In this document: in pieces, positions 1 to 64,000 of the stretch
Numbering within the stretch: position 1 is the stretch's first letter
Layout of the letters: each line of letters opens with the position of its first letter
Translations under genes and position numbers: made by a program
The notes under the pieces: model-generated
Seen by the model: only the letters and a program-made list of their open reading frames with translations
What the model was told of the DNA's origin: nothing
The model's database searches: none
Source: Burkholderiales bacterium
Lineage (GTDB): Bacteria; Pseudomonadota; Gammaproteobacteria; Burkholderiales; Burkholderiaceae_E
Reading direction: 5' to 3'
Assembly (NCBI GenBank): GCA_003577305.1
Contig: QEVL01000002.1
Location: forward strand, 62,001-126,000
Length of the DNA: 64,000 nt

Positions 1-1
1 C

Positions 2-577
2 GTTCCCGCTCAGTTCAGCGAGCTGGAGGTGATGCCGAAGGAGCGCGAGCTGATCGAAATCTGCCGGCAGGAGAAGGCAGCGGGTCGCAAGACCCTGGTC
101 TACAGCGTCTACACCGGCACGCGCGATACCACGTCGCGTTTGAAGGTGCTGCTGGAGCAGGAAGGCCTCAAGGTCGCGGTGTTGCGCGCAAGCGTGGATG
201 CCGCACGACGCGAGGACTGGATCGCCGAGCAGATTGATCGCGGCATCGACGTGCTCGTCACGAACCCGGAGCTGGTCAAGACGGGGCTCGACCTGTTGGA
301 GTTCCCCACGATCGTCTTCATGCAAAGCGGCTACAACGTGTATTCGTTGCAGCAGGCGGCGCGCCGGTCGTGGCGCATCGGGCAGAAGCAGCCGGTGCGC
401 GTGATCTACCTGGGCTACGCCGACTCCTCGCAGATGACCTGCCTGGGGCTGATGGCCCGCAAGATCATGGTGTCGCAGAGCACATCGGGAGACGTGCCCG
501 AATCCGGGCTCGATGTCCTGAACCAGGACGGCGATTCCGTCGAGGTAGCGCTGGCGCGTCAACTCGTCGTCGCCTGA
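2..577 (+). CDS. Helicase C-terminal part (SNF2/DEAD-like), 5' truncated by window
   Basis: The reading frame is open from the first base of the window, so only the C-terminal 191 or so residues are present. The visible part matches the second RecA-like lobe of a superfamily 2 helicase of the SNF2 kind. It has a 'KTLVYSVYTGTRD' strand, 'DVLVTNPELVKTGLDL' (motif V region) and 'QAARRSWRIGQKQPVRV', the classic motif VI with the arginine finger and the 'R-IGQ' signature. It probably remodels or unwinds DNA as an ICE accessory gene. It ends just before a strong terminator, so it is the last gene of an upstream unit. Specific role unknown. Confidence 0.8.
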   Translation, partial: VPAQFSELEVMPKERELIEICRQEKAAGRKTLVYSVYTGTRDTTSRLKVLLEQEGLKVAVLRASVDAARREDWIAEQIDRGIDVLVTNPELVKTGLDLLEFPTIVFMQSGYNVYSLQQAARRSWRIGQKQPVRVIYLGYADSSQMTCLGLMARKIMVSQSTSGDVPESGLDVLNQDGDSVEVALARQLVVA

Positions 578-590
578 CCCACGTGCTCAT

Positions 591-627
591 GCCGGCGGCC
601 CCACCAGGCCGCCGGCTTCTTTTCTTT
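591..627 (+). terminator. Rho-independent terminator after helicase gene
   Basis: A perfect 10-bp stem (GCCGGCGGCC at 591-600 pairing with GGCCGCCGGC at 607-616) with a six-base loop is followed by TTCTTTTCTTT. It lies 14 bp after the helicase stop codon. Confidence 0.85.
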
Positions 628-671
628 CCCCTCATTCATTCAACGCCTCTGCGGAGGCCAGGAGTCATCTC

Positions 672-1112
672 ATGGACAACATGCATATCGCGGTCGCGTG
701 CCGCAATGCTTCGGGCATGCCCGACGTTCCCGTCTTCACCGTGGCTGTCACGCCGCGGGACATCGAAGAAGGCACCCACTACGACAAGGCCATCGCACTG
801 GCCGAAGACGCCCGCTACGAAGGCCCCTTCGTCTGCTTCGACGCCGAGGAAGCCGGCCCCATTCTGGTCGCGGCAAGGGCGCTGGACCTGATTCCCCAAG
901 TGGTCGTGATCGACATGACCGATGGGGCCGTGCAATCGGTGCGCTGCGACGCGGGCGAGATCAAGGTGATCTGCTACGACGAAAACGACACCGAAGAAAC
1001 GTCCGCTGCCATGGCCGACCGTCCCTTGGGCGAAGGCGGCCAGCTCGTGCGGTGCTGGGCTCACGTCCAGACCGCCGATGTCGACCCAGGTTTGACCAAA
1101 GTCCGAGGCTGA
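672..1112 (+). CDS. Conserved ICE protein of unknown function (146 aa)
   Basis: I do not recognise a domain. The protein is acidic, cytoplasmic-looking and without membrane segments. It contains repeated short alpha/beta-like stretches ('GPFVCFDAEEAGPILVAARAL', 'VVVIDMTDGAVQSVRCD') and a cluster of acidic residues ('CYDENDTEETS'). An AGGAG-like site lies about 9 bases before the ATG. It stands alone between two rho-independent terminators (591-627 and 1130-1154), so it is a single-gene transcription unit. Its place between the helicase and the pilL-like gene suggests an ICE housekeeping gene. Function not assigned. Confidence 0.7.
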   Translation: MDNMHIAVACRNASGMPDVPVFTVAVTPRDIEEGTHYDKAIALAEDARYEGPFVCFDAEEAGPILVAARALDLIPQVVVIDMTDGAVQSVRCDAGEIKVICYDENDTEETSAAMADRPLGEGGQLVRCWAHVQTADVDPGLTKVRG

Positions 1113-1129
1113 ACCGTCCTCGATCTTCA

Positions 1130-1154
1130 ACGGCCCTCCGGGGCCGTTTCTTTT
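1130..1154 (+). terminator. Rho-independent terminator
   Basis: The stem ACGGCCC/GGGCCGT (1130-1136 with 1141-1147) has a TCCG loop and is followed by TTCTTTT. It is 18 bp after the stop of the 146-aa gene and isolates the transfer operon that starts at 1274. Confidence 0.85.
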
Positions 1155-1273
1155 GGCACGACATGCGCAGCGGTCGACGCCGGTAATCGGTCGGCTTCCA
1201 GTTCCCTTTGTTTGCTGCCGCCGAGCGACGACGCGGCGAAGGTGGCGGCTCCACGTTTCGGGGAGCCGATCCA

Positions 1274-1879
1274 ATGCGACTGTCCGCAAGTTTCCTCCGC
1301 CACCTGGCCGCGCCTGCGGCGATGGCTGGCGCCGTCTTCGTCGCGGGCTGCGCGACGAAGACCCCGCCACCGCCACCGGACCCGACGCCGACGTCGACAA
1401 CCTCGATCGGCAATCCCGGCATGGCCGCCGAACAGGCGACGAGCACCGGGTTGCCGGTCGGCTTCGTTCCAATCGCCCGCTATGGCCGCTACACGCTGGT
1501 TGAGCTGGTGCCACAGCCAGCTCAGCGCGACCTGATGGGCCAAGTCGTCGAGGTGGCGATTCCGGCCGGCTTCGATGCGAACGTGGGCGATGCCTTGCGG
1601 CACATTCTGCTGCGCACGGGCTATCGCCTCTGCGATACGGCCGAAGCCGCCCCCCTGTACGCGCTCCCGCTGCCCGCGGCGCATTTGCGTCTCGGACCGT
1701 TGCCGCTGCGCGATGCGCTGCTGGCGCTGGCTGGGCCGGCCTGGGAACTCTCCATCGACGACGGCACGCGCCAGGTGTGCTTCGCACGCCATCGGGCTTC
1801 AGCGGCAGCGGCGCAGGCCGCCATCTCGGCTGCGCCCGATCAGGCTCCACGCACCGAACCCCAGGAGATTCAGCCATGA
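1274..1879 (+). CDS. pilL: PilL-like conjugative pilus lipoprotein (TIGR03748 type)
   Basis: This is the first gene of the transfer block. The frame is open further upstream, but I chose the ATG at 1274. It has GGGGAG 8 bases before it and gives a clean lipoprotein signal: a hydrophobic stretch followed by lipobox V-A-G-C with Cys26. A proline-rich linker (PPPPPDPTPT) follows, then the PilL N-terminal-type region 'FVPIARYGRYTLVEL' and 'DALRHILLRTGYRL', typical of the ICE PilL N-terminal domain. At 201 aa it is the N-terminal-only version. It is probably an outer-membrane-anchored part of the type IV-like or mating pilus system. The stop codon overlaps the next start (ATGA), so translation is coupled. 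Confidence 0.8.
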   Translation: MRLSASFLRHLAAPAAMAGAVFVAGCATKTPPPPPDPTPTSTTSIGNPGMAAEQATSTGLPVGFVPIARYGRYTLVELVPQPAQRDLMGQVVEVAIPAGFDANVGDALRHILLRTGYRLCDTAEAAPLYALPLPAAHLRLGPLPLRDALLALAGPAWELSIDDGTRQVCFARHRASAAAAQAAISAAPDQAPRTEPQEIQP

Positions 1880-2520
1880 CGTTCCCGCAGATGCCATCTA
1901 CCGGCGAAGGCCGCACCCGCTGGACCAAGATCGCCGCCGGCGTGTGGCTGGCACTGGTCAGCGTGCTCGCCATCGTCAACAGCGTGGCGCTGTCGCGCCC
2001 GGCCGAGCAGGACCCCTCCTCGGCGCAGGACGCCCACGTGCAGGCCCTGGTCTCGCGAGTGGGCAACCTGGAACGGCAGGCCGAAGCTGCCGGACGCCAG
2101 CCCAAGGCGATCGCCCAAGCGGACTTCGAGGCCGCGCGCAATGCGCTGGATGTGCGGCTCGCGCAACTCGAACAGGCACAGGCGGCGCAGACGCCGACCG
2201 GCGATCTCGATGCCTTGCGCTCTCGCGTCAGCGAGATCGAGAGCCGCCTGAAGAAGGCCGCTGCGCCGACCACGGCACCGCGTCGCACGGCCGAGCCGGT
2301 GCCGCCGAAGGTGTCCGAGCCGCCATTCAAGGTGATCGGTGTCGAACTGCGCGGCGGCCAACGCTTCCTGTCGGTGTCCGCACCCAATGCGTCGTCGGTT
2401 CTCGACGTGTGGCTGGTGCGCGAAGGCGATACGGTCGGCGCCTGGCATCTGCAGGCCATCGAAGCGCGCGCCGCCGTCTTCCGTATGGACGGCCAGACGC
2501 AGCGCATCGCGCTGCCGTAG
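1876..2520 (+). CDS. ICE inner-membrane protein with coiled coil
   Basis: The 214-aa protein starts at the ATG overlapping the pilL stop, with AGGAG at 1863-1867. One transmembrane helix at about residues 17-36 ('VWLALVSVLAIVNSVALS') is followed by a charged heptad-like region (about 50-130). The C-terminal globular part ('FKVIGVELRGGQRFLSVSAPNASSVLDVWLVREGDTVGAW') resembles the periplasmic domains of pilus-assembly proteins. It lies between pilL and TIGR03759 in the conserved order of this ICE family, so it is likely a mating-pore or pilus accessory protein. No named family is certain. Confidence 0.7.
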   Translation: MTFPQMPSTGEGRTRWTKIAAGVWLALVSVLAIVNSVALSRPAEQDPSSAQDAHVQALVSRVGNLERQAEAAGRQPKAIAQADFEAARNALDVRLAQLEQAQAAQTPTGDLDALRSRVSEIESRLKKAAAPTTAPRRTAEPVPPKVSEPPFKVIGVELRGGQRFLSVSAPNASSVLDVWLVREGDTVGAWHLQAIEARAAVFRMDGQTQRIALP

Positions 2521-2529
2521 GAGCGCGCC

Positions 2530-3261
2530 ATGACGCCCGGCATCGCGTCAATGATCGGCCTCGCCCTGGCGCTCGCCGCCGTCGCCACCGAGGCGTCCGC
2601 GCAGGCTGCGCCGGTGGCGACTTCCCGCGTGACGCCGAGCCAGGTGCAGGCGAGCACCGACGCTGCGCTTGAAGAACGCCTGGCGAAGGATTGGGGCCTG
2701 CGTGCCGACGAATGGGCGCGCTACCGGCAGGTGATGCAGGGGCCGCTGGGCATCTACTCGCCGAACCTCGATCCGCTCACGGCGCTGGGCATCGAAGCCC
2801 GAAGCGACGAGGAGCGCAGGCGCTATGCGGAGCTGCAAGTGCAGGCCGAATCCAAGCGCGTGGGCAAGACGTTGGCCTACCAGCGTGCCTACGACGCTGC
2901 ATGGCAGCGCCTGTTTCCCGGCCAGCAGCGCGTAAGCCTACCCGGCGCGCAGGCACCGGGCGCGGGCAACAAGGGCTCGGGCCGGTTGGCCGTCTTCGTC
3001 AAGGCCGACTGCGCACCCTGCGACCAGCGTGTGCGCCAGTTGCAGGCAGCCGGCTCCGCCTTCGACCTCTACATGGTCGGCAGTCGGCAGGACGATGCAC
3101 GCATTCGCCAGTGGGCGACGCAGGCCGGCATCGACCCGGCCCGGGTGCGCGCGCGCACGATCACGCTCAACCACGACGCCGGGCGCTGGCTGTCCCTCGG
3201 CTTGCCGGGCGAACTGCCCGCCGTGGCGCGCGAGGTGAACGGCCAATGGCAGCGGCAATAG
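2530..3261 (+). CDS. ICE protein TIGR03759 (PFL_4693 family), periplasmic thioredoxin-like
   Basis: The 243-aa protein has a cleavable signal (about residues 1-25, ending ASA-Q). The helical middle part contains 'WGLRADEWARYRQVMQGPLGIYSPNLDPLTALGIEA', the hallmark of TIGR03759. The C-terminal half looks thioredoxin-like, with a C-A-P-C motif at residues 161-164 ('VFVKADCAPCDQRV'). This suggests a periplasmic redox or disulfide-handling role during assembly of the conjugation machine; that role is inferred. It is co-transcribed with its neighbours and overlaps the next start by 16 bp. Confidence 0.85.
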   Translation: MTPGIASMIGLALALAAVATEASAQAAPVATSRVTPSQVQASTDAALEERLAKDWGLRADEWARYRQVMQGPLGIYSPNLDPLTALGIEARSDEERRRYAELQVQAESKRVGKTLAYQRAYDAAWQRLFPGQQRVSLPGAQAPGAGNKGSGRLAVFVKADCAPCDQRVRQLQAAGSAFDLYMVGSRQDDARIRQWATQAGIDPARVRARTITLNHDAGRWLSLGLPGELPAVAREVNGQWQRQ

Positions 3262-3833
3262 CCACGTCGTGGCCAGCGCGCGCCGCACTGGTCATTTGCT
3301 TGTGGGCGTGCGCTGCGGTCTCGATGGCGCAGGAAGTGCCGCCACCGGCCTACCAACTGGCCGCGCAGCAGGCCGGCGTGCCGTCGCCGGTGCTCTACGC
3401 CGTGGCGCTGCAGGAGAGCGGCGCCAAGCTGCACGGGCGCCTCGTCCCCTGGCCCTGGACACTGAACGTCGCCGGCCGGGCGGAGCGTTATGCCACGCGG
3501 GCGGAGGCCTGCACTGCCATTCGCCGGGCGCTCGCCCGCGCGCCGGCCCATCGCGTGGACATCGGCCTGGGGCAGGTGAACCTGGGCTACCACGCGCACC
3601 GCTACGACCAGCCCTGCGACCTGCTGGACCCGTACCGCAACCTCGCCGTCGCCGCGGAAATCCTCAAGGAACAGCACACCCCCGGCGAGGACTGGTTGGT
3701 CGCCATCGGCCACTACCACCGACCCGCTGGCGGCGAGCCGGCCGCCCGTTACCGCCGCAGCGTCCACCAGCATCTCGCGCGCGTGCTCGGGCCGGACTCC
3801 TCCCTGACCTCCACCCGGAGCCGCACGCCATGA
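3246..3833 (+). CDS. Lytic transglycosylase of the conjugation system
   Basis: The 195-aa protein belongs to the SLT/VirB1-like group, which opens the peptidoglycan locally for the mating channel. The ATG at 3246, inside the end of the previous gene, gives a full signal peptide (hydrophobic core 'ALVICLWACAAVSMA', cleavage before QEVPP). The catalytic motif 'YAVALQESG' places the likely catalytic glutamate at residue 57. 'RVDIGLGQVNLGY' and 'YRNLAVAAEILK' are the usual SLT core motifs. It sits between TIGR03759 and TIGR03765, exactly as in the ICE family. Confidence 0.9.
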   Translation: MAAAIATSWPARAALVICLWACAAVSMAQEVPPPAYQLAAQQAGVPSPVLYAVALQESGAKLHGRLVPWPWTLNVAGRAERYATRAEACTAIRRALARAPAHRVDIGLGQVNLGYHAHRYDQPCDLLDPYRNLAVAAEILKEQHTPGEDWLVAIGHYHRPAGGEPAARYRRSVHQHLARVLGPDSSLTSTRSRTP

Positions 3834-4390
3834 ACCGCATCCCGCTTGCCCTTGCCGCCTGGCTGGGCGTTGCGACCGCCGTTGCGCAACCCGCCGCGGC
3901 GCCGAATCGCCCCGTGAGCAACCAACCGCTGATCGTCGTCGAGGACCGCGGCGGCGTGTCGGCGCTGCCGTACTACCAAGCGCTGAATCCGCAGGTTGCC
4001 GGCCCGGCGCAACCGCCTCTCAACTCGCCTCCGCCGCCGCGCGTGGGCAGTGCCGCCGGCGCGGAAGCCGCCATGCTGCCGGTGCGCTCGGCGCGGCTGA
4101 CGCCGGGCGACGAACCGCGCCGCGTGATCCGCGCGCCGGGCCTGACGCCGCTGTTCCTGGTCGGCGACGACGACCGCTCGCGCGCCTGGCTGCGGCAGCG
4201 GCGCGCGGCGCTGACGGAGTTGCGCGCCGTGGGCATGGTGGTCAACGTGGCCACGCCCGAGGCGCTGGCCGCGCTGCGCAAGCTCGTTCCCGGCATCACC
4301 CTCGCGCCGGCCTCCGGCGACGATGTGGCGCAGCGGCTGGGCGTTCGGCACTACCCGGTGCTGATCACCGCCACAGGCATCGAGCCGTGA
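3830..4390 (+). CDS. ICE protein TIGR03765 (PFL_4695 family)
   Basis: The 186-aa exported protein starts at the ATG overlapping the previous stop (ATGA). The signal peptide is 'MNRIPLALAAWLGVATAVAQ'. The mature part begins with 'LIVVEDRGGVSALPYYQAL' and then a proline-rich stretch. The C-terminal domain ('TPLFLVGDDDRSRAWLRQR' to 'VRHYPVLITATGIEP') is the conserved PFL_4695 core, reminiscent of TrbC_Ftype-like pilus assembly domains. It is probably a periplasmic component of the type IV secretion or pilus machine. It lies directly before traD in the conserved order. Confidence 0.85.
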   Translation: MNRIPLALAAWLGVATAVAQPAAAPNRPVSNQPLIVVEDRGGVSALPYYQALNPQVAGPAQPPLNSPPPPRVGSAAGAEAAMLPVRSARLTPGDEPRRVIRAPGLTPLFLVGDDDRSRAWLRQRRAALTELRAVGMVVNVATPEALAALRKLVPGITLAPASGDDVAQRLGVRHYPVLITATGIEP

Positions 4391-4416
4391 TCGGGTAGCC
4401 CGGTGAAGCGCCCGCC

Positions 4417-6576
4417 ATGGCCCAGTCCCAAACCGTCGAGGTGCTGCTGCGGCCAGCGGTGGAGCTATACACCGTCGCGGTCTGTGCGGGCGCCGCGCTT
4501 CTGTGCCTGGTGGCCCCGTGGTCGCTCGCGCTGAGTCCAATCCTCGGCATCGGCAGTGCACTCGCGTTCCTGACTTTCGGCGCCATCCGCTGGTGGGACG
4601 CCTGGGCCATCCTGCGCTACCGCCGCAACATCCGGCGCCTGCCGCGCTACGTAATGACGAGCCGCGACGTGCCGGTCAGCCAGCAGCGGCTCTTCGTCGG
4701 CAGAGGCTTCCGCTGGGACCAGCGTCACACGCACCGGCTGATGCAGACCTACAGGCCCGAGTTCGGCCGCTACGTCGAGCCGACCCTGAGCTACCGGGCA
4801 GCGCGACGCATGGAAGAGCGGCTGGAGTTCGCGCCATACCCGCTGTCCAGGCTGGCGAACGCGCTCGCCTGGGATAGCCCGCTCAACCCGGTGCGGCCGT
4901 TGCCGCCGGTGGGCGGCTTGCCCCGGCTGCATGGCATCGAGCCGCACGAGGTCGACGTGACCCTGCCGCTCGGTGAGCGAGTCGGCCACTCGCTGGTGCT
5001 GGGCACGACGCGCGTGGGCAAGACGCGCCTGGCCGAGCTGTTCATCACGCAGGACATCCGGCGCAAAGTGGGCGGGCAGCACGAGGTCGTGATCGTCTTC
5101 GACCCGAAGGGCGATGCGGACTTGCTCAAACGCATGTACGTGGAGGCCAAGCGTGCCGGCCGCGAAGGCGAGTTCTACGTCTTCCACCTGGGCTGGCCGG
5201 ACATATCGGCCCGCTACAACGCAGTGGGTCGCTTCGGTCGCATCTCGGAAGTCGCCACGCGCATCGCAGGCCAGCTCTCGGGCGAGGGCAACAGCGCCGC
5301 GTTCCGCGAGTTCGCCTGGCGCTTCGTCAACATCATCGCGCGTGCGTTGGTCGAGCTGGGACAGCGCCCCGACTACCTGCTGATCCAGCGCCACGTCATC
5401 AACATCGATGCTCTCTTTATCGAATACGCGCAGCACTTCTTCGCCAAGAACGAGCCGAAGGCCTGGGACATCATCGTCCAGCTCGAAGCCAAGCTGAACG
5501 ACAAGAACATCCCGCGCAACATGATCGGGCGCGAGAAGCGCGTCGTGGCGCTGGAACAGTACCTCTCGCAGGTGCGCATCTACGACCCGGTGCTCGACGG
5601 GCTGAGGTCGGCAGTGAGGTACGACCGCACGTACTTCGACAAGATCGTCGCGAGCCTGCTGCCTCTGCTGGAGAAGCTGACCACCGGCAAGATCGCCCAA
5701 CTGCTCGCGCCGAACTATTCCGACCTGAGCGACCCAAGGCCGATCTTCGATTGGATGCAGGTCATCAGGAAGCGAGCCATTGTCTATGTCGGACTCGATG
5801 CCCTGTCGGACGCGGAGGTCGCTGCCGCGGTCGGCAACTCGATGTTCAGCGATCTCGTGTCAGTGGCCGGGCACATCTACAAGTTCGGCATCGACGACGG
5901 CTTGCCGGGCGCATCGGCAGGCACCAAGGTGCCGATCAACGTGCATGCCGACGAGTTCAATGAACTCATGGGAGACGAATTCGTGCCGATGGTCAACAAG
6001 GGCGGCGGTGCCGGCGTCCAGGTGACGGCCTACACGCAGACCTTGAGCGACATTGAAGCCCGCATCGGCAGCCGCGCGAAGGCGGGCCAGGTCATCGGGA
6101 ACTTCAACTCCCTGTTCATGCTACGCGTGCGCGAGACCGCCACCGCCGAACTGCTCACGCGGCAACTGCCCAAGGTCGAGGTCTATGCCACCTCGCTGAT
6201 GAGCGGCGCGACCGACAGCTCGGACCCGACCGGCAACACCGCCTTCACCTCCAACACGCAGGACCGCATCAGCAGCAACAGCGTGCCGCTGATCGAACCC
6301 GCGCACGTCGTCGCCTTGCCCAAGGGACAGTGCTTCGCGCTGCTCGAAGGCGGCAACCTGTGGAAGGTGCGCATGCCGCTGCCGGCCCCGGACCCCGACG
6401 AATTGATGCCCAAGGATTTGCAGGAGCTGGCCGGCTACATGCGGCAGCACTACGTCGAGGCCGGCGACTGGTGGGAGAACCAAGGCTTGTCAGGGCTGCA
6501 AGACAGCGCACTGCCCGCCGACCTGGTGGACGACTTCAAGCAGATGGCGGCCACCGCTGAGGACGCCGCGGCATGA
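4417..6576 (+). CDS. traD: Conjugative coupling protein TraD (VirD4-like ATPase)
   Basis: This 719-aa inner-membrane ATPase brings the relaxase-DNA complex to the type IV secretion channel. Two membrane segments near the N-terminus (about 15-60) are followed by the P-loop 'GTTRVGKT' at about residues 196-203 and a Walker B-like 'VVIVFDPKGD' near 227. 'NVHADEFNELMGDEF' and 'AYTQTLSDIEARIG' are typical of the TraD/TraG family of SXT/TOL/ICEclc elements (TIGR03754-like). Full length for the group. The next gene starts inside its stop codon. Confidence 0.95.
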   Translation: MAQSQTVEVLLRPAVELYTVAVCAGAALLCLVAPWSLALSPILGIGSALAFLTFGAIRWWDAWAILRYRRNIRRLPRYVMTSRDVPVSQQRLFVGRGFRWDQRHTHRLMQTYRPEFGRYVEPTLSYRAARRMEERLEFAPYPLSRLANALAWDSPLNPVRPLPPVGGLPRLHGIEPHEVDVTLPLGERVGHSLVLGTTRVGKTRLAELFITQDIRRKVGGQHEVVIVFDPKGDADLLKRMYVEAKRAGREGEFYVFHLGWPDISARYNAVGRFGRISEVATRIAGQLSGEGNSAAFREFAWRFVNIIARALVELGQRPDYLLIQRHVINIDALFIEYAQHFFAKNEPKAWDIIVQLEAKLNDKNIPRNMIGREKRVVALEQYLSQVRIYDPVLDGLRSAVRYDRTYFDKIVASLLPLLEKLTTGKIAQLLAPNYSDLSDPRPIFDWMQVIRKRAIVYVGLDALSDAEVAAAVGNSMFSDLVSVAGHIYKFGIDDGLPGASAGTKVPINVHADEFNELMGDEFVPMVNKGGGAGVQVTAYTQTLSDIEARIGSRAKAGQVIGNFNSLFMLRVRETATAELLTRQLPKVEVYATSLMSGATDSSDPTGNTAFTSNTQDRISSNSVPLIEPAHVVALPKGQCFALLEGGNLWKVRMPLPAPDPDELMPKDLQELAGYMRQHYVEAGDWWENQGLSGLQDSALPADLVDDFKQMAATAEDAAA

Positions 6577-7322
6577 GCGATCCCGCCGTCGCGGCGCAGC
6601 GCCAGCAGGTCCGGCAGCAAGGCGCGATCGCCAGCGTGGTCACGCTGCCGATTCGCTTCTTCGGCGTCTTGTGCGGGTCTCTCCTGCTGTGCATCGTGAT
6701 CGAGTGCGTCGGCATGCACTTCTTCTGGCCCGACGACGGCTGGCGCCACGCGCAGGGCATGCTCAACGACGAGCTGGTGCACATCTCGGACTACTTCACG
6801 CGCAGCGTGGTCGTGCAGGAGCCGGGACGCAGTGCGCGCATGCTGATCGAAGGCGCCTACGACTGGCTGTTCGTCAAGAGCGGGTTGCTCGACTGGATGC
6901 GCGAAGCCGCCGCGCAGTCCCGCGCCGGCGCGAGCCGCCAGGCGCACGACTTCCGCTACTACCTGGGCCAGGTCTACGTGCATCTGGAGAGCTACCTGAT
7001 CGCCTCGGCATACACGGTGCTGGTCTTCCTCGTGCGGCTGCTGGTGCTGACACTGACCCTGCCATTGTTCCTGATGGCGGCCTTCGTCGGCCTGGTGGAT
7101 GGCCTGGTGCGCCGTGACGTGCGCCGCTTCGGCGCCGGCCGTGAGTCGGGCTTCGTCTACCACCGCGCCAGGGCGGCTCTGATGCCCCTGGCGGTGCTGC
7201 CCTGGGTCACGTACCTCGCGCTGCCGGTGAGCGTCCATCCGCTGCTGATCCTGCTGCCGAGTGCGGCGTTGCTGGGCATCGCCGTGGACGTCGCAGCGAC
7301 GACGTTCAAGAAGTACCTGTAG
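6573..7322 (+). CDS. ICE membrane protein TIGR03747 (PFL_4697 family)
   Basis: The 249-aa integral membrane protein has about four hydrophobic segments (near residues 25-45, 140-165, 190-205 and 215-240). Conserved features are 'VELIASAYTVLVFLVRLLVLTLTLPLFLMAAFVGLVDGLVRRDVRRFG'-like stretches: a hydrophobic pair followed by 'GLVDGLVRRDVRRFGAGRESGFVYHRA', diagnostic for this family. The ATGA overlap with traD suggests coupled synthesis. Role in conjugation is inferred from conserved position only, possibly a partner of the coupling protein. Confidence 0.9.
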   Translation: MSDPAVAAQRQQVRQQGAIASVVTLPIRFFGVLCGSLLLCIVIECVGMHFFWPDDGWRHAQGMLNDELVHISDYFTRSVVVQEPGRSARMLIEGAYDWLFVKSGLLDWMREAAAQSRAGASRQAHDFRYYLGQVYVHLESYLIASAYTVLVFLVRLLVLTLTLPLFLMAAFVGLVDGLVRRDVRRFGAGRESGFVYHRARAALMPLAVLPWVTYLALPVSVHPLLILLPSAALLGIAVDVAATTFKKYL

Positions 7323-7429
7323 GAACGGGCGCCACGCGAAAGCGGTGGTGCTGCGGTTCCGATTGATTGCAGCGCCGACGCGCCCGCAATTTGAGCATCA
7401 GGCCTTCCGCATCACCGGAGAACGGCCCG

Positions 7430-7813
7430 ATGAGAACCGTCCGCAGTCTCACGCACGTCCTGCGCCTTGCCGGTGCCGCGCTGGTGTTCGCCGCTGCGGG
7501 GATTGCGCCGGCCGTCGCTGCCGATGCGCCGGACAACGCGGCCGAGCACGAAGTGCTTGCCGCCGTCGTGCGCCAGCTCGACCTGCTGGACCGGCTGGCC
7601 GAGCGCGCCGCGGCCGTCTCACCGCCCGAGCGCGCCCGCTACCACTTCGACCATAGCCGCCTGCGCGAGGACGTGAAGCGTATGCGCGCGGGCGTGCAGG
7701 ACTACCTCATTCCCCAGCGCGCTCAGCCGCGTGATCCGGTTCCACTCGCGGCCGACTACACGCGCGGCGGCGTCGCGGACGAGAAGGCCAACAAGGAGGC
7801 GCCGTCGCCATGA
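7430..7813 (+). CDS. RAQPRD family ICE protein
   Basis: A 127-aa exported protein. The ATG at 7430 gives a good signal peptide (…'ALVFAAAGIAPAVAA'). The mature part is a helical repeat ('HEVLAAVVRQLDLLDRLAERA') followed by the literal family signature R-A-Q-P-R-D within 'IPQRAQPRDPVP'. A 107-bp gap before it contains no other gene, so it may begin a new transcription or translation unit. The family is known from ICE transfer clusters (TIGR01690) with no biochemical function assigned. Confidence 0.92.
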   Translation: MRTVRSLTHVLRLAGAALVFAAAGIAPAVAADAPDNAAEHEVLAAVVRQLDLLDRLAERAAAVSPPERARYHFDHSRLREDVKRMRAGVQDYLIPQRAQPRDPVPLAADYTRGGVADEKANKEAPSP

Positions 7814-8049
7814 CGCCTTCCGCCGAACAAGTCGCCGCCTTCCAGGCCAACGGCGGCTTCACCCCCGCAGCCGTCTCCACCGTCGTGCTCGGTTTCGTCT
7901 TCGCCGTGCTGCTCCTGTGGGGCGTGTGGGCGATGCGAGCCGCTTACGTCGGCTGGGCCGAGCAGCGCCTGACCCAACGCCAGCTCCTCGGCGTCATCGT
8001 GCGCTTCGTCGCGATGTACCTGGTGCTGGGCTTCTTCCTGCTGTCCTGA
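7810..8049 (+). CDS. ICE membrane protein TIGR03758 (DUF3262)
   Basis: The 79-aa small membrane protein has a helix at about 25-45 ('VVLGFVFAVLLLWGVWAM') and a second at the C-terminus ('VRFVAMYLVLGFFLLS'). The size, the pair of helices and the position between RAQPRD and TIGR03745 match PFL_4701/DUF3262. It is translation-coupled to the preceding gene by an ATGA overlap. Probably a structural part of the inner-membrane mating complex. Confidence 0.9.
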   Translation: MTPSAEQVAAFQANGGFTPAAVSTVVLGFVFAVLLLWGVWAMRAAYVGWAEQRLTQRQLLGVIVRFVAMYLVLGFFLLS

Positions 8050-8071
8050 CCACCACGAAAGGGTGCATCCC

Positions 8072-8452
8072 ATGAACGCTTCGACTTCTCATCGCACTGC
8101 TGCGCGCACCGGGCACATCCCGCGCTCCGCAGCGGCTTTGCTTCCGCTCAGTTTCACGGCCATCCCGCTGTCTTCCTGGGCGGCTTTGCCGACCCTGGAA
8201 GACCCGTCGCGCGGCACCGGCAGCGGCATCATGCAAACGCTCCAGAACTACGGCTACGACATCGTTTTGCTGATCGCGTTGCTCGTGGTCGCCTCGATGT
8301 TCGTCGGCGTCTGCTACCACGCCTACACGCGCTACGCGGAAATCCACACCGGCCGCGCGACTTGGGGCCAGTTCGGCTTGACGGTAGCCGTGGGCGCGAT
8401 CCTGCTGGTCGTCGGCATCTGGCTGCTGACCAAGGCCACCGGCGTCCTGTAA
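8072..8452 (+). CDS. ICE membrane protein TIGR03745 (DUF2976), pilin-like
   Basis: The 126-aa protein has an exceptionally long N-terminal leader (to about residue 40, ending 'SSWAALP') followed by 'EDPSRGTGSGIMQTLQNYGYD' and two membrane helices (about 66-86 and 103-123). That layout is the one expected of VirB2/TraA-type pilins: long signal, then two hydrophobic helices with a short loop. PFL_4702/DUF2976 is the assigned family; the pilin role is inferred. I chose the ATG at 8072 over the GTG nine bases upstream because GAAAGGG at 8056-8062 is well spaced from it. Confidence 0.9.
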   Translation: MNASTSHRTAARTGHIPRSAAALLPLSFTAIPLSSWAALPTLEDPSRGTGSGIMQTLQNYGYDIVLLIALLVVASMFVGVCYHAYTRYAEIHTGRATWGQFGLTVAVGAILLVVGIWLLTKATGVL

Positions 8453-8464
8453 GGACCGGCAGCG

Positions 8465-8926
8465 ATGGCCGGCTACCCCGACAGCCCGCGCGAGGCCACG
8501 CGCGACGGGCTCGTGACCTTCCTGCCGCATCGCTTGAACAGGCATCCGGTCGTGGTGCGCGGGCTCACGGCCGACGAGCTGTGGGTCTGCGCGGGCCTGT
8601 CGGCGGCGGCCGGCTTCGTGGCCGGCGTGCCGCTCGCCTGGCTGACCCACAGCATCGCTACGGTGCCCACGCTGGTCGTCGCGGGCATCGGCGTCGGCGT
8701 CTTCGTGGGCGGCGGCCTGTTGCGCCGGAACAAGCGCAGGCGGCCCGACATCTGGCTGTACCGGCAGATCCAGTGGCAGCTCGCACTGCGCTATCCGGCG
8801 CTGGCCGCGCACGTTGGCGGCGGACAGCTCATCTCCCGTTCGGGCCTGTGGAGCACGCGGCGCCTGCAGTCCGCGAACATCGCCGCCAAGGCGTCCGCAA
8901 AACCCACCGCAAGAGGTGTCGCATGA
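8465..8926 (+). CDS. ICE protein TIGR03750 (DUF3487)
   Basis: The 153-aa membrane protein has the family opening 'TFLPHRLNRHPVVVRGLTADEL', then two membrane helices (about 39-60 and 66-85), then a basic patch 'RRNKRRRPDIWLYRQIQWQL'. Comparable to VirB3/TraL-like proteins in size and topology. It sits between the pilin-like gene and TIGR03746. The next gene starts at the ATG overlapping its stop. Confidence 0.9.
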   Translation: MAGYPDSPREATRDGLVTFLPHRLNRHPVVVRGLTADELWVCAGLSAAAGFVAGVPLAWLTHSIATVPTLVVAGIGVGVFVGGGLLRRNKRRRPDIWLYRQIQWQLALRYPALAAHVGGGQLISRSGLWSTRRLQSANIAAKASAKPTARGVA

Positions 8927-9615
8927 GCCGCTTCAAGAACGAGGTCGCGCACCTGCAGGCGCACGTCAAGACCTTGCGCATGGGCGCCGTCGTGCTGCTG
9001 GTGATGGCGCTGCTGCTCGGCATTGGCTGGTGGAGTGCGCCCAAGAGTCTGACCATCCACGTACCGCCCGACCTGCGCTCGGGCAGCACGCGCCAGTGGT
9101 GGGACGTGCCGCCGGAAAGTGTCTACGCCTTCACCTTCTACATCTGGCAGCAGGTCCAACGCTGGCCGACCAACGGCGACGAAGACTACCCGCGCAACCT
9201 ACGCGCGCTGTCCGCTTACCTCACCCCGAGCTGCCGAGCCTTCTTGCAACAGGACTACGAGTACCGGCGCGGCAACGGCGAACTGCGCCAGCGCGTGCGC
9301 GGCGTCTACGAGATTCCGGGACGGGGCTATGGCGACGATCCTGCGACGCGCGTGCGGGTGATGTCCACCAACAACTGGATCGTCACGCTCGACGTGAGCG
9401 CCGACGAGTATCTGGGTTCCGAGCAGGTCAAGCGAGCGCTGGTGCGCTATGCGCTGAAGGTGGTGCGCATGGACGTGGACCCCGAGAACAACCCGTTCGG
9501 CCTGGCACTCGACTGCTACGCCAGCGCGCCGCAGCGCATCGAAGCCCCGCCGGCCGCAACGCCAGCCGGCAAGGCCGCCGGTGCTATCGGCGCCCCGCAA
9601 GGAGACCACCCATGA
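8923..9615 (+). CDS. ICE protein TIGR03746 (DUF2895), TraE/VirB8-like position
   Basis: The 230-aa bitopic protein has a cytoplasmic start, one membrane helix (about 20-40, 'AVVLLVMALLLGIGWWS') and a periplasmic domain beginning 'SLTIHVPPDLRSGSTRQWWDVPPESVYAFTFYIWQQVQRW'-like sequence. Conserved markers are 'YLTPSCRAFLQQDY' and 'GRGYGDDPATRVRVMS'. Topology and position match PFL_4703, which takes the TraE/VirB8 scaffold slot in other systems; that correspondence is inferred. Confidence 0.9.
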   Translation: MSRFKNEVAHLQAHVKTLRMGAVVLLVMALLLGIGWWSAPKSLTIHVPPDLRSGSTRQWWDVPPESVYAFTFYIWQQVQRWPTNGDEDYPRNLRALSAYLTPSCRAFLQQDYEYRRGNGELRQRVRGVYEIPGRGYGDDPATRVRVMSTNNWIVTLDVSADEYLGSEQVKRALVRYALKVVRMDVDPENNPFGLALDCYASAPQRIEAPPAATPAGKAAGAIGAPQGDHP

Positions 9616-10559
9616 AGCGCCTTGCTGTGCCGGCCCTGGCCGGCGTCCTGTTGTTCCTGTCGCTCGCGTCCGCCCAGGCTGTGGAGATCCTGCGCTGGGA
9701 GCGTCTGCCGCTGGCCGTGCCGCTGGTCGTCGGCCAGGAGCGCGTGGTCTTCATCGACCGCAACGTCCGCATCGGCCTGCCGCCTGGTGTCGGCGAGCAT
9801 TTGCGCGTGCAGAGCGCGGGCGGCGCCATCTATCTGCGTGCGAGCCAGCCCATCGCGCCCACGCGGTTGCAACTGCAAGACGTGGAGTCTGGCGCGCTGA
9901 TCCTGCTGGACATCGCCGCTGAGCCGGCGAAGGCCGGGCAGGCCGCGCTGGAGCCGGTGCGCATCGTCGAAGGCGATGCGACCGCCTCGCGCGGCGGCGC
10001 GGCCGGCACGTCGTCAGGCGCAAACCCTAACGCGGAGGACGAGGCGCCGCGCGAGGAGTCCGCTTCGCCGTCCACGCCAGTGCGCAAGCGCGAGACGCCG
10101 GTGCCGGTGGTGCTGACGCGCTATGCGGCGCAGAACCTCTATGCGCCGTTGCGCACGGTTGAACCCGTAGCCGGCATCGGCCGCGTGAACCTGCGACACG
10201 ACTTGGCGCTGGACACCCTGCTGTCCACGCTGCCGGTGCGCGCCCAGACGCTGGCCGCCTGGCGCCTCGAAGACCAGTGGGTGACGGCCGTGCGCCTCAC
10301 GAACACGTCGGCGCGCTGGCTGGATCTCGATCCGCGCGCGCTGCAAGGCGACTTCGTGGCGGCGACCTTCCAGCATCCCACGCTCGGGCCGGCGGGCCAG
10401 TCAGCCGACACCACGGTGGTCTACCTGGTGACGCGCGGCCGCGGCCTGGCCGACGCCGTGCTGCCAAGGATCAGTCGCGTCAACGCCATGGTGAACCTGC
10501 CACCCGCGGGCGCGGCTGGCGCTTCCGGTATCGCCGAAGGGGCCAACGATGAAAAGTAA
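9612..10559 (+). CDS. ICE protein TIGR03749 (DUF3438), TraK/VirB9-like position
   Basis: The 315-aa exported protein has a signal 'MKRLAVPALAGVLLFLSLASAQA' and a beta-rich mature part starting 'EILRWERLPLAVPLVVGQERVVFIDRNVRIGLP'. The middle is a low-complexity linker (about 130-165, rich in A, G, E, S). The C-terminal half has 'VVLTRYAAQNLYAPLRTVEP', typical of PFL_4704. Likely part of the outer-membrane core complex, at the TraK/VirB9 position in the cluster. It overlaps the next gene by 11 bp. Confidence 0.9.
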   Translation: MKRLAVPALAGVLLFLSLASAQAVEILRWERLPLAVPLVVGQERVVFIDRNVRIGLPPGVGEHLRVQSAGGAIYLRASQPIAPTRLQLQDVESGALILLDIAAEPAKAGQAALEPVRIVEGDATASRGGAAGTSSGANPNAEDEAPREESASPSTPVRKRETPVPVVLTRYAAQNLYAPLRTVEPVAGIGRVNLRHDLALDTLLSTLPVRAQTLAAWRLEDQWVTAVRLTNTSARWLDLDPRALQGDFVAATFQHPTLGPAGQSADTTVVYLVTRGRGLADAVLPRISRVNAMVNLPPAGAAGASGIAEGANDEK

Positions 10560-12015
10560 TCCGCTCCTGAAGTGGCTCCTGATCCCGATGGCGCTGCTGC
10601 TGGTGTTCGCCGGCGTCAGGATGTTCTCGGGTGATCGCGTCGGCAAGCCAGCGCCGGCCGGCGCCGCCAGCCAGCTCACGCCCGAGGAGATGAAGGCGTT
10701 GGGCATCGAGGGCGACACGCCGCGCGATACGGTCGCCACGCTGGTGGCGCAGGTCAAGCAGTTGCGCAACGAGCTGCAAACGGCCCTCAACGACAACCGG
10801 AACCAGAAGGCCGAGAACGAGCGCATGCGGTCGCGCGAAAGCGCCATCGACCAGCGCATTCAGAGCGCGCTGGACGGTGAGCGCACCCGCCTGCAGCAGG
10901 CCCGCGAGCAGGTGGCGAGCGACCGGCAGCAGACCCAGGGGCTGCTTTCCGATCTGCAAAGGCGCCTGGACAGCCTCTCCGGCAAGGGCGGACAGGCCGA
11001 CCTGCCGATCGGGTTGGGGCTGGAGGACGGCGACGGAAAGAGCTTCGGCGGCGGCCGGAGCCCTGGCAGCGCGAGCAGCAGCGGCACGCGCTGGGTCGAA
11101 CCGGACGACGCGAAGCCGCAGGCCAAGAACGGTAGCGCGATCGGGAACTTCAACTTCCCGACCAGCTTCGGCCCGGCGCAGAAGACGCTTTCCAACGCCG
11201 CCGACGCCGTGACGGACGCCGGCAGCCGCGCAGTCGGCGCATCCAAGAAGGCGGTCTACACCGTGCCGTCGAACTCGACCCTGATGGGTTCGATCGCGAT
11301 GACGGCGCTGATCGGCCGCGTGCCGATCGACGGCGTGGTGACCGATGCATATCCGTTCAAGGTCTTGATCGGTCCGGACAACCTCACCGCCAACGGCATC
11401 GACATTCCCGACGTGGCGGGTGCGGTGGTCAGCGGCACGGCCTCCGGCGACTGGACCCTCTCGTGCGTGCGCGGGCAAATCCGCTCCGTCACGTTCGTGT
11501 TCAACGACGGGACCATTCGCACCATGCCCGAGGACGGCAGCCGCAACCAGGGCAGCCAGGGCGGCAGCGCGCAGGCGCATGCCGGCAGCAGCACCCAAGG
11601 CGGCCTGGGCTGGATCAGCGATCCCTATGGCATCCCCTGCGTCAGCGGCGAGCGCCGCAGCAACGCGCAGCAGTACCTGGGCAGCCAGGCGCTCATCACT
11701 GCGGCCGGGGCTGGCGCGGCCTCGCTCATCAAGTCCAACAACGGCAGCGTCGCCGTGGTGGCCAATAGCAACGGCTCGCTGGGCACCGTCGGCATCTCGG
11801 GCAACGAAGCCATGGGCCGCATCCTGGCCGGCGGCGTGCGCGACATGGCCGATTGGGTGAACAAGTTGTACGGACAGGCCTTCGCCGCCGTCTACGTGCG
11901 GCCCGGCGCCAAGGTCGCGGTGCATCTGGAGCAGCCGCTCAACATCGACTACGACGCCAAGGGGCGCCGGGTCAATCACACCCTCGGAGGCGCCCATGCG
12001 TCGGAACTGGATTGA
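10549..12015 (+). CDS. ICE protein TIGR03752 (PFL_4705 family), TraB/VirB10-like
   Basis: A 488-aa protein with an N-terminal membrane anchor (about 8-24), a long coiled coil ('VATLVAQVKQLRNELQTALNDNRNQKAENERMRSRE' region, about 60-140), a glycine/serine-rich linker, and a C-terminal beta-barrel-like domain ('VYTVPSNSTLMGSIAMTALIGRVPIDG', 'PYGIPCVSGERRSN', 'FAAVYVRPGAKVAVHLEQPLNIDYD'). This layout is that of TraB/VirB10 proteins that span the periplasm and sense ATPase energy. Family known from ICE clusters. The following lipoprotein gene starts inside its end. Confidence 0.92.
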   Translation: MKSNPLLKWLLIPMALLLVFAGVRMFSGDRVGKPAPAGAASQLTPEEMKALGIEGDTPRDTVATLVAQVKQLRNELQTALNDNRNQKAENERMRSRESAIDQRIQSALDGERTRLQQAREQVASDRQQTQGLLSDLQRRLDSLSGKGGQADLPIGLGLEDGDGKSFGGGRSPGSASSSGTRWVEPDDAKPQAKNGSAIGNFNFPTSFGPAQKTLSNAADAVTDAGSRAVGASKKAVYTVPSNSTLMGSIAMTALIGRVPIDGVVTDAYPFKVLIGPDNLTANGIDIPDVAGAVVSGTASGDWTLSCVRGQIRSVTFVFNDGTIRTMPEDGSRNQGSQGGSAQAHAGSSTQGGLGWISDPYGIPCVSGERRSNAQQYLGSQALITAAGAGAASLIKSNNGSVAVVANSNGSLGTVGISGNEAMGRILAGGVRDMADWVNKLYGQAFAAVYVRPGAKVAVHLEQPLNIDYDAKGRRVNHTLGGAHASELD

Positions 12016-12448
12016 AGCGGCCGCGGCTTTGCTCGCGGCCATGGGCACAGTGATGGCGCTGGGCGGCTGCGCCACCAGCAAAGACGAACTGCTGCCGCAC
12101 GGCAATCACACGATGCTCGACGTGTGGCAGCAGGAGACAGGTGGCAGCGGCAGCGCGGGCGGCGGCCAGGCGGCGCGGCAACTGCTCGATGCACGCCAGG
12201 GCCTGCGCCGCCCACTCACCGAAGCCGACGTACAAGCCGCGCTGGCCACCAATGCCGCCTACACGCGCACGGCCACGAATGAAATCCGCCAGCAGTTCCG
12301 TCGCCTGCCGAACCCGGACCTGGTGATGTACGTCTTCCCGCACCTGGCCGGAACCGACTCGGTGCCGGTGCCCGGCTACAGCACGGTGTTCCCGTTGCAT
12401 CGGAGCGTGCAGTACGCGATGCCTGGTGAACGGGTGGAGGACTACTGA
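11996..12448 (+). CDS. Conjugative transfer lipoprotein TIGR03751 (TraV-like)
   Basis: A 150-aa lipoprotein. The signal peptide ends in L-G-G-C, with Cys25 as the lipidation site. The mature part has 'LLPHGNHTMLDVWQQET' and 'RLPNPDLVMYVFPHLAGTDSVPVPGYSTVFPLHRSVQYAMPGE', the family signature. Likely an outer-membrane core lipoprotein comparable to TraV/VirB7. It overlaps the TraB-like gene at its start, and its stop overlaps the ATPase start by one base. Confidence 0.92.
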   Translation: MRRNWIEAAAALLAAMGTVMALGGCATSKDELLPHGNHTMLDVWQQETGGSGSAGGGQAARQLLDARQGLRRPLTEADVQAALATNAAYTRTATNEIRQQFRRLPNPDLVMYVFPHLAGTDSVPVPGYSTVFPLHRSVQYAMPGERVEDY

Positions 12449-15360
12449 TGGCTTGGTCCTTGCCGTGGCTGCGCAAGGCGGCTTCGCCTGATTTCGTCAC
12501 GACCCTGCCGGCCGATGCCGCTGACGATGGTAGCGACGCCTGGCAGCGGCACGTCGCCAGGCTCGGCGAACAGGGTATCCCGGAACCCGGCATCCGTGAC
12601 GATGCCTGCAGGCCTGCGACACAGGCCGAACATGACGCCCTGTACCACGTCGCACCATCGTTCGCCGACCTCCTGCCCTGGGTGGAATTCCTGCCCAGCT
12701 CAAAGAGCATGCTGCTGGAAGACGGTCAGTCGGTGGCCGCCTTCTTCGAGCTGACCTCCTTGGGCACGGAGGGGCGTGAGATGGCCTGGCTGTGGCAGGC
12801 CCGCGATGCGCTCGAGAACGCGCTGCAGGACTCGTTCGATGAACTGGACGAGAACCCTTGGGTGGTACAGCTCTATGCCCAGGACGAATCGAACTGGGAC
12901 AGCTACCTGCGCGAGCTGGCCGGCTATGTGCGGCCGCGTGCTCAGGGCAGCATCTTCACTGAGTTCTACTTGAAGTTCTTCGCGCACCACCTGCGCGCCG
13001 TCGCCAAGCCCGGCGGCCTGTTCGAGGACACGACGGTCACACGCCTGCCATGGCGCGGCCAGGTGCGGCGCGTGCGCATGGTGGTCTACCGCCGCACGCC
13101 CACCGCATCGTCCGCCCGTCGCGGCCAATCGCCCGAGCAGGCGCTGGCTACCACTTGCGACCGGCTCGTCGGTGGCTTGGCCAACGCTGGCGTGAAGGCC
13201 CGACGCCTACTGGCCGCCGACATCCATGACTGGCTGCTGCGCTGGTTCAATCCGCATCCGATGCTGCTGGGATCGACGCCAGACGACCGCGAGCGGTTCT
13301 ACGCGGCGACGAGGTATCCCGAGGAGCCGGAAGAAGGCGAGATCGAGCTCGCGAGCGGTGACTTCGCTCAGCGTCTGTTCTTCGGCCAGCCGCGCTCGGA
13401 CGTTGAAACTGGCACTTGGTGCTTCGACGGCCTGCCGCACCGGATCATCGTGATGGACCGGCTGCGCATGCCGCCCGCGACCGGCCACGTCACTGGCGAG
13501 ACGCGCAAGGGCGGCGATGCGATGAACGCGCTGTTCGACCAGTTCCCGGAGGACACGGTGATGTGCCTCACCCTGGTGGCGACACCGCAGGATGTGCTGG
13601 AGAGCCACCTGAACCACCTGAGCAAGAAGTCGGTCGGCGAGACGCTGGCTTCGGAACAGACCCGACATGACGTGCAGCAGGCGCGCGGCCTGATCGGCTC
13701 CGCGCACAAGCTCTATCGCGGCGCGCTCGCGTTCTTCCTGCGCGGCCGTGACATGGACCAGCTCGATGCGCGCGGCGTGCAGCTCGTCAACGTCATGCTC
13801 AACGCCGGCCTGCAGCCGGTGCGCGAGGAAGATGAAGTGGCGCCGCTCAACAGCTACCTGCGCTGGCTGCCCTGCGTCTACAACCCCGGTGAGGACAAGC
13901 GCCAGTGGTACACGCAACTGATGTTCGCGCAGCATGGCGCGAACCTGGCGCCGGTGTGGGGCCGCAGCCAAGGCACAGGGCACCCCGGCATCACTTTCTT
14001 CAACCGCGGTGGCGGGCCGATCACCTTCGATCCGCTGAACCGGCTCGACCGGCAGATGAATGCGCACCTGTTCCTGTTCGGCCCCACGGGCTCGGGCAAG
14101 TCCGCGACGCTCAACAACATCCTGAACCAGGTGACGGCGATCTACCGGCCGCGCCTTTTCATCGTCGAGGCGGGCAACTCGTTCGGCCTGTTCGGCGACT
14201 TCGCCGCACGTCTCGGCCTGAAGGTACATCGCGTCAAGCTCGCGCCCGGCGCGGGCGTGAGCCTCGCACCGTTCGCCGATGCGCACCGCCTCGTAGAGAC
14301 GCCCAGCCAGGTGCAGACGCTGGATGCCGATGATCTGGACGAGGACCGCGACGAGGCGGTGCAGGCGGCCGATGCCGACGAGCAGCGCGACGTGCTGGGC
14401 GAGCTGGAGATCACCGCGCGGCTGATGATCACCGGCGGCGAAGACAAGGAGGAGGCGCGCATGACGCGCGCCGACCGCAGCCTGATTCGCCAGTGCATCC
14501 TCGATGCCGCCCAGCGTTGCGTGAGCGAGAAGCGCACGGTGCTCACGTGCGACGTGCGCGATGCGCTGCGCGAGCGCGCCCAGGACGCCACGCTGCCCGA
14601 GGCGCGCCGGGCGCGGCTGCTGGAGATGGCCGACGCGATGGACATGTTCGCGCAGGGCGTGGACGGCGAGATTTTCGACCGGCCCGGCACGCCTTGGCCC
14701 GAAGCCGACATCACCATCGTCGATCTGGCGACCTTCGCGCGTGAGGGCTACAACGCGCAGTTGTCGATCGCGTACATCTCGCTGATCAACACGGTGAACA
14801 ACATCGCCGAGCGCGATCAGTTCCTGGGTCGGCCGATCATCAACGTGACCGACGAAGGCCACATCATCACGAAGAACCCGCTGCTCAGCCCGTTCGTGGT
14901 CAAGGCGACCAAAATGTGGAGAAAGCTGGGCGCTTGGTACTGGCTGGCGACGCAAAACATCGACGATCTGCCCAAGGCGGCCGAGCCCATGTTGAACATG
15001 ATCGAGTGGTGGATCTGCCTGTCCATGCCACCCGATGAAGTGGAGAAGATCGCGCGCTTCCGCGAGCTGAACCCGGCGCAGAAAGCGTTAATGCTGTCGG
15101 CGCGCAAGGAGGCCGGCAAGTTCAGCGAGGGCGTGATCCTCTCCAAGAGCATGGAGGTGCTGTTTCGTGCGGTGCCACCAAGCTTGTACCTCGCGCTCGC
15201 GCAGACCGAGCCGGAGGAGAAGGCCGAGCGCTTCCAGGTCATGCAGCACTACGGCATTGGCGAGCTGGATGCTGCCTTCAGAATCGCCGAGCGGATCGAC
15301 CGCGCACGGGGCATTCAGTCCCTTGCGCTCGATGCGTTGACGCCGAATGGAGGGGCATGA
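12448..15360 (+). CDS. Conjugative transfer ATPase TIGR03744 (TraC/VirB4-like)
   Basis: This 970-aa AAA-type ATPase powers pilus assembly and DNA/protein transfer. The P-loop 'GPTGSGKSATLNN' begins near residue 545, and 'NVTDEGHIITKNP' near 800 is the Walker B/relay region. The C-terminal part 'WYWLATQNIDDLPKAAEPMLNMIEWWICLSMPPDEVEKI' is characteristic of the PFL_4706 family. An acidic insert (about residues 625-650) is rich in D and E. Full family length; no frame disruption. It overlaps both neighbours, consistent with the tight transfer operon. Confidence 0.95.
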   Translation: MAWSLPWLRKAASPDFVTTLPADAADDGSDAWQRHVARLGEQGIPEPGIRDDACRPATQAEHDALYHVAPSFADLLPWVEFLPSSKSMLLEDGQSVAAFFELTSLGTEGREMAWLWQARDALENALQDSFDELDENPWVVQLYAQDESNWDSYLRELAGYVRPRAQGSIFTEFYLKFFAHHLRAVAKPGGLFEDTTVTRLPWRGQVRRVRMVVYRRTPTASSARRGQSPEQALATTCDRLVGGLANAGVKARRLLAADIHDWLLRWFNPHPMLLGSTPDDRERFYAATRYPEEPEEGEIELASGDFAQRLFFGQPRSDVETGTWCFDGLPHRIIVMDRLRMPPATGHVTGETRKGGDAMNALFDQFPEDTVMCLTLVATPQDVLESHLNHLSKKSVGETLASEQTRHDVQQARGLIGSAHKLYRGALAFFLRGRDMDQLDARGVQLVNVMLNAGLQPVREEDEVAPLNSYLRWLPCVYNPGEDKRQWYTQLMFAQHGANLAPVWGRSQGTGHPGITFFNRGGGPITFDPLNRLDRQMNAHLFLFGPTGSGKSATLNNILNQVTAIYRPRLFIVEAGNSFGLFGDFAARLGLKVHRVKLAPGAGVSLAPFADAHRLVETPSQVQTLDADDLDEDRDEAVQAADADEQRDVLGELEITARLMITGGEDKEEARMTRADRSLIRQCILDAAQRCVSEKRTVLTCDVRDALRERAQDATLPEARRARLLEMADAMDMFAQGVDGEIFDRPGTPWPEADITIVDLATFAREGYNAQLSIAYISLINTVNNIAERDQFLGRPIINVTDEGHIITKNPLLSPFVVKATKMWRKLGAWYWLATQNIDDLPKAAEPMLNMIEWWICLSMPPDEVEKIARFRELNPAQKALMLSARKEAGKFSEGVILSKSMEVLFRAVPPSLYLALAQTEPEEKAERFQVMQHYGIGELDAAFRIAERIDRARGIQSLALDALTPNGGA

Positions 15361-16130
15361 TGCGCGTACCCGCATTCGCCCGGTCCCGTCGATTCGTCGT
15401 CGCCGCGTCATTGGCTACGGTGGGCACGCTGGTCCTGGTCGCTTCCCTGCAGAAGCACGGGCCTTCTTCAGAAATGCCAGTCGCTGAACCACCAAATGCG
15501 GAGTCGCCTTCTATGCTGACCGGCACGCAGGGCGCGTCATCGACGCCTGCAGGCTCGCCCTGGCGCTACGGCCGGGCCGATGCGCGCTTCACGGTGGTCG
15601 AGTACGCCGACCTGGAATGCCCGTTCTGCCGCGCGTACTTCGCGGTGCTCAAGCGCTGGATCGACGCGCATCCCGAGGTCAACTGGCAGTGGTACCACCT
15701 GCCGCTGTCGATGCACGAGCCCGCAGCATCCGCGCAGGCACGTCTGGTCGAATGCGTCGGCCAGACCGGCGGCTCGACGGCGTTCTGGCAGGCCGTGGAG
15801 TGGGTTTATGCGAACACGCGCGGCGAAGGCCAAGGCTTGCCCGAAGGGCTGCGCTACCCCGGCCTCACGGCCGACGCGCAGCGCTGTCTGGACAGCGACC
15901 GTCCCGATGCGGTGATCCGCGCACAGGCAGACGAGGCGGCTAAGCAGCGCATCGCCGTCACGCCCACGCTGCGGCTGCAGGACAACCAATCCGGCAAGAC
16001 GCTGCTGCTGCACGGCCCGGTCGAGGGCGACGCCTTGATGTCGGCCATCGACTTGCTGACTGCCGGTGATGCCGAAGCCCCGTCAACAAAGGTAATGCCT
16101 GCCGACGCCGCCGGCGACATACCCAGGTAA
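15357..16130 (+). CDS. DsbA/thioredoxin-fold disulfide protein of the ICE
   Basis: A 257-aa membrane-anchored or exported protein. The N-terminal hydrophobic segment lies at about residues 13-30. After a linker the DsbA-like fold begins at about 68 with 'WRYGRADARFTVVEYADLECPFCRAYF', the active site being C-P-F-C at residues 88-91. 'ITVTP'-like cis-Pro loop: 'RIAVTPTLRLQD' near 200. It probably makes or reshuffles disulfides in the cysteine-containing periplasmic transfer proteins. It is the last gene of this unit, with a terminator 34 bp after the stop. Confidence 0.88.
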   Translation: MMRVPAFARSRRFVVAASLATVGTLVLVASLQKHGPSSEMPVAEPPNAESPSMLTGTQGASSTPAGSPWRYGRADARFTVVEYADLECPFCRAYFAVLKRWIDAHPEVNWQWYHLPLSMHEPAASAQARLVECVGQTGGSTAFWQAVEWVYANTRGEGQGLPEGLRYPGLTADAQRCLDSDRPDAVIRAQADEAAKQRIAVTPTLRLQDNQSGKTLLLHGPVEGDALMSAIDLLTAGDAEAPSTKVMPADAAGDIPR

Positions 16131-16164
16131 GCCAAGTTCAAGGCCCTACGGTCTTCGATTCCCC

Positions 16165-16192
16165 GCGGGAGCTTCGGCTCCCGCTTTCATTT
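16165..16192 (+). terminator. Rho-independent terminator after DsbA-like gene
   Basis: A perfect 8-bp stem GCGGGAGC/GCTCCCGC with a TTCG tetraloop (16165-16184) is followed by TTTCATTT. It separates the first transfer operon from the TIGR03757-TraG unit. Confidence 0.85.
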
Positions 16193-16758
16193 GAACAGGC
16201 AAATCGGAACGGTTGCGATGCACTTTGTTTGTCGCGGGCGAATTGGCGTTGTCGTTCGATTGGGGCTTCGACCGAGTTCCCGGGGACTTCCGACATGACG
16301 GCTTCCATCTTCACGCGCTTGCCGCGGCAGCGGGCTACCCACATCGCCGTGATGCTGGGGTTGGCATCGGCTGCCATTTGCCAGGCGGCAACGGCAGCCG
16401 ATGTACTCGTTGTCACCGACAGCCTGCATCCGGTGCAGGCACCGGCCGGCGTGCGCGTCATCGAACTGGACCAGGCTGCACGCATCGAGGCTGAGTTGGC
16501 CGTCAACCTGCCTGCCGATCCCGTCCGCGCCACCGCCATCGTGCAGCAGCGTTTGCGCGAGGGCGGCCAGGACTTGCAGCGCCGCATCGCACGCGCCTAC
16601 CAGGACGTGGCCGATGCGTGGGGCTTGGGGCTGACCAAGCTGCCCGCCGTGGTCGTCGATCGCTGCTACGTGATCTAAGAAGTGGCGCCGGATAGTCGGA
16701 CAGCCGGGTAAGTGGGAGCTCTGCTCCAATGGGCGACGTTGTCGCCGAGGAGCAGACC

Positions 16759-17061
16759 ATGAAACGACCGCGCAGGAACCACGCACCGAAGTTCAAGGCC
16801 ATGGTGGCGTTGGCGGCGATCCGGGGCGAGAAGACCCTGGTCGAGCTGGCCGAGCAGTACAAGGTCCACCCGAACCAGATCGGGCAGTGGCGGCTGGAGT
16901 TGCTGGAGCGCGCCGCCGAGGTGTTCGCCACGGCCGCCGAGAAGCGCGACGCCGGTCCGGATGTGAAGACGCTGCACGCCAAGATCGGGCAGCTGGCCTT
17001 GGAGAATGATTTTTTGGCCGGCGCGCTCGGTCGCATCGGCGATGCGAGCGCAAAGCGATGA
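16759..17061 (+). CDS. IS3-family transposase OrfA (helix-turn-helix part)
   Basis: The 100-aa protein has an N-terminal helix-turn-helix of the transposase-8 type ('KFKAMVALAAIRGEKTLVELAEQYKVHPNQIGQW') and a C-terminal leucine-zipper-like segment ('LHAKIGQLALENDFLAGAL'). The ATG at 16759 follows GAGGAG. A run of six T followed by G (17010-17016) lies in the zipper. The -1 frame is open from there into OrfB, so a -1 slip could yield an OrfAB fusion transposase. Without a slip, OrfB can start at the ATG overlapping the OrfA stop region. Confidence 0.93.
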   Translation: MKRPRRNHAPKFKAMVALAAIRGEKTLVELAEQYKVHPNQIGQWRLELLERAAEVFATAAEKRDAGPDVKTLHAKIGQLALENDFLAGALGRIGDASAKR

Positions 17062-17885
17062 TCGACCCGACACATGAACTGCCGATCGTGCGCCAGGCGC
17101 AGCTGCTGGACCTGGCGCGCTCGACGGCCTACTACCAGCCGCAGCCGACCTCGGACGCGGACCTGACGCTGATGCGGCGCATGGACCAGCTGCATCTCGA
17201 GCATCCCTTCGCCGGCAGCCGGATGCTGCGCGACCTGCTCAACCGAGAAGGCATCGCGGTCGGCCGCAAGCATGTGGCGACGCTGATGCGCCGGATGGGC
17301 ATCGAGGCGCTGTATCAGCGGCCGCGGACCAGCGGCCGGCATCGCGAGCACCCGGTGTTCCCGTATCTGCTGCGCGGCGTCACCATCGACCGGCCGAACC
17401 AGGTCTGGGCGATGGACACGACCTACATTCCGATGCGCCGCGGCTTCGTGTATCTGACCGTAGTCCTCGACTGGGCCAGCCGCCGAGTTCTGGCGTGGCG
17501 ACTGTCGATCAGCCTGGCCGCGGACGCTGCCGTCGAAGCGTTGGAGGAGGCGATCGCCAAGCACGGCGCGCCGGAGATCATGAACACCGATCAGGGCAGC
17601 CAATTCACCGCATCGGCCTTCATCGATGTCCTGCGCCGCCACGACATTCGGATCAGCATGGACGGCAAGGGCTGTTGGCGCGACAACGTGTTCGTCGAGC
17701 GGCTGTGGAAGTCGGTCAAGTACGAGCACGTCTACCTCCACGCCTACGAAACCACGAGCGAGGCCCGCACCAAACTGGCGGTCTACCTTGACTTCTACAA
17801 CCGCCGCCGGCCGCATTCCAGCCTTGACCGGCAGGCACCGGATGACGTGTACTTCGACCAGCCGCCGCTACGACTGGCGGCTTAA
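17058..17885 (+). CDS. IS3-family transposase OrfB (DDE integrase core)
   Basis: The 275-aa protein has an HTH_21-like N-terminus ('HLEHPFAGSRMLRDLLNREGIAVGRKHVATLMRRMGI') and an rve integrase core. The three catalytic acidic residues are in 'VWAMDTTYIPM', 'IMNTDQGSQFTA' and 'VFVERLWKSVKYEHVY' (E with the usual K/R seven residues later). The ending 'YNRRRPHSSLDRQAPDDVYF' is standard for IS3 transposases. Complete, so the element is probably active. Confidence 0.95.
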   Translation: MIDPTHELPIVRQAQLLDLARSTAYYQPQPTSDADLTLMRRMDQLHLEHPFAGSRMLRDLLNREGIAVGRKHVATLMRRMGIEALYQRPRTSGRHREHPVFPYLLRGVTIDRPNQVWAMDTTYIPMRRGFVYLTVVLDWASRRVLAWRLSISLAADAAVEALEEAIAKHGAPEIMNTDQGSQFTASAFIDVLRRHDIRISMDGKGCWRDNVFVERLWKSVKYEHVYLHAYETTSEARTKLAVYLDFYNRRRPHSSLDRQAPDDVYFDQPPLRLAA

Positions 17886-18007
17886 CCCGCAGAGCAACCA
17901 CTTAAGAAACCCGAAAAACTGTCCGACCGCGTGGGGCCACCTCTCTACGGCGAGACGGACGTGGCCCGCGGCGTGGCGCGCATCGAAACCCACCGGAGAA
18001 CCAAGCC

Positions 18008-18958
18008 GTGATTCGCATGCTGACCGCATCGTCGCGCCGCGCGCGCCTGGCCGTCGCTTCGCTGCTGCTGGGCGGCGCGGCCTCGTCGTTCGCCGTGAAC
18101 ACCGCCACCATCGTGTCATCTGCGCTGTCGCCGGACTGCCTCGAATACCGCGTGGTCGGCATCTGCTATTGGCTCTTCTGCACGTGGACGGGCTGCACGG
18201 TGCGCACCTCGGTGAAGGTGCGCCACTACGTGCCCGATGCCGTGGTGTCCAGCTACAGCAACACCGGCGAGAACCCGTGGGTCGAAGTGCGGGCCATGAG
18301 CACGCCGAATCCCACGGCGCAGGCCGGCGGTGACGGCACGACGAACCACGACAACGAGAACAACTTGGCGAAATTCAAGAACGCCGACGTGATCGGGCAT
18401 CCCGGCGGCTACGCGTTCAGCCAGTTCGCCAGCGCCTCCGGCTATGCCTGCCAAGGCGCGGGCACGGCGTTCATGCCCTACCTGCTGAGCACCTTGGACA
18501 CGCTGGCCTGGCGCTACAACATCCCGGAGATGGCGTATCCGGAAGCGTTGATCCCCGGCATGCGCGAGGTCGGCGGGCGCACCACGCTGGATCTCTGGGG
18601 CAACGTCTATCCCCGCGGCGGCTTCCTGCACCAGACCGATGACTACATGAGCGGCGCCGTGGTCGCGCAGCGCGCCGGCGACATCGTGACGCGGCGCACC
18701 CAGCCGCACGTCTACCAGCCGCTGCTGGCCAACGCGCGCGACGGCTACTGGCCCGCCGGTGCGCTGATGGAGACCGATGCCTCCACCGGCAAGTGGCAGG
18801 AACTGCAACCCACGCTCTCCACCTCCTGCGCGGTCTTCCCACACAACAACACCCGCGTCCAGGCGCAGCAGGGCGACTACGCCTGGGCGCTGTGGCGTCC
18901 CTATGCCTGCTGCCAGCGCCGCGGCCAGGTGTTCCTTGGCAGCGTCGATTTCATGTGA
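18008..18958 (+). CDS. ICE protein TIGR03756 (PFL_4710), TraU-like
   Basis: A 316-aa exported protein. I chose the GTG at 18008 because it overlaps the stop of the split upstream gene (GTGA), which is the usual arrangement; the ATG at 18017 is an alternative. The signal peptide runs to about residue 29. The mature part is cysteine-rich and has 'DCLEYRVVGICYWLFCTWTGCTVRTSVKVRHYVPDAVVSSY'-type sequence, the TraU/PFL_4710 signature, and a terminal 'WRPYACCQRRGQVFLGSVDFM'. The many cysteines fit with the disulfide proteins encoded upstream. Required for DNA transfer in related systems. Confidence 0.92.
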   Translation: MIRMLTASSRRARLAVASLLLGGAASSFAVNTATIVSSALSPDCLEYRVVGICYWLFCTWTGCTVRTSVKVRHYVPDAVVSSYSNTGENPWVEVRAMSTPNPTAQAGGDGTTNHDNENNLAKFKNADVIGHPGGYAFSQFASASGYACQGAGTAFMPYLLSTLDTLAWRYNIPEMAYPEALIPGMREVGGRTTLDLWGNVYPRGGFLHQTDDYMSGAVVAQRAGDIVTRRTQPHVYQPLLANARDGYWPAGALMETDASTGKWQELQPTLSTSCAVFPHNNTRVQAQQGDYAWALWRPYACCQRRGQVFLGSVDFM

Positions 18959-18967
18959 GGTGCTTCG

Positions 18968-20368
18968 ATGAAAGCGTCCCTTCTTCAACTCCTCCAACGC
19001 GCCAAGCCCCATGCCTTGAGCGTGGCGCTCGCGTGCGCCGTGACTGCTGCTGCCGGCGTCGCCTGGGCGCAGACGCGCATCGACCGCAACGGCGTCGGCG
19101 TGAGCGGCAGCATCATCGGCGACGACGTGCTCTACAGCATCGGCGGCGGTCGCGCCGTGTCCATGGGCGGCGCCGGGAACATGCAGAGCATCGGTGTCGG
19201 CGTCGGCTGGAACAGCAATCTCATCTGCGGCAACATGAGCATCACGACGACGCTGCAGAACCAGCTCAATGGCCTGACCAACGGCTTCCAGGCCATCATG
19301 TCGTCGGTCATCCAGAACGCCACCGCCGCGGTCGCGTCCTTGCCGGCGCTGATCATCCAGCGCGCCGATCCGGGCCTGTACAACCTGCTCACCAACGGCG
19401 TGTTGCAAGCGCGGCTGGACTTCGATCGCAGCAAGATGACCTGCCGCGCGATCGCCAACCGCATGGCGGACATGGCCGGCGGCCAAGCCGGCTGGGACCA
19501 GTTGGCCGAGGGCTTTGCGCTACGCGATTCGGTCAGCAGCACCGACGCGGTGTCGGCCGTCGATCAGGCCGAGTCGAACCGGGGCAACAACGGCGTGCCT
19601 TGGGTCGGCGGCAACAGCGCGGGCGGCTCCGGCCAGAGTTCGATCAAGGTGGTCGCCGATGTGACCCGTGCGGGCTATAACTTGCTCAACGGCCGCGGCG
19701 TCTCGGACACGTCGTCGATCCCGCGCGCGTCCTGCAACAACCGCCTGACTTGCCTCACCTGGTCCTCGCCGCAGCAGGCCGCGGACTTCGCTACGCGCGT
19801 GCTGGGCGAGCGCGAGCAGCGCACCTGCGAGACCTGCACCAAGACGCAGACCACGCCGGGCGTCGGCCTGACGCCGGTGATCCAGGAAGAGTACGAGACC
19901 AAGCTGCTGGCCCTGCAGGAACTGGTCACAGGCGCGAAGCCGACGACGGTGGCGAACCTCGAGGCGGCCGGCAGCAACTCGCTGCCGTTCACCCGTGGCC
20001 TGATCGAGGCGCTGCGCGACGAGCCCGATCAGGACTTGCTCGGCAAGCGCCTGGCCTCCGAGGCGGCGCTGTCGTCCGTGCTGGAGAAGGCGCTGCTGCT
20101 TCAGCGCACGCTGCTGACTGGCAAGAAGGAGCCCAACGTCGCCGCCAACGAGCTGGCCGTGAAGGCGGTCGATCAAGAGAACAGCGCGTTGGAGCAGGAG
20201 ATCAACAACCTCAAGACCGAGCTGGAGCTGCGGCGCACGTTGGCGGGCAACTCGGCCATGGCGATCGTGCAGCGGCATGGCATGCGCGCCGCCGGCTCGC
20301 GCGGCATCTTCGAGGGCGACACTACGCGCGACCGGCTCAAGGAAGTGCAGAAGCCGAGGAACAACTGA
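18968..20368 (+). CDS. ICE protein TIGR03755 (PFL_4711), TraH/TrbH-like position
   Basis: The 466-aa exported protein has a signal peptide (about residues 1-36, ending 'VAWA'). Family markers include 'DRNGVGVSGSIIGDDVLYSIGGGRAVSMGGAGNM', 'SIGVGVGWNSNLICGNMSITTTLQNQLNGLTNGFQ' and the C-terminal coiled coil ('AVDQENSALEQEINNLKTELELRRTLAGNSAMAIVQRHG'). One paired-cysteine patch is 'REQRTCETCTKTQTTPG'. Position and length fit PFL_4711. Probably part of the periplasmic or outer-membrane pilus-assembly complex. Confidence 0.92.
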   Translation: MKASLLQLLQRAKPHALSVALACAVTAAAGVAWAQTRIDRNGVGVSGSIIGDDVLYSIGGGRAVSMGGAGNMQSIGVGVGWNSNLICGNMSITTTLQNQLNGLTNGFQAIMSSVIQNATAAVASLPALIIQRADPGLYNLLTNGVLQARLDFDRSKMTCRAIANRMADMAGGQAGWDQLAEGFALRDSVSSTDAVSAVDQAESNRGNNGVPWVGGNSAGGSGQSSIKVVADVTRAGYNLLNGRGVSDTSSIPRASCNNRLTCLTWSSPQQAADFATRVLGEREQRTCETCTKTQTTPGVGLTPVIQEEYETKLLALQELVTGAKPTTVANLEAAGSNSLPFTRGLIEALRDEPDQDLLGKRLASEAALSSVLEKALLLQRTLLTGKKEPNVAANELAVKAVDQENSALEQEINNLKTELELRRTLAGNSAMAIVQRHGMRAAGSRGIFEGDTTRDRLKEVQKPRNN

Positions 20369-20727
20369 TGGGCGAGATCGCACGGACCTGGTGGCGGCCG
20401 GCTTGGCTGTTCAGCCGGCGCGTGGGCGTCGCGCTGCTATGGCTGGCGCTGATCATCGGCATCGCTGTGACCGTGAATGTCGTCGGCATCCGCATCGTCG
20501 GCGGCATCGACGGCTGGGAGCACTGGCTGCGCGCGCACTCGGCGCACTTCCTCGTGTGGCGGCACGCCCTGTATGCGGTGACGGCCTACGGCTGGTGGCG
20601 GATGCGCGTGCGGCTTCGGCAGCGCGAGCCCGGCCCGGAAACGCATCGGCGCTTGCTGCGCGTCGAGATCGCGGCCGTCGTCACCGTCGTGCTGCTCGAA
20701 GCGAGCCAACTGCTGCGCGCTGGCTGA
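20368..20727 (+). CDS. Small ICE membrane protein (119 aa)
   Basis: It starts at the ATG that shares its first base with the end of the previous stop. A membrane helix lies at about 21-45 ('VALLWLALIIGIAVTVNVVGIRIVGG'), with two more hydrophobic stretches near 63-75 and 96-115. Basic residues lie between them. I do not recognise a named family with certainty, but small membrane proteins at this position, between TIGR03755 and the TraG-like gene, recur in this ICE family. Likely a partner of the TraG-like protein. Confidence 0.75.
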   Translation: MGEIARTWWRPAWLFSRRVGVALLWLALIIGIAVTVNVVGIRIVGGIDGWEHWLRAHSAHFLVWRHALYAVTAYGWWRMRVRLRQREPGPETHRRLLRVEIAAVVTVVLLEASQLLRAG

Positions 20728-20737
20728 GGGGAACGCC

Positions 20738-22255
20738 ATGACGCTCTACACGACGGACTATCTGGAGTATTACCTCACCCTGGTGGCCTGGATCGTCAAC
20801 AACGGCATCTGGAGCATCCTGGTGGCCAGCGGTGTGTTCGCCTTGCCGTTCGTCGCCATCACGATCCAGGAGTGGCTACGGGCGCGGGCCGAGGGCGCGG
20901 ACGAAGGCAACAAGGGCGTGCTGTCGTCCATGCGCATCGAGAACCGGGTGTGGGTGGCGATCGTGGTGATCCTGTTCGCCGGCATTCCCTTCATTCCCGT
21001 CGACCTGAGCACCATCCGCTTCGACACCACCCGCTCGGCGCAGTGCCAGGTCAACATCCCGCAGCCGGCCAACACGGGCTGGTCCAATGCCTACACGACA
21101 CTGAACAACCAGAGCGCGCTGGTGCCGGTGTGGTGGTTCGCCATGCACGCACTGTCCAAGGCCGTGACGGGCGCCGCGGTGGCGGCCATCCCGTGCGGGA
21201 CGGATCTCAGGCAGATGCGGATGGACGTGGACGCGACCCGCATCAACGACCCGGTGCTCGCCCAGGAGGTCGGCGATTTCGTGCACGACTGCTATGCACC
21301 TTCGCGCGCCAAGCTTTTCATGAGCCGCCCGACGCTCTCCGACGAGCAGATGAACGACGTGACCTGGATCGGCTCCAGCTACTTCCTAGGCAATCCCGGC
21401 TTCTACGACACCTACCACTCCAACACGCCGCGCACGGCGTGGCCCTATGACGCAACGCGCGATGCAGGCCTGGCCCAGGTCGATAGCGGCGGTGGCTATC
21501 CGACCTGTCGGCAGTGGTGGTCGGACGGCAGCAGCGGCCTACGCTCGCGCCTGCTGGCCCAGGTCGATCCCGACCTGTTGACGCGCCTCGGCCGCTGGGC
21601 GGGGTTCCTGTCGCAGAACGAGGTGAACGACTCGGTGGTCCGCGCCGTGGTCTCACCACGCCAGCAGAAGATGAACCAGGGATCGGTCTACACCGACTAC
21701 GGCGGGCAGATCGAGAAGACGCTGCCCAACATCGTGACGCGCGGCGCTGGCGACTTGGGGATGACGATAGGCGCGCTCGGCATCTTCCCGGCGATGGACG
21801 TGGTGCGCCAGGCGCTGCCGATGGTGCTCTCGCTGCTCAAGATGGCGCTGGTGGTCTGCATTCCGCTGGTGCTGGTGTTCGGCACCTACGAGCTGAAGGC
21901 GCTGGTCACCGTGAGCTGCGTGCAGTTCGCCTTGTTTTTTGTCGATTTCTGGTTCCAGCTCGCTCGCTGGCTCGACAGCACCATCCTTGATGCGCTCTAT
22001 GGGTGGGGCTTCGGAGCGAACCGGCCGCACAGCAACTTTGATCCGTTGATCGGGCTAAACAATGCCTTCGGAGATATGTTGTTGAACTTCGTGATGGCGA
22101 CGATGTTCATCGTGCTGCCGGGCTTTTGGGTAACGGCTTTGGCCTGGGTGGGAGTTCGCGCGGGCAACGCGCTGCAGGGACTGTCCGATGGGACGAGGGC
22201 TGCAGGACAGGCCGGCTCCAAGGGAACAGGCATGGTCATCCGCGGCGCGAAATAG
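20738..22255 (+). CDS. TraG N-terminal-like conjugation protein
   Basis: A 505-aa polytopic inner-membrane protein of the TraG_N group. Hydrophobic segments lie near residues 10-45, 70-90, 360-400 and 435-470. The opening 'YTTDYLEYYLTLVAWIVNNGIWSILVASGVFALPF' and 'PNIVTRGAGDLGMTIGALGIFPAMDVVRQALPMVLSLLKMALV'-type region are typical. In the F system TraG acts in pilus assembly and mating-pair stabilisation; the ICE version lacks the long periplasmic tail. It ends four bases before the convergent DUF3742 gene. Confidence 0.9.
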   Translation: MTLYTTDYLEYYLTLVAWIVNNGIWSILVASGVFALPFVAITIQEWLRARAEGADEGNKGVLSSMRIENRVWVAIVVILFAGIPFIPVDLSTIRFDTTRSAQCQVNIPQPANTGWSNAYTTLNNQSALVPVWWFAMHALSKAVTGAAVAAIPCGTDLRQMRMDVDATRINDPVLAQEVGDFVHDCYAPSRAKLFMSRPTLSDEQMNDVTWIGSSYFLGNPGFYDTYHSNTPRTAWPYDATRDAGLAQVDSGGGYPTCRQWWSDGSSGLRSRLLAQVDPDLLTRLGRWAGFLSQNEVNDSVVRAVVSPRQQKMNQGSVYTDYGGQIEKTLPNIVTRGAGDLGMTIGALGIFPAMDVVRQALPMVLSLLKMALVVCIPLVLVFGTYELKALVTVSCVQFALFFVDFWFQLARWLDSTILDALYGWGFGANRPHSNFDPLIGLNNAFGDMLLNFVMATMFIVLPGFWVTALAWVGVRAGNALQGLSDGTRAAGQAGSKGTGMVIRGAK

Positions 22256-22259
22256 CCTG

Positions 22260-22631
22260 CTACCGCTCGTCCTTGAAGCGAGGGTCGGGATCGTCGCTGT
22301 AGTTCATCGGATCGTAGAAGACGCTGCGCTTGTGATCCGCTTGGTCGCCGATCGCCCATTCCTCGGATTCGTCGCTTGCAACGTCGCGAGCCATCCAGGC
22401 AGCAGCCACTACAAAGGCAAGTAGTAGCGCGAACCAAACCGCGACGTAAAGCAGTACGCCGAGCGCAGCGAGCTTGACGAGCAGCAGAAGTGCCTTAGCG
22501 ACTCCAGGGGCGAAGCCGTTAGCAATCAGGCTTTGCGCGGCTCGCCGCTCCAACCGTGCGCAACCGCGCCAGAGCCGGCCAAGGTTTCGGCCTGCGCGTT
22601 CGACGAATGTGGTCTGAGCTGCGGTTTTCAT
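22260..22631 (-). CDS. DUF3742 family ICE protein
   Basis: The 123-aa protein is encoded convergently to the TraG-like gene. Its N-terminal basic segment ('AGRNLGRLWRGCARLERRAAQSLI') precedes one or two membrane helices (about 45-80, 'ALLLLVKLAALGVLLYVAVWFALLLAFVVAAAWMA'). The acidic tail ends 'HKRSVFYDPMNYSDDPDPRFKDER', a pattern diagnostic for DUF3742, which regularly closes the transfer block in this ICE family. Function unknown. Confidence 0.9.
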   Translation of the reverse strand: MKTAAQTTFVERAGRNLGRLWRGCARLERRAAQSLIANGFAPGVAKALLLLVKLAALGVLLYVAVWFALLLAFVVAAAWMARDVASDESEEWAIGDQADHKRSVFYDPMNYSDDPDPRFKDER

Positions 22632-22968
22632 GGTGGCTACCTCATGCTGTCCTTCGTATCGCCTCGATGCTCGTCATTCGATGGGTTGATTGAATCCTGC
22701 GTCAAATCTCAACGATGAGTGGAAATCCTCTGCAACATCCAATCAGGCCGTCCCGAGCTATTTATCCTTCGCCGGCTGCCAATCTGCCTGGCTCGCCTTC
22801 ACCAGCGCCGACCAATCGTCGGGTGGGTTGCCGCGGCCGAGCATCTTCTCGAATACGGCATACGGGTCGTGGCCGGCGACAATTAGCCTGACCGGTTGAC
22901 GACAACTATCTTGGCCGGTCGACCTGGACCGGGCGGTCCTGGATGCGTGGCTACAGTGCGCCCTCGAT

Positions 22969-24483
22969 GTGGACGTCGAGGGGAACTGGGTGCCCGGCGA
23001 GAGGATCACGGACCGACAGGTGAACGAGTACAAGAGGTACCGGCTGGCGAACAGCCAGGAGACGGCGGCTGCCAAGGCCGGGATGAGCGTACGGACGGCG
23101 CGCCGGGTGGAACGGGCGACGGCGTTGCCGTCGCAGCGGGAGCCGCGGGCATGGCGAACACGCGAGGATCCGCTGGCGGCGGTGTGGGACACGGAGGTGG
23201 TGCCGCTGCTCGAGCGCGATGCGCAGCTGAATGGGGTCACGCTGCTCGAGGAGTTGCAGCGCCGGCACCCAGGGCAGTACCCGCACGCGGTGCTGCGCAC
23301 GTTGCAGCGCCGGCTGCGGCAGTGGCGAGCGCTGCACGGGGCAGAGCGCGAGGTGTACTTCGCGCAGGAGCATCCCCCGGGGCGACTGGGGCTGTCGGAC
23401 TTCACCGTCGCAAACGACCTTGAGGTCAAGATCGGTGGGGCCTCGTTCGATCACCGGCTCTACCAGTTTGCGTTGGCGCACTCTGGCTGGCGGCACGCCG
23501 AGGTGGTCGAAGGTGGCGAGAGCTTCCTGGCGCTGTCGTCGGGTCTGCAGGCGGCGCTGTGGCGCTTGGGCGGGGTGCCCGAGGAGCACCGCACCGACAG
23601 CCTGTCAGCGGCGTTCAACAACTTGGCCGAGTGCGAGGAACTGACGCGGCGCTACGAGGGGCTGTGTGCGCATTACGGGATGCGGGCGAGCCGTTGCAAC
23701 CCGGGGCAGTCGCACGAGAACGGCTCGATCGAGGCGCGCAACGGCTCGCTGAAGGTGGCGATCGACCAGGCGCTTCGGCTGCGCGGCTCGCGCAAGTTCG
23801 AGACCCGCGCCGATTACGACGCGTTCGTCGCGACGGTGGTGCAGCGGATGAACGGGCGGCTGGGCAAGCGATTCGACGCTGAGCGGGCGGCACTGCGGAG
23901 CTTGCCGGCGAGGCGAACTGCCGAGTACGTGGAGGTGCCGGTGCGGGTGAGCAAGTTCGGCACGTTCATGGTGAACCGGGTGCTGTACTCGACGACGAGC
24001 CGACTGATCGGTTACCGGCTGATGGTGCGCGAGTACGCCGAGCACATCGAGGGTTGGTTGGGCGGGGTGTGCGTGCTGCGCGCGCCGCGCGGCAACAGAA
24101 GCGGCGACAGCCGCCGGGGCAAGGTCATCGACTACCGGCACTTGGTGGAGGCGCTGCAGCGCAAGCCGGCGGCACTGGCGCGCTGGGTGCACCGCGACGC
24201 CGCGTTCCCGCGGCCGGTGTACCGACAGACGTGGGAGCGGTTGATCGCGGAGCGCCCGGAGCGGGAGGCGTGCCGCACGATGGTGGGACTGCTGGCACTG
24301 GCGGCCAAGGGGTACGAAGCGCAGCTGGCGGGTGAGCTCGAGCAGTTGATCGAGATCGACGTGCTGCCCGAGCTCGACGCCATCACGCAGTTGCTGGCGC
24401 CGCCGGCGACCGTGATCCCCACCGTGCGGGTCGAGTTGCCGGAACTGAAGCGTTACGACGAGGTGCTCGGAGGTCGGCCATGA
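22969..24483 (+). CDS. istA: IS21-family transposase IstA
   Basis: The 504-aa DDE transposase has an N-terminal helix-turn-helix ('ITDRQVNEYKRYRLANSQETAAAKAGMSVRTARR'). The catalytic core has the acidic residues in 'GLSDFTVAND', 'EEHRTDSLSAAF' and 'NGSIEARNGSLK'. The C-terminal beta-rich 'YVEVPVRVSKFGTFMVNRVLYS' domain is typical of IstA. The start is uncertain: GTG at 22969 or the GTG at 22990 ('VPGERITDRQ'). It is coupled to istB through an ATGA overlap. Confidence 0.93.
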   Translation: MDVEGNWVPGERITDRQVNEYKRYRLANSQETAAAKAGMSVRTARRVERATALPSQREPRAWRTREDPLAAVWDTEVVPLLERDAQLNGVTLLEELQRRHPGQYPHAVLRTLQRRLRQWRALHGAEREVYFAQEHPPGRLGLSDFTVANDLEVKIGGASFDHRLYQFALAHSGWRHAEVVEGGESFLALSSGLQAALWRLGGVPEEHRTDSLSAAFNNLAECEELTRRYEGLCAHYGMRASRCNPGQSHENGSIEARNGSLKVAIDQALRLRGSRKFETRADYDAFVATVVQRMNGRLGKRFDAERAALRSLPARRTAEYVEVPVRVSKFGTFMVNRVLYSTTSRLIGYRLMVREYAEHIEGWLGGVCVLRAPRGNRSGDSRRGKVIDYRHLVEALQRKPAALARWVHRDAAFPRPVYRQTWERLIAERPEREACRTMVGLLALAAKGYEAQLAGELEQLIEIDVLPELDAITQLLAPPATVIPTVRVELPELKRYDEVLGGRP

Positions 24484-25256
24484 GCTCGGTCGCCCAGGGA
24501 AGGCTCGCCCTGATGCTGACCGAGCTGCGGCTACCCACGGTCAAGCAGTTGGCCGCCGACATCTGCGAGCAGGCCGACCGCGAAGGCTGGCCGGGGCTGC
24601 GGCTGCTGGAGGCGCTGTTCGAGCACGAGATGGCGCAGCGCGAGGTACGTCGCATCGCGCGCCACCGGCTGGAGTCGGGGCTGCCGCCCGAGAAGCTGCT
24701 CTCGAGCTTCGAGTTCGCGGCGGTGCCCACGGTCTCGAAGGCGCAGATCAGCGCGTTGGCCGAGGCCGACGCATGGCTCAAGCAGGGAGGCAACCTGCTG
24801 CTGTTCGGGCCGCCCGGCGTCGGGAAGACGCATCTGGTAGCTGGGCTCGGACACGCTCTGGTCGAAGCCGGGCACCGGGTGCTGTTCACGCGCACCAGTG
24901 AGTTGGTGCAGCGCTTGCAGGCGGCGCGCCGGGAGCTTCGGCTGCCCCAGGAACTGAGCAAGCTCGATCGCTTCGACCTGCTGATCCTCGACGACATCAG
25001 CTACGTACGGCGCGACCAGGCCGAGACCTCGGTGCTGTTCGAGTTGATCGCCGAGCGTTACGAGCGGCGCAGCCTGGCAATCACGGCCAACACGCCCTTC
25101 TCGGAATGGGGTGCCGTGTTCCCCGAACCGGCGATGACGGTGGCCGCCATCGACCGCTTGGTGCACCACGCGACGATCCTGGAGATGAACGTCGAGAGCT
25201 ACCGGCGGCGCGCCGCCCGGCCGGGGCATGCCCCGGCCGGGCGAAAGGCCAAGTGA
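24480..25256 (+). CDS. istB: IS21-family helper ATPase IstB
   Basis: The 258-aa AAA+ ATPase assists IstA in target selection. It has the DnaC/IstB layout: Walker A 'GPPGVGKTHLVAGLGH' at about residues 111-126, Walker B 'RFDLLILDDISYV' near 165, sensor 'SLAITANTPFSEW', and the arginine-containing ending 'VHHATILEMNVESYRRRAA'. Complete. Confidence 0.95.
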   Translation: MSSVAQGRLALMLTELRLPTVKQLAADICEQADREGWPGLRLLEALFEHEMAQREVRRIARHRLESGLPPEKLLSSFEFAAVPTVSKAQISALAEADAWLKQGGNLLLFGPPGVGKTHLVAGLGHALVEAGHRVLFTRTSELVQRLQAARRELRLPQELSKLDRFDLLILDDISYVRRDQAETSVLFELIAERYERRSLAITANTPFSEWGAVFPEPAMTVAAIDRLVHHATILEMNVESYRRRAARPGHAPAGRKAK

Positions 25257-25689
25257 GCGAGCAGGAATGAACCGCGCATCCACCGGCCAAGATAATTGAC
25301 GCCGACCGGCCAGGATAGTTGACGCCGGGCAGGGTCGGACTTGCTGCCCGCCGAACGCAGCGTCTGCTCGTCGTTGACCCAGGCGAAGACGATGGCCTTC
25401 GCCTTGGAGTCGTAGCGAAAGAACAGCCGGAATCGCCGCCCGATCTTCGCGCGCCGCCAGTGGCGGTACGCCGGCCCCAGCGTGTTGCCCTGACGGTATT
25501 CGTCGCGCGCCGGATCTGTCGGCACGACGTCCATGATCAACTGGCTCAACGCCCGGAACAACTTGACGTTGGCATTGCCCTCGAAGCCCCGCGGGTCGCT
25601 CTGCTCTGCTCGATGTGCTGCCGCCTGCAGCTTGCGCAACTGCTCGATCACGCCCTCGTGGAACAGCAGCGTCCAGCCATGCCGCTGCA

Positions 25690-26007
25690 TCAGAGAGCCA
25701 CTTCGCCTTCGATGTCTTCATCGAGATCCACCGCGTGGCCGGCGTGCTCCAGCATGGCCCGCGCCAGATCCTCCGGCAGGGACCGCACGTGGCGCCCCGC
25801 CCGGATGTCCGCTTCCAGCAACCCGAGGAAGGCACCGATGGCCGGGTCTTCGTGCTCGGCGTCGACCCGCGTGACGACGATTTCCCCGCCGCGCATGTCG
25901 AATGCCACCTTGCCTCCGGTGTCCACGCCCAGCGCCTGCCGGATCGACTTTGGCAGCGTGAGCTGGCCCTTGGAGGTCAGCGTGGCGACTTCGTGGATTT
26001 CGGGCAT
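25690..26007 (-). CDS. prlF: PrlF-type antitoxin (AbrB/SpoVT fold)
   Basis: The 105-aa DNA-binding antitoxin partners the adjacent, now broken YhaV toxin. The swapped-hairpin AbrB domain is at residues 1-45 ('VATLTSKGQLTLPKSIRQALGVDTGGKVAFDMRGGEIVVTRV'). The acidic C-terminus ('LARAMLEHAGHAVDLDEDIEGEVAL') would bind the toxin. The ATG at 26007 has AGGAG well placed upstream. A perfect 18-bp palindrome 30 bp upstream is the likely autoregulatory operator. The gene is intact although its toxin is not. Confidence 0.93.
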   Translation of the reverse strand: MPEIHEVATLTSKGQLTLPKSIRQALGVDTGGKVAFDMRGGEIVVTRVDAEHEDPAIGAFLGLLEADIRAGRHVRSLPEDLARAMLEHAGHAVDLDEDIEGEVAL

Positions 26008-26037
26008 GGCGGTTCTCCTGGTAGCAGGAACCACAGC

Positions 26038-26055
26038 GTAAGGAAATTTCCTTAC
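26038..26055. promoter_or_regulatory. Palindromic operator upstream of prlF-yhaV
   Basis: A perfect 18-bp palindrome, GTAAGGAAATTTCCTTAC, lies 30 bp upstream of the prlF start. AbrB-fold antitoxins bind such sites to repress their own operon; binding here is inferred. Confidence 0.75.
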
Positions 26056-26199
26056 CTTGTCAATCTGAGCGAGCATCGGACCTCCGGGCAGTGGTCGAAG
26101 AACGGCCATCGTAGGTACGGCACAGCCTGCCTTCCCGATTCAATCCGACCTGGGCCAGCACCGCATTGGTCCTCGCCACGGCAGGAGTCGCTGCCCTAT

Positions 26200-26292
26200 A
26201 TCCAAAGGCTTCCAAAGGCCAAAGGGCTGGGGAAGGGGCAAGGGAATGGAGCCAAGGGGAAAGGCCCTACCCGAAAAGGCCAAAAGGCGCCC
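26200..26292 (+). other. Purine-rich repeat tract before relaxase gene (possible oriT region)
   Basis: The 264 bp between the prlF operator and the relaxase contain no gene. Positions 26201-26220 are two tandem copies of TCCAAAGGCY. They are followed by a strongly purine-biased tract (AAAGGGCTGGGGAAGGGGCA…, CCGAAAAGGCCAAAAGGCG). In related ICEs the origin of transfer lies near the relaxase gene, so this is a candidate, without a recognised nic site. Confidence 0.35.
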
Positions 26293-26319
26293 CCACGCAG
26301 CCCGTCTACAGGGTTCGCC

Positions 26320-28179
26320 ATGCTCTCGCTGTTCCAGCGCAAACGGGCGGCGCCGACTGCCGGCGCGCCGACCACGCCCCCTCCCGAAGCCCCCAAAGGG
26401 CTGATGCGGCCGGAGTCGGCCGCATCGCTGCTGGCGACGCCGCGCCGGCAGAAGCTGCTGGAGCACATCTGGCAACGCACCTCGCTGTCGCGCCGCCAGT
26501 TCGCCACGCTGTATCTCGCGCCGCTGGAACGCTACGCCGAGCTGGTCCAGCAGTTCCCGGCGTCCGAGAGCCACCATCACGCCTACCCGGGCGGCATGCT
26601 GGACCACGGCCTGGAGATCGTCGCCTACGCGCTCCGGCTGCGGCAATCGCACCTGCTGCCCGCCGGCGCCACGCCGGAATCCCAGGCGGCTCAGGCCGAG
26701 GCGTGGACCGCCGGCACGGCCTACGCCGCGCTGCTGCACGACATTGGCAAGATCGCCGTGGACCTGCACGTCGAGTATGCGGACGGCACAGCCTGGCACC
26801 CGTGGCATGGCCCGCTGCGGCGTCCCTACCGCTTCCGCTACCGCAAGGACCGAGAGTACCGGCTGCACGGCGCCGCCACGGGCCTGCTGTACGCCCGGCT
26901 GCTCGATGCGGCCATCTTTGACTGGCTCAGCGGCTATCCTGCCCTGTGGGCCGCGCTGCTGTACGTGCTGGCCGGCCAGTACGAGCATGCCGGCACCCTC
27001 GGCGAGCTGGTGGTGCAGGCCGACCAGGCGTCAGTTGCTCAGGAACTCGGCGGCGATCCCACGAAGGCGATGGCCGCGCCGAAGCACGCACTGCAGCGCA
27101 AGCTGCTCGATGGCCTTCGCTTCCTGCTGCGCGAGGAGTTCAAGCTGAACCAGCCGCAGGCGTCGGATGGCTGGCTGACCCAGGACGCACTCTGGCTCGT
27201 GTCCAAGACCGTCTCCGACAAGCTGCGCGCCCACCTGCTGTCGCAGGGCATCGACGGCATCCCGTCGAGCAACACGGCCGTGTTCAATGTGCTGCAGGAT
27301 CACGGCATCGCGCTGCCCACGCCGGACGGCAAGGCGATCTGGAAGGCCACCGTCACGAGCGATGCCGGCTGGTCGCACAGCTTCACCTTCCTGAAGCTGT
27401 CGCCCGCGCTGATCTGGAAATCGGCCGAGCGGCCGGCGCCATTCGCGGGGCGGGTAAAGGTCGATGCGGAGCAGGACGAGCCGACGGCGCAATCATCCCC
27501 ACCGGCGCCCACGACGGCCGATGCCGAGCTCGGCTACGCCGGCCCGCCGGGTACGCCGCGGATCGCACCGGTACCCGAAGCTCCCGACAACGGCGTCAAT
27601 GCGCTGCTCGAACTGCTGAACTTGGCGCCCGTATCCGCTGCATCGTCCTCGTCCTCAGCGTCAGCACCAACGGTCGAGCAGGCACCGGTTCCGGCGCCAA
27701 CCCTTGCCTCCGATTCCATCGTGCATTCGCCCGATCACCCTGAGCCCTCGGGCGAGCACTTCATGGCCTGGCTGCGCCAAGGCATCCAGGCCCACAAGCT
27801 GGTCATCAACGATGCGAAGGCCCTGGTGCACACAGTCGCCGGGACCGCGTACCTCGTCAGCCCTGGCGTCTTCCAGCGCTACGCCCAAGAGCATATCCAA
27901 GTCGCAACGCTGGTCAGGCAGGAGAACATCGAGGGCTGGCAATGGGTGCAGAAGCGTTTTGAAAAGCTCGGGCAGCACCGCAAACAGCCCAGCGGGCTGA
28001 ACATCTGGACCTGCGACGTGACGGGGCCGCGCAAGACCCGGCGGCTGCACGGCTACCTGTTGACTACGCCCGACGCGCTGTTTTCAGAGCTGCCGCCGGA
28101 CAACCCATACCTAAGCCTCGCCAACGAGGCACCAAAACGCGAAAATCCCGCGACAGGGGAGAGGGACAACACGCAGTAG
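26320..28179 (+). CDS. traI: MobH-family relaxase TraI
   Basis: This 619-aa relaxase nicks the ICE at oriT and leads the transferred strand. The frame is open far upstream, but the conserved protein starts at ATG 26320 ('MLSLFQRKR'). The N-terminal TraI_2 domain carries the three-histidine motif 'ESHHHAYPGGMLDHGLE' (H85-H87, H96) and the HD motif 'LLHDIGKIAVDLH' (H140, D141), the MobH hallmark. A low-complexity linker (about 380-480, rich in P, A, S) leads to the C-terminal TraI_2_C domain ('FMAWLRQGIQAHKLVINDAKALVHTVAGTAYLVSPGVFQRY'). Full length and intact. Confidence 0.95.
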   Translation: MLSLFQRKRAAPTAGAPTTPPPEAPKGLMRPESAASLLATPRRQKLLEHIWQRTSLSRRQFATLYLAPLERYAELVQQFPASESHHHAYPGGMLDHGLEIVAYALRLRQSHLLPAGATPESQAAQAEAWTAGTAYAALLHDIGKIAVDLHVEYADGTAWHPWHGPLRRPYRFRYRKDREYRLHGAATGLLYARLLDAAIFDWLSGYPALWAALLYVLAGQYEHAGTLGELVVQADQASVAQELGGDPTKAMAAPKHALQRKLLDGLRFLLREEFKLNQPQASDGWLTQDALWLVSKTVSDKLRAHLLSQGIDGIPSSNTAVFNVLQDHGIALPTPDGKAIWKATVTSDAGWSHSFTFLKLSPALIWKSAERPAPFAGRVKVDAEQDEPTAQSSPPAPTTADAELGYAGPPGTPRIAPVPEAPDNGVNALLELLNLAPVSAASSSSSASAPTVEQAPVPAPTLASDSIVHSPDHPEPSGEHFMAWLRQGIQAHKLVINDAKALVHTVAGTAYLVSPGVFQRYAQEHIQVATLVRQENIEGWQWVQKRFEKLGQHRKQPSGLNIWTCDVTGPRKTRRLHGYLLTTPDALFSELPPDNPYLSLANEAPKRENPATGERDNTQ

Positions 28180-28184
28180 TGGCG

Positions 28185-28511
28185 TTATTCCTCATTGGCC
28201 AGCTTCCGTGTTCGGGGCTTTGCCGCAGAGGGTTTCGCCAGTTTGACTTCGGTCAGCGCCATCAAGTGGGCAGAACTGCATTTCAGCGCGCGAGCGATCT
28301 TGAGGATCAGAGGAAGCGTCGGTACGTGCTCGCCACGTTCGATCTTCCCCATGTGGGAGCGCTCGATGTCCGCCAGGTGAGCCAGCGTTTCCTGGGCGAT
28401 GCCCTGGCTGGTTCTCACCTTGCGAACGGCCGCCCCAAACGCCTTGGCTGGAGCTGCTTCATAAGTTGTCGTGCCGGCTGGTCGGCCTCGTTGTATGGGA
28501 CGCCTTTGCAT
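28185..28511 (-). CDS. XRE-family transcriptional regulator
   Basis: The 108-aa protein has a Cro/C1-type helix-turn-helix at about residues 25-82 ('FGAAVRKVRTSQGIAQETLAHLADIERSHMGKIERGEHVPTLPLILKIARAL') and a basic tail. I use the ATG at 28511; a TTG six bases upstream is also possible. It is convergent with the relaxase (5-bp gap) and divergent from the LysR-like gene. An A/T-rich inverted repeat, GTTAA-AC-TTAAC, at 28549-28560 is a possible binding site. Such regulators at ICE ends often control transfer; the target here is unknown. Confidence 0.88.
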   Translation of the reverse strand: MQRRPIQRGRPAGTTTYEAAPAKAFGAAVRKVRTSQGIAQETLAHLADIERSHMGKIERGEHVPTLPLILKIARALKCSSAHLMALTEVKLAKPSAAKPRTRKLANEE

Positions 28512-28548
28512 TGCCAAAAGCGTCGACCAAGGCCACGATTTAAACCAC

Positions 28549-28560
28549 GTTAAACTTAAC
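28549..28560. promoter_or_regulatory. Inverted repeat between XRE and LysR-like genes
   Basis: GTTAA-AC-TTAAC lies in a locally A/T-rich stretch between the divergent genes, 37 bp upstream of the XRE start. A plausible operator or promoter element; short, so weakly supported. Confidence 0.3.
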
Positions 28561-28614
28561 TCACAAAGCGGCCTGAAGCGGCCGCCGCGAGTTCACCGCC
28601 TGGGGGAGCCGGAC

Positions 28615-29241
28615 GTGAAATCCAGCGATGCCTGCGCCGAAATCAAGGTGGCCGTCCTCGGCGAATGGGTGCCTTCGCAGCTCGCCGAAGTGCTGGCACT
28701 CCAGCGCGTCGAAGAGCCGGAGACAGCGACGGCGTTGATCGGCTGCTCGGCCCCGGCGCAGACGCACGACTTGCCGCGCGAGCAGTTCGACTTCGCCTTG
28801 TCCACAGCCGCGTGGCAATGGCCGGGCTGGACGTGCGAGCCGCTGTGGCACGACACGCTCGCGGTTGCCGTCGCCAAACGTTCCCACCTGCTGGCCTATC
28901 GCGAAGTGCCGTGCCAGGAGGTGCTCAAGCAGCCGATGATCTGCGCGCAATCGACGGCCGACGATCCGTGGCGCACGGTGCTGCAGCAGTTGTTCGGCGG
29001 TGCGCTTCAGGAACATCAGCAGACGGTCGCCACCTTCGACGTAGCGATGACACTCGTGTCTGCAGGGTACGGCATCGCCTTGGCGCCGGCGGCACGGCTG
29101 GCGAGCTACGCGCAGCGCGGTATCGCCGTGCGGCCGCTGGCAGGCGCGCCACTGGTCGTCATGGCCTATCTGCTCCATCGTTGTGCAGCCCTGACAGAGC
29201 CACAGGCGAGATTCGTTCGGCGCGCGCGCTCGATGTCCTGA
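28615..29241 (+). CDS. LysR substrate-binding-domain protein without DNA-binding domain
   Basis: The 208-aa protein corresponds to the periplasmic-binding-like effector domain of LysR regulators ('IKVAVLGEWVPSQLAEVLAL', 'DFALSTAAWQWPGWTCEPLWHDTLAVAVAKRSHLLAYREVP', 'VSAGYGIALAPAARLASYAQRGIAVRPL'). There is no helix-turn-helix. The GTG at 28615 has GGGGGAG 7-8 bases upstream, which favours a genuine short protein rather than a truncated regulator. Proteins of this type are common near the integrase end of ICEs in this family. It could bind a small ligand or interfere with another regulator; role unknown. Confidence 0.75.
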   Translation: MKSSDACAEIKVAVLGEWVPSQLAEVLALQRVEEPETATALIGCSAPAQTHDLPREQFDFALSTAAWQWPGWTCEPLWHDTLAVAVAKRSHLLAYREVPCQEVLKQPMICAQSTADDPWRTVLQQLFGGALQEHQQTVATFDVAMTLVSAGYGIALAPAARLASYAQRGIAVRPLAGAPLVVMAYLLHRCAALTEPQARFVRRARSMS

Positions 29242-29256
29242 GCAAGCGCACCGTCT

Positions 29257-30528
29257 TCACTCGCGTTCGATGACTTTCAGCAAAGCCGTGCGCCGCCTCG
29301 ACAGGGGCCCGAACCTCTCCATCACTTTCTTCATCTCATCGCCGCGGGCCAGGGCATCGAGGATGTCTGCCCAGTCCTGCATGATGATCTTGCGCGACGA
29401 CAGGAACTTGGTGTGGTCGTAGGGCGCGCGCGAAGAATCCTTCTTCCTTTTCGAGTGCGCGAGTTGCAGGTCCACTCGGTTCTCGGGGTAGCTCAACAGA
29501 CCCAGCAGCGTAGTGGCAGTCGAGCGGAAGCCATGTCCTGAGAAGCGGCCGAGGTATCCCATGCGTTCCAGTGCCTTGTTCAACGTCGTGGCCGACATCA
29601 CCTGGCCGGGTTTGCGGTAACTCGGGAAGAGCACTTCGCCTCCTCCGGTCAGCTTCTGCAGTTCCTTCAGCGCCGTGACGGCCTGCTTCGATAACGGGAC
29701 GATGTGGGGCTGGCGCATCTTCATGCGCTCGGCAGGGATGATCCAGATCGCGTTGTCCAGGTCGAACTCGCTCCAATGAGCCTTGCGCAGTTCGACGGTG
29801 CGAACGTAGGTCAGCGCCATCAGCCGCAAGGCGAGAACGGTGGTCCTGTAACCACCATCCTTGTCCACGCTGTTCAAGAACTTCGGTATCTCGGACCATG
29901 ACAACGGCGGGTTGTGCCGAACCCTCGGACGCTTGACCGACCGCTTCAGCAACGCAGTGGGGTCTTGCTCACAGAACCCTTGCGACGATGCATACGCGAA
30001 GATCTGCCCGCACCACTGCCGGATCAGGATGGCAACGGTTGGAGCGCCGCGCTCGACTACGCCTTGAATGATGGGCCGCAGATGAGATGCCTTGATGGCG
30101 CCAATCGGCAGCTTGCCGATCTTGGGGAACACGTCCTTCTCCAGGAAGGACTTCACCTGGCGCGCGTAGTAGTCGCTCCATTGCAGGTTGCTGGCCATCC
30201 ATGCGCGGGCAACGGCCTCGAAGGTGTGTTCGTTCCGCTCGACCTGGTTGGCGATCTCGACCCGCTTCTCCAGGGTCGGATCGCGACCTTCGCGAACCAT
30301 GTTGGAGGCCCACTCGCGCTGGCGCCGAGCCACTTCGAGCGTGACCTGAGGGAAGGAGCCGATCGAGTAGATCGCCGGCACGTTCCCCAGGCGGTACCGG
30401 TACCACCAGAGCTTGCTTCCGTTGGGCTGAACGCGCAGGAACAAGCTCCCGCCGTCCCTGAGCGTGTACGCCTTGGGCTTCGCCTTAGCGGCTTCGAGCT
30501 CGCGAACGGTGAGGAGCTTGAGGGCCAT
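29257..30528 (-). CDS. int: P4-type tyrosine recombinase (ICE integrase)
   Basis: This 423-aa integrase catalyses integration and excision of the ICE. It has the N-terminal DUF4102 arm-binding domain ('YTLRDGGSLFLRVQPNGSKLWWYRYRLGNVPAIYSIGSFPQVTLEVAR'), a SAM-like core-binding domain, and the catalytic domain with R243 ('TYVRTVELRKAHW'), H332 and R335 ('GHGFRSTATT'), H358 ('LAHSK') and Y370 ('APYDHTKFLSSRK'). All catalytic residues are present. The 5' end faces the chromosome junction 158 bp away, the usual geometry for an int/att pair. Unusually for a P4-type enzyme, the adjacent chromosomal target is a protein gene (trpG), not a tRNA. Confidence 0.95.
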   Translation of the reverse strand: MALKLLTVRELEAAKAKPKAYTLRDGGSLFLRVQPNGSKLWWYRYRLGNVPAIYSIGSFPQVTLEVARRQREWASNMVREGRDPTLEKRVEIANQVERNEHTFEAVARAWMASNLQWSDYYARQVKSFLEKDVFPKIGKLPIGAIKASHLRPIIQGVVERGAPTVAILIRQWCGQIFAYASSQGFCEQDPTALLKRSVKRPRVRHNPPLSWSEIPKFLNSVDKDGGYRTTVLALRLMALTYVRTVELRKAHWSEFDLDNAIWIIPAERMKMRQPHIVPLSKQAVTALKELQKLTGGGEVLFPSYRKPGQVMSATTLNKALERMGYLGRFSGHGFRSTATTLLGLLSYPENRVDLQLAHSKRKKDSSRAPYDHTKFLSSRKIIMQDWADILDALARGDEMKKVMERFGPLSRRRTALLKVIERE

Positions 30529-30574
30529 GTGTATAACGCCTTTCGGTGCGTTCGTTACTCACACCGTTATACAC
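30529..30574. promoter_or_regulatory. Inverted repeat in the integrase promoter region
   Basis: GTGTATAACG (30529-30538) and CGTTATACAC (30565-30574) are perfect inverted copies 26 bp apart, the first directly touching the integrase ATG. They could bind an excisionase, repressor or the integrase itself. No other copy was noticed nearby. Confidence 0.5.
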
Positions 30575-30681
30575 ATTCGCAGTGGCTCAGTCTAGCTTGC
30601 CGCAGAACTCACCAGATGCTCAACCAATGCAAATCAACAGCTTACGTTACTTCCTTGGACGTCCAAAGCCTCCAGCAGACG

Positions 30682-30711
30682 TCATTCGTAGTTGTCGATC
30701 ATCAGCAGCAT
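30682..30711 (-). pseudogene. trpG: trpG 5' end, cut at the ICE attachment junction
   Basis: Directly after trpE (17 bp) the start of anthranilate synthase component II is readable: M-L-L-M-I-D-N-Y, followed by GA, where the family continues 'D-S-F-T-Y-N-L'. Here the frame instead reads E and then TGA (30684-30682). The match to trpG stops at about 30686, next to the ICE integrase region. So the ICE attachment core probably lies within codons 5-9 of trpG. The rest of trpG, and probably trpD and trpC, should lie beyond the other end of the ICE. A 12-bp palindrome, TTGGACGTCCAA (30655-30666), lies just inside the element. Confidence 0.8.
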
Positions 30712-30728
30712 GTTCGTCTCCGGCCGCG

Positions 30729-32210
30729 TCAGATCTGGCCGTCGAGACCGGCCTGCACCAGCTCGGCCGCGCGAAGCACAGCGCGCGCCTTGTTCTCGGT
30801 CTCCTGCCACTCGTTCTCCGGAACCGAGTCGGCGACGACACCGGCGGCAGCCTGCACATAGAGGGTGCCGTCCTTCACCACCGCGGTGCGGATCGCGATC
30901 GCCAGGTCGAGGTCGCCGAGGAACGAAATGTAGCCACAGGCGCCGCCGTAGACGCCGCGCCGCGTCGGCTCGAGCTCGTCGATGATCTGCATCGCGCGGA
31001 TCTTCGGCGCGCCGGTTAGGGTGCCCGCCGGAAAGGTCGCGCGCAAGACGTCGATCGGCCCCGTGCCGGGCTTCAACTTGCCCTCGACGTTCGAGACGAT
31101 GTGCATCACGTGCGAGTACTTCTCGATCGCCAGCCGGTCGGTCACGCGTACGCTGCCGGTTTCGGCGATGCGGCCGATGTCGTTGCGCGCGAGGTCGATC
31201 AGCATCACGTGCTCGGCGATCTCCTTCGGGTCGGCCAGCAGCTCGCGCGCGAGCGCCTCGTCCTGCGCCGGCGTGGCGCCGCGCCGGCGCGTGCCCGCCA
31301 GCGGGCGGATCGTGATGCGGTCGCCGTCGGGCTGGCGCTCCTGGCGGACCAGGATCTCGGGCGACGCGCCGACGATGTGGAAGTCGCCGAGGTCGTAGAA
31401 ATACATGTACGGCGACGGGTTGATCGAGCGAAGCGCGCGATACAGCGTGACCGGCGACTCGCGGAACGGCTTCTCGATCAGCTGACCGACCTGCACCTGC
31501 ATCACGTCGCCGGCCATGATGTATTCGCGGGCCCGCGCGACCGCCGCGAGATAGTCGTCGCGGGCGAACTCGCGGCGCTCGCCGATCTCGACGCCCGCCT
31601 CGGGCAAGGGCATCTCCAGCGGCCGCGACAGCTGCGCGTAAAGCTCGCGCAGGCGCTTGCGGGCACGCTGGTACGCCTCGCCCTCGGCGGGATCGGCATA
31701 GACCATCAGGTAGATCTTGCCGGTGACGTTGTCGACGATCGCGAGCTCTTCGGTGAGCAGCAGGAACACGTCGGGCACGCCGACCGGATCGGGTTTGTCG
31801 CGGCCGGCCGCGCGCGGCTCGATGTGGCGCACCGCGTCGTAGGCGAAGTAGCCGGCCAGTCCGCCACAGAAGCGCGGCAGCCCCGGACGCACCGCCACCT
31901 TGAAGCGCTTCTGCCAGGCGTCGACGAAGTCGAGCGGGTTGCCGCGGTGGCGCTCGATCGTCTCGCCGTTCTTCACCACCTCGGCGCCGTCGACGGTGGA
32001 GCGGATGACGGTGCTCGCCGGCAACCCGATGAACGAATAGCGCCCGAAGCGCTCGCCCCCCACCACCGATTCGAGCAGGAAACTGTACGGCTGGTGCGCC
32101 AGCTTCAGGTACAGCGACAGCGGGGTGTCGAGGTCGGCGAAGCACTCCAGCAGCAGCGGAATGCGGTTGTAGCCCTGGGCGGCGATCGCCCGGAACTCGA
32201 TTTCGGTCAT
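30729..32210 (-). CDS. trpE: Anthranilate synthase component I (TrpE)
   Basis: This 493-aa enzyme converts chorismate to anthranilate, the first step of tryptophan synthesis, with TrpG supplying ammonia. The ATG at 32210 has GAGGGAA upstream. The N-terminal part contains the feedback-site-like 'LESVVGGERFGRYSFIGL'. The chorismate-binding core has 'EYIMAGDVMQVQVGQ', 'RPLAGTRRRGATPAQDEALARELLADPKE', 'HVMLIDLARNDIGR', 'TFPAGTLTGAPKIRAMQIIDELE' and 'RRGVYGGACGYI'. Intact. Its glutaminase partner trpG is interrupted 17 bp downstream. A tryptophan-rich leader ORF precedes it at 32423-32346. Confidence 0.97.
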   Translation of the reverse strand: MTEIEFRAIAAQGYNRIPLLLECFADLDTPLSLYLKLAHQPYSFLLESVVGGERFGRYSFIGLPASTVIRSTVDGAEVVKNGETIERHRGNPLDFVDAWQKRFKVAVRPGLPRFCGGLAGYFAYDAVRHIEPRAAGRDKPDPVGVPDVFLLLTEELAIVDNVTGKIYLMVYADPAEGEAYQRARKRLRELYAQLSRPLEMPLPEAGVEIGERREFARDDYLAAVARAREYIMAGDVMQVQVGQLIEKPFRESPVTLYRALRSINPSPYMYFYDLGDFHIVGASPEILVRQERQPDGDRITIRPLAGTRRRGATPAQDEALARELLADPKEIAEHVMLIDLARNDIGRIAETGSVRVTDRLAIEKYSHVMHIVSNVEGKLKPGTGPIDVLRATFPAGTLTGAPKIRAMQIIDELEPTRRGVYGGACGYISFLGDLDLAIAIRTAVVKDGTLYVQAAAGVVADSVPENEWQETENKARAVLRAAELVQAGLDGQI

Positions 32211-32345
32211 GATTCCCTCGCGGAACTGCATGCGGGCCGCCGTGGACCCGGGGCGCCCGCCACGGGGCGCCAATCGACGTTTCAGGAAGCCCGGCCGGGG
32301 GTGCGGCGCCGTGATGGCGCTAGCGGCTCGGCCGGCGTGCGGCGA

Positions 32346-32423
32346 TCAGCGCCAGCACCACCAGCGCCAGCCCCGCCAATCGTTGGCGTTGCGGGCCGAG
32401 CGGAGTTCCTGAACGTTGCGCAT
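32346..32423 (-). CDS. trpL: Tryptophan-rich leader peptide of the trp operon (TrpL-like)
   Basis: A 25-codon ORF ends in W-R-G-W-R-W-W-C-W-R followed by TGA, so five of its last ten residues are tryptophan. It lies 135 bp upstream of trpE, same strand, and about 30 bases downstream of a candidate promoter. This is the arrangement of a transcription-attenuation leader, where ribosome stalling at Trp codons reports tryptophan shortage. Between it and trpE is a strong GC hairpin (GGCGCCC/GGGCGCC, 32252-32271), but no obvious T-run follows, so the terminator part is not clear. Ribosome-binding site weak. Confidence 0.75.
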   Translation of the reverse strand: MRNVQELRSARNANDWRGWRWWCWR

Positions 32424-32461
32424 GAGGGAAAGGATGTCCTGGCTGTTTCTGGACGTCGCGG

Positions 32462-32492
32462 ACTATAACATCATCACCACCGAGGGCGTCAA
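32462..32492 (-). promoter_or_regulatory. Candidate sigma-70 promoter of trpL-trpE
   Basis: On the minus strand, TTGACG (32492-32487) and TATAGT (32467-32462) are separated by 19 bp, slightly long. Transcription would start near 32455, about 30 bases before the leader peptide. The -35 overlaps the end of gph. Confidence 0.5.
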
Positions 32493-33172
32493 CCGGCCTC
32501 GATGCGCATCGCCGCCTCGAGCAGGTCGGCGACGACCGCGTCGGCGTCGATCGTGCTCACCGGCCGTCCCTCGTTGTACCCGTAGGGCACGATCATCACC
32601 GGGATGCCGGCCGCACGGGCCGCCTGCGCGTCGTTCAGCGAATCGCCGATCGCCACCATCTGCGAGGTTCGCAACCCGAACAGCTCGCACGCGTGGTGCA
32701 ATTGCATCGGATCGGGCTTGGCTCGCGGAAGCACGTCGCCGCCGATCACGAACTCGAAGTGGGCAGCCAGGCCGGTGCGGGCAAGCAGCACATCGGCAAA
32801 GGCCTGCGGCTTGTTGGTGACGCAGGCGAGCCTGAGCCGCCTCGCGCGCATCGCCTCCAGACCCTCGACCACGTTCGGGAACAGCGTCGCCGAGCGGCCG
32901 TTTTCGCGCTCGTAGTGCCGCTCGAACGACTGCATGCCGCGCGCGGCGGTCGCATCGTCGACACGTCCGTCGAGCGAGCCCGACAGCGCGCGATGCACCA
33001 GGATGCGCGCGCCCTTGCCGACGTAACTGCGCACCGTGGACTGCGCCAGCGCCGGCCGCCCGAAGTCGGCCAGCATCGCGTTGACCGCCGCGGCGAGATC
33101 GGCGATCGTGTCGAGCATGGTGCCGTCGAGGTCGATGGCCACTGCGCGGGCACGAAAGACGCGCACGCCCAT
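32489..33172 (-). CDS. gph: Phosphoglycolate phosphatase
   Basis: This 227-aa HAD-superfamily phosphatase removes phosphate from 2-phosphoglycolate. The nucleophile motif 'AIDLDGTMLDT' (residues 12-22), motif II 'LACVTNKPQ', the motif III lysine region 'RAKPDPMQL' and motif IV 'VAIGDSLNDAQAA' are all present. The cap region is of the usual length. Its start is four bases after rpe stops, and rpe-gph-trpE is the conserved order in many betaproteobacteria. Confidence 0.93.
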   Translation of the reverse strand: MGVRVFRARAVAIDLDGTMLDTIADLAAAVNAMLADFGRPALAQSTVRSYVGKGARILVHRALSGSLDGRVDDATAARGMQSFERHYERENGRSATLFPNVVEGLEAMRARRLRLACVTNKPQAFADVLLARTGLAAHFEFVIGGDVLPRAKPDPMQLHHACELFGLRTSQMVAIGDSLNDAQAARAAGIPVMIVPYGYNEGRPVSTIDADAVVADLLEAAMRIEAG

Positions 33173-33176
33173 CGGC

Positions 33177-33869
33177 TCAGGCCGAGGCCAGCGCGGCGCG
33201 CATCTTCGCGAGCACTCCCCGATAGCCGCCGTCGGGATCCGGGTCGCCGAATACCGCCGAACCTGCGACGAAGGTGTCGGCTCCGGCGCGCGCGACCTCG
33301 GCGATGTTGTCGATCTTCACGCCGCCGTCGACCTCGAGCCAGATCGGCTGGCCACCGGCGGCGACGTGCGCGTCGATGCGGCTGCGCACCGCGCCGATCT
33401 TCGGCAGCGTCGCCGGGATGAACTTCTGCCCCCCGTAGCCCGGATTCACCGACATCAGCAGCACCATGTCGAGCTTGTCCATCACGTGGTCGAGGTGGAA
33501 CAGCGGCGTGGCCGGGTTGAGTACCAGCCCGGCGCGGCAACCGCACTCGCGGATCAGTTGCAGCGTGCGGTCGACGTGGTCGGACGCCTCGGGGTGGAAG
33601 CTGATCAGGTTCGCGCCGGCCTTGGCGAAGTCGCCGACGATGCGGTCGACCGGGCTCAGCATCAGGTGCACGTCGATCGGTATTTTCAGGTGCGGGCGCA
33701 GCGCCTCGCACACCAGCGGCCCGATCGTGAGGTTCGGCACGTAATGGTTGTCCATCACGTCGAAGTGGATCATGTCGGCGCCCGCGGCCTCGACCGCGCG
33801 CACCTCCTCGCCGAGCCGGGCGAAATCGGCGGACAGGATGCTCGGGGCGATCCGGAAGGCTTGCGTCAT
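33177..33869 (-). CDS. rpe: Ribulose-phosphate 3-epimerase
   Basis: This 230-aa TIM-barrel enzyme interconverts ribulose 5-phosphate and xylulose 5-phosphate in the pentose phosphate pathway. The ATG at 33869 starts '[19 protein letters not shown]', the conserved N-terminus. Motifs '[17 protein letters not shown]', '[11 protein letters not shown]', 'ISFHPEAS', '[11 protein letters not shown]' and '[20 protein letters not shown]' cover the metal-binding and catalytic His/Asp residues. It is co-transcribed with gph. Confidence 0.96.
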
Positions 33870-33916
33870 GGTGGAGTCCTGCCTGTGGTCGTACGGGCGC
33901 ACGGCCCGTCATTGTC

Positions 33917-33932
33917 TACAATGACCATTGTA
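33917..33932. promoter_or_regulatory. Palindrome with divergent -10-like elements between rpe and apaG
   Basis: TACAATG-AC-CATTGTA is a perfect inverted repeat in the 101-bp gap between the divergent genes. Each arm contains TACAAT, a fair -10 element, so it may serve both promoters. No clear -35 boxes. Confidence 0.4.
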
Positions 33933-33970
33933 GCCACCGCCCCGCCGTCCCTCATCGACCTCCATTCCCC

Positions 33971-34351
33971 GTGACCGACAAGCGCTACCAGTTCCGTGTC
34001 GAAGTGCAGGCGGCCTACCTGCCCGAGCAGTCGAAACCCGAAGATGCGCAGTACGCGTTCGCCTACACGGTGCGCGTCACCAACACCGGCAGCGTCGCGG
34101 CGCAGCTGATCAGCCGGCACTGGGTCATCCGCGACGACAGCGACCGGGTGATCGAGGTGAAGGGGCTCGGCGTGGTCGGGCAGCAGCCGCTGCTCGAACC
34201 GGGCGCGCGCTTCGAATACACCAGCGGCAGCCAGATCGCCACGCCCACCGGCGCGATGCGCGGCAGCTACTTCTTCGTCGCCGAAGACGGACACCGTTTC
34301 GAGGTGCCGATCGAGGAGTTCGCGCTCAGCATGCCGCGCACGCTGCACTGA
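33971..34351 (+). CDS. apaG: ApaG protein
   Basis: A 126-aa single-domain ApaG/DUF525 protein with an immunoglobulin-like beta fold. Conserved parts are 'AYTVRVTNTGSVAAQLISRHWVIRDDSDRVIEVKGLGVVGQQPLLEPGARFEYTSG', in fragments across residues 30-88, and 'PTGAMRGSYFFVAEDGHRFEVPIEEFAL'. The start is GTG. ApaG is linked to protein-protein interaction and metal-ion phenotypes, with no defined reaction. Complete. Confidence 0.96.
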   Translation: MTDKRYQFRVEVQAAYLPEQSKPEDAQYAFAYTVRVTNTGSVAAQLISRHWVIRDDSDRVIEVKGLGVVGQQPLLEPGARFEYTSGSQIATPTGAMRGSYFFVAEDGHRFEVPIEEFALSMPRTLH

Positions 34352-34381
34352 GCGATGAGCCGCGGCCGCACGCGATGCGCG

Positions 34382-34474
34382 TCACTTCTTGCCGCGCATC
34401 GTCCACCAGACGAAGAACACCATCAGCGCCAGCACGCCGCCGGCTTCGGCGAACAGGATCCACGCGTCGTCCAT
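34382..34474 (-). CDS. Small 30-aa membrane protein
   Basis: The reading frame M-D-D-A-W-I-L-F-A-E-A-G-G-V-L-A-L-M-V-F-F-V-W-W-T-M-R-G-K-K encodes one membrane helix flanked by acidic N-terminal and basic C-terminal residues, a classic bitopic microprotein. It lies antisense to the possible extended 5' end of mltA. The clean charge pattern and use of the gap between apaG and mltA support it; ribosome-binding site weak. Function unknown. Confidence 0.5.
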   Translation of the reverse strand: MDDAWILFAEAGGVLALMVFFVWWTMRGKK

Positions 34475-34534
34475 GCGGCCGATTCTAGCCCGACGGCGCG
34501 TGGCAGCGGGCCGATCGCCTCACTGCGGCGCTCG

Positions 34535-35692
34535 TTGTCGGGCCCGGCGTTCGCGGTTCGGGTTTCGCATCTGCGAAGTGCGGTACTGGCGATCGCACTC
34601 GCACCGGTCATCTGCCTCGCATCGGAGCCCGTGCCGCTGACACCCGGCCAGTTGCCCGGCTGGGACCGCGATGCGCTCGCCGGACTGCACCGGGCGATCG
34701 AGCGCCAGTGCGCGCTGCCGCGGCCGCCGCAGCCCTGGCCCGCACTGTGCCCGGGCTTGCCGCGAGCCGATGCGCTGAAGACCTGGCTCGGTGCGAATTT
34801 CGTCGCCTGGCCGATCGCGCGCGCCGATGGCACGCCTGGCCTGCTCACCGGCTACTACGAACCGGTGCTCGAAGGCAGCCGCAGCCGCGAGCACGACGGC
34901 CAGGCGCCGCTGTATCGGCCGCCGCTCGACCTGGTGCGCGGCCCCGATGGCAGCCGGATGCGGGCGCCAGCTTCGACGGGCACGGCACCCTCGACGGCAG
35001 CGGCGACCTCGCCGGGCGCGCTGCAGCCGTATCCGGCGCGGGCCGAAATCGAGGCCGGACGGCTGCTCGAAGGTCGTGAACTGGTCTGGCTCGACGATCC
35101 GGTCGAGGCGTTCTTCCTGCAGGTACAGGGCTCGGGACGGGTGCGGCTGCGCGACGGCAGCACGATGCGCGTCGGCTTCGCCGATCACAACGGGCAGCCC
35201 TACTTCCCGATCGGCCGCGAACTGGCCGCGCGCGGCGCGCTGGCGCCGGAGGCGGTCGACGCCGACGCGATCAAGGCGTGGCTGCGCGCACATCCGGACG
35301 AGGCGCGTGAAGTGATGCGACGCAACCGTCGCTACGTGTTCTTTCGGGAACTGCCGGGAGGCGACGACGGGCCGCCCGGCTCGCTCGGCGTCGCACTGAC
35401 GCCGATGCGCTCGGTGGCTACCGACCCCGCGCAGGTGCCGCCGGGCGCACTGCTCTTCATCGATTCGACGCATCCCGACGGCGGCGCGCCGCTGCAGCGC
35501 GCAGTGCTGAGCCAGGACCGGGGCGCAGCGATCACCGGCGCGGCGCGGGCCGACCTGTTCTGGGGCGCGGGCGACGAGGCCGGCCGACTGGCCGGCCGCA
35601 CGAAGCAGCCACTGCGGATGTGGCTGCTGTGGCCGAAAGGGCAACCGAGGCCGGCGCTCAGCCCTTCGAGTTCTCGGCCAGCATCCGATTGA
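34535..35692 (+). CDS. mltA: Membrane-bound lytic murein transglycosylase A
   Basis: A murein transglycosylase of the MltA barrel plus 3D-domain type, about 385 aa. The frame is open from 34355, but the only start giving a compact signal ('SHLRSAVLAIALAPVICLAS') is the TTG at 34535, so the start is uncertain. The MltA domain runs 'GLLTGYYEPVLEGSRSR' to 'FFLQVQGSGRVRLRDGSTMRVGFADHNGQPYFPIG'. The 3D domain has 'ALLFIDSTHPDGGAPLQRAVLSQDRGAAITGAARADLFWGAGDEAG', including the catalytic aspartate region 'RADLFWG'. It overlaps the convergent dsbC-like gene by 35 bp. Confidence 0.88.
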   Translation: MSGPAFAVRVSHLRSAVLAIALAPVICLASEPVPLTPGQLPGWDRDALAGLHRAIERQCALPRPPQPWPALCPGLPRADALKTWLGANFVAWPIARADGTPGLLTGYYEPVLEGSRSREHDGQAPLYRPPLDLVRGPDGSRMRAPASTGTAPSTAAATSPGALQPYPARAEIEAGRLLEGRELVWLDDPVEAFFLQVQGSGRVRLRDGSTMRVGFADHNGQPYFPIGRELAARGALAPEAVDADAIKAWLRAHPDEAREVMRRNRRYVFFRELPGGDDGPPGSLGVALTPMRSVATDPAQVPPGALLFIDSTHPDGGAPLQRAVLSQDRGAAITGAARADLFWGAGDEAGRLAGRTKQPLRMWLLWPKGQPRPALSPSSSRPASD

Positions 35693-36434
35693 AGCGATCG
35701 GGCGGCGCATAGCCCTGCAGCCGCTTGCCGTTGGCGAAGAACACTACCGGCGTGCCGGTGATGCCGAGCTTGCGCGCGAGCTCGGCCACTTTCGCGAGAG
35801 GCGTGTCGCAGGTGCCGGCGTTGCCCGGAATGCGGTTGTTCAGCAGCAGGTCGTTCCAGGCGCGCGCCTTGTCGGCCGCGCACAGCGCCTTGCGCGCCTT
35901 CGACTCGGAGTCGGCCGCGAGGAAGGCCATCGGGAAAGTGTAGATCGTGAGGTCATCGAGCTTGACCAGGTCGGCCCGCAGGCGCTTGCAGTAGCCGCAG
36001 TTCGGATCTTCGAACACGGCCACCACCCGCTTGCCGTTGCCTGCGACCTGCTTGATCGCGAGGTCGAGCGGCAGCGTGCCGAAATCGATCGCCAGCAGTT
36101 CCTCCATGCGCTCCTGCGTGAGATTGCGCTCGCCCTTCAGGTCGATCAGGTTGCCGTCGAGGAAGACGTACTGGCCGGTCTCGTCGGCGTACATCAGCAC
36201 GTCGTTGCGCACGCGTACCTCGTAGATGCCGCGCAGCGGCGTCTTGCGCACCTCGTCGACCGGGTAGCGGCCCTTGAAGAACGCTTCGACCGCGGCCTTG
36301 ACGCGGGCGGCGCCCGGATCGGCGGCGGCCGCGCCCTGGGCATGCACGAGCGGCGCCGCGATCCACAGCGTTGCGGCGGCGACGAACGCGAACGCGGCGG
36401 CGGCGACGCGGGTGAAGCTCATCGAATCGGTCAT
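35658..36434 (-). CDS. dsbC: DsbC-like thiol:disulfide interchange protein
   Basis: A 258-aa periplasmic disulfide isomerase or related protein. The signal peptide is about residues 1-32. The N-terminal dimerisation domain ('KAAVEAFFKGRYPVDEVRKTPLRGIYEVRVRNDVLMYADETGQYVFLDGNLIDL') is followed by a thioredoxin fold with C-G-Y-C at 146-149 ('VAVFEDPNCGYCKRL') and the cis-Pro loop 'GITGTPVVFFANGKRLQGY'. Two extra cysteines (near 197 and 222) fit the DsbC structural pair. It would correct wrong disulfides in exported proteins, possibly including cytochromes. ATG at 36434 preferred. Confidence 0.93.
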   Translation of the reverse strand: MTDSMSFTRVAAAAFAFVAAATLWIAAPLVHAQGAAAADPGAARVKAAVEAFFKGRYPVDEVRKTPLRGIYEVRVRNDVLMYADETGQYVFLDGNLIDLKGERNLTQERMEELLAIDFGTLPLDLAIKQVAGNGKRVVAVFEDPNCGYCKRLRADLVKLDDLTIYTFPMAFLAADSESKARKALCAADKARAWNDLLLNNRIPGNAGTCDTPLAKVAELARKLGITGTPVVFFANGKRLQGYAPPDRFNRMLAENSKG

Positions 36435-36500
36435 CGGTACGGCATCCTCGGGGGCGCGACCTGCGGTCGCGGGGGTTGACACGGCGTGGCACCGAACGCG

Positions 36501-37775
36501 TCAGCGAACTGCCTGCGCCACCAATTGTCGCTTGAGCCAGCGCGAACCTGCCACCACCCGCCAGCCGAACGCGACCGCCGATTCGACCAGCGGGGCGAGC
36601 GCGGCCGGCGCCGGACGGCGGGTCGGATCGAACAGGCGCTGCAGCGCGTCGGTGGCGCTGCGCATCGCCTCCACCGGTTCGGCGCGCGCCCGCGCATAGC
36701 GGCGCAACAGCAGCCGGTCACCAGGGTCGCTGCCGGGATCGCGCTCGCGCATCAGGCGCGCGAGCACCGCCACGTCGCCGAAACCGAGGTTCATGCCCTG
36801 CCCGGCCAGCGGATGCACCAGGTGCGCGGCGTCGCCCACCAATGCCACCCTCTGGCCGATCATCGACCCGGCGCGGCCCAGCCGCAGCGCAAACGCCTGC
36901 GCCCGCGAGATCGTGGTCATCGCGCCGAGCGCCGATCCGGCAGCCTGCTGCACGCGCTGCGCGAGCTCGCCGGGCGACATGGCCAGCAGCGCGTCGGCCA
37001 GTTCGTGCGGCGCCGACCAGACCATGCTCACGCGCCCCTGCGGCGCGCCGGCCCCCGTTGCCGCCGGCAACGGCAGCAGCGCCAGGATGCCGTCGCGCCC
37101 GAACCACTGCCAGGCGATGTCGCGATGCGGACGTTCGGTGTCGAAGTGCGCCACGACCGCGCGTTGCGGATAGTCGGAGACGCTCCAGCGCAGCCCGGCG
37201 GACTCGCGCACCCGCGAACCCGCTCCGTCGGCGCCCACCAGCAGCCGCGCCGACAGGCGGCGCCCGCCTTCGAGCCGCAGCGGAATCGTCGACTCCGGCA
37301 CCGCGTCCGGAGCCCGCTGCAGGGCACCCGGATCGGCATCGATGCCGTCGAAGCGCTCGTCGAGGACCGGCAGGCCCGCGAAGCGCACCGCCTGCCCCAG
37401 CGCACCCAGCAGGTTGCGCTGCTCGACGATCCAGGCGAGCGCCTCGACGCGCGCTTCGTAGGCGCTGAAGTGCAGCGCATCGCGGTCGGAGCCGAAGGCA
37501 GGGTAGACGCGCATGTCGTAGACCGGTGCCACGCGTGCGGCATCGAGCGCGTGCCAGACGCCGATCGACTCGAGCAGCGCGCGCGTGGCCGGAGACAGCG
37601 CGAAGACGCGAAGATCCCAGGGATCGATCTCGCCGCCGGCATCGGCCACCGGCGGCGCGCCGATCAGCGTGGCACGCAGGCCGGCGCGCGACAGCGCAAG
37701 CGCCGCGGCCAGGCCGACGGCTCCGCGGCCGACGACCGCAACATCGGCCGGCATGGCAGCAGGGCGGGAGGGCAT
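36501..37775 (-). CDS. UbiH/UbiF-family FAD-dependent hydroxylase
   Basis: A 424-aa flavin monooxygenase of the ubiquinone-biosynthesis hydroxylase group. The Rossmann motif G-R-G-A-V-G is at residues 16-21, 'LLVGADGAGSRVRESAG' is the DG motif, and 'RVALVGDAAHLVHPLAGQGMNLGFGDVAVLARLM' is the GD FAD-ribityl motif. It most likely hydroxylates the ubiquinone ring; which position cannot be told from the sequence. Lies beside the dsbC-like gene on the same strand, 66 bp apart. Confidence 0.9.
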   Translation of the reverse strand: MPSRPAAMPADVAVVGRGAVGLAAALALSRAGLRATLIGAPPVADAGGEIDPWDLRVFALSPATRALLESIGVWHALDAARVAPVYDMRVYPAFGSDRDALHFSAYEARVEALAWIVEQRNLLGALGQAVRFAGLPVLDERFDGIDADPGALQRAPDAVPESTIPLRLEGGRRLSARLLVGADGAGSRVRESAGLRWSVSDYPQRAVVAHFDTERPHRDIAWQWFGRDGILALLPLPAATGAGAPQGRVSMVWSAPHELADALLAMSPGELAQRVQQAAGSALGAMTTISRAQAFALRLGRAGSMIGQRVALVGDAAHLVHPLAGQGMNLGFGDVAVLARLMRERDPGSDPGDRLLLRRYARARAEPVEAMRSATDALQRLFDPTRRPAPAALAPLVESAVAFGWRVVAGSRWLKRQLVAQAVR

Positions 37776-37869
37776 TGGGCCATTATAGGGTCGCGGCGCG
37801 CTCGTCCGCCCACCCGGTTCTGCTATGATTGCCGGCTCTCGGGCGCGGCGTTCTGGTCTGCGCCCCGGC

Positions 37870-37945
<76 letters not shown>

Positions 37946-38237
37946 TCTTTTGGCTTGAGTTTCCCGCGAAGCATTCACTAACGTCCGAGAGGCTTCGCTT
38001 CGCTCGTGTAGCCACCATGTAGCCGCGGTGGATCAACGCGAGGGTTTCGGCCACCGAAAGCGCACCGGGAATCCGACACAGAGTACGCTACACTCCTACC
38101 GCTGGCCCAGCGCCAGCCCCGTGGATTTAATGACCACTTGCCGACGGGAACCAACAGGCTAAAGCGTCGCGCCCGCGCCCTCCTCCCCGCACGCAGGCAG
38201 ACGTTGCAACGACGTCTGCGGGGGCAGGAGAAACGAA
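37946..38237. other. Gap after tRNA-Phe with a 5'-UTR stem-loop
   Basis: No gene is evident in these 292 bp. Near the end is an inverted repeat, GCAGACGT (38197-38204) and ACGTCTGC (38212-38219), with a 7-base loop, followed by GCAGGAG, the ribosome-binding site of the next gene. It could be an operator or mRNA hairpin. No repeat of the tRNA 3' end (an att duplicate) was seen. Confidence 0.5.
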
Positions 38238-38498
38238 ATGAACCCGGGTTCCGCCTTCAACCTTTACACCGACGAACCGTCGATCGGAATGGACCATCCG
38301 CTGTTCATGGCGAAGGTCCAGACCGCGATGGACGCCACCTTCGCCGCCGAGCGCGGACAACCCATCGAGGACGCCCTCGCCGTGACTCGCAAACGCATGC
38401 GCGGGCTCTTCGGCGACGTCCCGGCAGCGCTGATCGACACGGAAGTCACTATCGCCTACGCCCGGGTCGCCGCCCGAAAGGACCGCTGCGATGAGTGA
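38238..38498 (+). CDS. Hypothetical protein (86 aa), paired with Tat-signal gene
   Basis: A small soluble protein with a helical, charged profile ('HPLFMAKVQTAMDATFAAERGQPIEDALAVTRKRMRGLFGDVPAALIDTEVTIAYARVAARKDR'). No family recognised. It has a strong AGGAG 8 bases upstream, and its stop lies inside the next gene (8-bp overlap), so the two are an operon. Could be a partner or antidote of the exported protein encoded next; this is speculation from coupling alone. Confidence 0.65.
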   Translation: MNPGSAFNLYTDEPSIGMDHPLFMAKVQTAMDATFAAERGQPIEDALAVTRKRMRGLFGDVPAALIDTEVTIAYARVAARKDRCDE

Positions 38499-39243
38499 TG
38501 CCGAACACCTCCTCCCCAAGATGAGCCGACGACAGTTCTTGGGCAGCCTGCTCGCCCTGGGCGCATCCGTCGCCCTGCCCGTCCCGCTCGCCAAGGCCAC
38601 CGACGCCCAGATCGACGCCGCGTGGGCGCAACTCGCGAGGCAGGAGCCCTGGTACTTCGAGGTCGGCGAGTCCGGCACGATCGTGGCTCCGGGCCCCGGG
38701 CCGTCGATCCGGCGCGACGTATTCAAGCTGTGGACCGGCGGGATCGACTCGCCCGAAGCGCTGATCGAGGAGGTCGATGCGTGTCCGCCTCTCTGGTCGC
38801 GTTTTCAGGAGTTCGCGGAGCAGGCCGTCGAAGAGATCGATTCGCGGCTGCACGAGGATCTCGACGACCGCACATATCGGCGTCTGCAGCGTCTCGAAGC
38901 GCTCTTCGCCCAGGAGAACGAGGGCTGGAAGGCCTGGATCCGGCACGAGGCGAAGCGGGACTTCCCCGGCTTATTGGCGAGAGTCGAGGCCTGGCTCGAC
39001 GAACCGATCGACTGGAGCGAGGCGGACTATTTTCCCTACGACTGGGGAACCCATGGAGAAGCGCTGTCGTTCTTCGAGAGAGTCGACGATGAGACGCTCG
39101 ACGCGCTCGGTGTCGAGATCGTCATGGGCGACCGCCCGGGCAGCAGCTATTACGCGGCGGAGCTGCCCGGCTCGATCGAGGCAACAAATGCAACGGCGCA
39201 CCGGCTCGGGTTACCGTTTCGGTTCCGCCGCGCGACTGAATAG
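38491..39243 (+). CDS. Hypothetical exported protein with twin-arginine signal (250 aa)
   Basis: The N-terminus has S-R-R-Q-F-L-G followed by a hydrophobic stretch and an A-x-A-like site ('VPLAKA'), a twin-arginine translocation signal. The rest is acidic and rich in tryptophan and aromatic residues ('WSRFQEFAEQAVEEIDSRLHEDLDD', 'WKAWIRHEAKRDFPGLLARVEAWLDEPIDW'). No cofactor motif or family recognised. Its 3' end overlaps the end of the convergent antitoxin-like ORF by 122 bp. Confidence 0.7.
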   Translation: MSDAEHLLPKMSRRQFLGSLLALGASVALPVPLAKATDAQIDAAWAQLARQEPWYFEVGESGTIVAPGPGPSIRRDVFKLWTGGIDSPEALIEEVDACPPLWSRFQEFAEQAVEEIDSRLHEDLDDRTYRRLQRLEALFAQENEGWKAWIRHEAKRDFPGLLARVEAWLDEPIDWSEADYFPYDWGTHGEALSFFERVDDETLDALGVEIVMGDRPGSSYYAAELPGSIEATNATAHRLGLPFRFRRATE

Positions 39244-39568
39244 TCCCGAGGATACTAAACGGAGCCGCCATCTTTCCGGAAATCAGTGGACCGAAGAACC
39301 AGGGCAGGTCACTTGCGCTTCCGCTCTCGCGCGCCGTCCACAAGTCGCGCTGCGTCTGCATCGCCAGCCAGAAGCCCGGCGTCGTGCCGAGCGCCTCGGA
39401 CAGCCGCAAGTCAATATCCGCGCTCACCGCCGAGCGGCCATTGAGCACGCGCGAGAGCATCGGACGGCTGACGCCGATGTGTGCGGCGAACGCCGTCACG
39501 GTCACATCCAGGTCAGCCAGCCAGCCCGTCAACAGTTCGCCCGGGCGAGCGGGGTTGTCCATGTCCAT
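39122..39568 (-). CDS. HigA-like antitoxin with aberrant C-terminal extension
   Basis: Residues 1-85 are a typical HigA-type XRE domain ('HPGELLTGWLADLDVTVTAFAAHIGVSRPMLSRVLNGRSAVSADIDLRLSEALGTTPGFWLAMQTQRDLW' region, with 'ARPGELL' at the start). HigA proteins normally end about ten residues later. Here the frame runs on for about 60 unrelated residues into the opposite-strand gene, so the 3' end is probably replaced or frameshifted. No toxin gene immediately precedes it; the nearest is the HigB-like gene at 40482. Confidence 0.65.
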   Translation of the reverse strand: MDMDNPARPGELLTGWLADLDVTVTAFAAHIGVSRPMLSRVLNGRSAVSADIDLRLSEALGTTPGFWLAMQTQRDLWTARESGSASDLPWFFGPLISGKMAAPFSILGTIQSRGGTETVTRAGAPLHLLPRSSRAAPPRNSCCPGGRP

Positions 39569-39579
39569 TTGCGCACTCC

Positions 39580-39849
39580 TCAGGCAGCGTCAAGCTCGCG
39601 CAGCGGCGCCACACTCAACCGCAGGCCCATCGCATGCAGCACCTTCTGCATGGTCGCCAGAGTCGGATTGCCGCCCTTGCCCAGCGCGCGAAACAGCGTC
39701 TTCTCGCCGAGCTCCGCGCGGCGCGCCACCAGCAGCGCGTCCATGTCCTCCAGCTCGAGGGTGGCCTCGATACAGGCCGCCGCCTCGGCCGGATCCTTCA
39801 GCGTCTCGGCGAGGCAGTCATCGAAGCTCGAATCGCGACGTGCGGTCAT
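39580..39849 (-). CDS. Addiction-module antidote protein (HigA2/TIGR02684-like)
   Basis: The 89-aa protein has an N-terminal segment 'FDDCLAETLKDPAEAAACIEATLELEDMDALLVARRAELGEKTLFRALGKGGNPTLATMQKVLHAMGLRLSV', the pattern of prophage-type antidotes with a late helix-turn-helix (about 45-80). Such proteins usually follow a RelE/HigB-like toxin gene. Here its own toxin is missing and a complete HigBA pair lies just upstream. Confidence 0.85.
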   Translation of the reverse strand: MTARRDSSFDDCLAETLKDPAEAAACIEATLELEDMDALLVARRAELGEKTLFRALGKGGNPTLATMQKVLHAMGLRLSVAPLRELDAA

Positions 39850-39876
39850 GGATTACCCCTTTGCCAGCGGTGCTCG

Positions 39877-40188
39877 TCAGGCTGCGACCGGCACCGGCCG
39901 CACCCGCAGTCGCGCTCTCTTCAACTGTTGCTCAGCCTGCCAGAGGTCGTGCGCGGTCTGCTGGGCCAGCCACACCCGGGCATCGCCGCCGCGTTCCCTG
40001 CCCAGCCACGCCTGCAGGCGCAGCGCCATCTCCGGCGAAATCGCCGCCCGGCCGTTGAGCACGCGCGACAACGTGACGCGGGCCACACCGAGCTGCTCGG
40101 CGGCCTCGGTCACCGACAGACCGAGCTCCGGCAGCACCTCATCGCGCAGCGTCAGGCCGGGGTGCGGAGGATTGAACATCTTCGTCAT
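39877..40188 (-). CDS. higA: HigA antitoxin
   Basis: The 103-aa XRE-type antitoxin begins 'NPPHPGLTLRDEVLPELGLSVTEAAEQLGVARVTLSRVLNGRAAISPEMALRLQAWL', the standard HigA fold, and ends with a basic tail. It starts 12 bp after the HigB-like stop in the toxin-first order of higBA operons. Expected to neutralise HigB and repress the operon. Confidence 0.93.
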   Translation of the reverse strand: MTKMFNPPHPGLTLRDEVLPELGLSVTEAAEQLGVARVTLSRVLNGRAAISPEMALRLQAWLGRERGGDARVWLAQQTAHDLWQAEQQLKRARLRVRPVPVAA

Positions 40189-40200
40189 CGTCTTGCCTGT

Positions 40201-40482
40201 TCAGTGGTGGTCCTGGTAGTCCACGAGCACGGCATCCGCGCCGTCGAACGCGAACGTCATGCGCCAGTTGCCGTTCACCCACACGGACCAGTGCCCGCGA
40301 AGGTTTCCCCCGCTCAGCGGATGCAGCCGCCAGCCCGGCACATTCATGTCATCGGGGCCGGCCGCTTCGTTCAGCCTGGCCAGCTGTCGCGCCAGTCTGG
40401 GCGCGTGGGCAGGCCGAATCCCCGCCTTGGAGCCGCGCTCGAAGAACGCCTGCAGCCCCTTGTGGCGAAACGACCTGATCAC
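40201..40482 (-). CDS. higB: HigB-type toxin (RelE superfamily mRNA interferase)
   Basis: The 93-aa protein has 'MIRSFRHKGLQAFFERGSKAGIRPAHAPRLARQLARLNEA' and the core 'GWRLHPLSGGNLRGHWSVWVNGNWRMTFAFDGADAVLVDYQDHH', all HigB/HicB-host-killer family hallmarks, including the terminal 'DYxDHH'. It would cleave translated mRNA when not bound by HigA. Intact and directly upstream of higA. Confidence 0.94.
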   Translation of the reverse strand: MIRSFRHKGLQAFFERGSKAGIRPAHAPRLARQLARLNEAAGPDDMNVPGWRLHPLSGGNLRGHWSVWVNGNWRMTFAFDGADAVLVDYQDHH

Positions 40483-40544
40483 GGCTCGAATGTATCGCGT
40501 AGCGTTACGAGTTGCAACGGCTGGAAAGCCAGTCAGTCGATCGG

Positions 40545-40730
40545 CTATCCACTACCCACCGCCCGCAGGCCGCCGGCCGCCGGCTTGGGTAGATCGATGC
40601 CGGCCTCGGTGAGGATCCAGACCTCGATGCGCTCGTGCCATGGCCGCAGCAGGTCCAGCGGGCGCGCCCGGTAGTGCTTTTCGGCGATCGCGCTGGGCTT
40701 GTGGCTCTGGAACCGCCTGACGGCCCATCA
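40545..40730 (-). pseudogene. Tyrosine integrase remnant (C-terminal about 60 codons)
   Basis: On the minus strand an open segment reads 'WAVRRFQSHKPSAIAEKHY', then R-A-R-P-L-D-L-L-R-P-W-H-E-R-I-E, and ends after '…TEAGIDLPKPAAGG'. This is the C-terminal end of phage-type integrases, with 'AEKHY' carrying the active-site tyrosine. A stop codon lies just upstream and no catalytic Arg/His boxes remain, so only the tail survives. Probably the scar of the element that brought in this region next to tRNA-Phe. Confidence 0.75.
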
Positions 40731-41124
40731 CCATCGGGAGATCGCGAACCTGAAGGGTCAGGCTGCCGCCTCGAAGCGGCAGATGATCGCACTGGAGAGG
40801 CAAGTGCGAAATGCCGGGGCGGCGCCGCAGGATCCAGCAGAATCGAAACGGATTCGGTTCATCCCCAAAGGGCTGGTTTCGACTCGCAAGCGCCTTGCTC
40901 TCTCCGCTGCCGACCTTGCGAAGATGATGGGCGTGTCTGCCCAGACGATCTACAACTGGGAGCGCGGCGTGACGAAGCCGGGGCGGGATCGGCTGGCGAA
41001 GTTGGCTTCCCTGCGAGGCGTTGGGAAGCGTCAGTTGCGAGCGCATTTCGCCGCCGGCCAGGCAGAAGAATGGCTCCGTCGCCGCTGGGGAGCTTGCCCT
41101 CGAAGCCATCGAGCAGTTGGCTGA
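40699..41124 (+). CDS. XRE/HTH-domain protein, probably 5' truncated
   Basis: About 141 codons from a TTG. The N-terminal coiled-coil-like part ('LKGQAAASKRQMIALERQVRNA') is followed by an HTH domain ('FIPKGLVSTRKRLALSAADLAKMMGVSAQTIYNWERGVTKPGRDRLAKLASLRGVGKRQ'). This resembles phage- or island-associated HTH proteins that normally have a longer N-terminus. The 5' end overlaps the integrase remnant, which suggests truncation by a rearrangement at about 40700. Start uncertain. Confidence 0.6.
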   Translation: MWLWNRLTAHHHREIANLKGQAAASKRQMIALERQVRNAGAAPQDPAESKRIRFIPKGLVSTRKRLALSAADLAKMMGVSAQTIYNWERGVTKPGRDRLAKLASLRGVGKRQLRAHFAAGQAEEWLRRRWGACPRSHRAVG

Positions 41125-41266
41125 GCAGCTTCACCTGTCGTTCGTTCGGCGGCGTAGTCGCCCAACGCTGCCAGAAGCGAGCCTTGGACAGCGCGGTGAC
41201 GTCCATCGACCGCTTCTGGGTCCTCTCCAGGATGTCGCAGTAGGCCTTGCGCTCCCGCTGGATCCC
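41084..41266 (-). pseudogene. Fic-family protein remnant
   Basis: A minus-strand segment reads 'RKAYCDILERTQKRSMDVT', jumps directly to 'LSKARFWQRWATTPPNERQ', then 'LLSQLLDGFEGKLPS'. These are C-terminal motifs of Fic/DUF4172-type proteins. About 20 residues normally between the two parts are missing, and the surrounding frame is shadow-like. No FIC catalytic motif (HxFx[D/E]GNGR) is present nearby, so this is decayed debris. Confidence 0.6.
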
Positions 41267-41351
41267 GGATGCCTGGCAGACGCGTGATTGTCGGCTGCCG
41301 CAGGCGCCGATGGCCCGCCAGGCGGTGCGCCGCTCGCGGAGACGCCGCGTG

Positions 41352-42544
41352 CTACTCCCGAACTTTCGGTGCCCGCCGCCTTTCCGGCGGCAACCACGCC
41401 GAGGCAGCGCGTGCCGGCCGCTGCAGGCGCAGGAACTCCACGGTGACCGTCGCGAGGCCCGCAGCGCAGGCCTTCGTCTCGACGGCGGCGCGAACCCGCT
41501 TGCGCACGAACGCCGGAATCCGCTCGAGCATCGCGCCTGCCGCCGGCTCCCACTCGATCCCCCGGCCTGCCTCGGCAACCGGCGGTAGCGGTTCCGGCTG
41601 CGCCGTCGCCGGCTTCACGTAGGTGCATTTCGGATCTTCACCCAGCAGGTTTCCGGAACCGGCCGCCCGAAGACCTCGCTCGTGTTCCAGATCACGGCCA
41701 GGCGCTCGCTGTTCAGGTCGCCGGCCACTTCCGGGATGTATGGACACGGGGTCACGCGCCCCTGTGGCGTGACGCGCAGGTACTCGCGCCCGGCCAGACA
41801 GGCGCTCGACCACGCCTCGTAGCCGTCGCGCGCCTCACCGGCGCGCAGCCCGAGGAGCCGCCGGGCGTACGGCGCGCAGCGCGCCCGGATGATGAGCTGC
41901 GGCCGCGCACGCTGGAGCTCGAGGATCTGCGCCAGTGTCCGCTCGTACAAGTGTTGCGGCATGTCGGTCTGAGTGACGCCGCGGCCGGTACACACCAGGA
42001 AGAAGAAGTTGAGCGCCAGCGCTCCGGCCTGCTGCGCGACCTCGGCGATGCCGGCGAGCTCATGCCGGTTGTCCGCGAGAAGCGTCGCCTGCACCTGCAC
42101 CGCGAGCCCGGCAGCGCGCGCGGCCCGCATCCCCGTCAGCGCGCCCCGCCAGGCGCCCGACCTGCCTCGCAGCCGGTCGTGAAAGCCGGGTGCCGCGGAA
42201 TCGAGGCTCACGCCGACCCCGGCTGCGCCTGCCTGCACCAACTGCCTGGCGCGATCGTCATCGAGCAACACGCCGTTGGTGCCGATCACCGGCATCAGTC
42301 CGACGGCTGCGGCCCGCGCCACGAGACCGACGAGATCGGCTCGCAGCAGCGGTTCTCCGCCGGTCAGCACGAGCATCGCGCCCGGAGCCGCCTCTGCGAT
42401 CTCGTCGATGACGCGCAGCGCGGCCTCGGTCGAGAGCTCTCCGGGTGCCTCGCTCTTCCTCTGCACCGCGTCCAGGTAACAGTGCCCGCAGGCGAGGTTG
42501 CAGCGCCGCGTGAGGTTCCAGGAAACGAGTTGTGGCGCCGACAT
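41352..42544 (-). pseudogene. Radical SAM protein with PCP_red tail, apparently frameshifted by deletion
   Basis: The first frame (42544 to 41615) encodes a radical SAM core: C-x3-C-x2-C at residues 15/19/22 ('RRCNLACGHCYLD'), 'LTGGEPLLRADL', and the later 'CLAGREYLRVTPQGRVTPCPYIPEVAGDL'. It then goes out of frame after 'IWNTSEVFG'. Another frame, from about 41666 to 41352, continues with 'AAGSGNLLGEDPKCTYVKP' and a PCP_red-like tail ('IEWEPAAGAMLERIPAFVRKRVRAAVETKACAAGLATVTVEFL'). In relatives the two parts are one protein joined by a cysteine-rich 'CGxCEYRxxCGGCRAR' segment, missing here. Last gene of the molybdoenzyme operon, four bases after the USP gene. Confidence 0.75.
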
Positions 42545-42547
42545 CGG

Positions 42548-43960
42548 TTACCGGAGCACTTCCCGGACGGCGTGCGAGGCGGCGTCGACGACCTCGGCGT
42601 CGACGCTGGCGCGCTGCATGCGCCGCGCGAGCTTCTCGATGCGCAGCCTGGCGTGCTCGCGCACGGCCTCCGGGACACCCGACAGGCGCTCGAGCGCGGC
42701 CAGCTCCCACGTGATCGGGGTGTCCGCTGCGTTGCCGGAGGCTTCCCGCGCCGCGACCTTGCCCGAGAACGGGCAGCACCCACCCGGCATTACGCCCATG
42801 ACTGCGTCGATCACGTCCGAGGTGACCACGGTGTGGCCTTCGCGTGCCGCGTGGCGCAGAATTGCGCTGCGTGCCATTCCGCGCGCGAATTCCGGCACAC
42901 GGCTGATGCGCTGCTCCGCTTCTTCGGTCCACGCGATGGTCGCTGCTGCGGTTTTCTCAACTGGCGGCTCGAAGCTTCGCGCGGAGACGAGCAGATTGCA
43001 TGACAGGCGTCGCAGCAGGTTCTCGGTCACGCTGCCAAGATCCATCGAGGTGTCCGAGTGCACACCGGTGCGACCGAGCACCAACAGCCATGGTCGAGCC
43101 TCGGCAGCGTAGCGCAGCAGTTGCTCGAAAGCCTTGCCGGCGACCAACCGCGTGGCGAGCACGGTTCCCGCCTCGCGCGCAAGAGCATCGGCGACCTCGA
43201 GATGGCCCTGGTAGATCTTCGCCAGCCCCGAATCGATGATCTCCTCGTGCAGTCGCTCCTGCTCTTTGAAACGGAACACGCTCGCTGCCTCGGTCGACAG
43301 GACCTTCGCGATGGAGTTGAATGCGACGTAGTGGAATTGCGGGTCGAATGCCGCGACCGCCTCGACCCGCCGGCCGAGGTGCTTGCCCAGTTCGATCGCT
43401 GTCATCAGGCCGCCGAACGACTGCGGACTGCCGTCGAGCGCCACGACGATCGCGCCCTCGCCGTCACTTTCGCCGGTGCGCATCACCAGCAGATCCCTGT
43501 CTATCCGGCGAGCGACGCGCTCGCAGACGCTGCCGATCTGGCTCGATTCGACCGCGCCCAGCCCGAGCGCGCCCATCACCACGAGGTCGGCGTCCGACGT
43601 GCCGATGTCCTCGACGAGTCGCTGCCAGTTCTTGCCCTCGAGGGCGACGCGCCGGTGCTCGATCCCGGCGCGCGTGCAGCGCTCCGAGAACACGTCGAGA
43701 TAGGAGTCCGAGATGACTTTCAGCCCGCGCGTGATGAGATCGTCGTGGATCACGCGTTGCTCGACGAGTTTATCCTCCTTGCGATACGGCTCCGGCAGGC
43801 CTCCCTCCATCTGTCGGAAGCGCCGGTCGTGCAGCCTCGCGGCATAGACGTGGCTGCCGGTTAGAAGCGCCCCGGTAGCGCCTGCGAGCTCGATCGCGAA
43901 ATCGAGCCCCACCAGCGACAGCGGCGAATTGTCCAGCGGCAGGTAGATGGAACGGTACAC
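42548..43960 (-). CDS. Tandem universal stress protein fused to PCP_red-like domains
   Basis: The 470-aa protein has two UspA domains (about 1-160 and 165-325), the second with an ATP-binding-like 'VLGRTGVHSDTSMDLGSVTENLLRR' loop. They are followed by two helical PCP_red-like modules: 'IAWTEEAEQRISRVPEFARGMARSAILRHAAREGHTVVTSDVIDAV' (about 345-400) and 'ITWELAALERLSGVPEAVREHARLRIEKLARRM' (about 410-450). Between them is 'MPGGCCPFSG' with paired cysteines. PCP_red modules also occur in protochlorophyllide reductase subunits; their role here is unknown. Operon context suggests maturation or protection of the molybdoenzyme. Translation begins three bases after the gamma gene ends. Confidence 0.85.
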   Translation of the reverse strand: MYRSIYLPLDNSPLSLVGLDFAIELAGATGALLTGSHVYAARLHDRRFRQMEGGLPEPYRKEDKLVEQRVIHDDLITRGLKVISDSYLDVFSERCTRAGIEHRRVALEGKNWQRLVEDIGTSDADLVVMGALGLGAVESSQIGSVCERVARRIDRDLLVMRTGESDGEGAIVVALDGSPQSFGGLMTAIELGKHLGRRVEAVAAFDPQFHYVAFNSIAKVLSTEAASVFRFKEQERLHEEIIDSGLAKIYQGHLEVADALAREAGTVLATRLVAGKAFEQLLRYAAEARPWLLVLGRTGVHSDTSMDLGSVTENLLRRLSCNLLVSARSFEPPVEKTAAATIAWTEEAEQRISRVPEFARGMARSAILRHAAREGHTVVTSDVIDAVMGVMPGGCCPFSGKVAAREASGNAADTPITWELAALERLSGVPEAVREHARLRIEKLARRMQRASVDAEVVDAASHAVREVLR

Positions 43961-43963
43961 GGA

Positions 43964-44986
43964 TCAGTCGCCCCGCCGCGCAGCCCGCTCGCGCAGCTTG
44001 CGCAGCCCTGCCATCTGCGCGGCAAACACTCCGGCGACGACAGCCACCGGCGCGAGCCAGGTCACGCTGCTGGTCGGCTGCTCCAGGCTGAGGAAGTACC
44101 AGGTAGAGACGGCCTTCTCGGCGCCACGCTCCTGCTTCGCGCCGTTCCATGCGGCGAAGGCAAACGGAACGGTCTTGCCGCGCGCGAAGCTGAATGCCTC
44201 CTGTGCACGCGGGATCGAGATCACGGTTCTCCACATGCCGTCCTTCCACTGCGCGTGCGACTCGCCGTCCTGCTCATCCGCAGGCACGGGTTCGAGGGTG
44301 CCGAATCCGTGCGCGATCAGTTTTTCGACCGCACGCTTCGATTGCAGCGCCGGGTCCGTCAGTGCATTGCCGGCCCACCAACTCGTAATGAACGCCTTGT
44401 CACCGCCCGATTTGCCATAATCGGTCGCCTCCGCGATCTCGCTCGCCGAGCGCGTGGAGAATGGATACCAGTCGACCGCCATGTCGGGGTACTTCTCGTC
44501 GACGTCGGGTGGGTTGTCCGCCGCCCAGTCGGACTTCCACTGGTAGATCACCACCGGCCGCTCGCGCTCGCCCATGCCGAAGAAGGGAATGCCCTTGGCC
44601 GGATCGTACGGAAACTCCAGCGCGATCGCGTCCCGGAACGCCTGCACGGCGCCCTTCATCACGTCCTGTTGGGCGTCGTGCCACGCGAGGCGTACGGCGA
44701 GGCGCTCTTCGCTGTAGAGGGCTCGCACCTCGATCGACTTCACGCCCGCTTCGTAGCGACGCGGCTTTACCACGGCCTGCGGTGCGAGCGGCACCTCGAG
44801 GACATCGGACTGCTGCCACGCCGGCGCGTCCGGATCGTCGGGAATCGCGTCCACCGGGCGTGCGAGCAGGCTGGCCTTCTCTGCCGCGCGCGCGTCGCGT
44901 GCCGGCAGTGCGAGCCAGCCGCCCAGCACGGCAAACGGCGCCGTCAGCCACGGACGGCGCCCGCGAATCGGTTCACGTGCGCTCAT
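43964..44986 (-). CDS. Haem-b-binding gamma subunit of type II DMSO-reductase-family enzyme
   Basis: The 340-aa protein is of the ethylbenzene-dehydrogenase-like gamma group (EbdC/DdhC/SerC/PcrC-like fold). The N-terminal signal or anchor ends 'ALPARDARAAE'. The two regions supplying haem ligands in relatives are visible: 'GIPFFGMGERERPVVIYQWKSDWAADNPP' (Met in GMG, Lys in WKSDW nearby) and 'WRTVISIPRAQEAFSFARGKTVPFAFAAWNGAKQERGAEKAVSTWYFL'. A C-terminal membrane helix ('VTWLAPVAVVAGVFAAQMAGL') anchors it, unlike the soluble relatives. It would pass electrons between the beta subunit and the membrane or cytochromes. It overlaps the delta gene by 14 bp. Confidence 0.87.
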   Translation of the reverse strand: MSAREPIRGRRPWLTAPFAVLGGWLALPARDARAAEKASLLARPVDAIPDDPDAPAWQQSDVLEVPLAPQAVVKPRRYEAGVKSIEVRALYSEERLAVRLAWHDAQQDVMKGAVQAFRDAIALEFPYDPAKGIPFFGMGERERPVVIYQWKSDWAADNPPDVDEKYPDMAVDWYPFSTRSASEIAEATDYGKSGGDKAFITSWWAGNALTDPALQSKRAVEKLIAHGFGTLEPVPADEQDGESHAQWKDGMWRTVISIPRAQEAFSFARGKTVPFAFAAWNGAKQERGAEKAVSTWYFLSLEQPTSSVTWLAPVAVVAGVFAAQMAGLRKLRERAARRGD

Positions 44987-45713
44987 GCATCACCTCGCAT
45001 CGGTCCCCGCCGGGGGGCACGCCGCAACTCTCCGCACAACCGTCCTCGGGCAGCTCGGGCGCCTCGTTGAGCCGCCCGCCCCCGGCGGGTCGCACACCAA
45101 GCCGCCGTGCTTCGGCGTCGACATAGTTCTCGAGCAGCTCGGCGAGAGTCGCGAAAAAACCCTTGCCTGCGACCGCGCGCAGCCGCCGCGCGAAGCCCCG
45201 CGACCAGACTCCGAGGTGCTCTCCGACGAACCTGGCCTGTGCGGCATTGCACTGCCGGATGCGATCGCTCCGGGCGGCGTGCGCCTCCTTCAGACAGAGG
45301 AATTCCATGAACTCCAGCTCGACGCTGACGTGATCGACGCGCTCGTGCAGTTCGGGCGCCGTCTGCAAACCGAAGGCGCGGTAGAAACCCGCGACGTCGG
45401 CGAGCGTGTGCGTCTTCTGGAACAGGTTCGCCTGGTCGTACTCGGCCTCGTAGGGTGGGCACTCCTTCGATATTGCGTAGCCGAAACACCGCACGTGCTC
45501 GGCGCGCCAGCGCTGCAGGGAGAGCCGCGCCAGGCAGGTGCGCAGCGCGCGCGCCCGTACGAGACTCGCTTCGTCGCCGACTTGGCCGAGGCAGGGTTCG
45601 AGCGCAGCGGCACGTTCGCGCAAGTTGCGCAGCGCCTGCCGACCGGGTTCGGCGAACGCCAGCGACAGCGTGCCGTAGACGCGGCTCCTGCAAAGAGCGC
45701 TGGCGGTCGTCAT
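44973..45713 (-). CDS. NarJ/TorD-like molybdoenzyme chaperone (delta)
   Basis: The 246-aa cytoplasmic chaperone has the all-helical TorD/NarJ fold: 'RVYGTLSLAFAEPGRQALRNLRERAAAL', 'CPPYEAEYDQANLFQKTHTLADVAGFYRAFGLQ' (the E-Y-x motif region) and 'RVDHVSVELEFMEFLCLKEAHA', the family signature. It would hold the alpha subunit until cofactor insertion before Tat export. It is not itself part of the enzyme. Overlaps beta by 4 bp and gamma by 14 bp. Confidence 0.9.
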   Translation of the reverse strand: MTTASALCRSRVYGTLSLAFAEPGRQALRNLRERAAALEPCLGQVGDEASLVRARALRTCLARLSLQRWRAEHVRCFGYAISKECPPYEAEYDQANLFQKTHTLADVAGFYRAFGLQTAPELHERVDHVSVELEFMEFLCLKEAHAARSDRIRQCNAAQARFVGEHLGVWSRGFARRLRAVAGKGFFATLAELLENYVDAEARRLGVRPAGGGRLNEAPELPEDGCAESCGVPPGGDRCEVMHERT

Positions 45714-46984
45714 ATCGAGTTGTAGTGCTTGTCGGCGCGCACGAGCCTGGGCTCCTCGACCGTCACGCGCGCGACCTCCTTACCGCTGCGCCCGTAGCCG
45801 ATCACGGTGTCGTTGTACATCTCCCACTTTTGACCATCCACGGTGGTCTCGAATACCTTCGGTCCCTGGACGATCTCGTGGCGGAAGATCACGGTCTGGC
45901 TCGCGCGAAACAGTTGCAACACCGCGAGCAGTTCACGCGAGGGCCGCGTGTAGCGCTCGATCGCCTCGTCGACACCCGGGCCGAACATCTGCCGCAGGTA
46001 TGCCCGCGGCACCCAGCGCGGCGGAATGTAATAGCCGTTCGGCTCGGTTCCGAACTGCGGATACAGGGGCAGCGCGACCTTCTCCACCTTGACGAGAAAG
46101 TAGAGCGGGTTGTCGCGCTGCTCGACCCAGGCACCGTCGGCGCCGATGCCCACCAGGCCCTGCATGCGAATCTTGCCGACGCAAGCCGCCATACAGCGCG
46201 TCTCCATCGGCTCGCCCTGCGTGAGTTCGTCCTTGCCCTCGATGCGCGGGTAGCAGGCGATGCACTTCTCCGAGACCCGCGTGGTGGCGCGGAACATCGG
46301 TTTCTTGTAGGGGCACGCGGCGACGCACTTGCGGTAGCCGCGGCAGCGCTTCTGGTCGATCAGGACGATCCCGTCCTCGCCCCGCTTGTAAATCGCCCGG
46401 CGCGGACAGGCGGCGAGGCAGGCAGGATAGGTGCAGTGGTTGCACAGCCGCTGCAGGTAGAAGAACCAGGTCGCGTGCTCGGGCAGCGCGGCCGGCTCGA
46501 GGTTGAGCGAGTCGCGCCGGTCCTTCGACCCGGTGGCGGTGTCCTCGTAGATGTTCGGAAATCGCCACTCCAGATCGGTTGGCTCGTAACCGAGAACGAC
46601 CGCGTCGCGCCGGTCGGCAGCACGCGCGGCCTCGAACACCGTCATGCCGTCGAAAACACCGTACGGCCGCGTCTTCGACTCTTTCTTCGAGGCATCCCAG
46701 ACCGCCTCGCGGCCCGCCTTCTGGTGGGCGCCGTCGAGCAGTTCGAGCAGCCGCGTATCCCAGAACTGGGGATAACCGCCATAGGGCTTGGTCTCGACGT
46801 TGTTCCACCACATGTACTCCTGCCCCTTGGAGAAAGTCCACGTGGACTTGCAGGCCATGGTGCAGGTCTGGCAGGCGATGCAGCGGTTGATGTTGAAGAC
46901 GAACGCGAACTGCTCGCGCGGGTGCGCTTCGCGGTACGGGTACTCCATCGACCGACCCAGCTGCCAGTTGTAGACCTTAGGCAT
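45710..46984 (-). CDS. Four-cluster iron-sulfur beta subunit (NarH/PcrB/NxrB-like)
   Basis: The 424-aa electron-transfer subunit. Four cysteine groups are visible: 'NRCIACQTCTMACKSTW' (C35, C38, C41, C45), 'CNHCTYPACLAACPRRAIY', 'RCRGYRKCVAACPYKKPMF', and 'CIACYPRIEGKDEL…ETRCMAACVGKIR'. That is the NarH arrangement of three [4Fe-4S] and one [3Fe-4S] or [4Fe-4S] cluster. No signal peptide, so it should be exported together with the Tat-tagged alpha subunit. Close in layout to PcrB, DdhB, SerB and NxrB; these cannot be separated by eye. Confidence 0.93.
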   Translation of the reverse strand: MPKVYNWQLGRSMEYPYREAHPREQFAFVFNINRCIACQTCTMACKSTWTFSKGQEYMWWNNVETKPYGGYPQFWDTRLLELLDGAHQKAGREAVWDASKKESKTRPYGVFDGMTVFEAARAADRRDAVVLGYEPTDLEWRFPNIYEDTATGSKDRRDSLNLEPAALPEHATWFFYLQRLCNHCTYPACLAACPRRAIYKRGEDGIVLIDQKRCRGYRKCVAACPYKKPMFRATTRVSEKCIACYPRIEGKDELTQGEPMETRCMAACVGKIRMQGLVGIGADGAWVEQRDNPLYFLVKVEKVALPLYPQFGTEPNGYYIPPRWVPRAYLRQMFGPGVDEAIERYTRPSRELLAVLQLFRASQTVIFRHEIVQGPKVFETTVDGQKWEMYNDTVIGYGRSGKEVARVTVEEPRLVRADKHYNSI

Positions 46985-47231
46985 CGCGGCCGGCTCCCAT
47001 CCATTGCACGCGAACCTCGTCGATCAGCGCACGGATCCTCTGCTCGCCCAGCGCGCTTGCGAGCCCGTGCGTCGCGCGATAGCACGGGCGCTCGAACAGC
47101 AGCGCAATGCGCCGCTCGTCCCAGCCGAGCAGCAGATACTCCTCGATCAGGCAGCGCGCCATTTCCGCCGGATCGGCGGGCAGGGCCACGCCGACGAGTT
47201 CCATCGGGTCGCCGCACTCTGCGGGTTTCAT
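46977..47231 (-). CDS. Small protein between alpha and beta genes (84 aa)
   Basis: It begins at an ATG overlapping the alpha stop (ATGA), with GGAG upstream, and its end overlaps the beta start by 8 bp, so it is part of the translational chain. The sequence is helical ('PADPAEMARCLIEEYLLLGWDERRIALLFERPCYRATHGLASALGEQRIRALIDEV') and without membrane segments. I do not recognise a family. An extra small gene sits between alpha and beta in some nitrite-oxidoreductase operons (nxrX), but homology to it is not claimed. Confidence 0.75.
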   Translation of the reverse strand: MKPAECGDPMELVGVALPADPAEMARCLIEEYLLLGWDERRIALLFERPCYRATHGLASALGEQRIRALIDEVRVQWMGAGRDA

Positions 47232-50200
47232 TCGCCCGCTCCTTTCACCTTGACTACACCGCCGGCGAGATAGCGGGCGGTGAACGCGCTCTCGTGCGCC
47301 GGCGAGTGCCCGCTCGTTGCCGGCTCCCACACACCTTTGCCGTCGAGCCCCCCGGGTTCGGCCTTCCGGATGCGAACCAGCGTCTCCTTGGGCACCGTGT
47401 TCACCGCGTGGTTGTCGACGTCGAAACCGAACACGAAACCCATCGTCCCGGTCTTCTTGTGAAACAGGCTGTCGGTCTGGTGCATCGGCGGTGCCCAGCC
47501 GCGCGTCACGCTCTGGTGCGAGCCGTAGCGGAAGTTCGACTGGTAACCGGTGTCGGACGCGAGCGTCCGCCTGTCGGGCCGCGTCTCGTGCGCCTTGACC
47601 GTGCGCTCGCTCGCGATCCAGGCGCTGTGCTTGGTCATGACGACGTTGTACGGGTAGGCCGGGTTGTACTTCACCCGCGTGAGCAGGCGAAACGCCTTGT
47701 AGCGCGGGTCGGAGTCCTTCCAGCCGGCGTACGGCCGGTCAACGGGGTTGGCGTCGACGTAGATGTAGTCGCCGTCCTCGATGCCGAGGTCCTTCGCCGC
47801 CTCCGGATTCATATGCACCTGCCAGTCGCCCACGCCGGGGCTGCGCGGCTCCATGCGGTACGGGTCGCCGAAGTTGGTGCTCCATATCCAGTTCCAGTCC
47901 ACCGTCGCCCACGACGAGTGCGTCGTGTGCCTGCTCTTCGGAGTCATGCAGAAGAAGCGGTAACCCTCCTCCCACAGCGGGTTCTTCGTCTTCTTCACTT
48001 CCTTCCAGGCGAGCTTGTTGTTCGCCACCGCGCGCAGGTCGGCGTCCAGGGTCTTCGCCTGCAGCATCTGCGGCGTCACGCCGAAGTTGTTCGGCCGCAC
48101 GAACCGACTCGTCGAGACGATGACTCCCGGCAGATAGGGGGTTGCCTCCGGAGCCTCGCGGTGCACAACGAGGTTCTCGCCGTACTCGATCGCCTCGGGA
48201 ATGTCCGTGTAGGCATTCAGCCGCCCTGTGTCGGTGTAGAAAGGCACGCTGTCGTGGACCTGCTCGTAGAAAGCCACCCGCGGGTACGAGCGGAACAGCA
48301 ACAGCGCGGCACCCGGTTCGCCGTACTTGCCGGCCAGGATGTCGTCGACCCGGTAGCCCTGCGTGGTGCAACTGGCATCGAGCACGCGCTGGATGTACAC
48401 CTCGGGCTTGCCTTCCAGCATGAACTTCCAGTAGTCGCGGAAGCGCCGGTCGCCGGTGAGCCCGGCGAGCTTTTCGGCGACGAGGGCGAAAATCATGCCG
48501 TCGTCCATGGAGTCGTACAACGGCTTGATCCCGTCGCCGCCCCAGATCTGCAGGAACGGATTCGAGCACGAGACGCCGCACTCGCGCGTCTGGAATTCGA
48601 GCCAGGTGTTGGCCGGCAGGACGACGTCGGCGTATTCGGCCGAGCCGGTCCACTCCACCTGCTGATCGATGATGCAGTCGATCTTCGGGTTGACGTTCAC
48701 CAGGAGGTGGTAGATCCACTTCGCCTGGTTCATCAGGTTCGCGTTGTTGTACCACATGAGCTTCGTCGGGCTCGGCATGTGGGTCTTGCCGGTGAAATTC
48801 CTTCGCCCTGCCGGCGTGTCGACGATAAACGGCCGCTCCCCGAAACCCCAGTAGCTCATCTCCTCGCCGTGCAGCAGTTCGCGAACGTTCTCCCGGCCGA
48901 TCTTCGCCTTCGGGTCGAGCACCGGCTTGAACGGGTCCTCTTCGACGTAAGCGCCGCCCACGCCCGGGCCCGACCACAGCGAACCCTGGAAGAGCGCCCC
49001 CTTGTAGTTGCCCGCCCAGGTGTGCGCGCCCGAACCGGGGATGCCGATGCTGCCCACGAGCATCAGCGGCAGGCATACCGCGCGGTTGTGCAACGTGGCG
49101 TGGAAGTAGTGGTTGATGCCCTCGCCGTAGTGGATCGCGATCGGGTAGGCTTCGCGCGGCTTGCCCTTGTAGTCCGGATCCCAGAAGCGGCGGCCGAAGT
49201 CCTTCGCCAGGCGCTCGAGCAGTTCCTTCGGCGCGCCGCAGATCTCGTGCACCGTGTCGATGTCGTAGTCGCGCAGGTGCTCCCGGTACATCTCCCAGAC
49301 CGTCATCGCCTCGACCTGCCTGCCGTCGACGAGGCGCACCGTGCCCTTCCAGTCGAGCCGCGGTTCGATGCCCTGCGCGCCGACGTGCCTGCCGACGTCG
49401 TCGCGGCTGATCGGCCTCGGGCCACCGGAGCTCTGGTCCCAGACGACGAAGTCGCCGATGCGATCGCGCTGCTCGGCGGTGAGTCCGTGAATGGTGACTC
49501 CCGGTCCCCTGGACAGATCCCGGTTGCGATATCCGGCGATGATGTCCTGCGGCTTCAGCCGCTCGAGCGTATCGGTGCGCACGAGGAGCGGGAAATCGGT
49601 GAACTGCCTCACGTACGCCTCGTCGTACCAGCCCTTCTCCATCAGGTAGCGGGTAACGAAGAGGAAGATCGAGGTGTCCGAGAGCCCGGGGCGTACCGAG
49701 ATCCAGTAGTCGGCCTTGCTCGCCGAAGGGCTGTACTCCGGCGCGATGACCGCGATGCGCCCACCGCGCTCGATGATCTCGGTGAGCCAGTGCGCCTCGG
49801 GCATCTTGTTCTCGATCAGGTTCTTGCCTACCTGCACGGTGAACCGTGTGAAGCGCAGGTCGTTCAAATCGATGTCGGAGGTCTGCAATCCGTGCACGAA
49901 CGGCTGCCCGGGCGCCTGATCGCCACGCCAGGTGTATTCGGACCACTCGCGCCCGCCCTTCGCCTTGTCCGGCCCCACCTTGCGCACGTGCGCGTCGAGC
50001 AGGCCGAGCATGTTGGCCATGCGGAAAGTCCCGAACTTGCCGATGACGCCGTGCGGCGGCAGCGAACTGCCGAGCTTCATGGTGCGCGTGCCCGCCTCCT
50101 CCCAGTGCTCGAGCATCTCCTGTGGATAGCCGTCGTTCTTCACCAACCGGCGTCTGCCGTCCTCGCCGCTGTACGTGCGCGCGATCGCAATGAGCGCCTT

Positions 50201-50764
50201 GGCGACGTAGGTCGTCGCTTCGTCCCACGAGACCCGCTCGAAGGAATCAGTGCCGCGTGCGTCGAAGCGGTACTGGCTGCGCAGCTTCGGGTCGTCCGAC
50301 AGCGACGGGAAACCCGCATCGGCCCACTGCTTCCAGCCGCTTCGGAGCATCGGACCCTTCGCGCGGTGCGGCCCGTACACGCGCCGGTGCATCGTGAACC
50401 CCTTCAGGCACATGCGCGGATTCCATGCCGCTGTCGCCTGGTTGCCGTAGAGATCCTTGTAGCGGTGATGGTCGTAGTTCTGCTCGAGCCGCGTCACGAT
50501 CCCGTTGCGGACAAACGCGCGCACGCGGCACATGTGTGTGTCGTTGGGCGCACAGATGTAAGTGAAGCTGCGCTCATAGGCGTACTGGTTGCGGTACACC
50601 TCTTCCCAGTCGCGCTCCGGATAGTGCTCGAGCGGATTGTCGATGCCCGGGACCGCGACCAGGGTTCGACCCGCAAACGCCGGTGCTGCAGCACCCAGCC
50701 CGGCGAGCAGGCCGCCCGCGCCCGCGGCGTGCGTCAGGAATTGCCGGCGCGTGACCTTGCCCAT
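47228..50764 (-). CDS. Tat-exported molybdopterin oxidoreductase alpha subunit (type II DMSO reductase family)
   Basis: A 1178-aa Mo-bisPGD enzyme. The twin-arginine signal is T-R-R-Q-F-L-T, with cleavage near residue 31, so it acts in the periplasm. The Fe-S region is 'YICAPNDTHMCRVRAFVRNG' with C71, C79 and C119 ('NPRMCLKG'); His77 lies between. The likely molybdenum ligand is Asp282 in 'YTWRGDQAPGQPFVHG'. 'VGKNLIENKMPEAHW' and 'YNNANLMNQAKWIYH' are shared with the PcrA/DdhA/SerA/NxrA clade rather than with cytoplasmic NarG. Possible substrates include nitrate/nitrite, chlorate/perchlorate, selenate or an organic compound; the sequence alone does not decide. Operon partners are the beta, gamma and delta subunits and two cytochromes. 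Confidence 0.92.
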   Translation of the reverse strand: MGKVTRRQFLTHAAGAGGLLAGLGAAAPAFAGRTLVAVPGIDNPLEHYPERDWEEVYRNQYAYERSFTYICAPNDTHMCRVRAFVRNGIVTRLEQNYDHHRYKDLYGNQATAAWNPRMCLKGFTMHRRVYGPHRAKGPMLRSGWKQWADAGFPSLSDDPKLRSQYRFDARGTDSFERVSWDEATTYVAKALIAIARTYSGEDGRRRLVKNDGYPQEMLEHWEEAGTRTMKLGSSLPPHGVIGKFGTFRMANMLGLLDAHVRKVGPDKAKGGREWSEYTWRGDQAPGQPFVHGLQTSDIDLNDLRFTRFTVQVGKNLIENKMPEAHWLTEIIERGGRIAVIAPEYSPSASKADYWISVRPGLSDTSIFLFVTRYLMEKGWYDEAYVRQFTDFPLLVRTDTLERLKPQDIIAGYRNRDLSRGPGVTIHGLTAEQRDRIGDFVVWDQSSGGPRPISRDDVGRHVGAQGIEPRLDWKGTVRLVDGRQVEAMTVWEMYREHLRDYDIDTVHEICGAPKELLERLAKDFGRRFWDPDYKGKPREAYPIAIHYGEGINHYFHATLHNRAVCLPLMLVGSIGIPGSGAHTWAGNYKGALFQGSLWSGPGVGGAYVEEDPFKPVLDPKAKIGRENVRELLHGEEMSYWGFGERPFIVDTPAGRRNFTGKTHMPSPTKLMWYNNANLMNQAKWIYHLLVNVNPKIDCIIDQQVEWTGSAEYADVVLPANTWLEFQTRECGVSCSNPFLQIWGGDGIKPLYDSMDDGMIFALVAEKLAGLTGDRRFRDYWKFMLEGKPEVYIQRVLDASCTTQGYRVDDILAGKYGEPGAALLLFRSYPRVAFYEQVHDSVPFYTDTGRLNAYTDIPEAIEYGENLVVHREAPEATPYLPGVIVSTSRFVRPNNFGVTPQMLQAKTLDADLRAVANNKLAWKEVKKTKNPLWEEGYRFFCMTPKSRHTTHSSWATVDWNWIWSTNFGDPYRMEPRSPGVGDWQVHMNPEAAKDLGIEDGDYIYVDANPVDRPYAGWKDSDPRYKAFRLLTRVKYNPAYPYNVVMTKHSAWIASERTVKAHETRPDRRTLASDTGYQSNFRYGSHQSVTRGWAPPMHQTDSLFHKKTGTMGFVFGFDVDNHAVNTVPKETLVRIRKAEPGGLDGKGVWEPATSGHSPAHESAFTARYLAGGVVKVKGAGE

Positions 50765-50768
50765 CGCG

Positions 50769-51545
50769 CTACTCCCTGCGCGGCTCGAATCCGCTCGCGC
50801 GGTAGATGTACAGGATCACCTTCCACGCCTCCTCCGACGTGAAGTCGTTCAGGTGCAGCGTCGAGGCGTCGGGCTCCGAGTCGCCCGCGGTCCACTTGGG
50901 CATCGCGCTGTCGAACTGGTTCTGGATGCCGCCGATCGTGAGGCGCCAGTAGACGTACGGCAGGGTCAGCTGTCCGATCGTGCCGGCGTCGGTGAAATCC
51001 GCCGGACGGATGGGATAGCGAAACCCCTCGGCCGCGACTCCCTGGCCGTCGAGTTTCTCGCCGTGGCAGATCGCGCAGTTCGCGTCGTACAGGCGTTTGC
51101 CCGCATCGATGTCCTCGGTGCGCCACTTCGCCGGATCGGCGGCCCAGGCCGGCACGACCACGCGCTTGAGCACCTCCTCGCCGACCGTCGGATGGCGCTG
51201 GAAGATCTCCACCGGCGGCGCGTAGGTCGGGCGTAGCGCGTCGTAGACCAGCCAGCCGAGCACCAGCGGAAGGACGGCCAGCAGCGCCCAGCGCTGAGCG
51301 CGCAGCGCGCGCGGCTCGTCCGCCGGCGTTTCGAGGAAGAACTCCATGAAGCGGCCGATGCGCCGATCGTCCAGAGTCACGTGGATCACCGCGCCTGCGA
51401 TCGCAAAGCCCATGTACAGCAGGATCACGCTGCGCGGGATTACCGGCCGCACCAGCTCGAGCAGCACATAGATCGCCGCCACCACCAGCACCACGCCGGT
51501 CGGCAACGGCACGTTGCGACGCCAGGACTCAGCGAGACGGTTCAC
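50769..51545 (-). CDS. Membrane-anchored mono-haem cytochrome c
   Basis: A 258-aa protein, starting at the GTG that overlaps the preceding stop (GTGA). Three membrane helices (about 16-34, 38-57 and 88-104) precede a periplasmic cytochrome c domain with C-A-I-C-H at 157-161 ('RLYDANCAICHGEKLDGQGVAAEGFRYPIRPADFTD') and likely Met ligand in 'DSAMPKW'. The rest is class I-like. It lies four bases before the molybdoenzyme alpha start and would pass electrons between it and the di-haem cytochrome or the bd-like subunit. Confidence 0.9.
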   Translation of the reverse strand: MNRLAESWRRNVPLPTGVVLVVAAIYVLLELVRPVIPRSVILLYMGFAIAGAVIHVTLDDRRIGRFMEFFLETPADEPRALRAQRWALLAVLPLVLGWLVYDALRPTYAPPVEIFQRHPTVGEEVLKRVVVPAWAADPAKWRTEDIDAGKRLYDANCAICHGEKLDGQGVAAEGFRYPIRPADFTDAGTIGQLTLPYVYWRLTIGGIQNQFDSAMPKWTAGDSEPDASTLHLNDFTSEEAWKVILYIYRASGFEPRRE

Positions 51546-52360
51546 GACTTCCTCCCGGCCAGGTAATCGACGAGCAACTTCAGTTGCGCCGCATTGAGTC
51601 TCGCGCCGTAGTCCTGCGGCATGACGCCCGACGGATAGTCCTTCGCCTCGTAAGCCTTCGGGTCGACGATGGACTCGACCAGGAACGCCTCGACGCTCAT
51701 GCTGCGCGCCGCCGCGGCCTGCCTGAGGGCCTCCGCGTCGAGGCTCGGACCGAGCACTTTCTTGCCCGCCTCGAGGCTGTGGCAGCCGGCGCACCCGAGC
51801 GAGTCGAACAGCGCCCGAGGGTCGGGATCCGTAGCTGCAGCCGCGGCAGGCGCGGCGGGCGCGCCGGACGGACGCGGAACGTCGCCGATCTTCACCGACG
51901 GTCTGCCGCCCAACGACTGCAGATAGTCGACGACCGCGACGACCTCCTCGTAACCCAGTTTCGCAGGCGCCGAAGTCGACGCCGGCATGATGTTGCTGAA
52001 ACCCTCGACCACGTACGCCCCCGGTTCGTAGAGCGACTGCACCAGGTACTCGACGAGAGTCCCGGGTCCGCCCTGCACTCCGCTCGCGCGACGCAGGGCG
52101 ACCTCGGCGAGGTTCGGTCCGCGACCCCCGCCCTTGACGCCTGCTCCGGGTTCGATCGTGTGACAGGTCATGCAGCCACGCTGGCGAACCAGCGTCTCGC
52201 CCTGCACGGCGAGTTCGGCCGGCGTCATGCTCTCGGTGATCGCGAGCTTTTGCGGCGGCTGCCAGCGTGTCTGGGGAATCCAGTTGGCGAACCAGACGAA
52301 GAAGCCGACGACGATCACTGCCGGCAGCACCGGTGCGCCATAGGCGGTGAGGCTCTTCAC
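51542..52360 (-). CDS. Membrane-anchored di-haem cytochrome c
   Basis: A 272-aa protein with GTG start overlapping the stop of the bd-like gene. N-terminal membrane helix (about 9-27, 'APVLPAVIVVGFFVWFANW'). Two c-type haem sites are C-M-T-C-H (63-67) and C-A-G-C-H (about 190-194). The A/P-rich linker between the domains contains 'RPSGAPAAPAAAAATDPDP'. Each domain has the typical end ('EEVVAVVDYLQSLGG', 'AAQLKLLVDYLAGRK') and a likely axial Met ('NIMPAST', 'GVMPQDY'). Probably the electron carrier linking the bd-like subunit with the mono-haem cytochrome. Confidence 0.92.
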   Translation of the reverse strand: MKSLTAYGAPVLPAVIVVGFFVWFANWIPQTRWQPPQKLAITESMTPAELAVQGETLVRQRGCMTCHTIEPGAGVKGGGRGPNLAEVALRRASGVQGGPGTLVEYLVQSLYEPGAYVVEGFSNIMPASTSAPAKLGYEEVVAVVDYLQSLGGRPSVKIGDVPRPSGAPAAPAAAAATDPDPRALFDSLGCAGCHSLEAGKKVLGPSLDAEALRQAAAARSMSVEAFLVESIVDPKAYEAKDYPSGVMPQDYGARLNAAQLKLLVDYLAGRKS

Positions 52361-54138
52361 TGCGGCTCCTCGTACGGAGCGATCTCGGCGAGCGTGCGCT
52401 CGTCGGTGCGGTGCGCCATCCCGGCGATCAGGAACGCCACCGCGAGCAGCGCGAAGAAGATCGCCGTGATCAGCGTGACGACGAATGCCGCCTCGCCGAG
52501 GGCAGGGAGTCCGGCCCCGGACGAGGTGTCTTCGAGGATGCCGAACACGTGCCAGTTCAGCCGCGCGCCGCTGCGCGCATAGCCCATCAGGCCCATCAGC
52601 CACACGATTACAACCGCGAGCAGTACGAGCACGTACTGGCCGCGGCGCGGCATCGTTCCCCAGCGCGCGGCGGCGACGGTCGTGGCGCCGCGCAGCAGTG
52701 CGTGGTCTAGAAGGAAAGTCACGACGATGCCGCCGATCAGGACGTAGATCTGCCAGATGGAGGTCTTGATGCGGATGTGCGCCGGAGCGAAATAGCCGTA
52801 GATGCCGAGCGCCGCGATCGTGAGCGCCATCAGGCCGACCAGCCCCCACTCCACGGCCGTGCCGGTGCGCGCCCACGCGACGGCCGGCACGCGCCCGGCG
52901 CGGCGGTACAGCAGATAGCTCGCATACAGCACCACCAGCACCAGCGTCACCGCGATCATCTTCGGCGCCATCACGCCGAGCGCGCCGAGCACGGGGTGAA
53001 AGCCGCCGGTGGATTCCTCGATGCTCGCGGCCATCGTGTGCGGGGTCGCCCACACGGCGAAACCGGCGATCAGCAGCACGTTGAACACCGCGCTCCAGCG
53101 CTGCTGGGCCTCCGAGCCGGGGATGCGCAGCAGGCCGAGCCATGAGTAATACGCCGCGCCGATGAACAGCACCGCGATCACGATCGCCTGGATGATGAAC
53201 AGCCACGACAGCACGCCACCCATCAGCGTCACGCCGTAGGTGGCCGAGAACGCGAACAGCTCGAAGCCGAAGTAGTAGCCGGCGAACGGCAGGAAGAGCA
53301 TCGTGAAGAGCGCGATGAGGTTTCCGGTGTAGCCCATCCAGTCGTACAGAGCGCGCTCGCGTGCATCGCCGCTCAGCAGCAGCCGGTATGCCGCGTAGGC
53401 CGAACAGAGCAGCGCGCCGAAAGTGACGTTGGCCACCAGGCGGTGGATGTTCAGCGGCATCCAGCCCGGATTCCACACCGCGTCGTGCAGGCTCACGAGG
53501 GCGCCGCGTTCGTCGACGCCGGCGGGCGTCATCATGTAGGTGGCCCAGGCGTCGGCGATGAACATGACGATCGTGCCGAAGACGTTGAGCAGAAGGCCGA
53601 GCAGCAGGTGGATCCACTTCGAGTCGCCCTGCCACCGGTGCCAGCCGTAGTACCAGAAGTAGAGGCACAGCGTCTCGGCAACGAAGAACAGGGGATAGAC
53701 CACGAAAGTCGGGCCGAACACGCCAGTCAGGTGGCGCATCACCTTCGGGTATGCCGCGAACAGCACGAACCCGAGAAGTGCGCCAGTGATGGCGGTGAGC
53801 GAATAGGCGACCGGCAGCAGGCTCGCCATCTCGTGCGCGAGCCAATCGTAGCGACGCGACGCGACGCGGTCGGTCGACCTGGCACGCCAGCCGAGAAACT
53901 CGATCAGCAGCGCGAACATCGGCACCGCGAGCACGAACGCGGCGAATTCCAGGTGCAGTTGCGCGGCAATCCACACCGCGAGACGGCTGTCGACGCCGGT
54001 GACGGCCGGGTACTCGGCCGACTCGGGCGCCTGCGCCAGCGCGGCGCCGCAGGCAAGGGCCACGATGGCCGCGAGCGCCGACGTTGCACCGCGGCGCGGG
54101 GCAAGCTTCGTCACCTTCGGGAACGAGCGATGGATCAT
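52357..54138 (-). CDS. Cytochrome bd-oxidase-like subunit I, first gene of the operon
   Basis: The 593-aa polytopic membrane protein (about 13-14 helices) is related to CydA. The ATG at 54138 gives a signal-like N-terminus ('ALAAIVALACGAALAQ'). The first core helix 'VWIAAQLHLEFAAFVLAVPMFALLIEFLGW' has a histidine at the position of the CydA haem-b595-like ligand. 'VYPLFFVAETLCLYFWYYGWHRW' and 'LNIHRLVANVTFGALLCSAYAAYR' (another His) follow the CydA pattern. The Q-loop is not evident and no CydB gene is present, so quinol oxidase activity is doubtful. With the two cytochromes c it may be a cytochrome-linked bd-like electron acceptor or oxidase, as reported in nitrite oxidisers. A sigma-54 promoter lies 35 bp upstream. 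Confidence 0.82.
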   Translation of the reverse strand: MIHRSFPKVTKLAPRRGATSALAAIVALACGAALAQAPESAEYPAVTGVDSRLAVWIAAQLHLEFAAFVLAVPMFALLIEFLGWRARSTDRVASRRYDWLAHEMASLLPVAYSLTAITGALLGFVLFAAYPKVMRHLTGVFGPTFVVYPLFFVAETLCLYFWYYGWHRWQGDSKWIHLLLGLLLNVFGTIVMFIADAWATYMMTPAGVDERGALVSLHDAVWNPGWMPLNIHRLVANVTFGALLCSAYAAYRLLLSGDARERALYDWMGYTGNLIALFTMLFLPFAGYYFGFELFAFSATYGVTLMGGVLSWLFIIQAIVIAVLFIGAAYYSWLGLLRIPGSEAQQRWSAVFNVLLIAGFAVWATPHTMAASIEESTGGFHPVLGALGVMAPKMIAVTLVLVVLYASYLLYRRAGRVPAVAWARTGTAVEWGLVGLMALTIAALGIYGYFAPAHIRIKTSIWQIYVLIGGIVVTFLLDHALLRGATTVAAARWGTMPRRGQYVLVLLAVVIVWLMGLMGYARSGARLNWHVFGILEDTSSGAGLPALGEAAFVVTLITAIFFALLAVAFLIAGMAHRTDERTLAEIAPYEEPQ

Positions 54139-54172
54139 CCGAAAAGCTCGCGTCCAATGCCTCTCGACCGAA

Positions 54173-54187
54173 GCAACATCCGGACCA
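54173..54187 (-). promoter_or_regulatory. Sigma-54 promoter of the molybdoenzyme operon
   Basis: On the minus strand, TGGTCCGGATGTTGC has GG and GC exactly 10 bp apart; the -12 part TTGC is perfect and the -24 part (TGGtcCG) matches 5 of 7 consensus bases. Transcription would start near 54161, 23 bases before the bd-like gene. A sigma-54-dependent activator gene is encoded nearby (58010-59401). Confidence 0.75.
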
Positions 54188-54229
54188 GATCTGCACGCAG
54201 CTTCGTCCGGGAAGACAAGCGGCCCAGGC

Positions 54230-54246
54230 TTGAACAAAGTGTTCAA
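54230..54246. promoter_or_regulatory. Inverted repeat 1, likely activator-binding site
   Basis: A perfect palindrome TTGAACA-AAG-TGTTCAA, centred at 54238, about 77 bp upstream of the predicted start. It shares the core GAAC-N-AAG-N-GTTC with the repeat at 54273. Likely enhancer for the NtrC-like response regulator. Confidence 0.7.
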
Positions 54247-54272
54247 CCTGACACGCTGACGACCCACGCGCA

Positions 54273-54287
54273 GGAACGAAGCGTTCC
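54273..54287. promoter_or_regulatory. Inverted repeat 2, likely activator-binding site
   Basis: A perfect palindrome GGAACG-AAG-CGTTCC, centred at 54280, with the same core and same central AAG as the first repeat. The centres are 42 bp apart, about four DNA turns, so both sites face the same side of the helix. Confidence 0.7.
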
Positions 54288-54330
54288 AGGCCAGGCGGCG
54301 CTCCTTCACGGAGCATGGCGGGTTTACCGC

Positions 54331-54346
54331 TGGCACGGTTTCTGCC
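54331..54346 (+). promoter_or_regulatory. Possible second sigma-54 promoter facing hemG
   Basis: On the plus strand, TGGCACGGTTTCTGCC has a perfect -24 (TGGCACG) and a weaker -12 (cTGC) with correct 10-bp spacing between GG and GC. It lies 128 bp upstream of the hemG-type gene and could serve the divergent hemG-kinase-regulator unit. Confidence 0.5.
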
Positions 54347-54473
54347 GCTGCGCGGAAGATGAACAACCCGTCGGGTTTCGATCGGAGTCGGAAGTGGACT
54401 GTCTCGCTCGTCAGGGTCGGATCGGCAAGCGCGTTTCACCGACCATGACCATCCCGAATGGCAGGCGCAACGC

Positions 54474-55907
54474 ATGGACGTCGACGTACTGATCGTCGGC
54501 GGAGGAGTCTCCGGCCTGTCCGCCGCCTGGTGGCTCGCGCAGCGGGGCGTCGCGGCCGAGCTCTGGGAACGCGCTCCCACGCTCGGCGGCGTCGTCGGTA
54601 CACGCCGGGTCGGAGGCTACGCGATGGAGAGCGGTGCATCGCTGATGCTCAACTTCCGCCCCGAAGTCACCGCGTTCATCGAGCAATCGGGACTGGCGCC
54701 GGAGAAGCTCGCGCTGCGCAGCGATGCGCCGCGGTTCGTGGTGCAGCGCGGAATGCTCGCGCAGGTGCCCACGCGCCTCGGCTCGCAGGCGTTCACGCCC
54801 TTCTGGAGCGGTTGCGGGCGTCTGCGGCTTCTCGCCGAACCGCTGATTCCGCGCGGCGGCGATGAAGCCGAGACGGCGAGCGCCTTCGTCACGCGCCGCC
54901 TGGGCTGCGAGGCGCTCGAGAAGGTCTTCGAACCGATGCTGGCGAGCACCTTCGGCTGCGATCCCGACCTGGCACAGGCGCGAGCGGTGCTGCCACGTCT
55001 GACGGCGCTGGAGCAACGCTTCGGCAGCATCGCCGTTGGCGTCCTGGTGCGCAAACTGCGCCGCCAGGCCGCTCCGGCGATGGAAATGTTCTCGTTCAAG
55101 GGCGGCATGCAAAGCCTGATCGACGCACTCGCGAGGAATCCTGGCGTGAGCGTGCGCACCGAGTGCACGGCCGCAGTGCTCGTGCGCGAGCCCGATGGCT
55201 GGGCCGCGCTGGCGTGCACGCGCGAGGGCGAACGCAGGCTGCGCGCCCGGCACGTCGTGCTGAGCGTTCCCGCGATGGAGGCGGCCGAATTGCTCGACCC
55301 GAACGATCCGGAGCTCGCCGCGCTGATCGGCGGCCTCGAATATGCGCCGCTCGCGGTGGTGCACCTTGGCTTCGAGCGGGCGGCGATCGAGCACCGGCTC
55401 GACGGGATGGGTTTCCTGGTGCCACGGGCCGAGGCCCGGGCCCTTCTAGGCTGCCAGTGGAGTGCTGGCGTCCTGGCTGAACGGGCGCCAGGCGGGCGAG
55501 TGCTTCTCAGCGCCTTTCTCGGCGGCGCGCGTGCGCCGCAGATCGCGCAGTGGGACGAGGCGGCGATCGCCGGGGCGGCCCTCGATCAGCTGACTGCGCT
55601 GCTGGGCCTGCGCGACGCACCGGAGACCACGCAGGTGGTGCGCCATACTCGCGGCCTGCCGCTGTATCACGGCAACCACCTGCGCCGGGTGCGCGACGTT
55701 CGCGAACGCCTGCGCCGCTGGCCCGGCCTTCACATCGCGGCGAACTACCTCGACGGCGTCTCGACCCGCGACCGCATCGTCAGTGGTTACGCAGTGGCCG
55801 GGGAGATCTGCTCCCAGTTGCTGGCGGCGAGCGGGGGGCGGCGGCCCGAGCGCGAGCACGTGCGCCCCGTGCCGCGCCGACGTGAGGCACGGGGCGCTAC
55901 AATTTAG
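54474..55907 (+). CDS. hemG: Protoporphyrinogen oxidase (HemY/HemG-type flavoprotein)
   Basis: The 477-aa FAD amine-oxidase-fold enzyme would oxidise protoporphyrinogen IX to protoporphyrin IX, the penultimate haem step. Motifs are the N-terminal dinucleotide site 'DVLIVGGGVSGLSAAWWLAQRG' (residues 4-25), 'LWERAPTLGGVVGTRRVGGYAMESGASLML', 'FEPMLASTFGCDPDLAQARAVLPRLTALEQRFGSI', and the C-terminal 'GLHIAANYLDGVSTRDRIVSGYAVAGEI'. It lies divergent to the cytochrome-rich operon, so it probably raises haem supply when that operon is on. It is 27 bp upstream of the kinase gene on the same strand. Confidence 0.9.
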   Translation: MDVDVLIVGGGVSGLSAAWWLAQRGVAAELWERAPTLGGVVGTRRVGGYAMESGASLMLNFRPEVTAFIEQSGLAPEKLALRSDAPRFVVQRGMLAQVPTRLGSQAFTPFWSGCGRLRLLAEPLIPRGGDEAETASAFVTRRLGCEALEKVFEPMLASTFGCDPDLAQARAVLPRLTALEQRFGSIAVGVLVRKLRRQAAPAMEMFSFKGGMQSLIDALARNPGVSVRTECTAAVLVREPDGWAALACTREGERRLRARHVVLSVPAMEAAELLDPNDPELAALIGGLEYAPLAVVHLGFERAAIEHRLDGMGFLVPRAEARALLGCQWSAGVLAERAPGGRVLLSAFLGGARAPQIAQWDEAAIAGAALDQLTALLGLRDAPETTQVVRHTRGLPLYHGNHLRRVRDVRERLRRWPGLHIAANYLDGVSTRDRIVSGYAVAGEICSQLLAASGGRRPEREHVRPVPRRREARGATI

Positions 55908-55934
55908 GCGATCGTCTTTCGGCTGGAATCCGCC

Positions 55935-58013
55935 ATGGTGCCGGCGCTCGGATCCGCGATCCCTCAGCCGCACGACCCGGTCGCGGTCGAGCCGCTGGAG
56001 AGCGTGGTGCCCGCGCCTCGGGTCGCATCGGCCACGCCCTGGCTCGCCTGGCTGATCGGGCTGACGGCCGGAGTAGCGGCAGTCGGCCTGTGGGCGGCAC
56101 TGCTCGCACAGGAAGAGGCCCGGTTCGCGCACGCTGCCGCCATGCGGCTGGAGACCGTGCGTAACCAGATCGTCGCGCGCATGGACTCGCGCGTGCTGGC
56201 GCAGGTGCGCATGGCCAGGCGCTGGGAAATGCGCGGACAACCGCCGCGCGGCGAATGGGAATCCGATGCCGACCAGTACATGCGCCACTACGCCGGCCTG
56301 CTCGACGTCGCCCGGTTGGATTCCCTGCTCGAAGTACAGTGGGCGCGGGGTGCGGGCGGGACCGACGATACGCTTGCTTCCTCTTCCGCGGCAACGCAGT
56401 CCATCGCGCACGGACGTCGGCAAATCGCAGTGACGTCCGTGTTTTCACACGCCGTCGGGGGAAAAGCCTTCGCGGTCGTTGTGCCGATCTTCCGGGGCGA
56501 CGCATTCGACGGCATGATCGTGACGGTCCACGGCGTGCGGGCGCTGCTCGACGACATCCTGGGCAACGACATCGCGCCTGGATACGGCATTCGAGTGATG
56601 GACGGGCGCGAGACCATCTATCTTCGCGGCGACATCGCGGACGACGTCGAACCCCGGTTTCACCAAAACGCCGGCGTGCGCCTCCTGAACGCCGAGTGGC
56701 GGGTGGACGTGTGGCCGCTCGCGAAGACGCTTTCGGCGGCGCACACGCCGCTGCCGCGCGCGGTGCTGTCCGGCGGCCTTACTCTGGCACTGCTCCTCGC
56801 GGTGGCGACGCGCATGGCGCAGCTGGCACGCTTGCGGGCAATCGAAACCGAATCGGCTAATCGTCGATTGCAACGGGAAGTCGCGGCGCGGCAGCGTACG
56901 CAGGAGCGCCTGCGCAAGCTCTCGAGCGCGGTCGAACAGAGTCCCACCATGGTGCTCATTACCGACGTTGCCGGAGCGATCGAGTACGTCAATCCGAGGT
57001 TCACCCAGGTGACCGGATACGCGCTCGACGAAGTACGCGGGCGCAATCCACGCCTTCTCAAGAGCGGGTGCACGCCCCCGGCCACGCATGCGCAGCTCTG
57101 GCGAACAATCGCCGCCGGCGGCGAATGGCGCGGCGAACTCTGCAACCGGAAGAAGAACGGCGAGAGCTACTGGGAGCACATCGCGATCTCCCCGATCCGC
57201 GACGAGCAAGACCGCCTCACGCACTTCCTCGCCGAGGCCGAAGACATCACGGAGCGCAAGCGCCTGCAGGAGGAAGTCAGCGCGCGCAACCGCGAGAGCG
57301 CCGAGAACCGGGCGCTCGCAGTCATGGGACAGGCTGCGACCATGATCGCCCACGACCTGCGCAATCCGCTTTCGACCGTGAAGATGAGTCTCGGCATCCT
57401 GGGCAAGCACGCCGGCAAGGATCTCAGCGACACCGAGCAGGAGATCAATCGACTCGCGCTCGATCAGGTGCGCTACATGGAAGAGGTGCTCTCGGAGCTG
57501 CTCAGCTTCTCGCGTCCGGATGCGCTGCAGCCGACCTGGCTCAGCATCGACAAGGTGCTCGATACGGCGGTGCTTCTGGTGCAGCGAGAAATCGACGAGC
57601 ACAAAGCCCGTGTCGACACTGGCCACGCGCCGGGACTGCCGACGCTGCACGGCGACGCCAACAAGCTGCGACAGGCGTTCTCCAATCTCATCCTGAACGC
57701 GGTGCAGGCGTGCGAAGGCATTGCCGGCCGGACGCCCGAGGTCCACGTGCTCACCCGCGTGCAGCTGGGCCGACAATCACCCGAGATCTGCGTGGAGATC
57801 GCCGACAACGGCTGCGGGATTCCCGAGCGGTTCGGCGAACGCGTGTTCGAGCCTTTCTTCACCAGTCGTGCGCGAGGCACCGGCCTGGGACTGCCCATCG
57901 CCAGGCGGATCATCGAGCAGCACCGCGGCCGTATCGAACTGCGCAGCGAGCCCGGGGGCGGCACCTGCGTCGTCGTCACGCTACCCACCGGCCCGGTGAG
58001 CGATGCTCCATGA
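55935..58013 (+). CDS. Membrane sensor histidine kinase with CHASE-like and PAS domains
   Basis: The 692-aa kinase has one membrane helix at about 36-58 and a periplasmic CHASE-like sensor (about 60-275: 'YMRHYAGLLDVARLD', 'SVFSHAVGGKAFAVVVPIFRGDAFDGMIV'). A second helix near 275-295 and a coiled coil precede a PAS domain with a PAC tail (about 325-445: 'ITDVAGAIEYVNPRFTQVTGY', 'GESYWEHIAISPIRDEQDRLTHFLAEAEDITERK'). HisKA has the phospho-acceptor His473 in 'MIAHDLRNPLSTVKM'. HATPase N, G1 and G2 boxes are present ('NLILNAVQAC', 'DNGCGIP', 'GTGLGLPIARRI'). The stop overlaps the regulator start (ATGA), so they form a pair. The CHASE-like domain suggests a periplasmic ligand, perhaps the enzyme's substrate. 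Confidence 0.92.
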   Translation: MVPALGSAIPQPHDPVAVEPLESVVPAPRVASATPWLAWLIGLTAGVAAVGLWAALLAQEEARFAHAAAMRLETVRNQIVARMDSRVLAQVRMARRWEMRGQPPRGEWESDADQYMRHYAGLLDVARLDSLLEVQWARGAGGTDDTLASSSAATQSIAHGRRQIAVTSVFSHAVGGKAFAVVVPIFRGDAFDGMIVTVHGVRALLDDILGNDIAPGYGIRVMDGRETIYLRGDIADDVEPRFHQNAGVRLLNAEWRVDVWPLAKTLSAAHTPLPRAVLSGGLTLALLLAVATRMAQLARLRAIETESANRRLQREVAARQRTQERLRKLSSAVEQSPTMVLITDVAGAIEYVNPRFTQVTGYALDEVRGRNPRLLKSGCTPPATHAQLWRTIAAGGEWRGELCNRKKNGESYWEHIAISPIRDEQDRLTHFLAEAEDITERKRLQEEVSARNRESAENRALAVMGQAATMIAHDLRNPLSTVKMSLGILGKHAGKDLSDTEQEINRLALDQVRYMEEVLSELLSFSRPDALQPTWLSIDKVLDTAVLLVQREIDEHKARVDTGHAPGLPTLHGDANKLRQAFSNLILNAVQACEGIAGRTPEVHVLTRVQLGRQSPEICVEIADNGCGIPERFGERVFEPFFTSRARGTGLGLPIARRIIEQHRGRIELRSEPGGGTCVVVTLPTGPVSDAP

Positions 58014-59401
58014 GCAGGATCCTCGTCGTCGATGACGACCTGGCGAGCTGCCGCACGCTGGAGTTGCATCTGCGCGCCCAGGGCCACGCCGCTCACGTTG
58101 CGCACGACGCCGACGCCGGTCTCGCCGCCGCAGCCCGGATACGGCCGGACCTCGTCATCCTCGACATCCGCATGCCGGGACGATCCGGCCTGCAGGCGCT
58201 GCCCGAATTGAAGCGGATCTGTCCCGGCACGCCCGTCATCATGATCACGGCGTTTCACGACATGGACAGCACCATCGAGGCCATGCAGGGGGGAGCCGCC
58301 GACTACATCCAGAAGCCGATCGACATCGACGAACTCGATGCAGCTGTCGTCAAGGCACTGCGTTCGCTCGAAGCCGAGGCCGACAGCATGCTCGTGGTGC
58401 CTGTTGCCCAGGGCGCGCGACCCGGCGCCGACATCATGGTCGGGCACAGTCGCCTGATGAAGGAAGTGTTCAAGATGATCGGCCTGGCCGCGCAGAGCGC
58501 GGTAACCGTGCTGATCACCGGCGAATCGGGCACAGGCAAGGAACTGGTGGCGCGCGCCATCCATCGTGCCGGGTCGACTCCGACGGGCCCGTTCGTCGCG
58601 GTCAACTGCGCCGCGCTGGTAGACACGCTGATCGAATCCGACATGTTCGGGCACGAAAGGGGAGCCTTCACCGGAGCCACCGATCGGCACCTCGGCAAGT
58701 TCGCGATGGCCGGCGACGGCACCATTTTCCTCGACGAAGTGAGCGAGCTCTCGCCTGCAATCCAGGCGAAGCTATTGCGCGTATTGCAGGAAAAGGAATT
58801 CGTGCCGCTCGGTGGCAAGACGGTGCACACCACCAACGCGCGCGTGATCGCCGCGACCAACGTCGACCTCCGAGAGCGGATCCACCAGGGAGCCTTCCGC
58901 GAAGACCTCTACTACCGACTGCAGGTGGTCACGATCCACCTGCCGCCACTGCGCGAGCGGCGTGAGGACATCCCCGATCTGGTGCAGGCGCTGCTCGGAC
59001 GCATCAACCGGGAGGTGCGCCACGGCGCCTACAGGATGCACCGGGATGCGCTGCATTGCTTCCAGGACTACGACTGGCCTGGCAACGTACGCGAGCTCGA
59101 GAACGTCCTGATGAAAGCGGTCGCACTGTCCTCATCGGAGGCGATCAGCTGCGAAGTGCTGCCTACGCACATGTGCCGGCATGCACAGCGACGGAGTTCC
59201 GTCGCCACACCGGTCGCCGCGCATAGTCTGCGCGAGGTCGAGAAGGCGCACGTCCTGCGGGTGCTGGAGGCGACCGGCTGGCACCGCGGACAAGCGTGCA
59301 CGATCCTTGGCGTGTCACGGCCGCGACTGCGTCGGATGATCCGCCACTTCGGTCTGGTTGCACCGAGCGAGGCGCCGCCCGATGAAGAAGACGCGGAGTA
59401 A
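58010..59401 (+). CDS. NtrC-type sigma-54-dependent response regulator
   Basis: The 463-aa activator has a receiver domain at 1-115 with phospho-acceptor D52 ('DLVILDIRMPGRSG') and K102-like 'YIQKPID'. The AAA+ domain (about 140-375) has Walker A 'GESGTGKELVARAIH', the sigma-54 contact loop G-A-F-T-G-A ('HERGAFTGATDRHLGKF'), Walker B 'DGTIFLDEVSEL' and the R-finger region 'FREDLYYRLQVVTI'. A Fis-type helix-turn-helix ends the protein ('GWHRGQACTILGVSRPRLRRMIRHFGL'). All parts needed for sigma-54 activation are present. It likely binds the paired inverted repeats at 54230-54287 and switches on the molybdoenzyme operon. Confidence 0.95.
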   Translation: MSRILVVDDDLASCRTLELHLRAQGHAAHVAHDADAGLAAAARIRPDLVILDIRMPGRSGLQALPELKRICPGTPVIMITAFHDMDSTIEAMQGGAADYIQKPIDIDELDAAVVKALRSLEAEADSMLVVPVAQGARPGADIMVGHSRLMKEVFKMIGLAAQSAVTVLITGESGTGKELVARAIHRAGSTPTGPFVAVNCAALVDTLIESDMFGHERGAFTGATDRHLGKFAMAGDGTIFLDEVSELSPAIQAKLLRVLQEKEFVPLGGKTVHTTNARVIAATNVDLRERIHQGAFREDLYYRLQVVTIHLPPLRERREDIPDLVQALLGRINREVRHGAYRMHRDALHCFQDYDWPGNVRELENVLMKAVALSSSEAISCEVLPTHMCRHAQRRSSVATPVAAHSLREVEKAHVLRVLEATGWHRGQACTILGVSRPRLRRMIRHFGLVAPSEAPPDEEDAE

Positions 59402-59838
59402 GCGGGCCTGGATTGACAAGACTGCGCGAGCGTGCGACTAGGCCTGTTCACGATGTTCGTGGTGTACGGTATGGCTCTGTAGCCGCCGACCGGTGTCTAC
59501 ACAAGGTATCGGAGGACGCGTTTGCTTTGCTGACCGCGTGCCAGGACCCTGACTCCGTTCTCGGCGGCATAGGCCGTTTCGAAGAGATGGGCCACGGGCG
59601 GCAACCCTCGCCTCTGGCCACGGCCGAATAGGCCGTTTCTGAATGATTGTCGGGAGGCGCCGTCAAGCCGGCGCCTCCCGACGGTCTACCGTGTCACGCC
59701 GCACTTGCTGATAGCGTGAACTGCGCCGCTACGACAGCTACGAACCACAACGACGACCAGAATGAGCAAAGGCACGCCGGCGCAGCCGCTGCCGGCCCAT
59801 GGCTAGCAGCGTACCGGCGCCGCTGCGTTCGTCTACCC
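59402..59838. other. Intergenic region with strong hairpin and a short direct repeat
   Basis: No convincing gene in 437 bp. At 59649-59682 is a perfect 13-bp stem (GTCGGGAGGCGCC pairing with GGCGCCTCCCGAC) with an 8-base loop but no T-run; it may end transcription in either direction. ATAGGCCGTTTC occurs twice, at 59569-59580 and 59628-59639, 59 bp apart. Confidence 0.6.
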
Positions 59839-61365
59839 CTACTGGGTGGACGCCGCCGCGTACTTCTCACGCAGCAGGCGCTTGAGCAGCTTGCCGGTCG
59901 GGTTGCGGGACAGCGGGTGTTCGCTCAGGATGAGCTTCTTCGGGATCTTGTACTTGCCGAGCTTGCCGGTGCAGTGCGCGACGACCTGCTCCAGCGTCAG
60001 CGTCTGGCCCTCCTTCAGCCGTCCGACCGCGCACACCACCTCGCCCCAGGCTGGGTCGGGGATGCCGATCACCGCCACCTCCGCGAACTGCGGCATCTCG
60101 GTCAGCACGCTCTCTACTTCGGCAGGGTAGATGTTCTCGCCGCCGGAGATGACCAGGTCCTTCTTGCGCTCGACCACGTACAGGTAGCCGTCCTCGTCGA
60201 GCCGACCGAGGTCGCCGGTGTACAGCCATCCGTCGATCAGGGTGTCGGCGGTAGCGCGCGGGTCGTTCCAGTACTCGCGCATCACGTGCGGGCCGCGGAT
60301 GATGATCTCGCCGACCTCACCGGGAGGCGTGTCCTTGTCGTTCAGGTCGACGACACGGATATCCGTGTGGAACATCGGCAACCCGGTCGAGCCGATCTTG
60401 TCCAGCGCTCGTTCGGCACTGAGCACCGCCGCGCCGCCGGTGCATTCGGTCAGGCCGTAGACCTGCTGGATCGCGATGCCGAACCGGGTCCACGCCTGGA
60501 TCAGCGGCACCGGCACCGGCGCGGTGCCGCACAGCGCCCAGCGCACCGACGACAGGTCCGTGTCCTGGATCCTCGGTACCTGCAGCATGAAGTGCAGCAT
60601 CGCCGGCACCGCGAGGAACGAGTTGATTCTCCGATCCTGCAGCGTGCGCAGGAAGCCGGCCGGGTCGAAGGCCTTCATCAGCACCGTCGTCGCGCCGACG
60701 TGCGCGTTGATCACCGCATAGATCAGCGCGCCGATGTGGAACAGCGGCAGCGCGATCAGCACGCGGTCGCCCCAGCGCCAGTCGGTGCTGTGCGAGACGG
60801 TGCACGAGTCGTAGAACAGGTTGTCGTGGCTGAGTACCGCGCCCTTGGGCTTGCCGGTGGTGCCCGACGTGAACATGATCACCAGCGGATCCGCGCCGTC
60901 GCCGACCGGCTCGGGCTCGGCGTCCGACGCGAGCGCGGCGAGCGTCGCGTAGCCCTGGTCGGACGCAGCCGCCTCGCCGACGGCGACGTAGGTGATCGGG
61001 GCGAGCAGCCCGCGCAGCGCGTCGACCGTGTTCGCGTACTCCACCCCGTAGGCGAGCGCCCGGATGCCCGCTTCGTTCGCGATGAACGCGAGTTCGGGCG
61101 AGGTCAGCCGCCAGTTCAGCGGCACGACGATCGCGCCGATCTTGGCCAGACCGAAGAAGCAGTCCAGGAACTCGAGCGAATTCGCCAGCAGCAGGCCAAC
61201 GCGATCGCCCGGCGCCACGCCCAGTCCGAGGAAGGCGTGGGCGGCACGGTTGGCGCGCGCGTTCATCGCGCGGAAGCTCAGCTCCTGATCTTCGAAGATG
61301 AACCCGATCCGATCCGGATCGAGCCGTGCGCGCTTGGCGAGGAACAGGCCGATATTGGTTTTCAT
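59839..61365 (-). CDS. Long-chain fatty acid-CoA ligase / acyl-CoA synthetase
   Basis: This 508-aa AMP-forming ligase activates a carboxylic acid as its CoA thioester. The ATG at 61365 follows GGAGG. The AMP-binding P-loop 'VIMFTSGTTGKPKGAVLSHDN', 'QQVYGLTECTGG', 'GWLYTGDLGRLDEDGYLYVVERKKDLVISGGENIYPAEVE' and the catalytic C-terminal lysine region 'RNPTGKLLKRLLREKY' are all present. The acid cannot be told from sequence. With the neighbouring dehydrogenase and Liv-type transporter it may belong to a catabolic cluster. Confidence 0.93.
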   Translation of the reverse strand: MKTNIGLFLAKRARLDPDRIGFIFEDQELSFRAMNARANRAAHAFLGLGVAPGDRVGLLLANSLEFLDCFFGLAKIGAIVVPLNWRLTSPELAFIANEAGIRALAYGVEYANTVDALRGLLAPITYVAVGEAAASDQGYATLAALASDAEPEPVGDGADPLVIMFTSGTTGKPKGAVLSHDNLFYDSCTVSHSTDWRWGDRVLIALPLFHIGALIYAVINAHVGATTVLMKAFDPAGFLRTLQDRRINSFLAVPAMLHFMLQVPRIQDTDLSSVRWALCGTAPVPVPLIQAWTRFGIAIQQVYGLTECTGGAAVLSAERALDKIGSTGLPMFHTDIRVVDLNDKDTPPGEVGEIIIRGPHVMREYWNDPRATADTLIDGWLYTGDLGRLDEDGYLYVVERKKDLVISGGENIYPAEVESVLTEMPQFAEVAVIGIPDPAWGEVVCAVGRLKEGQTLTLEQVVAHCTGKLGKYKIPKKLILSEHPLSRNPTGKLLKRLLREKYAAASTQ

Positions 61366-61626
61366 GACGAGAACCTCCGGAGGTGGCAAACGTCGGGGCG
61401 GTGGGATCAGACTCGTAGCGTGCTCGGCGCAGTGGGCCGTTCGCACAAGCCGACGGTACGCTGGTCCACGCGCAACCGGCAACGCGGCGATCGGTACCGA
61501 CGCCGCGAGGACCTGTAACGGCGCCGACGCGGCGCGGGTGCAGTGTGCGGCATCGCGCGCGACACCGCACCTGGGACGCGTGCAGCCGGCGGTGGGCGGG
61601 CGGACGGACGCATCGCAGCGGCGCGC

Positions 61627-62655
61627 TCAGGGCGCGATAAGCACCTTGCCGGGCCGCTGCAGGGCGGTCGGCAGTTGTTCGAGGACATCGGCCAACGGCA
61701 CACGCGCGCCGACCTGCGTGCGCCAGTGGCCGTCGACGAAGCGCTGCTGCACCGCGTCCACCGCCGCCGCACGCACCGCCGGACTGGCCGCGCGCAGCCA
61801 GCGGCTGAGCCAGAAACCCTCGATGCGCTTGCCGGCGAAGACAAACGCGCGCACGTCCGGCAGGCAGAGCCCGGTCGCGCTCAGGATGCCGTACGCGACC
61901 CAACGGCTGTGCGTCGGCATCGCCAGGAACAGGTTGGCCGACGCCTGGTCGCCGACGGCGTCGAGCAGCAGCCGCGGCGCGTGTGCGTTCAGCGCCGCCG
62001 CGAGGCGCGCCGCGTAGTCGGGTGCGCTGCCGACGAGCACCTCGGCCGCGCCCAGTGCCCGCAGCGCGGCGGCCGCCTCCGTCCGGCGTACGACCGCGAT
62101 CGGTGTCAAGCCGCGCTCGCGCAGCAGCGGGATCAACATGCGGCCGAGCTGGGACGTGGCTGCCGTCAGCACCACCGCGCGCGTGCCGGCCTCGACGGCC
62201 AGCTCGGCCATTGCCAGCGCGGTAAGCGGGTTGACCAGCAGCGCCGCGGCGTCCTCGTCGCGCAGCGCGTTGCCCACCGGGACGCAGGCCATCGGATCGG
62301 TCAGTGCGTACTCGGCCCACGCGCCCGAGGCCGTCGCGAGGAAGCTCACGCGCTTGCCGATCAGTGCCGGGCTCGCGTCCGCGCCGGCGGCCACCACGAT
62401 CCCGGTGCCCTCGAAGCCGGCCGGCGTGCCGCGCACACGCGGCTGTCCGTACGTGCCGGCCACGTAGAGCAGATCGGACGGGTTGACCGGCGACAGCGTC
62501 ACCCGCACGAGCAACTGGTCGGCACCCGGCTGCGGGCGCGTGATCCGGCGCAACGCGATCAACTCCGCCAGCGCCGGCGTGGCCGCGCCCGCAGCCGGGT
62601 CGGCGTAGCCGTCGTGCTGCAGGACCAGCGCGTGCATGTCGTGGGTTGGGCTCAT
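61627..62655 (-). CDS. Quinone-reductase-like MDR-family oxidoreductase
   Basis: The 342-aa medium-chain dehydrogenase/reductase is without the structural-zinc cysteines, like zeta-crystallin-type quinone reductases. The catalytic half contains 'VRVTLSPVNPSDLLYVAGTYGQPRVRGTPAGFEGTGIVVAAG'. The nucleotide-binding half has 'VEAGTRAVVLTAATSQLGRMLIPLLRERG' and 'LLLDAVGDQASANLFLAMPTHSRWVAYGILS'. NADPH-dependent reduction of quinones or enoyl compounds is the family expectation. ATG at 62655 chosen; 'MHALVL' at 62637 is an alternative. Divergent from livH. Confidence 0.88.
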   Translation of the reverse strand: MSPTHDMHALVLQHDGYADPAAGAATPALAELIALRRITRPQPGADQLLVRVTLSPVNPSDLLYVAGTYGQPRVRGTPAGFEGTGIVVAAGADASPALIGKRVSFLATASGAWAEYALTDPMACVPVGNALRDEDAAALLVNPLTALAMAELAVEAGTRAVVLTAATSQLGRMLIPLLRERGLTPIAVVRRTEAAAALRALGAAEVLVGSAPDYAARLAAALNAHAPRLLLDAVGDQASANLFLAMPTHSRWVAYGILSATGLCLPDVRAFVFAGKRIEGFWLSRWLRAASPAVRAAAVDAVQQRFVDGHWRTQVGARVPLADVLEQLPTALQRPGKVLIAP

Positions 62656-62889
62656 CGGGCGGGCGGCCGACGCACGGGCGCGAATCGCATCTGTTCGAGT
62701 CGGTCTCGTTTTCTGAATAGTACTTGAAAAATGAGTGAACATAAAGTACGCTCGTGTCCGGTCGCCCACCCGGCGAGGTCAGCGCGTGCGATCGGCGACC
62801 GGAACGCGCGCCCCGACACAGCCGGCGGCGGATGCCGGGGCGAGCCGGCGCGGCGGCTGCGGTTGGGGGCAGGGCAACGAGGCGGTGAC

Positions 62890-63777
62890 GTGCAGGGTTG
62901 GAGCGACTTCGCACAGATGCTGGCCGCAGGTGCCGCGATCGGCTGCGCCTACGCGATCGTCGCGCTCGGCTTCGTGCTGATCTACAAAGCGAGCGAGATC
63001 GTCAACTTCGCGCAGGGCGACCTGATGATGCTCGGCGCGTTCCTCGGCTACACCTTCATCGTGCTGCTCGGCCTGCCGTTCGCGGTCGGGCTGGTGCTGG
63101 CGGTGCTGTGCCTGGCGCTGGTCGGCGCATTGCTCGACCGCCTGGTGCTGCGCCCGATGGTCGGCGAGCCGGTGTTCGCGATCGTGATCATCACGATCGG
63201 CGTCGGCTTCGTGCTGCGCAGCATCGTGACGATGCTGCCGGCCTGGGGCAGCGACACGCATGCGATCCCCGCCCCGTACGCACGCGGTACCACGCGGCTC
63301 GGCGACGTCGCGATCGGCTCCGAGTACCTGGCGATCATGGCTGCGACGCTCACGCTGATCGTCGTGCTGTACGCGTTCTTCCGCTACACGCGGCTCGGCG
63401 TCGCGATGCAGGCGACCTCGCAGAACCAGCTCGCCGCCTTCCACGTCGGCATCCCGGTGAAGTCGATGCTGTCGCTGATCTGGGCGATCGCCGCCGCCAC
63501 CGCCGCACTTGCCGGGGTGCTGCTCGCGCCGATCGCCTTCGTCCACGTGAACATGGGCTTCATCGGGCTCAAGGCGTTCCCGGCGGCCGTGCTCGGCGGC
63601 TTCGGCTCGATCCCGGGCGCGATCGTCGGCGGGCTGGTGATCGGCGTCGTCGAGGCGCTGGCGGGCTTCTATCTGCCCGAGGGCTTCAAGGACGTCGCCG
63701 CCTACGTGCTGCTGCTGCTGGTGCTCGCGGTGCGGCCGCAGGGACTGTTCGGCGCGTCGGTCGCGAAGAAGGTCTGA
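62890..63777 (+). CDS. livH: Branched-chain amino-acid-type ABC transporter permease LivH
   Basis: The 295-aa inner-membrane permease (about eight helices) starts at GTG 62890, with GAGG about 8 bases upstream. The frame is open further upstream but that part is proline/arginine-rich and non-homologous. The LivH pattern is visible: 'QMLAAGAAIGCAYAIVALGFVLIYKASEIVNFAQGDLMMLGAF', 'TRLGVAMQATSQNQLAAFHVGIPV' (the ABC-contact loop) and 'AFPAAVLGGFGSIPGAIVGGLVIGVVEAL'. The substrate may be branched-chain amino acids or, as often in such catabolic clusters, an aromatic or carboxylic compound. Confidence 0.93.
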   Translation: MQGWSDFAQMLAAGAAIGCAYAIVALGFVLIYKASEIVNFAQGDLMMLGAFLGYTFIVLLGLPFAVGLVLAVLCLALVGALLDRLVLRPMVGEPVFAIVIITIGVGFVLRSIVTMLPAWGSDTHAIPAPYARGTTRLGDVAIGSEYLAIMAATLTLIVVLYAFFRYTRLGVAMQATSQNQLAAFHVGIPVKSMLSLIWAIAAATAALAGVLLAPIAFVHVNMGFIGLKAFPAAVLGGFGSIPGAIVGGLVIGVVEALAGFYLPEGFKDVAAYVLLLLVLAVRPQGLFGASVAKKV

Positions 63778-63781
63778 GCGC

Positions 63782-64000
63782 ATGAACGTGCCGATGCGCA
63801 CCAGCTACGAGCAGGCGATCCGCCTGTTCGACCACTGCGGCGCCGCGCTCGCGTACGCGCTGCTGGTGGCGGCAGCGCTGCTCGCGCCGGCGGTGCTGGG
63901 CGAGTACGTGCTCGCGCAGCTGAGCTTCGTCGCGATCTACGCGATCGCCGGCGTCGGCATGATGCTGCTGATGGGCTACGCCGGCCAGATCTCGCTCGGT
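63782..64000 (+). CDS. livM: ABC transporter permease LivM, 3' truncated by window
   Basis: The first 73 codons of a Liv-type second permease. A membrane helix ('AALAYALLVAAALLAPAVLGEYVLAQLSFVAIYAIAGVGMMLLMGYAGQISLG') includes the LivM signature 'GYAGQISLG' right at the window edge. It starts four bases after livH stops, so the two are co-transcribed. Confidence 0.9.
   Translation, partial: MNVPMRTSYEQAIRLFDHCGAALAYALLVAAALLAPAVLGEYVLAQLSFVAIYAIAGVGMMLLMGYAGQISLG

Follow-up and report, generated by a model that had tools for sequence, protein, structure and literature searches.

Introduction

Nitrite oxidoreductase (NXR) is the source of virtually all natural nitrate (PMC8387239). For Nitrospina, Nitrospira and Kuenenia, a set consisting of NXR alpha, beta and gamma, a TorD-like chaperone, a mono-haem and a di-haem cytochrome c and a bd-like oxidase was described in 2013, and according to that account the bd-like oxidase lacks a quinol loop and is predicted to have 14 helices (Lucker et al., 2013, PMC3578206). 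For Nitrospinota and Nitrospirales, the bd-like proteins are counted in the OR-N family, CydA-like oxygen reductases that lack a quinol site, occur in NXR organisms and are thought to oxidise cytochrome c (PMC10839748, PMC12342949). The structurally known NXR-ABC complex of Kuenenia stuttgartiensis (PDB 7b04) came from the soluble fraction, and the enzyme also reduces nitrate in vitro, with a Vmax with artificial partners higher than for nitrite oxidation (PMC8387239). In 2022, periplasmic nxr was reported from a partial nitritation-anammox reactor for seven MAGs, among them PRO3 (Palomo et al., PMC9306079).

Here, a 64,000-nucleotide stretch of a Burkholderiales genome (hereafter the window) was analysed, in which an initial annotation had placed a ten-gene sigma-54 operon for a periplasmic molybdoenzyme, two cytochromes c and a bd-like oxidase subunit. 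Judged from sequence, this operon probably encodes a periplasmic NXR with its own chaperone and electron chain, which would most likely oxidise nitrite and pass the electrons via cytochromes c towards oxygen.

Results

Layout and recurrence of the operon

Open reading frames, their coordinates and a Pfam scan confirmed all ten chained genes on the minus strand, in the order and position first assigned to them. From the bd-like gene to the radical SAM gene, the spacings are -4, -4, +4, -4, -8, -4, -14, +3 and +3 bp; the claimed chaining by 0-5 bp holds for most junctions, but two overlaps are bigger (-8 and -14 bp). An eleventh operon gene, previously uncounted, lies in the interval down to 41352 and encodes a small PCP_red protein (41352..41618, minus strand; PF08369, 48.4 bits, cut-off 32.5), of 88 aa if the start is GTG 41618, and its homologues are found 3′ of the radical SAM gene in related loci. 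The radical SAM/SPASM protein itself (41615..42544, minus strand) is nearest to the NirJ2/AhbD haem-synthesis families, with NCBIfam scores of 236 bits (TIGR04055) and 206 bits (TIGR04545) that are both under the cut-off of 500. It is preceded by a USP-USP-PCP_red protein with a double USP domain (42548..43960, minus strand; Pfam), homologues of which occur in the vicinity of NXR genes at five loci on the Brocadiaceae side (L090, L096, L097, L098 and L102) and also 3′ of bd clusters in L167 and L168.

A search for the same gene order in other genomes found it in loci labelled Alpha-, Beta- and Gammaproteobacteria, and this recurrence places the order far beyond chance. The initial annotation had held that relatives usually possess alpha, beta, delta and gamma only. 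This view has to be abandoned, as the nearest relatives are the NXRs of Nitrospina, Nitrospira and anammox bacteria, and the 2013 set (PMC3578206) already comprises the same subunits, chaperone, mono-haem and di-haem cytochromes c and bd-like oxidase; the seemingly extra genes are no oddity. Unlike the set as described there, the genes here form one tight proteobacterial operon, accompanied by a sigma-54 element and by genes for radical SAM, PCP_red and protoporphyrinogen oxidase proteins. No Pfam match to cupredoxin-like, zinc-finger or multicopper oxidase families was obtained among the ten operon proteins scanned.

Affiliation of the alpha subunit

The gene at 47228..50764 (minus strand) encodes an NxrA-type molybdopterin alpha subunit of 1178 aa, as indicated by phmmer, tree, residues and a twin-arginine start. 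It matched Kuenenia NXR-A (7b04_B) over the full length with 1611 bits, the next best match reaching 143 bits, and the two are 58% identical over the compared part. The identity is 59-60% to 12 anammox-side rows, 37-41% to four rows of a Nitrotoga-like outgroup of the same order, and 28% to the host's own NarG. In a tree of 89 rows with NarG as the outgroup, obtained by quick search with SH-aLRT and without bootstrap and containing no Nitrospira (Nitrospirota) row, alpha fell into a 23-row proteobacterial clade (SH-aLRT 100) within the group that holds the anammox and Nitrospinota rows, while three further alphas labelled proteobacterial (L042, L055 and L064) fell outside this clade. On alpha, beta and gamma together, 23 of 23 positions compared for the active site and the cofactors were conserved. 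Alpha retains the Mo-ligand Asp282, the substrate Asn74 and the FS0 ligands Asp75, Cys71, Cys79 and Cys119, with Asn74, Asp75 and Asp282 equivalent to Kuenenia Asn70, Asp71 and Asp275; the ligands of Mo and of the Fe-S clusters, among them the uncommon Asp that binds FS0, and those of the gamma haem b are the same as in the Kuenenia complex (PDB 7b04; PMC8387239). A Tat-type start, MGKVTRRQFLTHAAG, with TRRQFL, was recognized by eye. By these sequence criteria, alpha is of the periplasmic NXR kind, apart from the Nitrotoga-like rows and NarG. The periplasmic type II molybdoenzyme that had been claimed is thus borne out, and the NXR kind of alpha, with its 1611-bit match and its clade, supports nitrite as the leading candidate substrate.

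A Nitrotoga-type NXR was considered and rejected at 37-41% identity only, the Mo motif Y-4x-D-11x-QM ending in QT in alpha; among the four Nitrotoga-like outgroup rows, only L118 has the QM motif of Nitrotoga. The Candidatus Nitrotoga enzyme (PMC6050957) is betaproteobacterial, periplasmic and combined with a Calvin cycle like that of the operon's host, but its alpha belongs to a different clade. An enzyme acting as reductase or dehydrogenase on perchlorate, chlorate, selenate, DMS or ethylbenzene instead would come from the same type II superfamily, to which alpha is linked by 287 bits to NCBIfam TIGR03479, yet this score is far under the cut-off of 985, and PcrA and EbdA gave 143 and 110 bits versus 1611 for NXR-A. 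The length of alpha likewise approaches that of NXR-A (1148 aa), whereas PcrA and EbdA have 899 and 976 aa. Judged by this comparison with PcrA and EbdA, such a substrate is very improbable.

Beta, gamma, chaperone and small protein

The NxrB-type iron-sulfur beta subunit (45710..46984, minus strand; 424 aa) matched Kuenenia NXR-B with 639 bits, and its 15 Cys align by eye with Cys of that protein, consistent with the four-cluster Fe-S type. The NxrC-type haem-b gamma subunit (43964..44986, minus strand) gave 76.7 bits to Kuenenia NXR-C, and its Met138 and Lys291 align with the haem ligands Met155 and Lys305. A C-terminal membrane segment (308-326) is predicted for gamma, in contrast to the soluble-fraction origin of the Kuenenia complex (PMC8387239). 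Between beta and gamma lies the gene of a TorD/NarJ-type chaperone, or delta (44973..45713, minus strand), with 86 bits to PF02613, above the cut-off, and 92.6 bits to TIGR03482, under its cut-off of 152.3. A small helical protein of 84 aa, designated s (46977..47231, minus strand), is linked to the NXR genes by position: among 80 loci, 66 have beta at most 1.5 kb after alpha, and the s gene sits between the two in 63 of these. Its AlphaFold model (pLDDT 90.5) had no solved-structure match at E<=0.001, and the protein had no Pfam or NCBIfam match.

Cytochromes c and the bd-like subunit

The operon encodes a membrane-anchored di-haem cytochrome c of 272 aa (51542..52360, minus strand; Pfam Cytochrom_C, CMTCH at 63 and CAGCH at 190) with one hydrophobic segment, at the N-terminus, and a mono-haem cytochrome c of 258 aa (50769..51545, minus strand; Pfam, CAICH at 157) with three N-terminal membrane segments. 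The bd-like oxidase subunit (52357..54138, minus strand; 593 aa) is CydA-like, as indicated by PF01654 (57.9 bits, residues 51-291), by profile comparison with CydA (probability 95.9, E 5e-8) and by Foldseek, in which 10 of 10 matches at E<=0.001 were cytochrome bd chains for a model of only 53.9 pLDDT. It has 14 hydrophobic segments, including a signal-like first one, versus 8 when E. coli CydA is counted likewise; five segments lie between 268 and 404, versus none in E. coli CydA 239-387. The quinol loop is thus replaced by membrane segments, so that no quinol entry is visible, as in the bd-like oxidase of the 2013 set (PMC3578206). Across 16 sequences, both histidines that align with haem ligands are unchanged; at the positions corresponding to E. 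coli Glu99 and Glu445, other residues are present. The Pfam scan found no CydB among the operon proteins, in agreement with the initial annotation, and a missing partner is to be expected, since the quinol loop is absent from this kind of bd-like protein. With membrane segments in the loop region and no CydB in the operon, a canonical cytochrome bd quinol oxidase was rejected.

The electron chain of cytochromes and bd-like subunit that had been claimed is likely, since the same accessory set is conserved alongside known NXR. The final acceptor may be approached in two ways. The bd-like protein may itself reduce oxygen, as suggested by its invariant histidines and by recent papers that regard its family as putative cytochrome c-oxidising oxygen reductases (PMC10839748, PMC12342949), to which it is likened by homology and helices. 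Unlike in the OR-N organisms compared, a second CydA-like paralogue was not detected in the host, and the bd-like gene is the only PF01654 match found in this genome (~91% complete). Alternatively, nitrite may be oxidised while the bd-like/cytochrome module relays electrons to the quinone pool or other carriers by reverse electron flow, with haem-copper oxidases reducing oxygen; this possibility, which we hold to be real if somewhat doubtful, overlaps the preferred explanation and differs solely in the last step. The replaced Glu99 and Glu445 positions and six haem-copper oxidase-family matches in the host genome are in its favour, as is the 2013 Nitrospina paper, which considered a canonical bd-like role unlikely without another quinol site and reverse electron transport one option (PMC3578206). 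So is the homologous module in anammox genomes: the order bd - di-haem c - mono-haem c - gamma-like was found in five genomes assigned to other phyla or classes, including Brocadia pituitae and Kuenenia hertensis. Because these bd - c - c genes occur in anaerobic anammox bacteria, oxygen reduction by the bd-like protein should not be assumed.

Promoter element and regulators

A sigma-54 -24/-12 type promoter element, TGGTCCGGATGTTGC (54173..54187, minus strand), with the pattern TGG-N8-TTGC, lies 5′ of the bd-like gene. The pattern was present upstream of this gene in 12/12 loci of the window's arrangement, where the pattern density predicts ~0.3 by chance, and in 0/7 of the other arrangement. 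Adjoining are a PAS sensor histidine kinase (55935..58013, plus strand; Pfam) and an NtrC-type sigma-54-dependent response regulator (58010..59401, plus strand; PF00158, 220 bits, with PF00072 and HTH_8). The claimed sigma-54 operon is therefore supported by both the conserved element and the neighbouring pair, which would most likely sense nitrogen oxides or the redox state and activate the operon via sigma-54. Divergent from the operon, a protoporphyrinogen oxidase gene (54474..55907, plus strand) scored 197 bits to TIGR00562, above the cut-off of 97.85, and 21 of the 27 stretches examined have a homologue close to the operon (L141, L142 and L143 being repeats of L029, L030 and L046).

Sigma-54/NtrC control is common in nitrogen-oxide respiration and fits an enzyme working in reverse, that is, a periplasmic nitrate reductase fed by membrane cytochromes for low-oxygen use. 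By their titles, several host records stem from groundwater, and a partial nitritation-anammox reactor is the most likely origin of another; oxygen may be low at such sites. As the Kuenenia enzyme is bidirectional in vitro (PMC8387239), sequence cannot fix the direction, and for such MAGs the authors of two studies, one of them PMC9306079, left it open. We nevertheless regard the reductase as rather unlikely. The host has a true NarG (TIGR01580, 2193 bits, cut-off 1084) and hence no obvious need for another nitrate reductase; the bd-like protein shows no quinol entry; and cytochrome c, a high-potential partner, would suit accepting electrons from nitrite.

Hosts and spread

The operon is carried by 3/18 genus genomes, a patchiness that could point to binning of genes from another organism. 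This is scarcely credible, given that the operon lies inside contigs of 3.7 Mb (G005), 1.0 Mb (L028) and 2.7 Mb (L043) and that its GC content is 67.3% versus 67.7% for the window. The gene block is probably mobile between hosts, in an island-like setting near tRNA-Phe. The RuBisCO large subunit was found in G000 (NF003252, 790 bits, cut-off 438), with PF00016 matches at E <1e-130 in 3/3 NXR-bearing genus members; a comparably strong RuBisCO match was also obtained in four other genus members, which lack NXR. RuBisCO was found in 11/21 genome handles searched, or only 10/20 distinct genomes (G014 and G076 being one genome), so autotrophy is not general. A hao-like gene occurs in 8/20 genomes searched. 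Judging by the name, PRO3 is most likely the genus-mate G014/L046; it was described with an NXR of the NOB/anammox group, a Calvin cycle and hao-like genes (PMC9306079).

Discussion

In the preferred reading, nitrite oxidation towards oxygen, alpha and beta would be exported jointly by the Tat system, and nitrite would be converted to nitrate on the outer face of the membrane with protons released there. Electrons would run from alpha through the Fe-S clusters and gamma haem b to the membrane cytochromes c, and from these to the bd-like protein and/or the host haem-copper oxidases and oxygen. A possible role for the radical SAM, protoporphyrinogen oxidase and PCP_red proteins is the synthesis or modification of a haem for this chain; this step is the weakest, suggested by gene company and family names with the radical SAM protein under both cut-offs. 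In RuBisCO-bearing hosts, the operon could support growth driven by nitrite.

As far as our literature searches show, there is no earlier account of a single operon with this set in Alpha-, Beta- and Gammaproteobacteria, nor of the conserved sigma-54 element beside an NtrC-type pair, the attached haem-synthesis genes or the island-like setting near tRNA-Phe. Tentatively, a transferable island might give ordinary, facultatively autotrophic Proteobacteria the ability to oxidise nitrite unnoticed by standard markers, even in a reactor for which nitrite oxidisers had been reported absent. In combination with the hao-like gene of some of these genomes, hydroxylamine might be converted via nitrite to nitrate, and the bd-like protein might carry a purpose-made haem from the radical SAM, PCP_red and protoporphyrinogen oxidase genes.

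Mutational studies of the anammox NXR, whose structure is known, have been described as impossible because genetic tools are lacking (PMC8387239). The compact eleven-gene version of Burkholderiales, Rhodobacteraceae and Hyphomicrobiaceae could be transferred to a related laboratory strain that is easy to manipulate, in which the direction, the electron path and the role of the bd-like protein would become directly testable. If the operon oxidises nitrite, nitrite oxidisers may be undercounted in surveys of wastewater and groundwater.

The molybdoenzyme is of the nitrite oxidoreductase type

Comparison of the alpha subunit with all solved structures identified the nitrite oxidoreductase (NXR) subunit NXR-A of Kuenenia stuttgartiensis as a full-length match (1611 bits), with perchlorate reductase as the second-best family at 143 bits, and the best structure matches of beta and gamma were NXR-B (639 bits) and NXR-C (77 bits), respectively. 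Among the residues named in the Kuenenia structure paper (PMC8387239) are Asp275 (Mo), Asn70, Asp71 (FS0 cluster), and Met155 and Lys305 of gamma, whose window counterparts are Asp282, Asn74, Asp75, Met138 and Lys291. These five were checked together with the three FS0 cysteines and 15 beta cysteines, the latter aligned by eye, giving 23 residues.

The initial annotation had proposed placing alpha in a tree of its relatives. In an 89-row tree with NarG of the host itself as root (identified by TIGR01580, 2193 bits; 28% identical to the window alpha), the window alpha fell within a proteobacterial clade of 23 rows, two pairs of them identical, with an SH-aLRT of 100, which was nested in a group with the anammox and Nitrospinota NxrA. 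A repeat tree without long rows was also run, omitting L042, a locus whose alpha is at odds with its other genes, and the long-branched loci L002 and L118. Four Nitrotoga-like rows of the same order fell outside the anammox/Nitrospinota NxrA group, and the alphas of three loci labelled proteobacterial (L042, L055 and L064) were placed elsewhere in the group, outside the 23-row clade. Identity to the window alpha was 59-60% in 12 anammox-side rows, 59-61% in the loci L104, L105 and L094, and 37-41% in the Nitrotoga-like rows, among which L118 alone carries the Nitrotoga motif. The enzyme is of an already known kind, and the literature reports such genes for Planctomycetota and diverse groundwater taxa (PMC10732223, PMC9562985) as well as for MAGs from a partial nitritation-anammox reactor (PMC9306079).

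At L042 (2873-6400), alpha was only 69% identical to that of the window in its best segment and was placed with Nitrospinota/Elusimicrobiota rows, while the neighbouring bd and beta genes were 84% identical to the window; this alpha region is either a recombinant or an assembly chimera. The NC10 bacterium CSP1-5 (L084, 10001-23430) carries two tandem NXR-like alpha-beta pairs, whose alphas share 61% and 40% identity with that of the window.

Operon layout and spread among Proteobacteria

The ten minus-strand genes, in the order bd-like, di-haem c, mono-haem c, alpha, an 84-aa protein, beta, the delta chaperone, gamma, USP-PCP_red and radical SAM, span 54138 to 41615 with inter-gene spacings of -14 to +4 bp, and a small PCP_red gene (~41618-41352, minus) directly follows the chain as an eleventh gene. 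The product names first given to these genes were borne out by Pfam and NCBIfam. The 84-aa protein (46977-47231, minus) had no family match in either, nor did a PDB fold search with it return a match at E<=0.001. It is a small four-helix protein that lay between alpha and beta in 63 of the 66 loci with this pair, across many phyla, and is a candidate for an overlooked NXR maturation or subunit protein. NXR is also accompanied by a radical SAM gene of the NirJ2/AhbD kind (41615-42544), PCP_red genes (41352-41618 and 42548-43960) and a divergent protoporphyrinogen oxidase gene (PPO, 54474-55907), a company likewise seen in a Sulfuricaulis MAG (L064); together they look like a tetrapyrrole-tailoring cassette.

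A search for the same gene order in other genomes, suggested by the initial annotation, was carried out on loci fetched with an alpha alignment, by which 80 of 181 relatives were kept and 20 named proteobacterial loci scored (L055 and L064, although labelled proteobacterial, stand outside these 20). The operon genes recurred in 17-20 of the 20 loci: alpha in 20, the 84-aa protein, beta, delta, gamma and radical SAM in 19 each, and bd, di-haem c, mono-haem c and USP-PCP_red in 17 each. Where a gene was missing, the stretch ended inside or close to the operon; such contig or stretch ends made some genes unscorable in L039, L041, L042, L044, L046, L140 and L143. The loci were labelled Burkholderiales, Burkholderiaceae, Ideonella, other Betaproteobacteria, Gammaproteobacteria, Hyphomicrobiaceae, Rhodobacteraceae and Alphaproteobacteria. 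Two arrangements were found. In the first, PPO lies divergently upstream, followed by kinase and regulator genes where the stretch reaches, and USP-PCP_red is divergent in some loci and inside the operon in others, the window among the latter; in the second, USP-PCP_red is inside the operon and PPO follows the radical SAM gene. Carriers made up 3 of the 18 genomes of the window's genus (the host G000, G005 and G014), and among 399 sampled genomes of the order, counting that of the window, the close type occurred in 5 and the Nitrotoga-like type in 4.

A conserved sigma-54-type element precedes the operon

A TGG-N8-TTGC element starts 49 bp ahead of the bd start codon. When the 400 bp (218 bp in L140) ahead of the first aligned bd residue were searched with the plain consensus, the element was found in 12/12 loci of the first arrangement and 0/7 of the second, a 12/7 split that was set after the arrangements had been seen. 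The chance level was 0.025 per region from pattern density, and in shuffled sequences the mean was 0.48 and the maximum 3/12. This conservation supports the sigma-54 label originally given to the operon. An earlier scan of the whole window allowing <=3 mismatches yielded 198 sites against 298 expected, fewer than chance, and so carries no proof; the best scores per locus were mostly not significant against shuffles, and a closer pattern variant was picked after these scores had been seen. The support for the element is thus its conservation across loci. A kinase or regulator gene was present in 10 of the 12 first-arrangement loci, the L028 and L140 stretches ending too soon, and the window's regulator (58010-59401) carries a sigma-54 interaction domain.

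The cytochrome and bd-like genes belong to the NXR system

The cytochrome and bd-like genes had initially been regarded as added to the enzyme. A bd alignment search matched 6 of 13 genomes from other groups. The bd, di-haem c, mono-haem c and gamma-like genes run together in five of these six, namely Kuenenia hertensis, Brocadia pituitae, NC10 bacterium CSP1-5, a Sulfuricaulis MAG and a Nitrospina MAG. Therefore, these genes are part of the NXR system rather than additions to it. In the Brocadiaceae-side loci L090, L096, L097, L098 and L102, a gamma-like gene and USP-PCP_red precede gamma-beta-delta-alpha, joined by a mono-haem c gene in L096, L097 and L102. Two loci of anammox bacteria, which are anaerobes (L167, 7567-16703; L168, 6887-16002), hold a cluster of bd-like, di-haem c, mono-haem c, haem-b/c, tetrahaem c, mono-haem c and USP-PCP_red genes.

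By the same rule, 14 hydrophobic segments (the first signal-like) were counted in the window bd-like protein vs 8 in E. coli CydA, with five segments between residues 268 and 404 and none in CydA between 239 and 387. This agrees with the published NXR-linked bd-like oxidase, for which 14 helices are predicted and the quinol loop is missing (PMC3578206). The AlphaFold model was poor (pLDDT 53.9) and was thus used for fold naming only, residues being mapped through a profile alignment to CydA that covered residues 44-593 (E 5e-8) and was weak in the middle. This alignment paired His62, His232 and Glu155, which are invariant across 16 sequences, with E. coli His19, His186 and Glu107, respectively; E. 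coli Glu99 and Glu445 were aligned to Tyr148 and Ser523, and Met393 had no clear counterpart. A PF01654 search matched 19 of 20 genomes and overlooked the bd gene that exists in G005. Of the links in the main chain, the least certain is the proposed action of the bd-like protein as a terminal oxidase, since anammox bacteria also possess such a protein.

The operon lies in a probably mobile block

The block 40717-59402, comprising the operon, PPO, kinase, regulator and an HTH gene, was 88-96% identical to a stretch of G005 that lies 1.9 Mb away. Left of the operon, near a tRNA-Phe gene (37870-37945), similarity to the fetched parts of the G005 chromosome ends at window position 37982. The stretch 37870-40700 that adjoins the NXR block is, after the tRNA-Phe, dissimilar to these parts and holds small genes that resemble HigA/HigB by eye. 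Within 104 kb, no second copy of the tRNA-Phe end was found that could mark an attachment site, and no integrase was identified among the few proteins scanned, so we infer from place and patchiness that the block is probably mobile. A binning error was ruled out, because the operon is found within megabase contigs of other genomes.

Host metabolism and direction of the enzyme

The host genome encodes NarG, a RuBisCO large subunit, six haem-copper oxidase family matches and one hao-like gene, whose sole NCBIfam match at <=1e-20 was hydrazine dehydrogenase at 115 bits, far under the cut-off of 900. Hao-like multihaem genes (PF13447) were found in 8 of 20 genomes searched; among five genus members, all three with NXR and neither of the two without it had one, five genomes being too few to conclude. 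RuBisCO was rejected as a specific NXR partner: it is in all three NXR-bearing genus members, yet four others match at like strength. On another host contig, C30, two haem-copper oxidase-like genes stand in a cluster with a gene that fuses cytochrome b and ferredoxin reductase (stretch L139, 5586-16587). In some genomes only ~16-43 kb separate this cluster from the operon, so it was suspected as a partner, and it was dropped because the fusion gene, whole or split, occurs in 15/18 genus genomes with or without NXR.

The direction of the enzyme had been left open, and the Kuenenia NXR is described as working in both directions (PMC8387239). Nitrite oxidation is most likely here, because the chain is based on cytochromes c, offers no visible entry point for quinol, and NarG is already encoded elsewhere in the host genome. 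In a floodplain study (PMC8141241), NXR-bearing genomes are reported as commoner than those for earlier nitrification steps, with nxrAB highly transcribed, and Betaproteobacteria as dominating the core microbiome. A description of this operon as a genetic unit was not found in the portions of the open-licence PMC literature covered, an absence that is not proof. The new point is that the accessory genes are joined with the NXR genes in a single operon, and the genetic unit is a probably mobile sigma-54-type operon of NXR, cytochrome, bd-like and haem genes in Proteobacteria.
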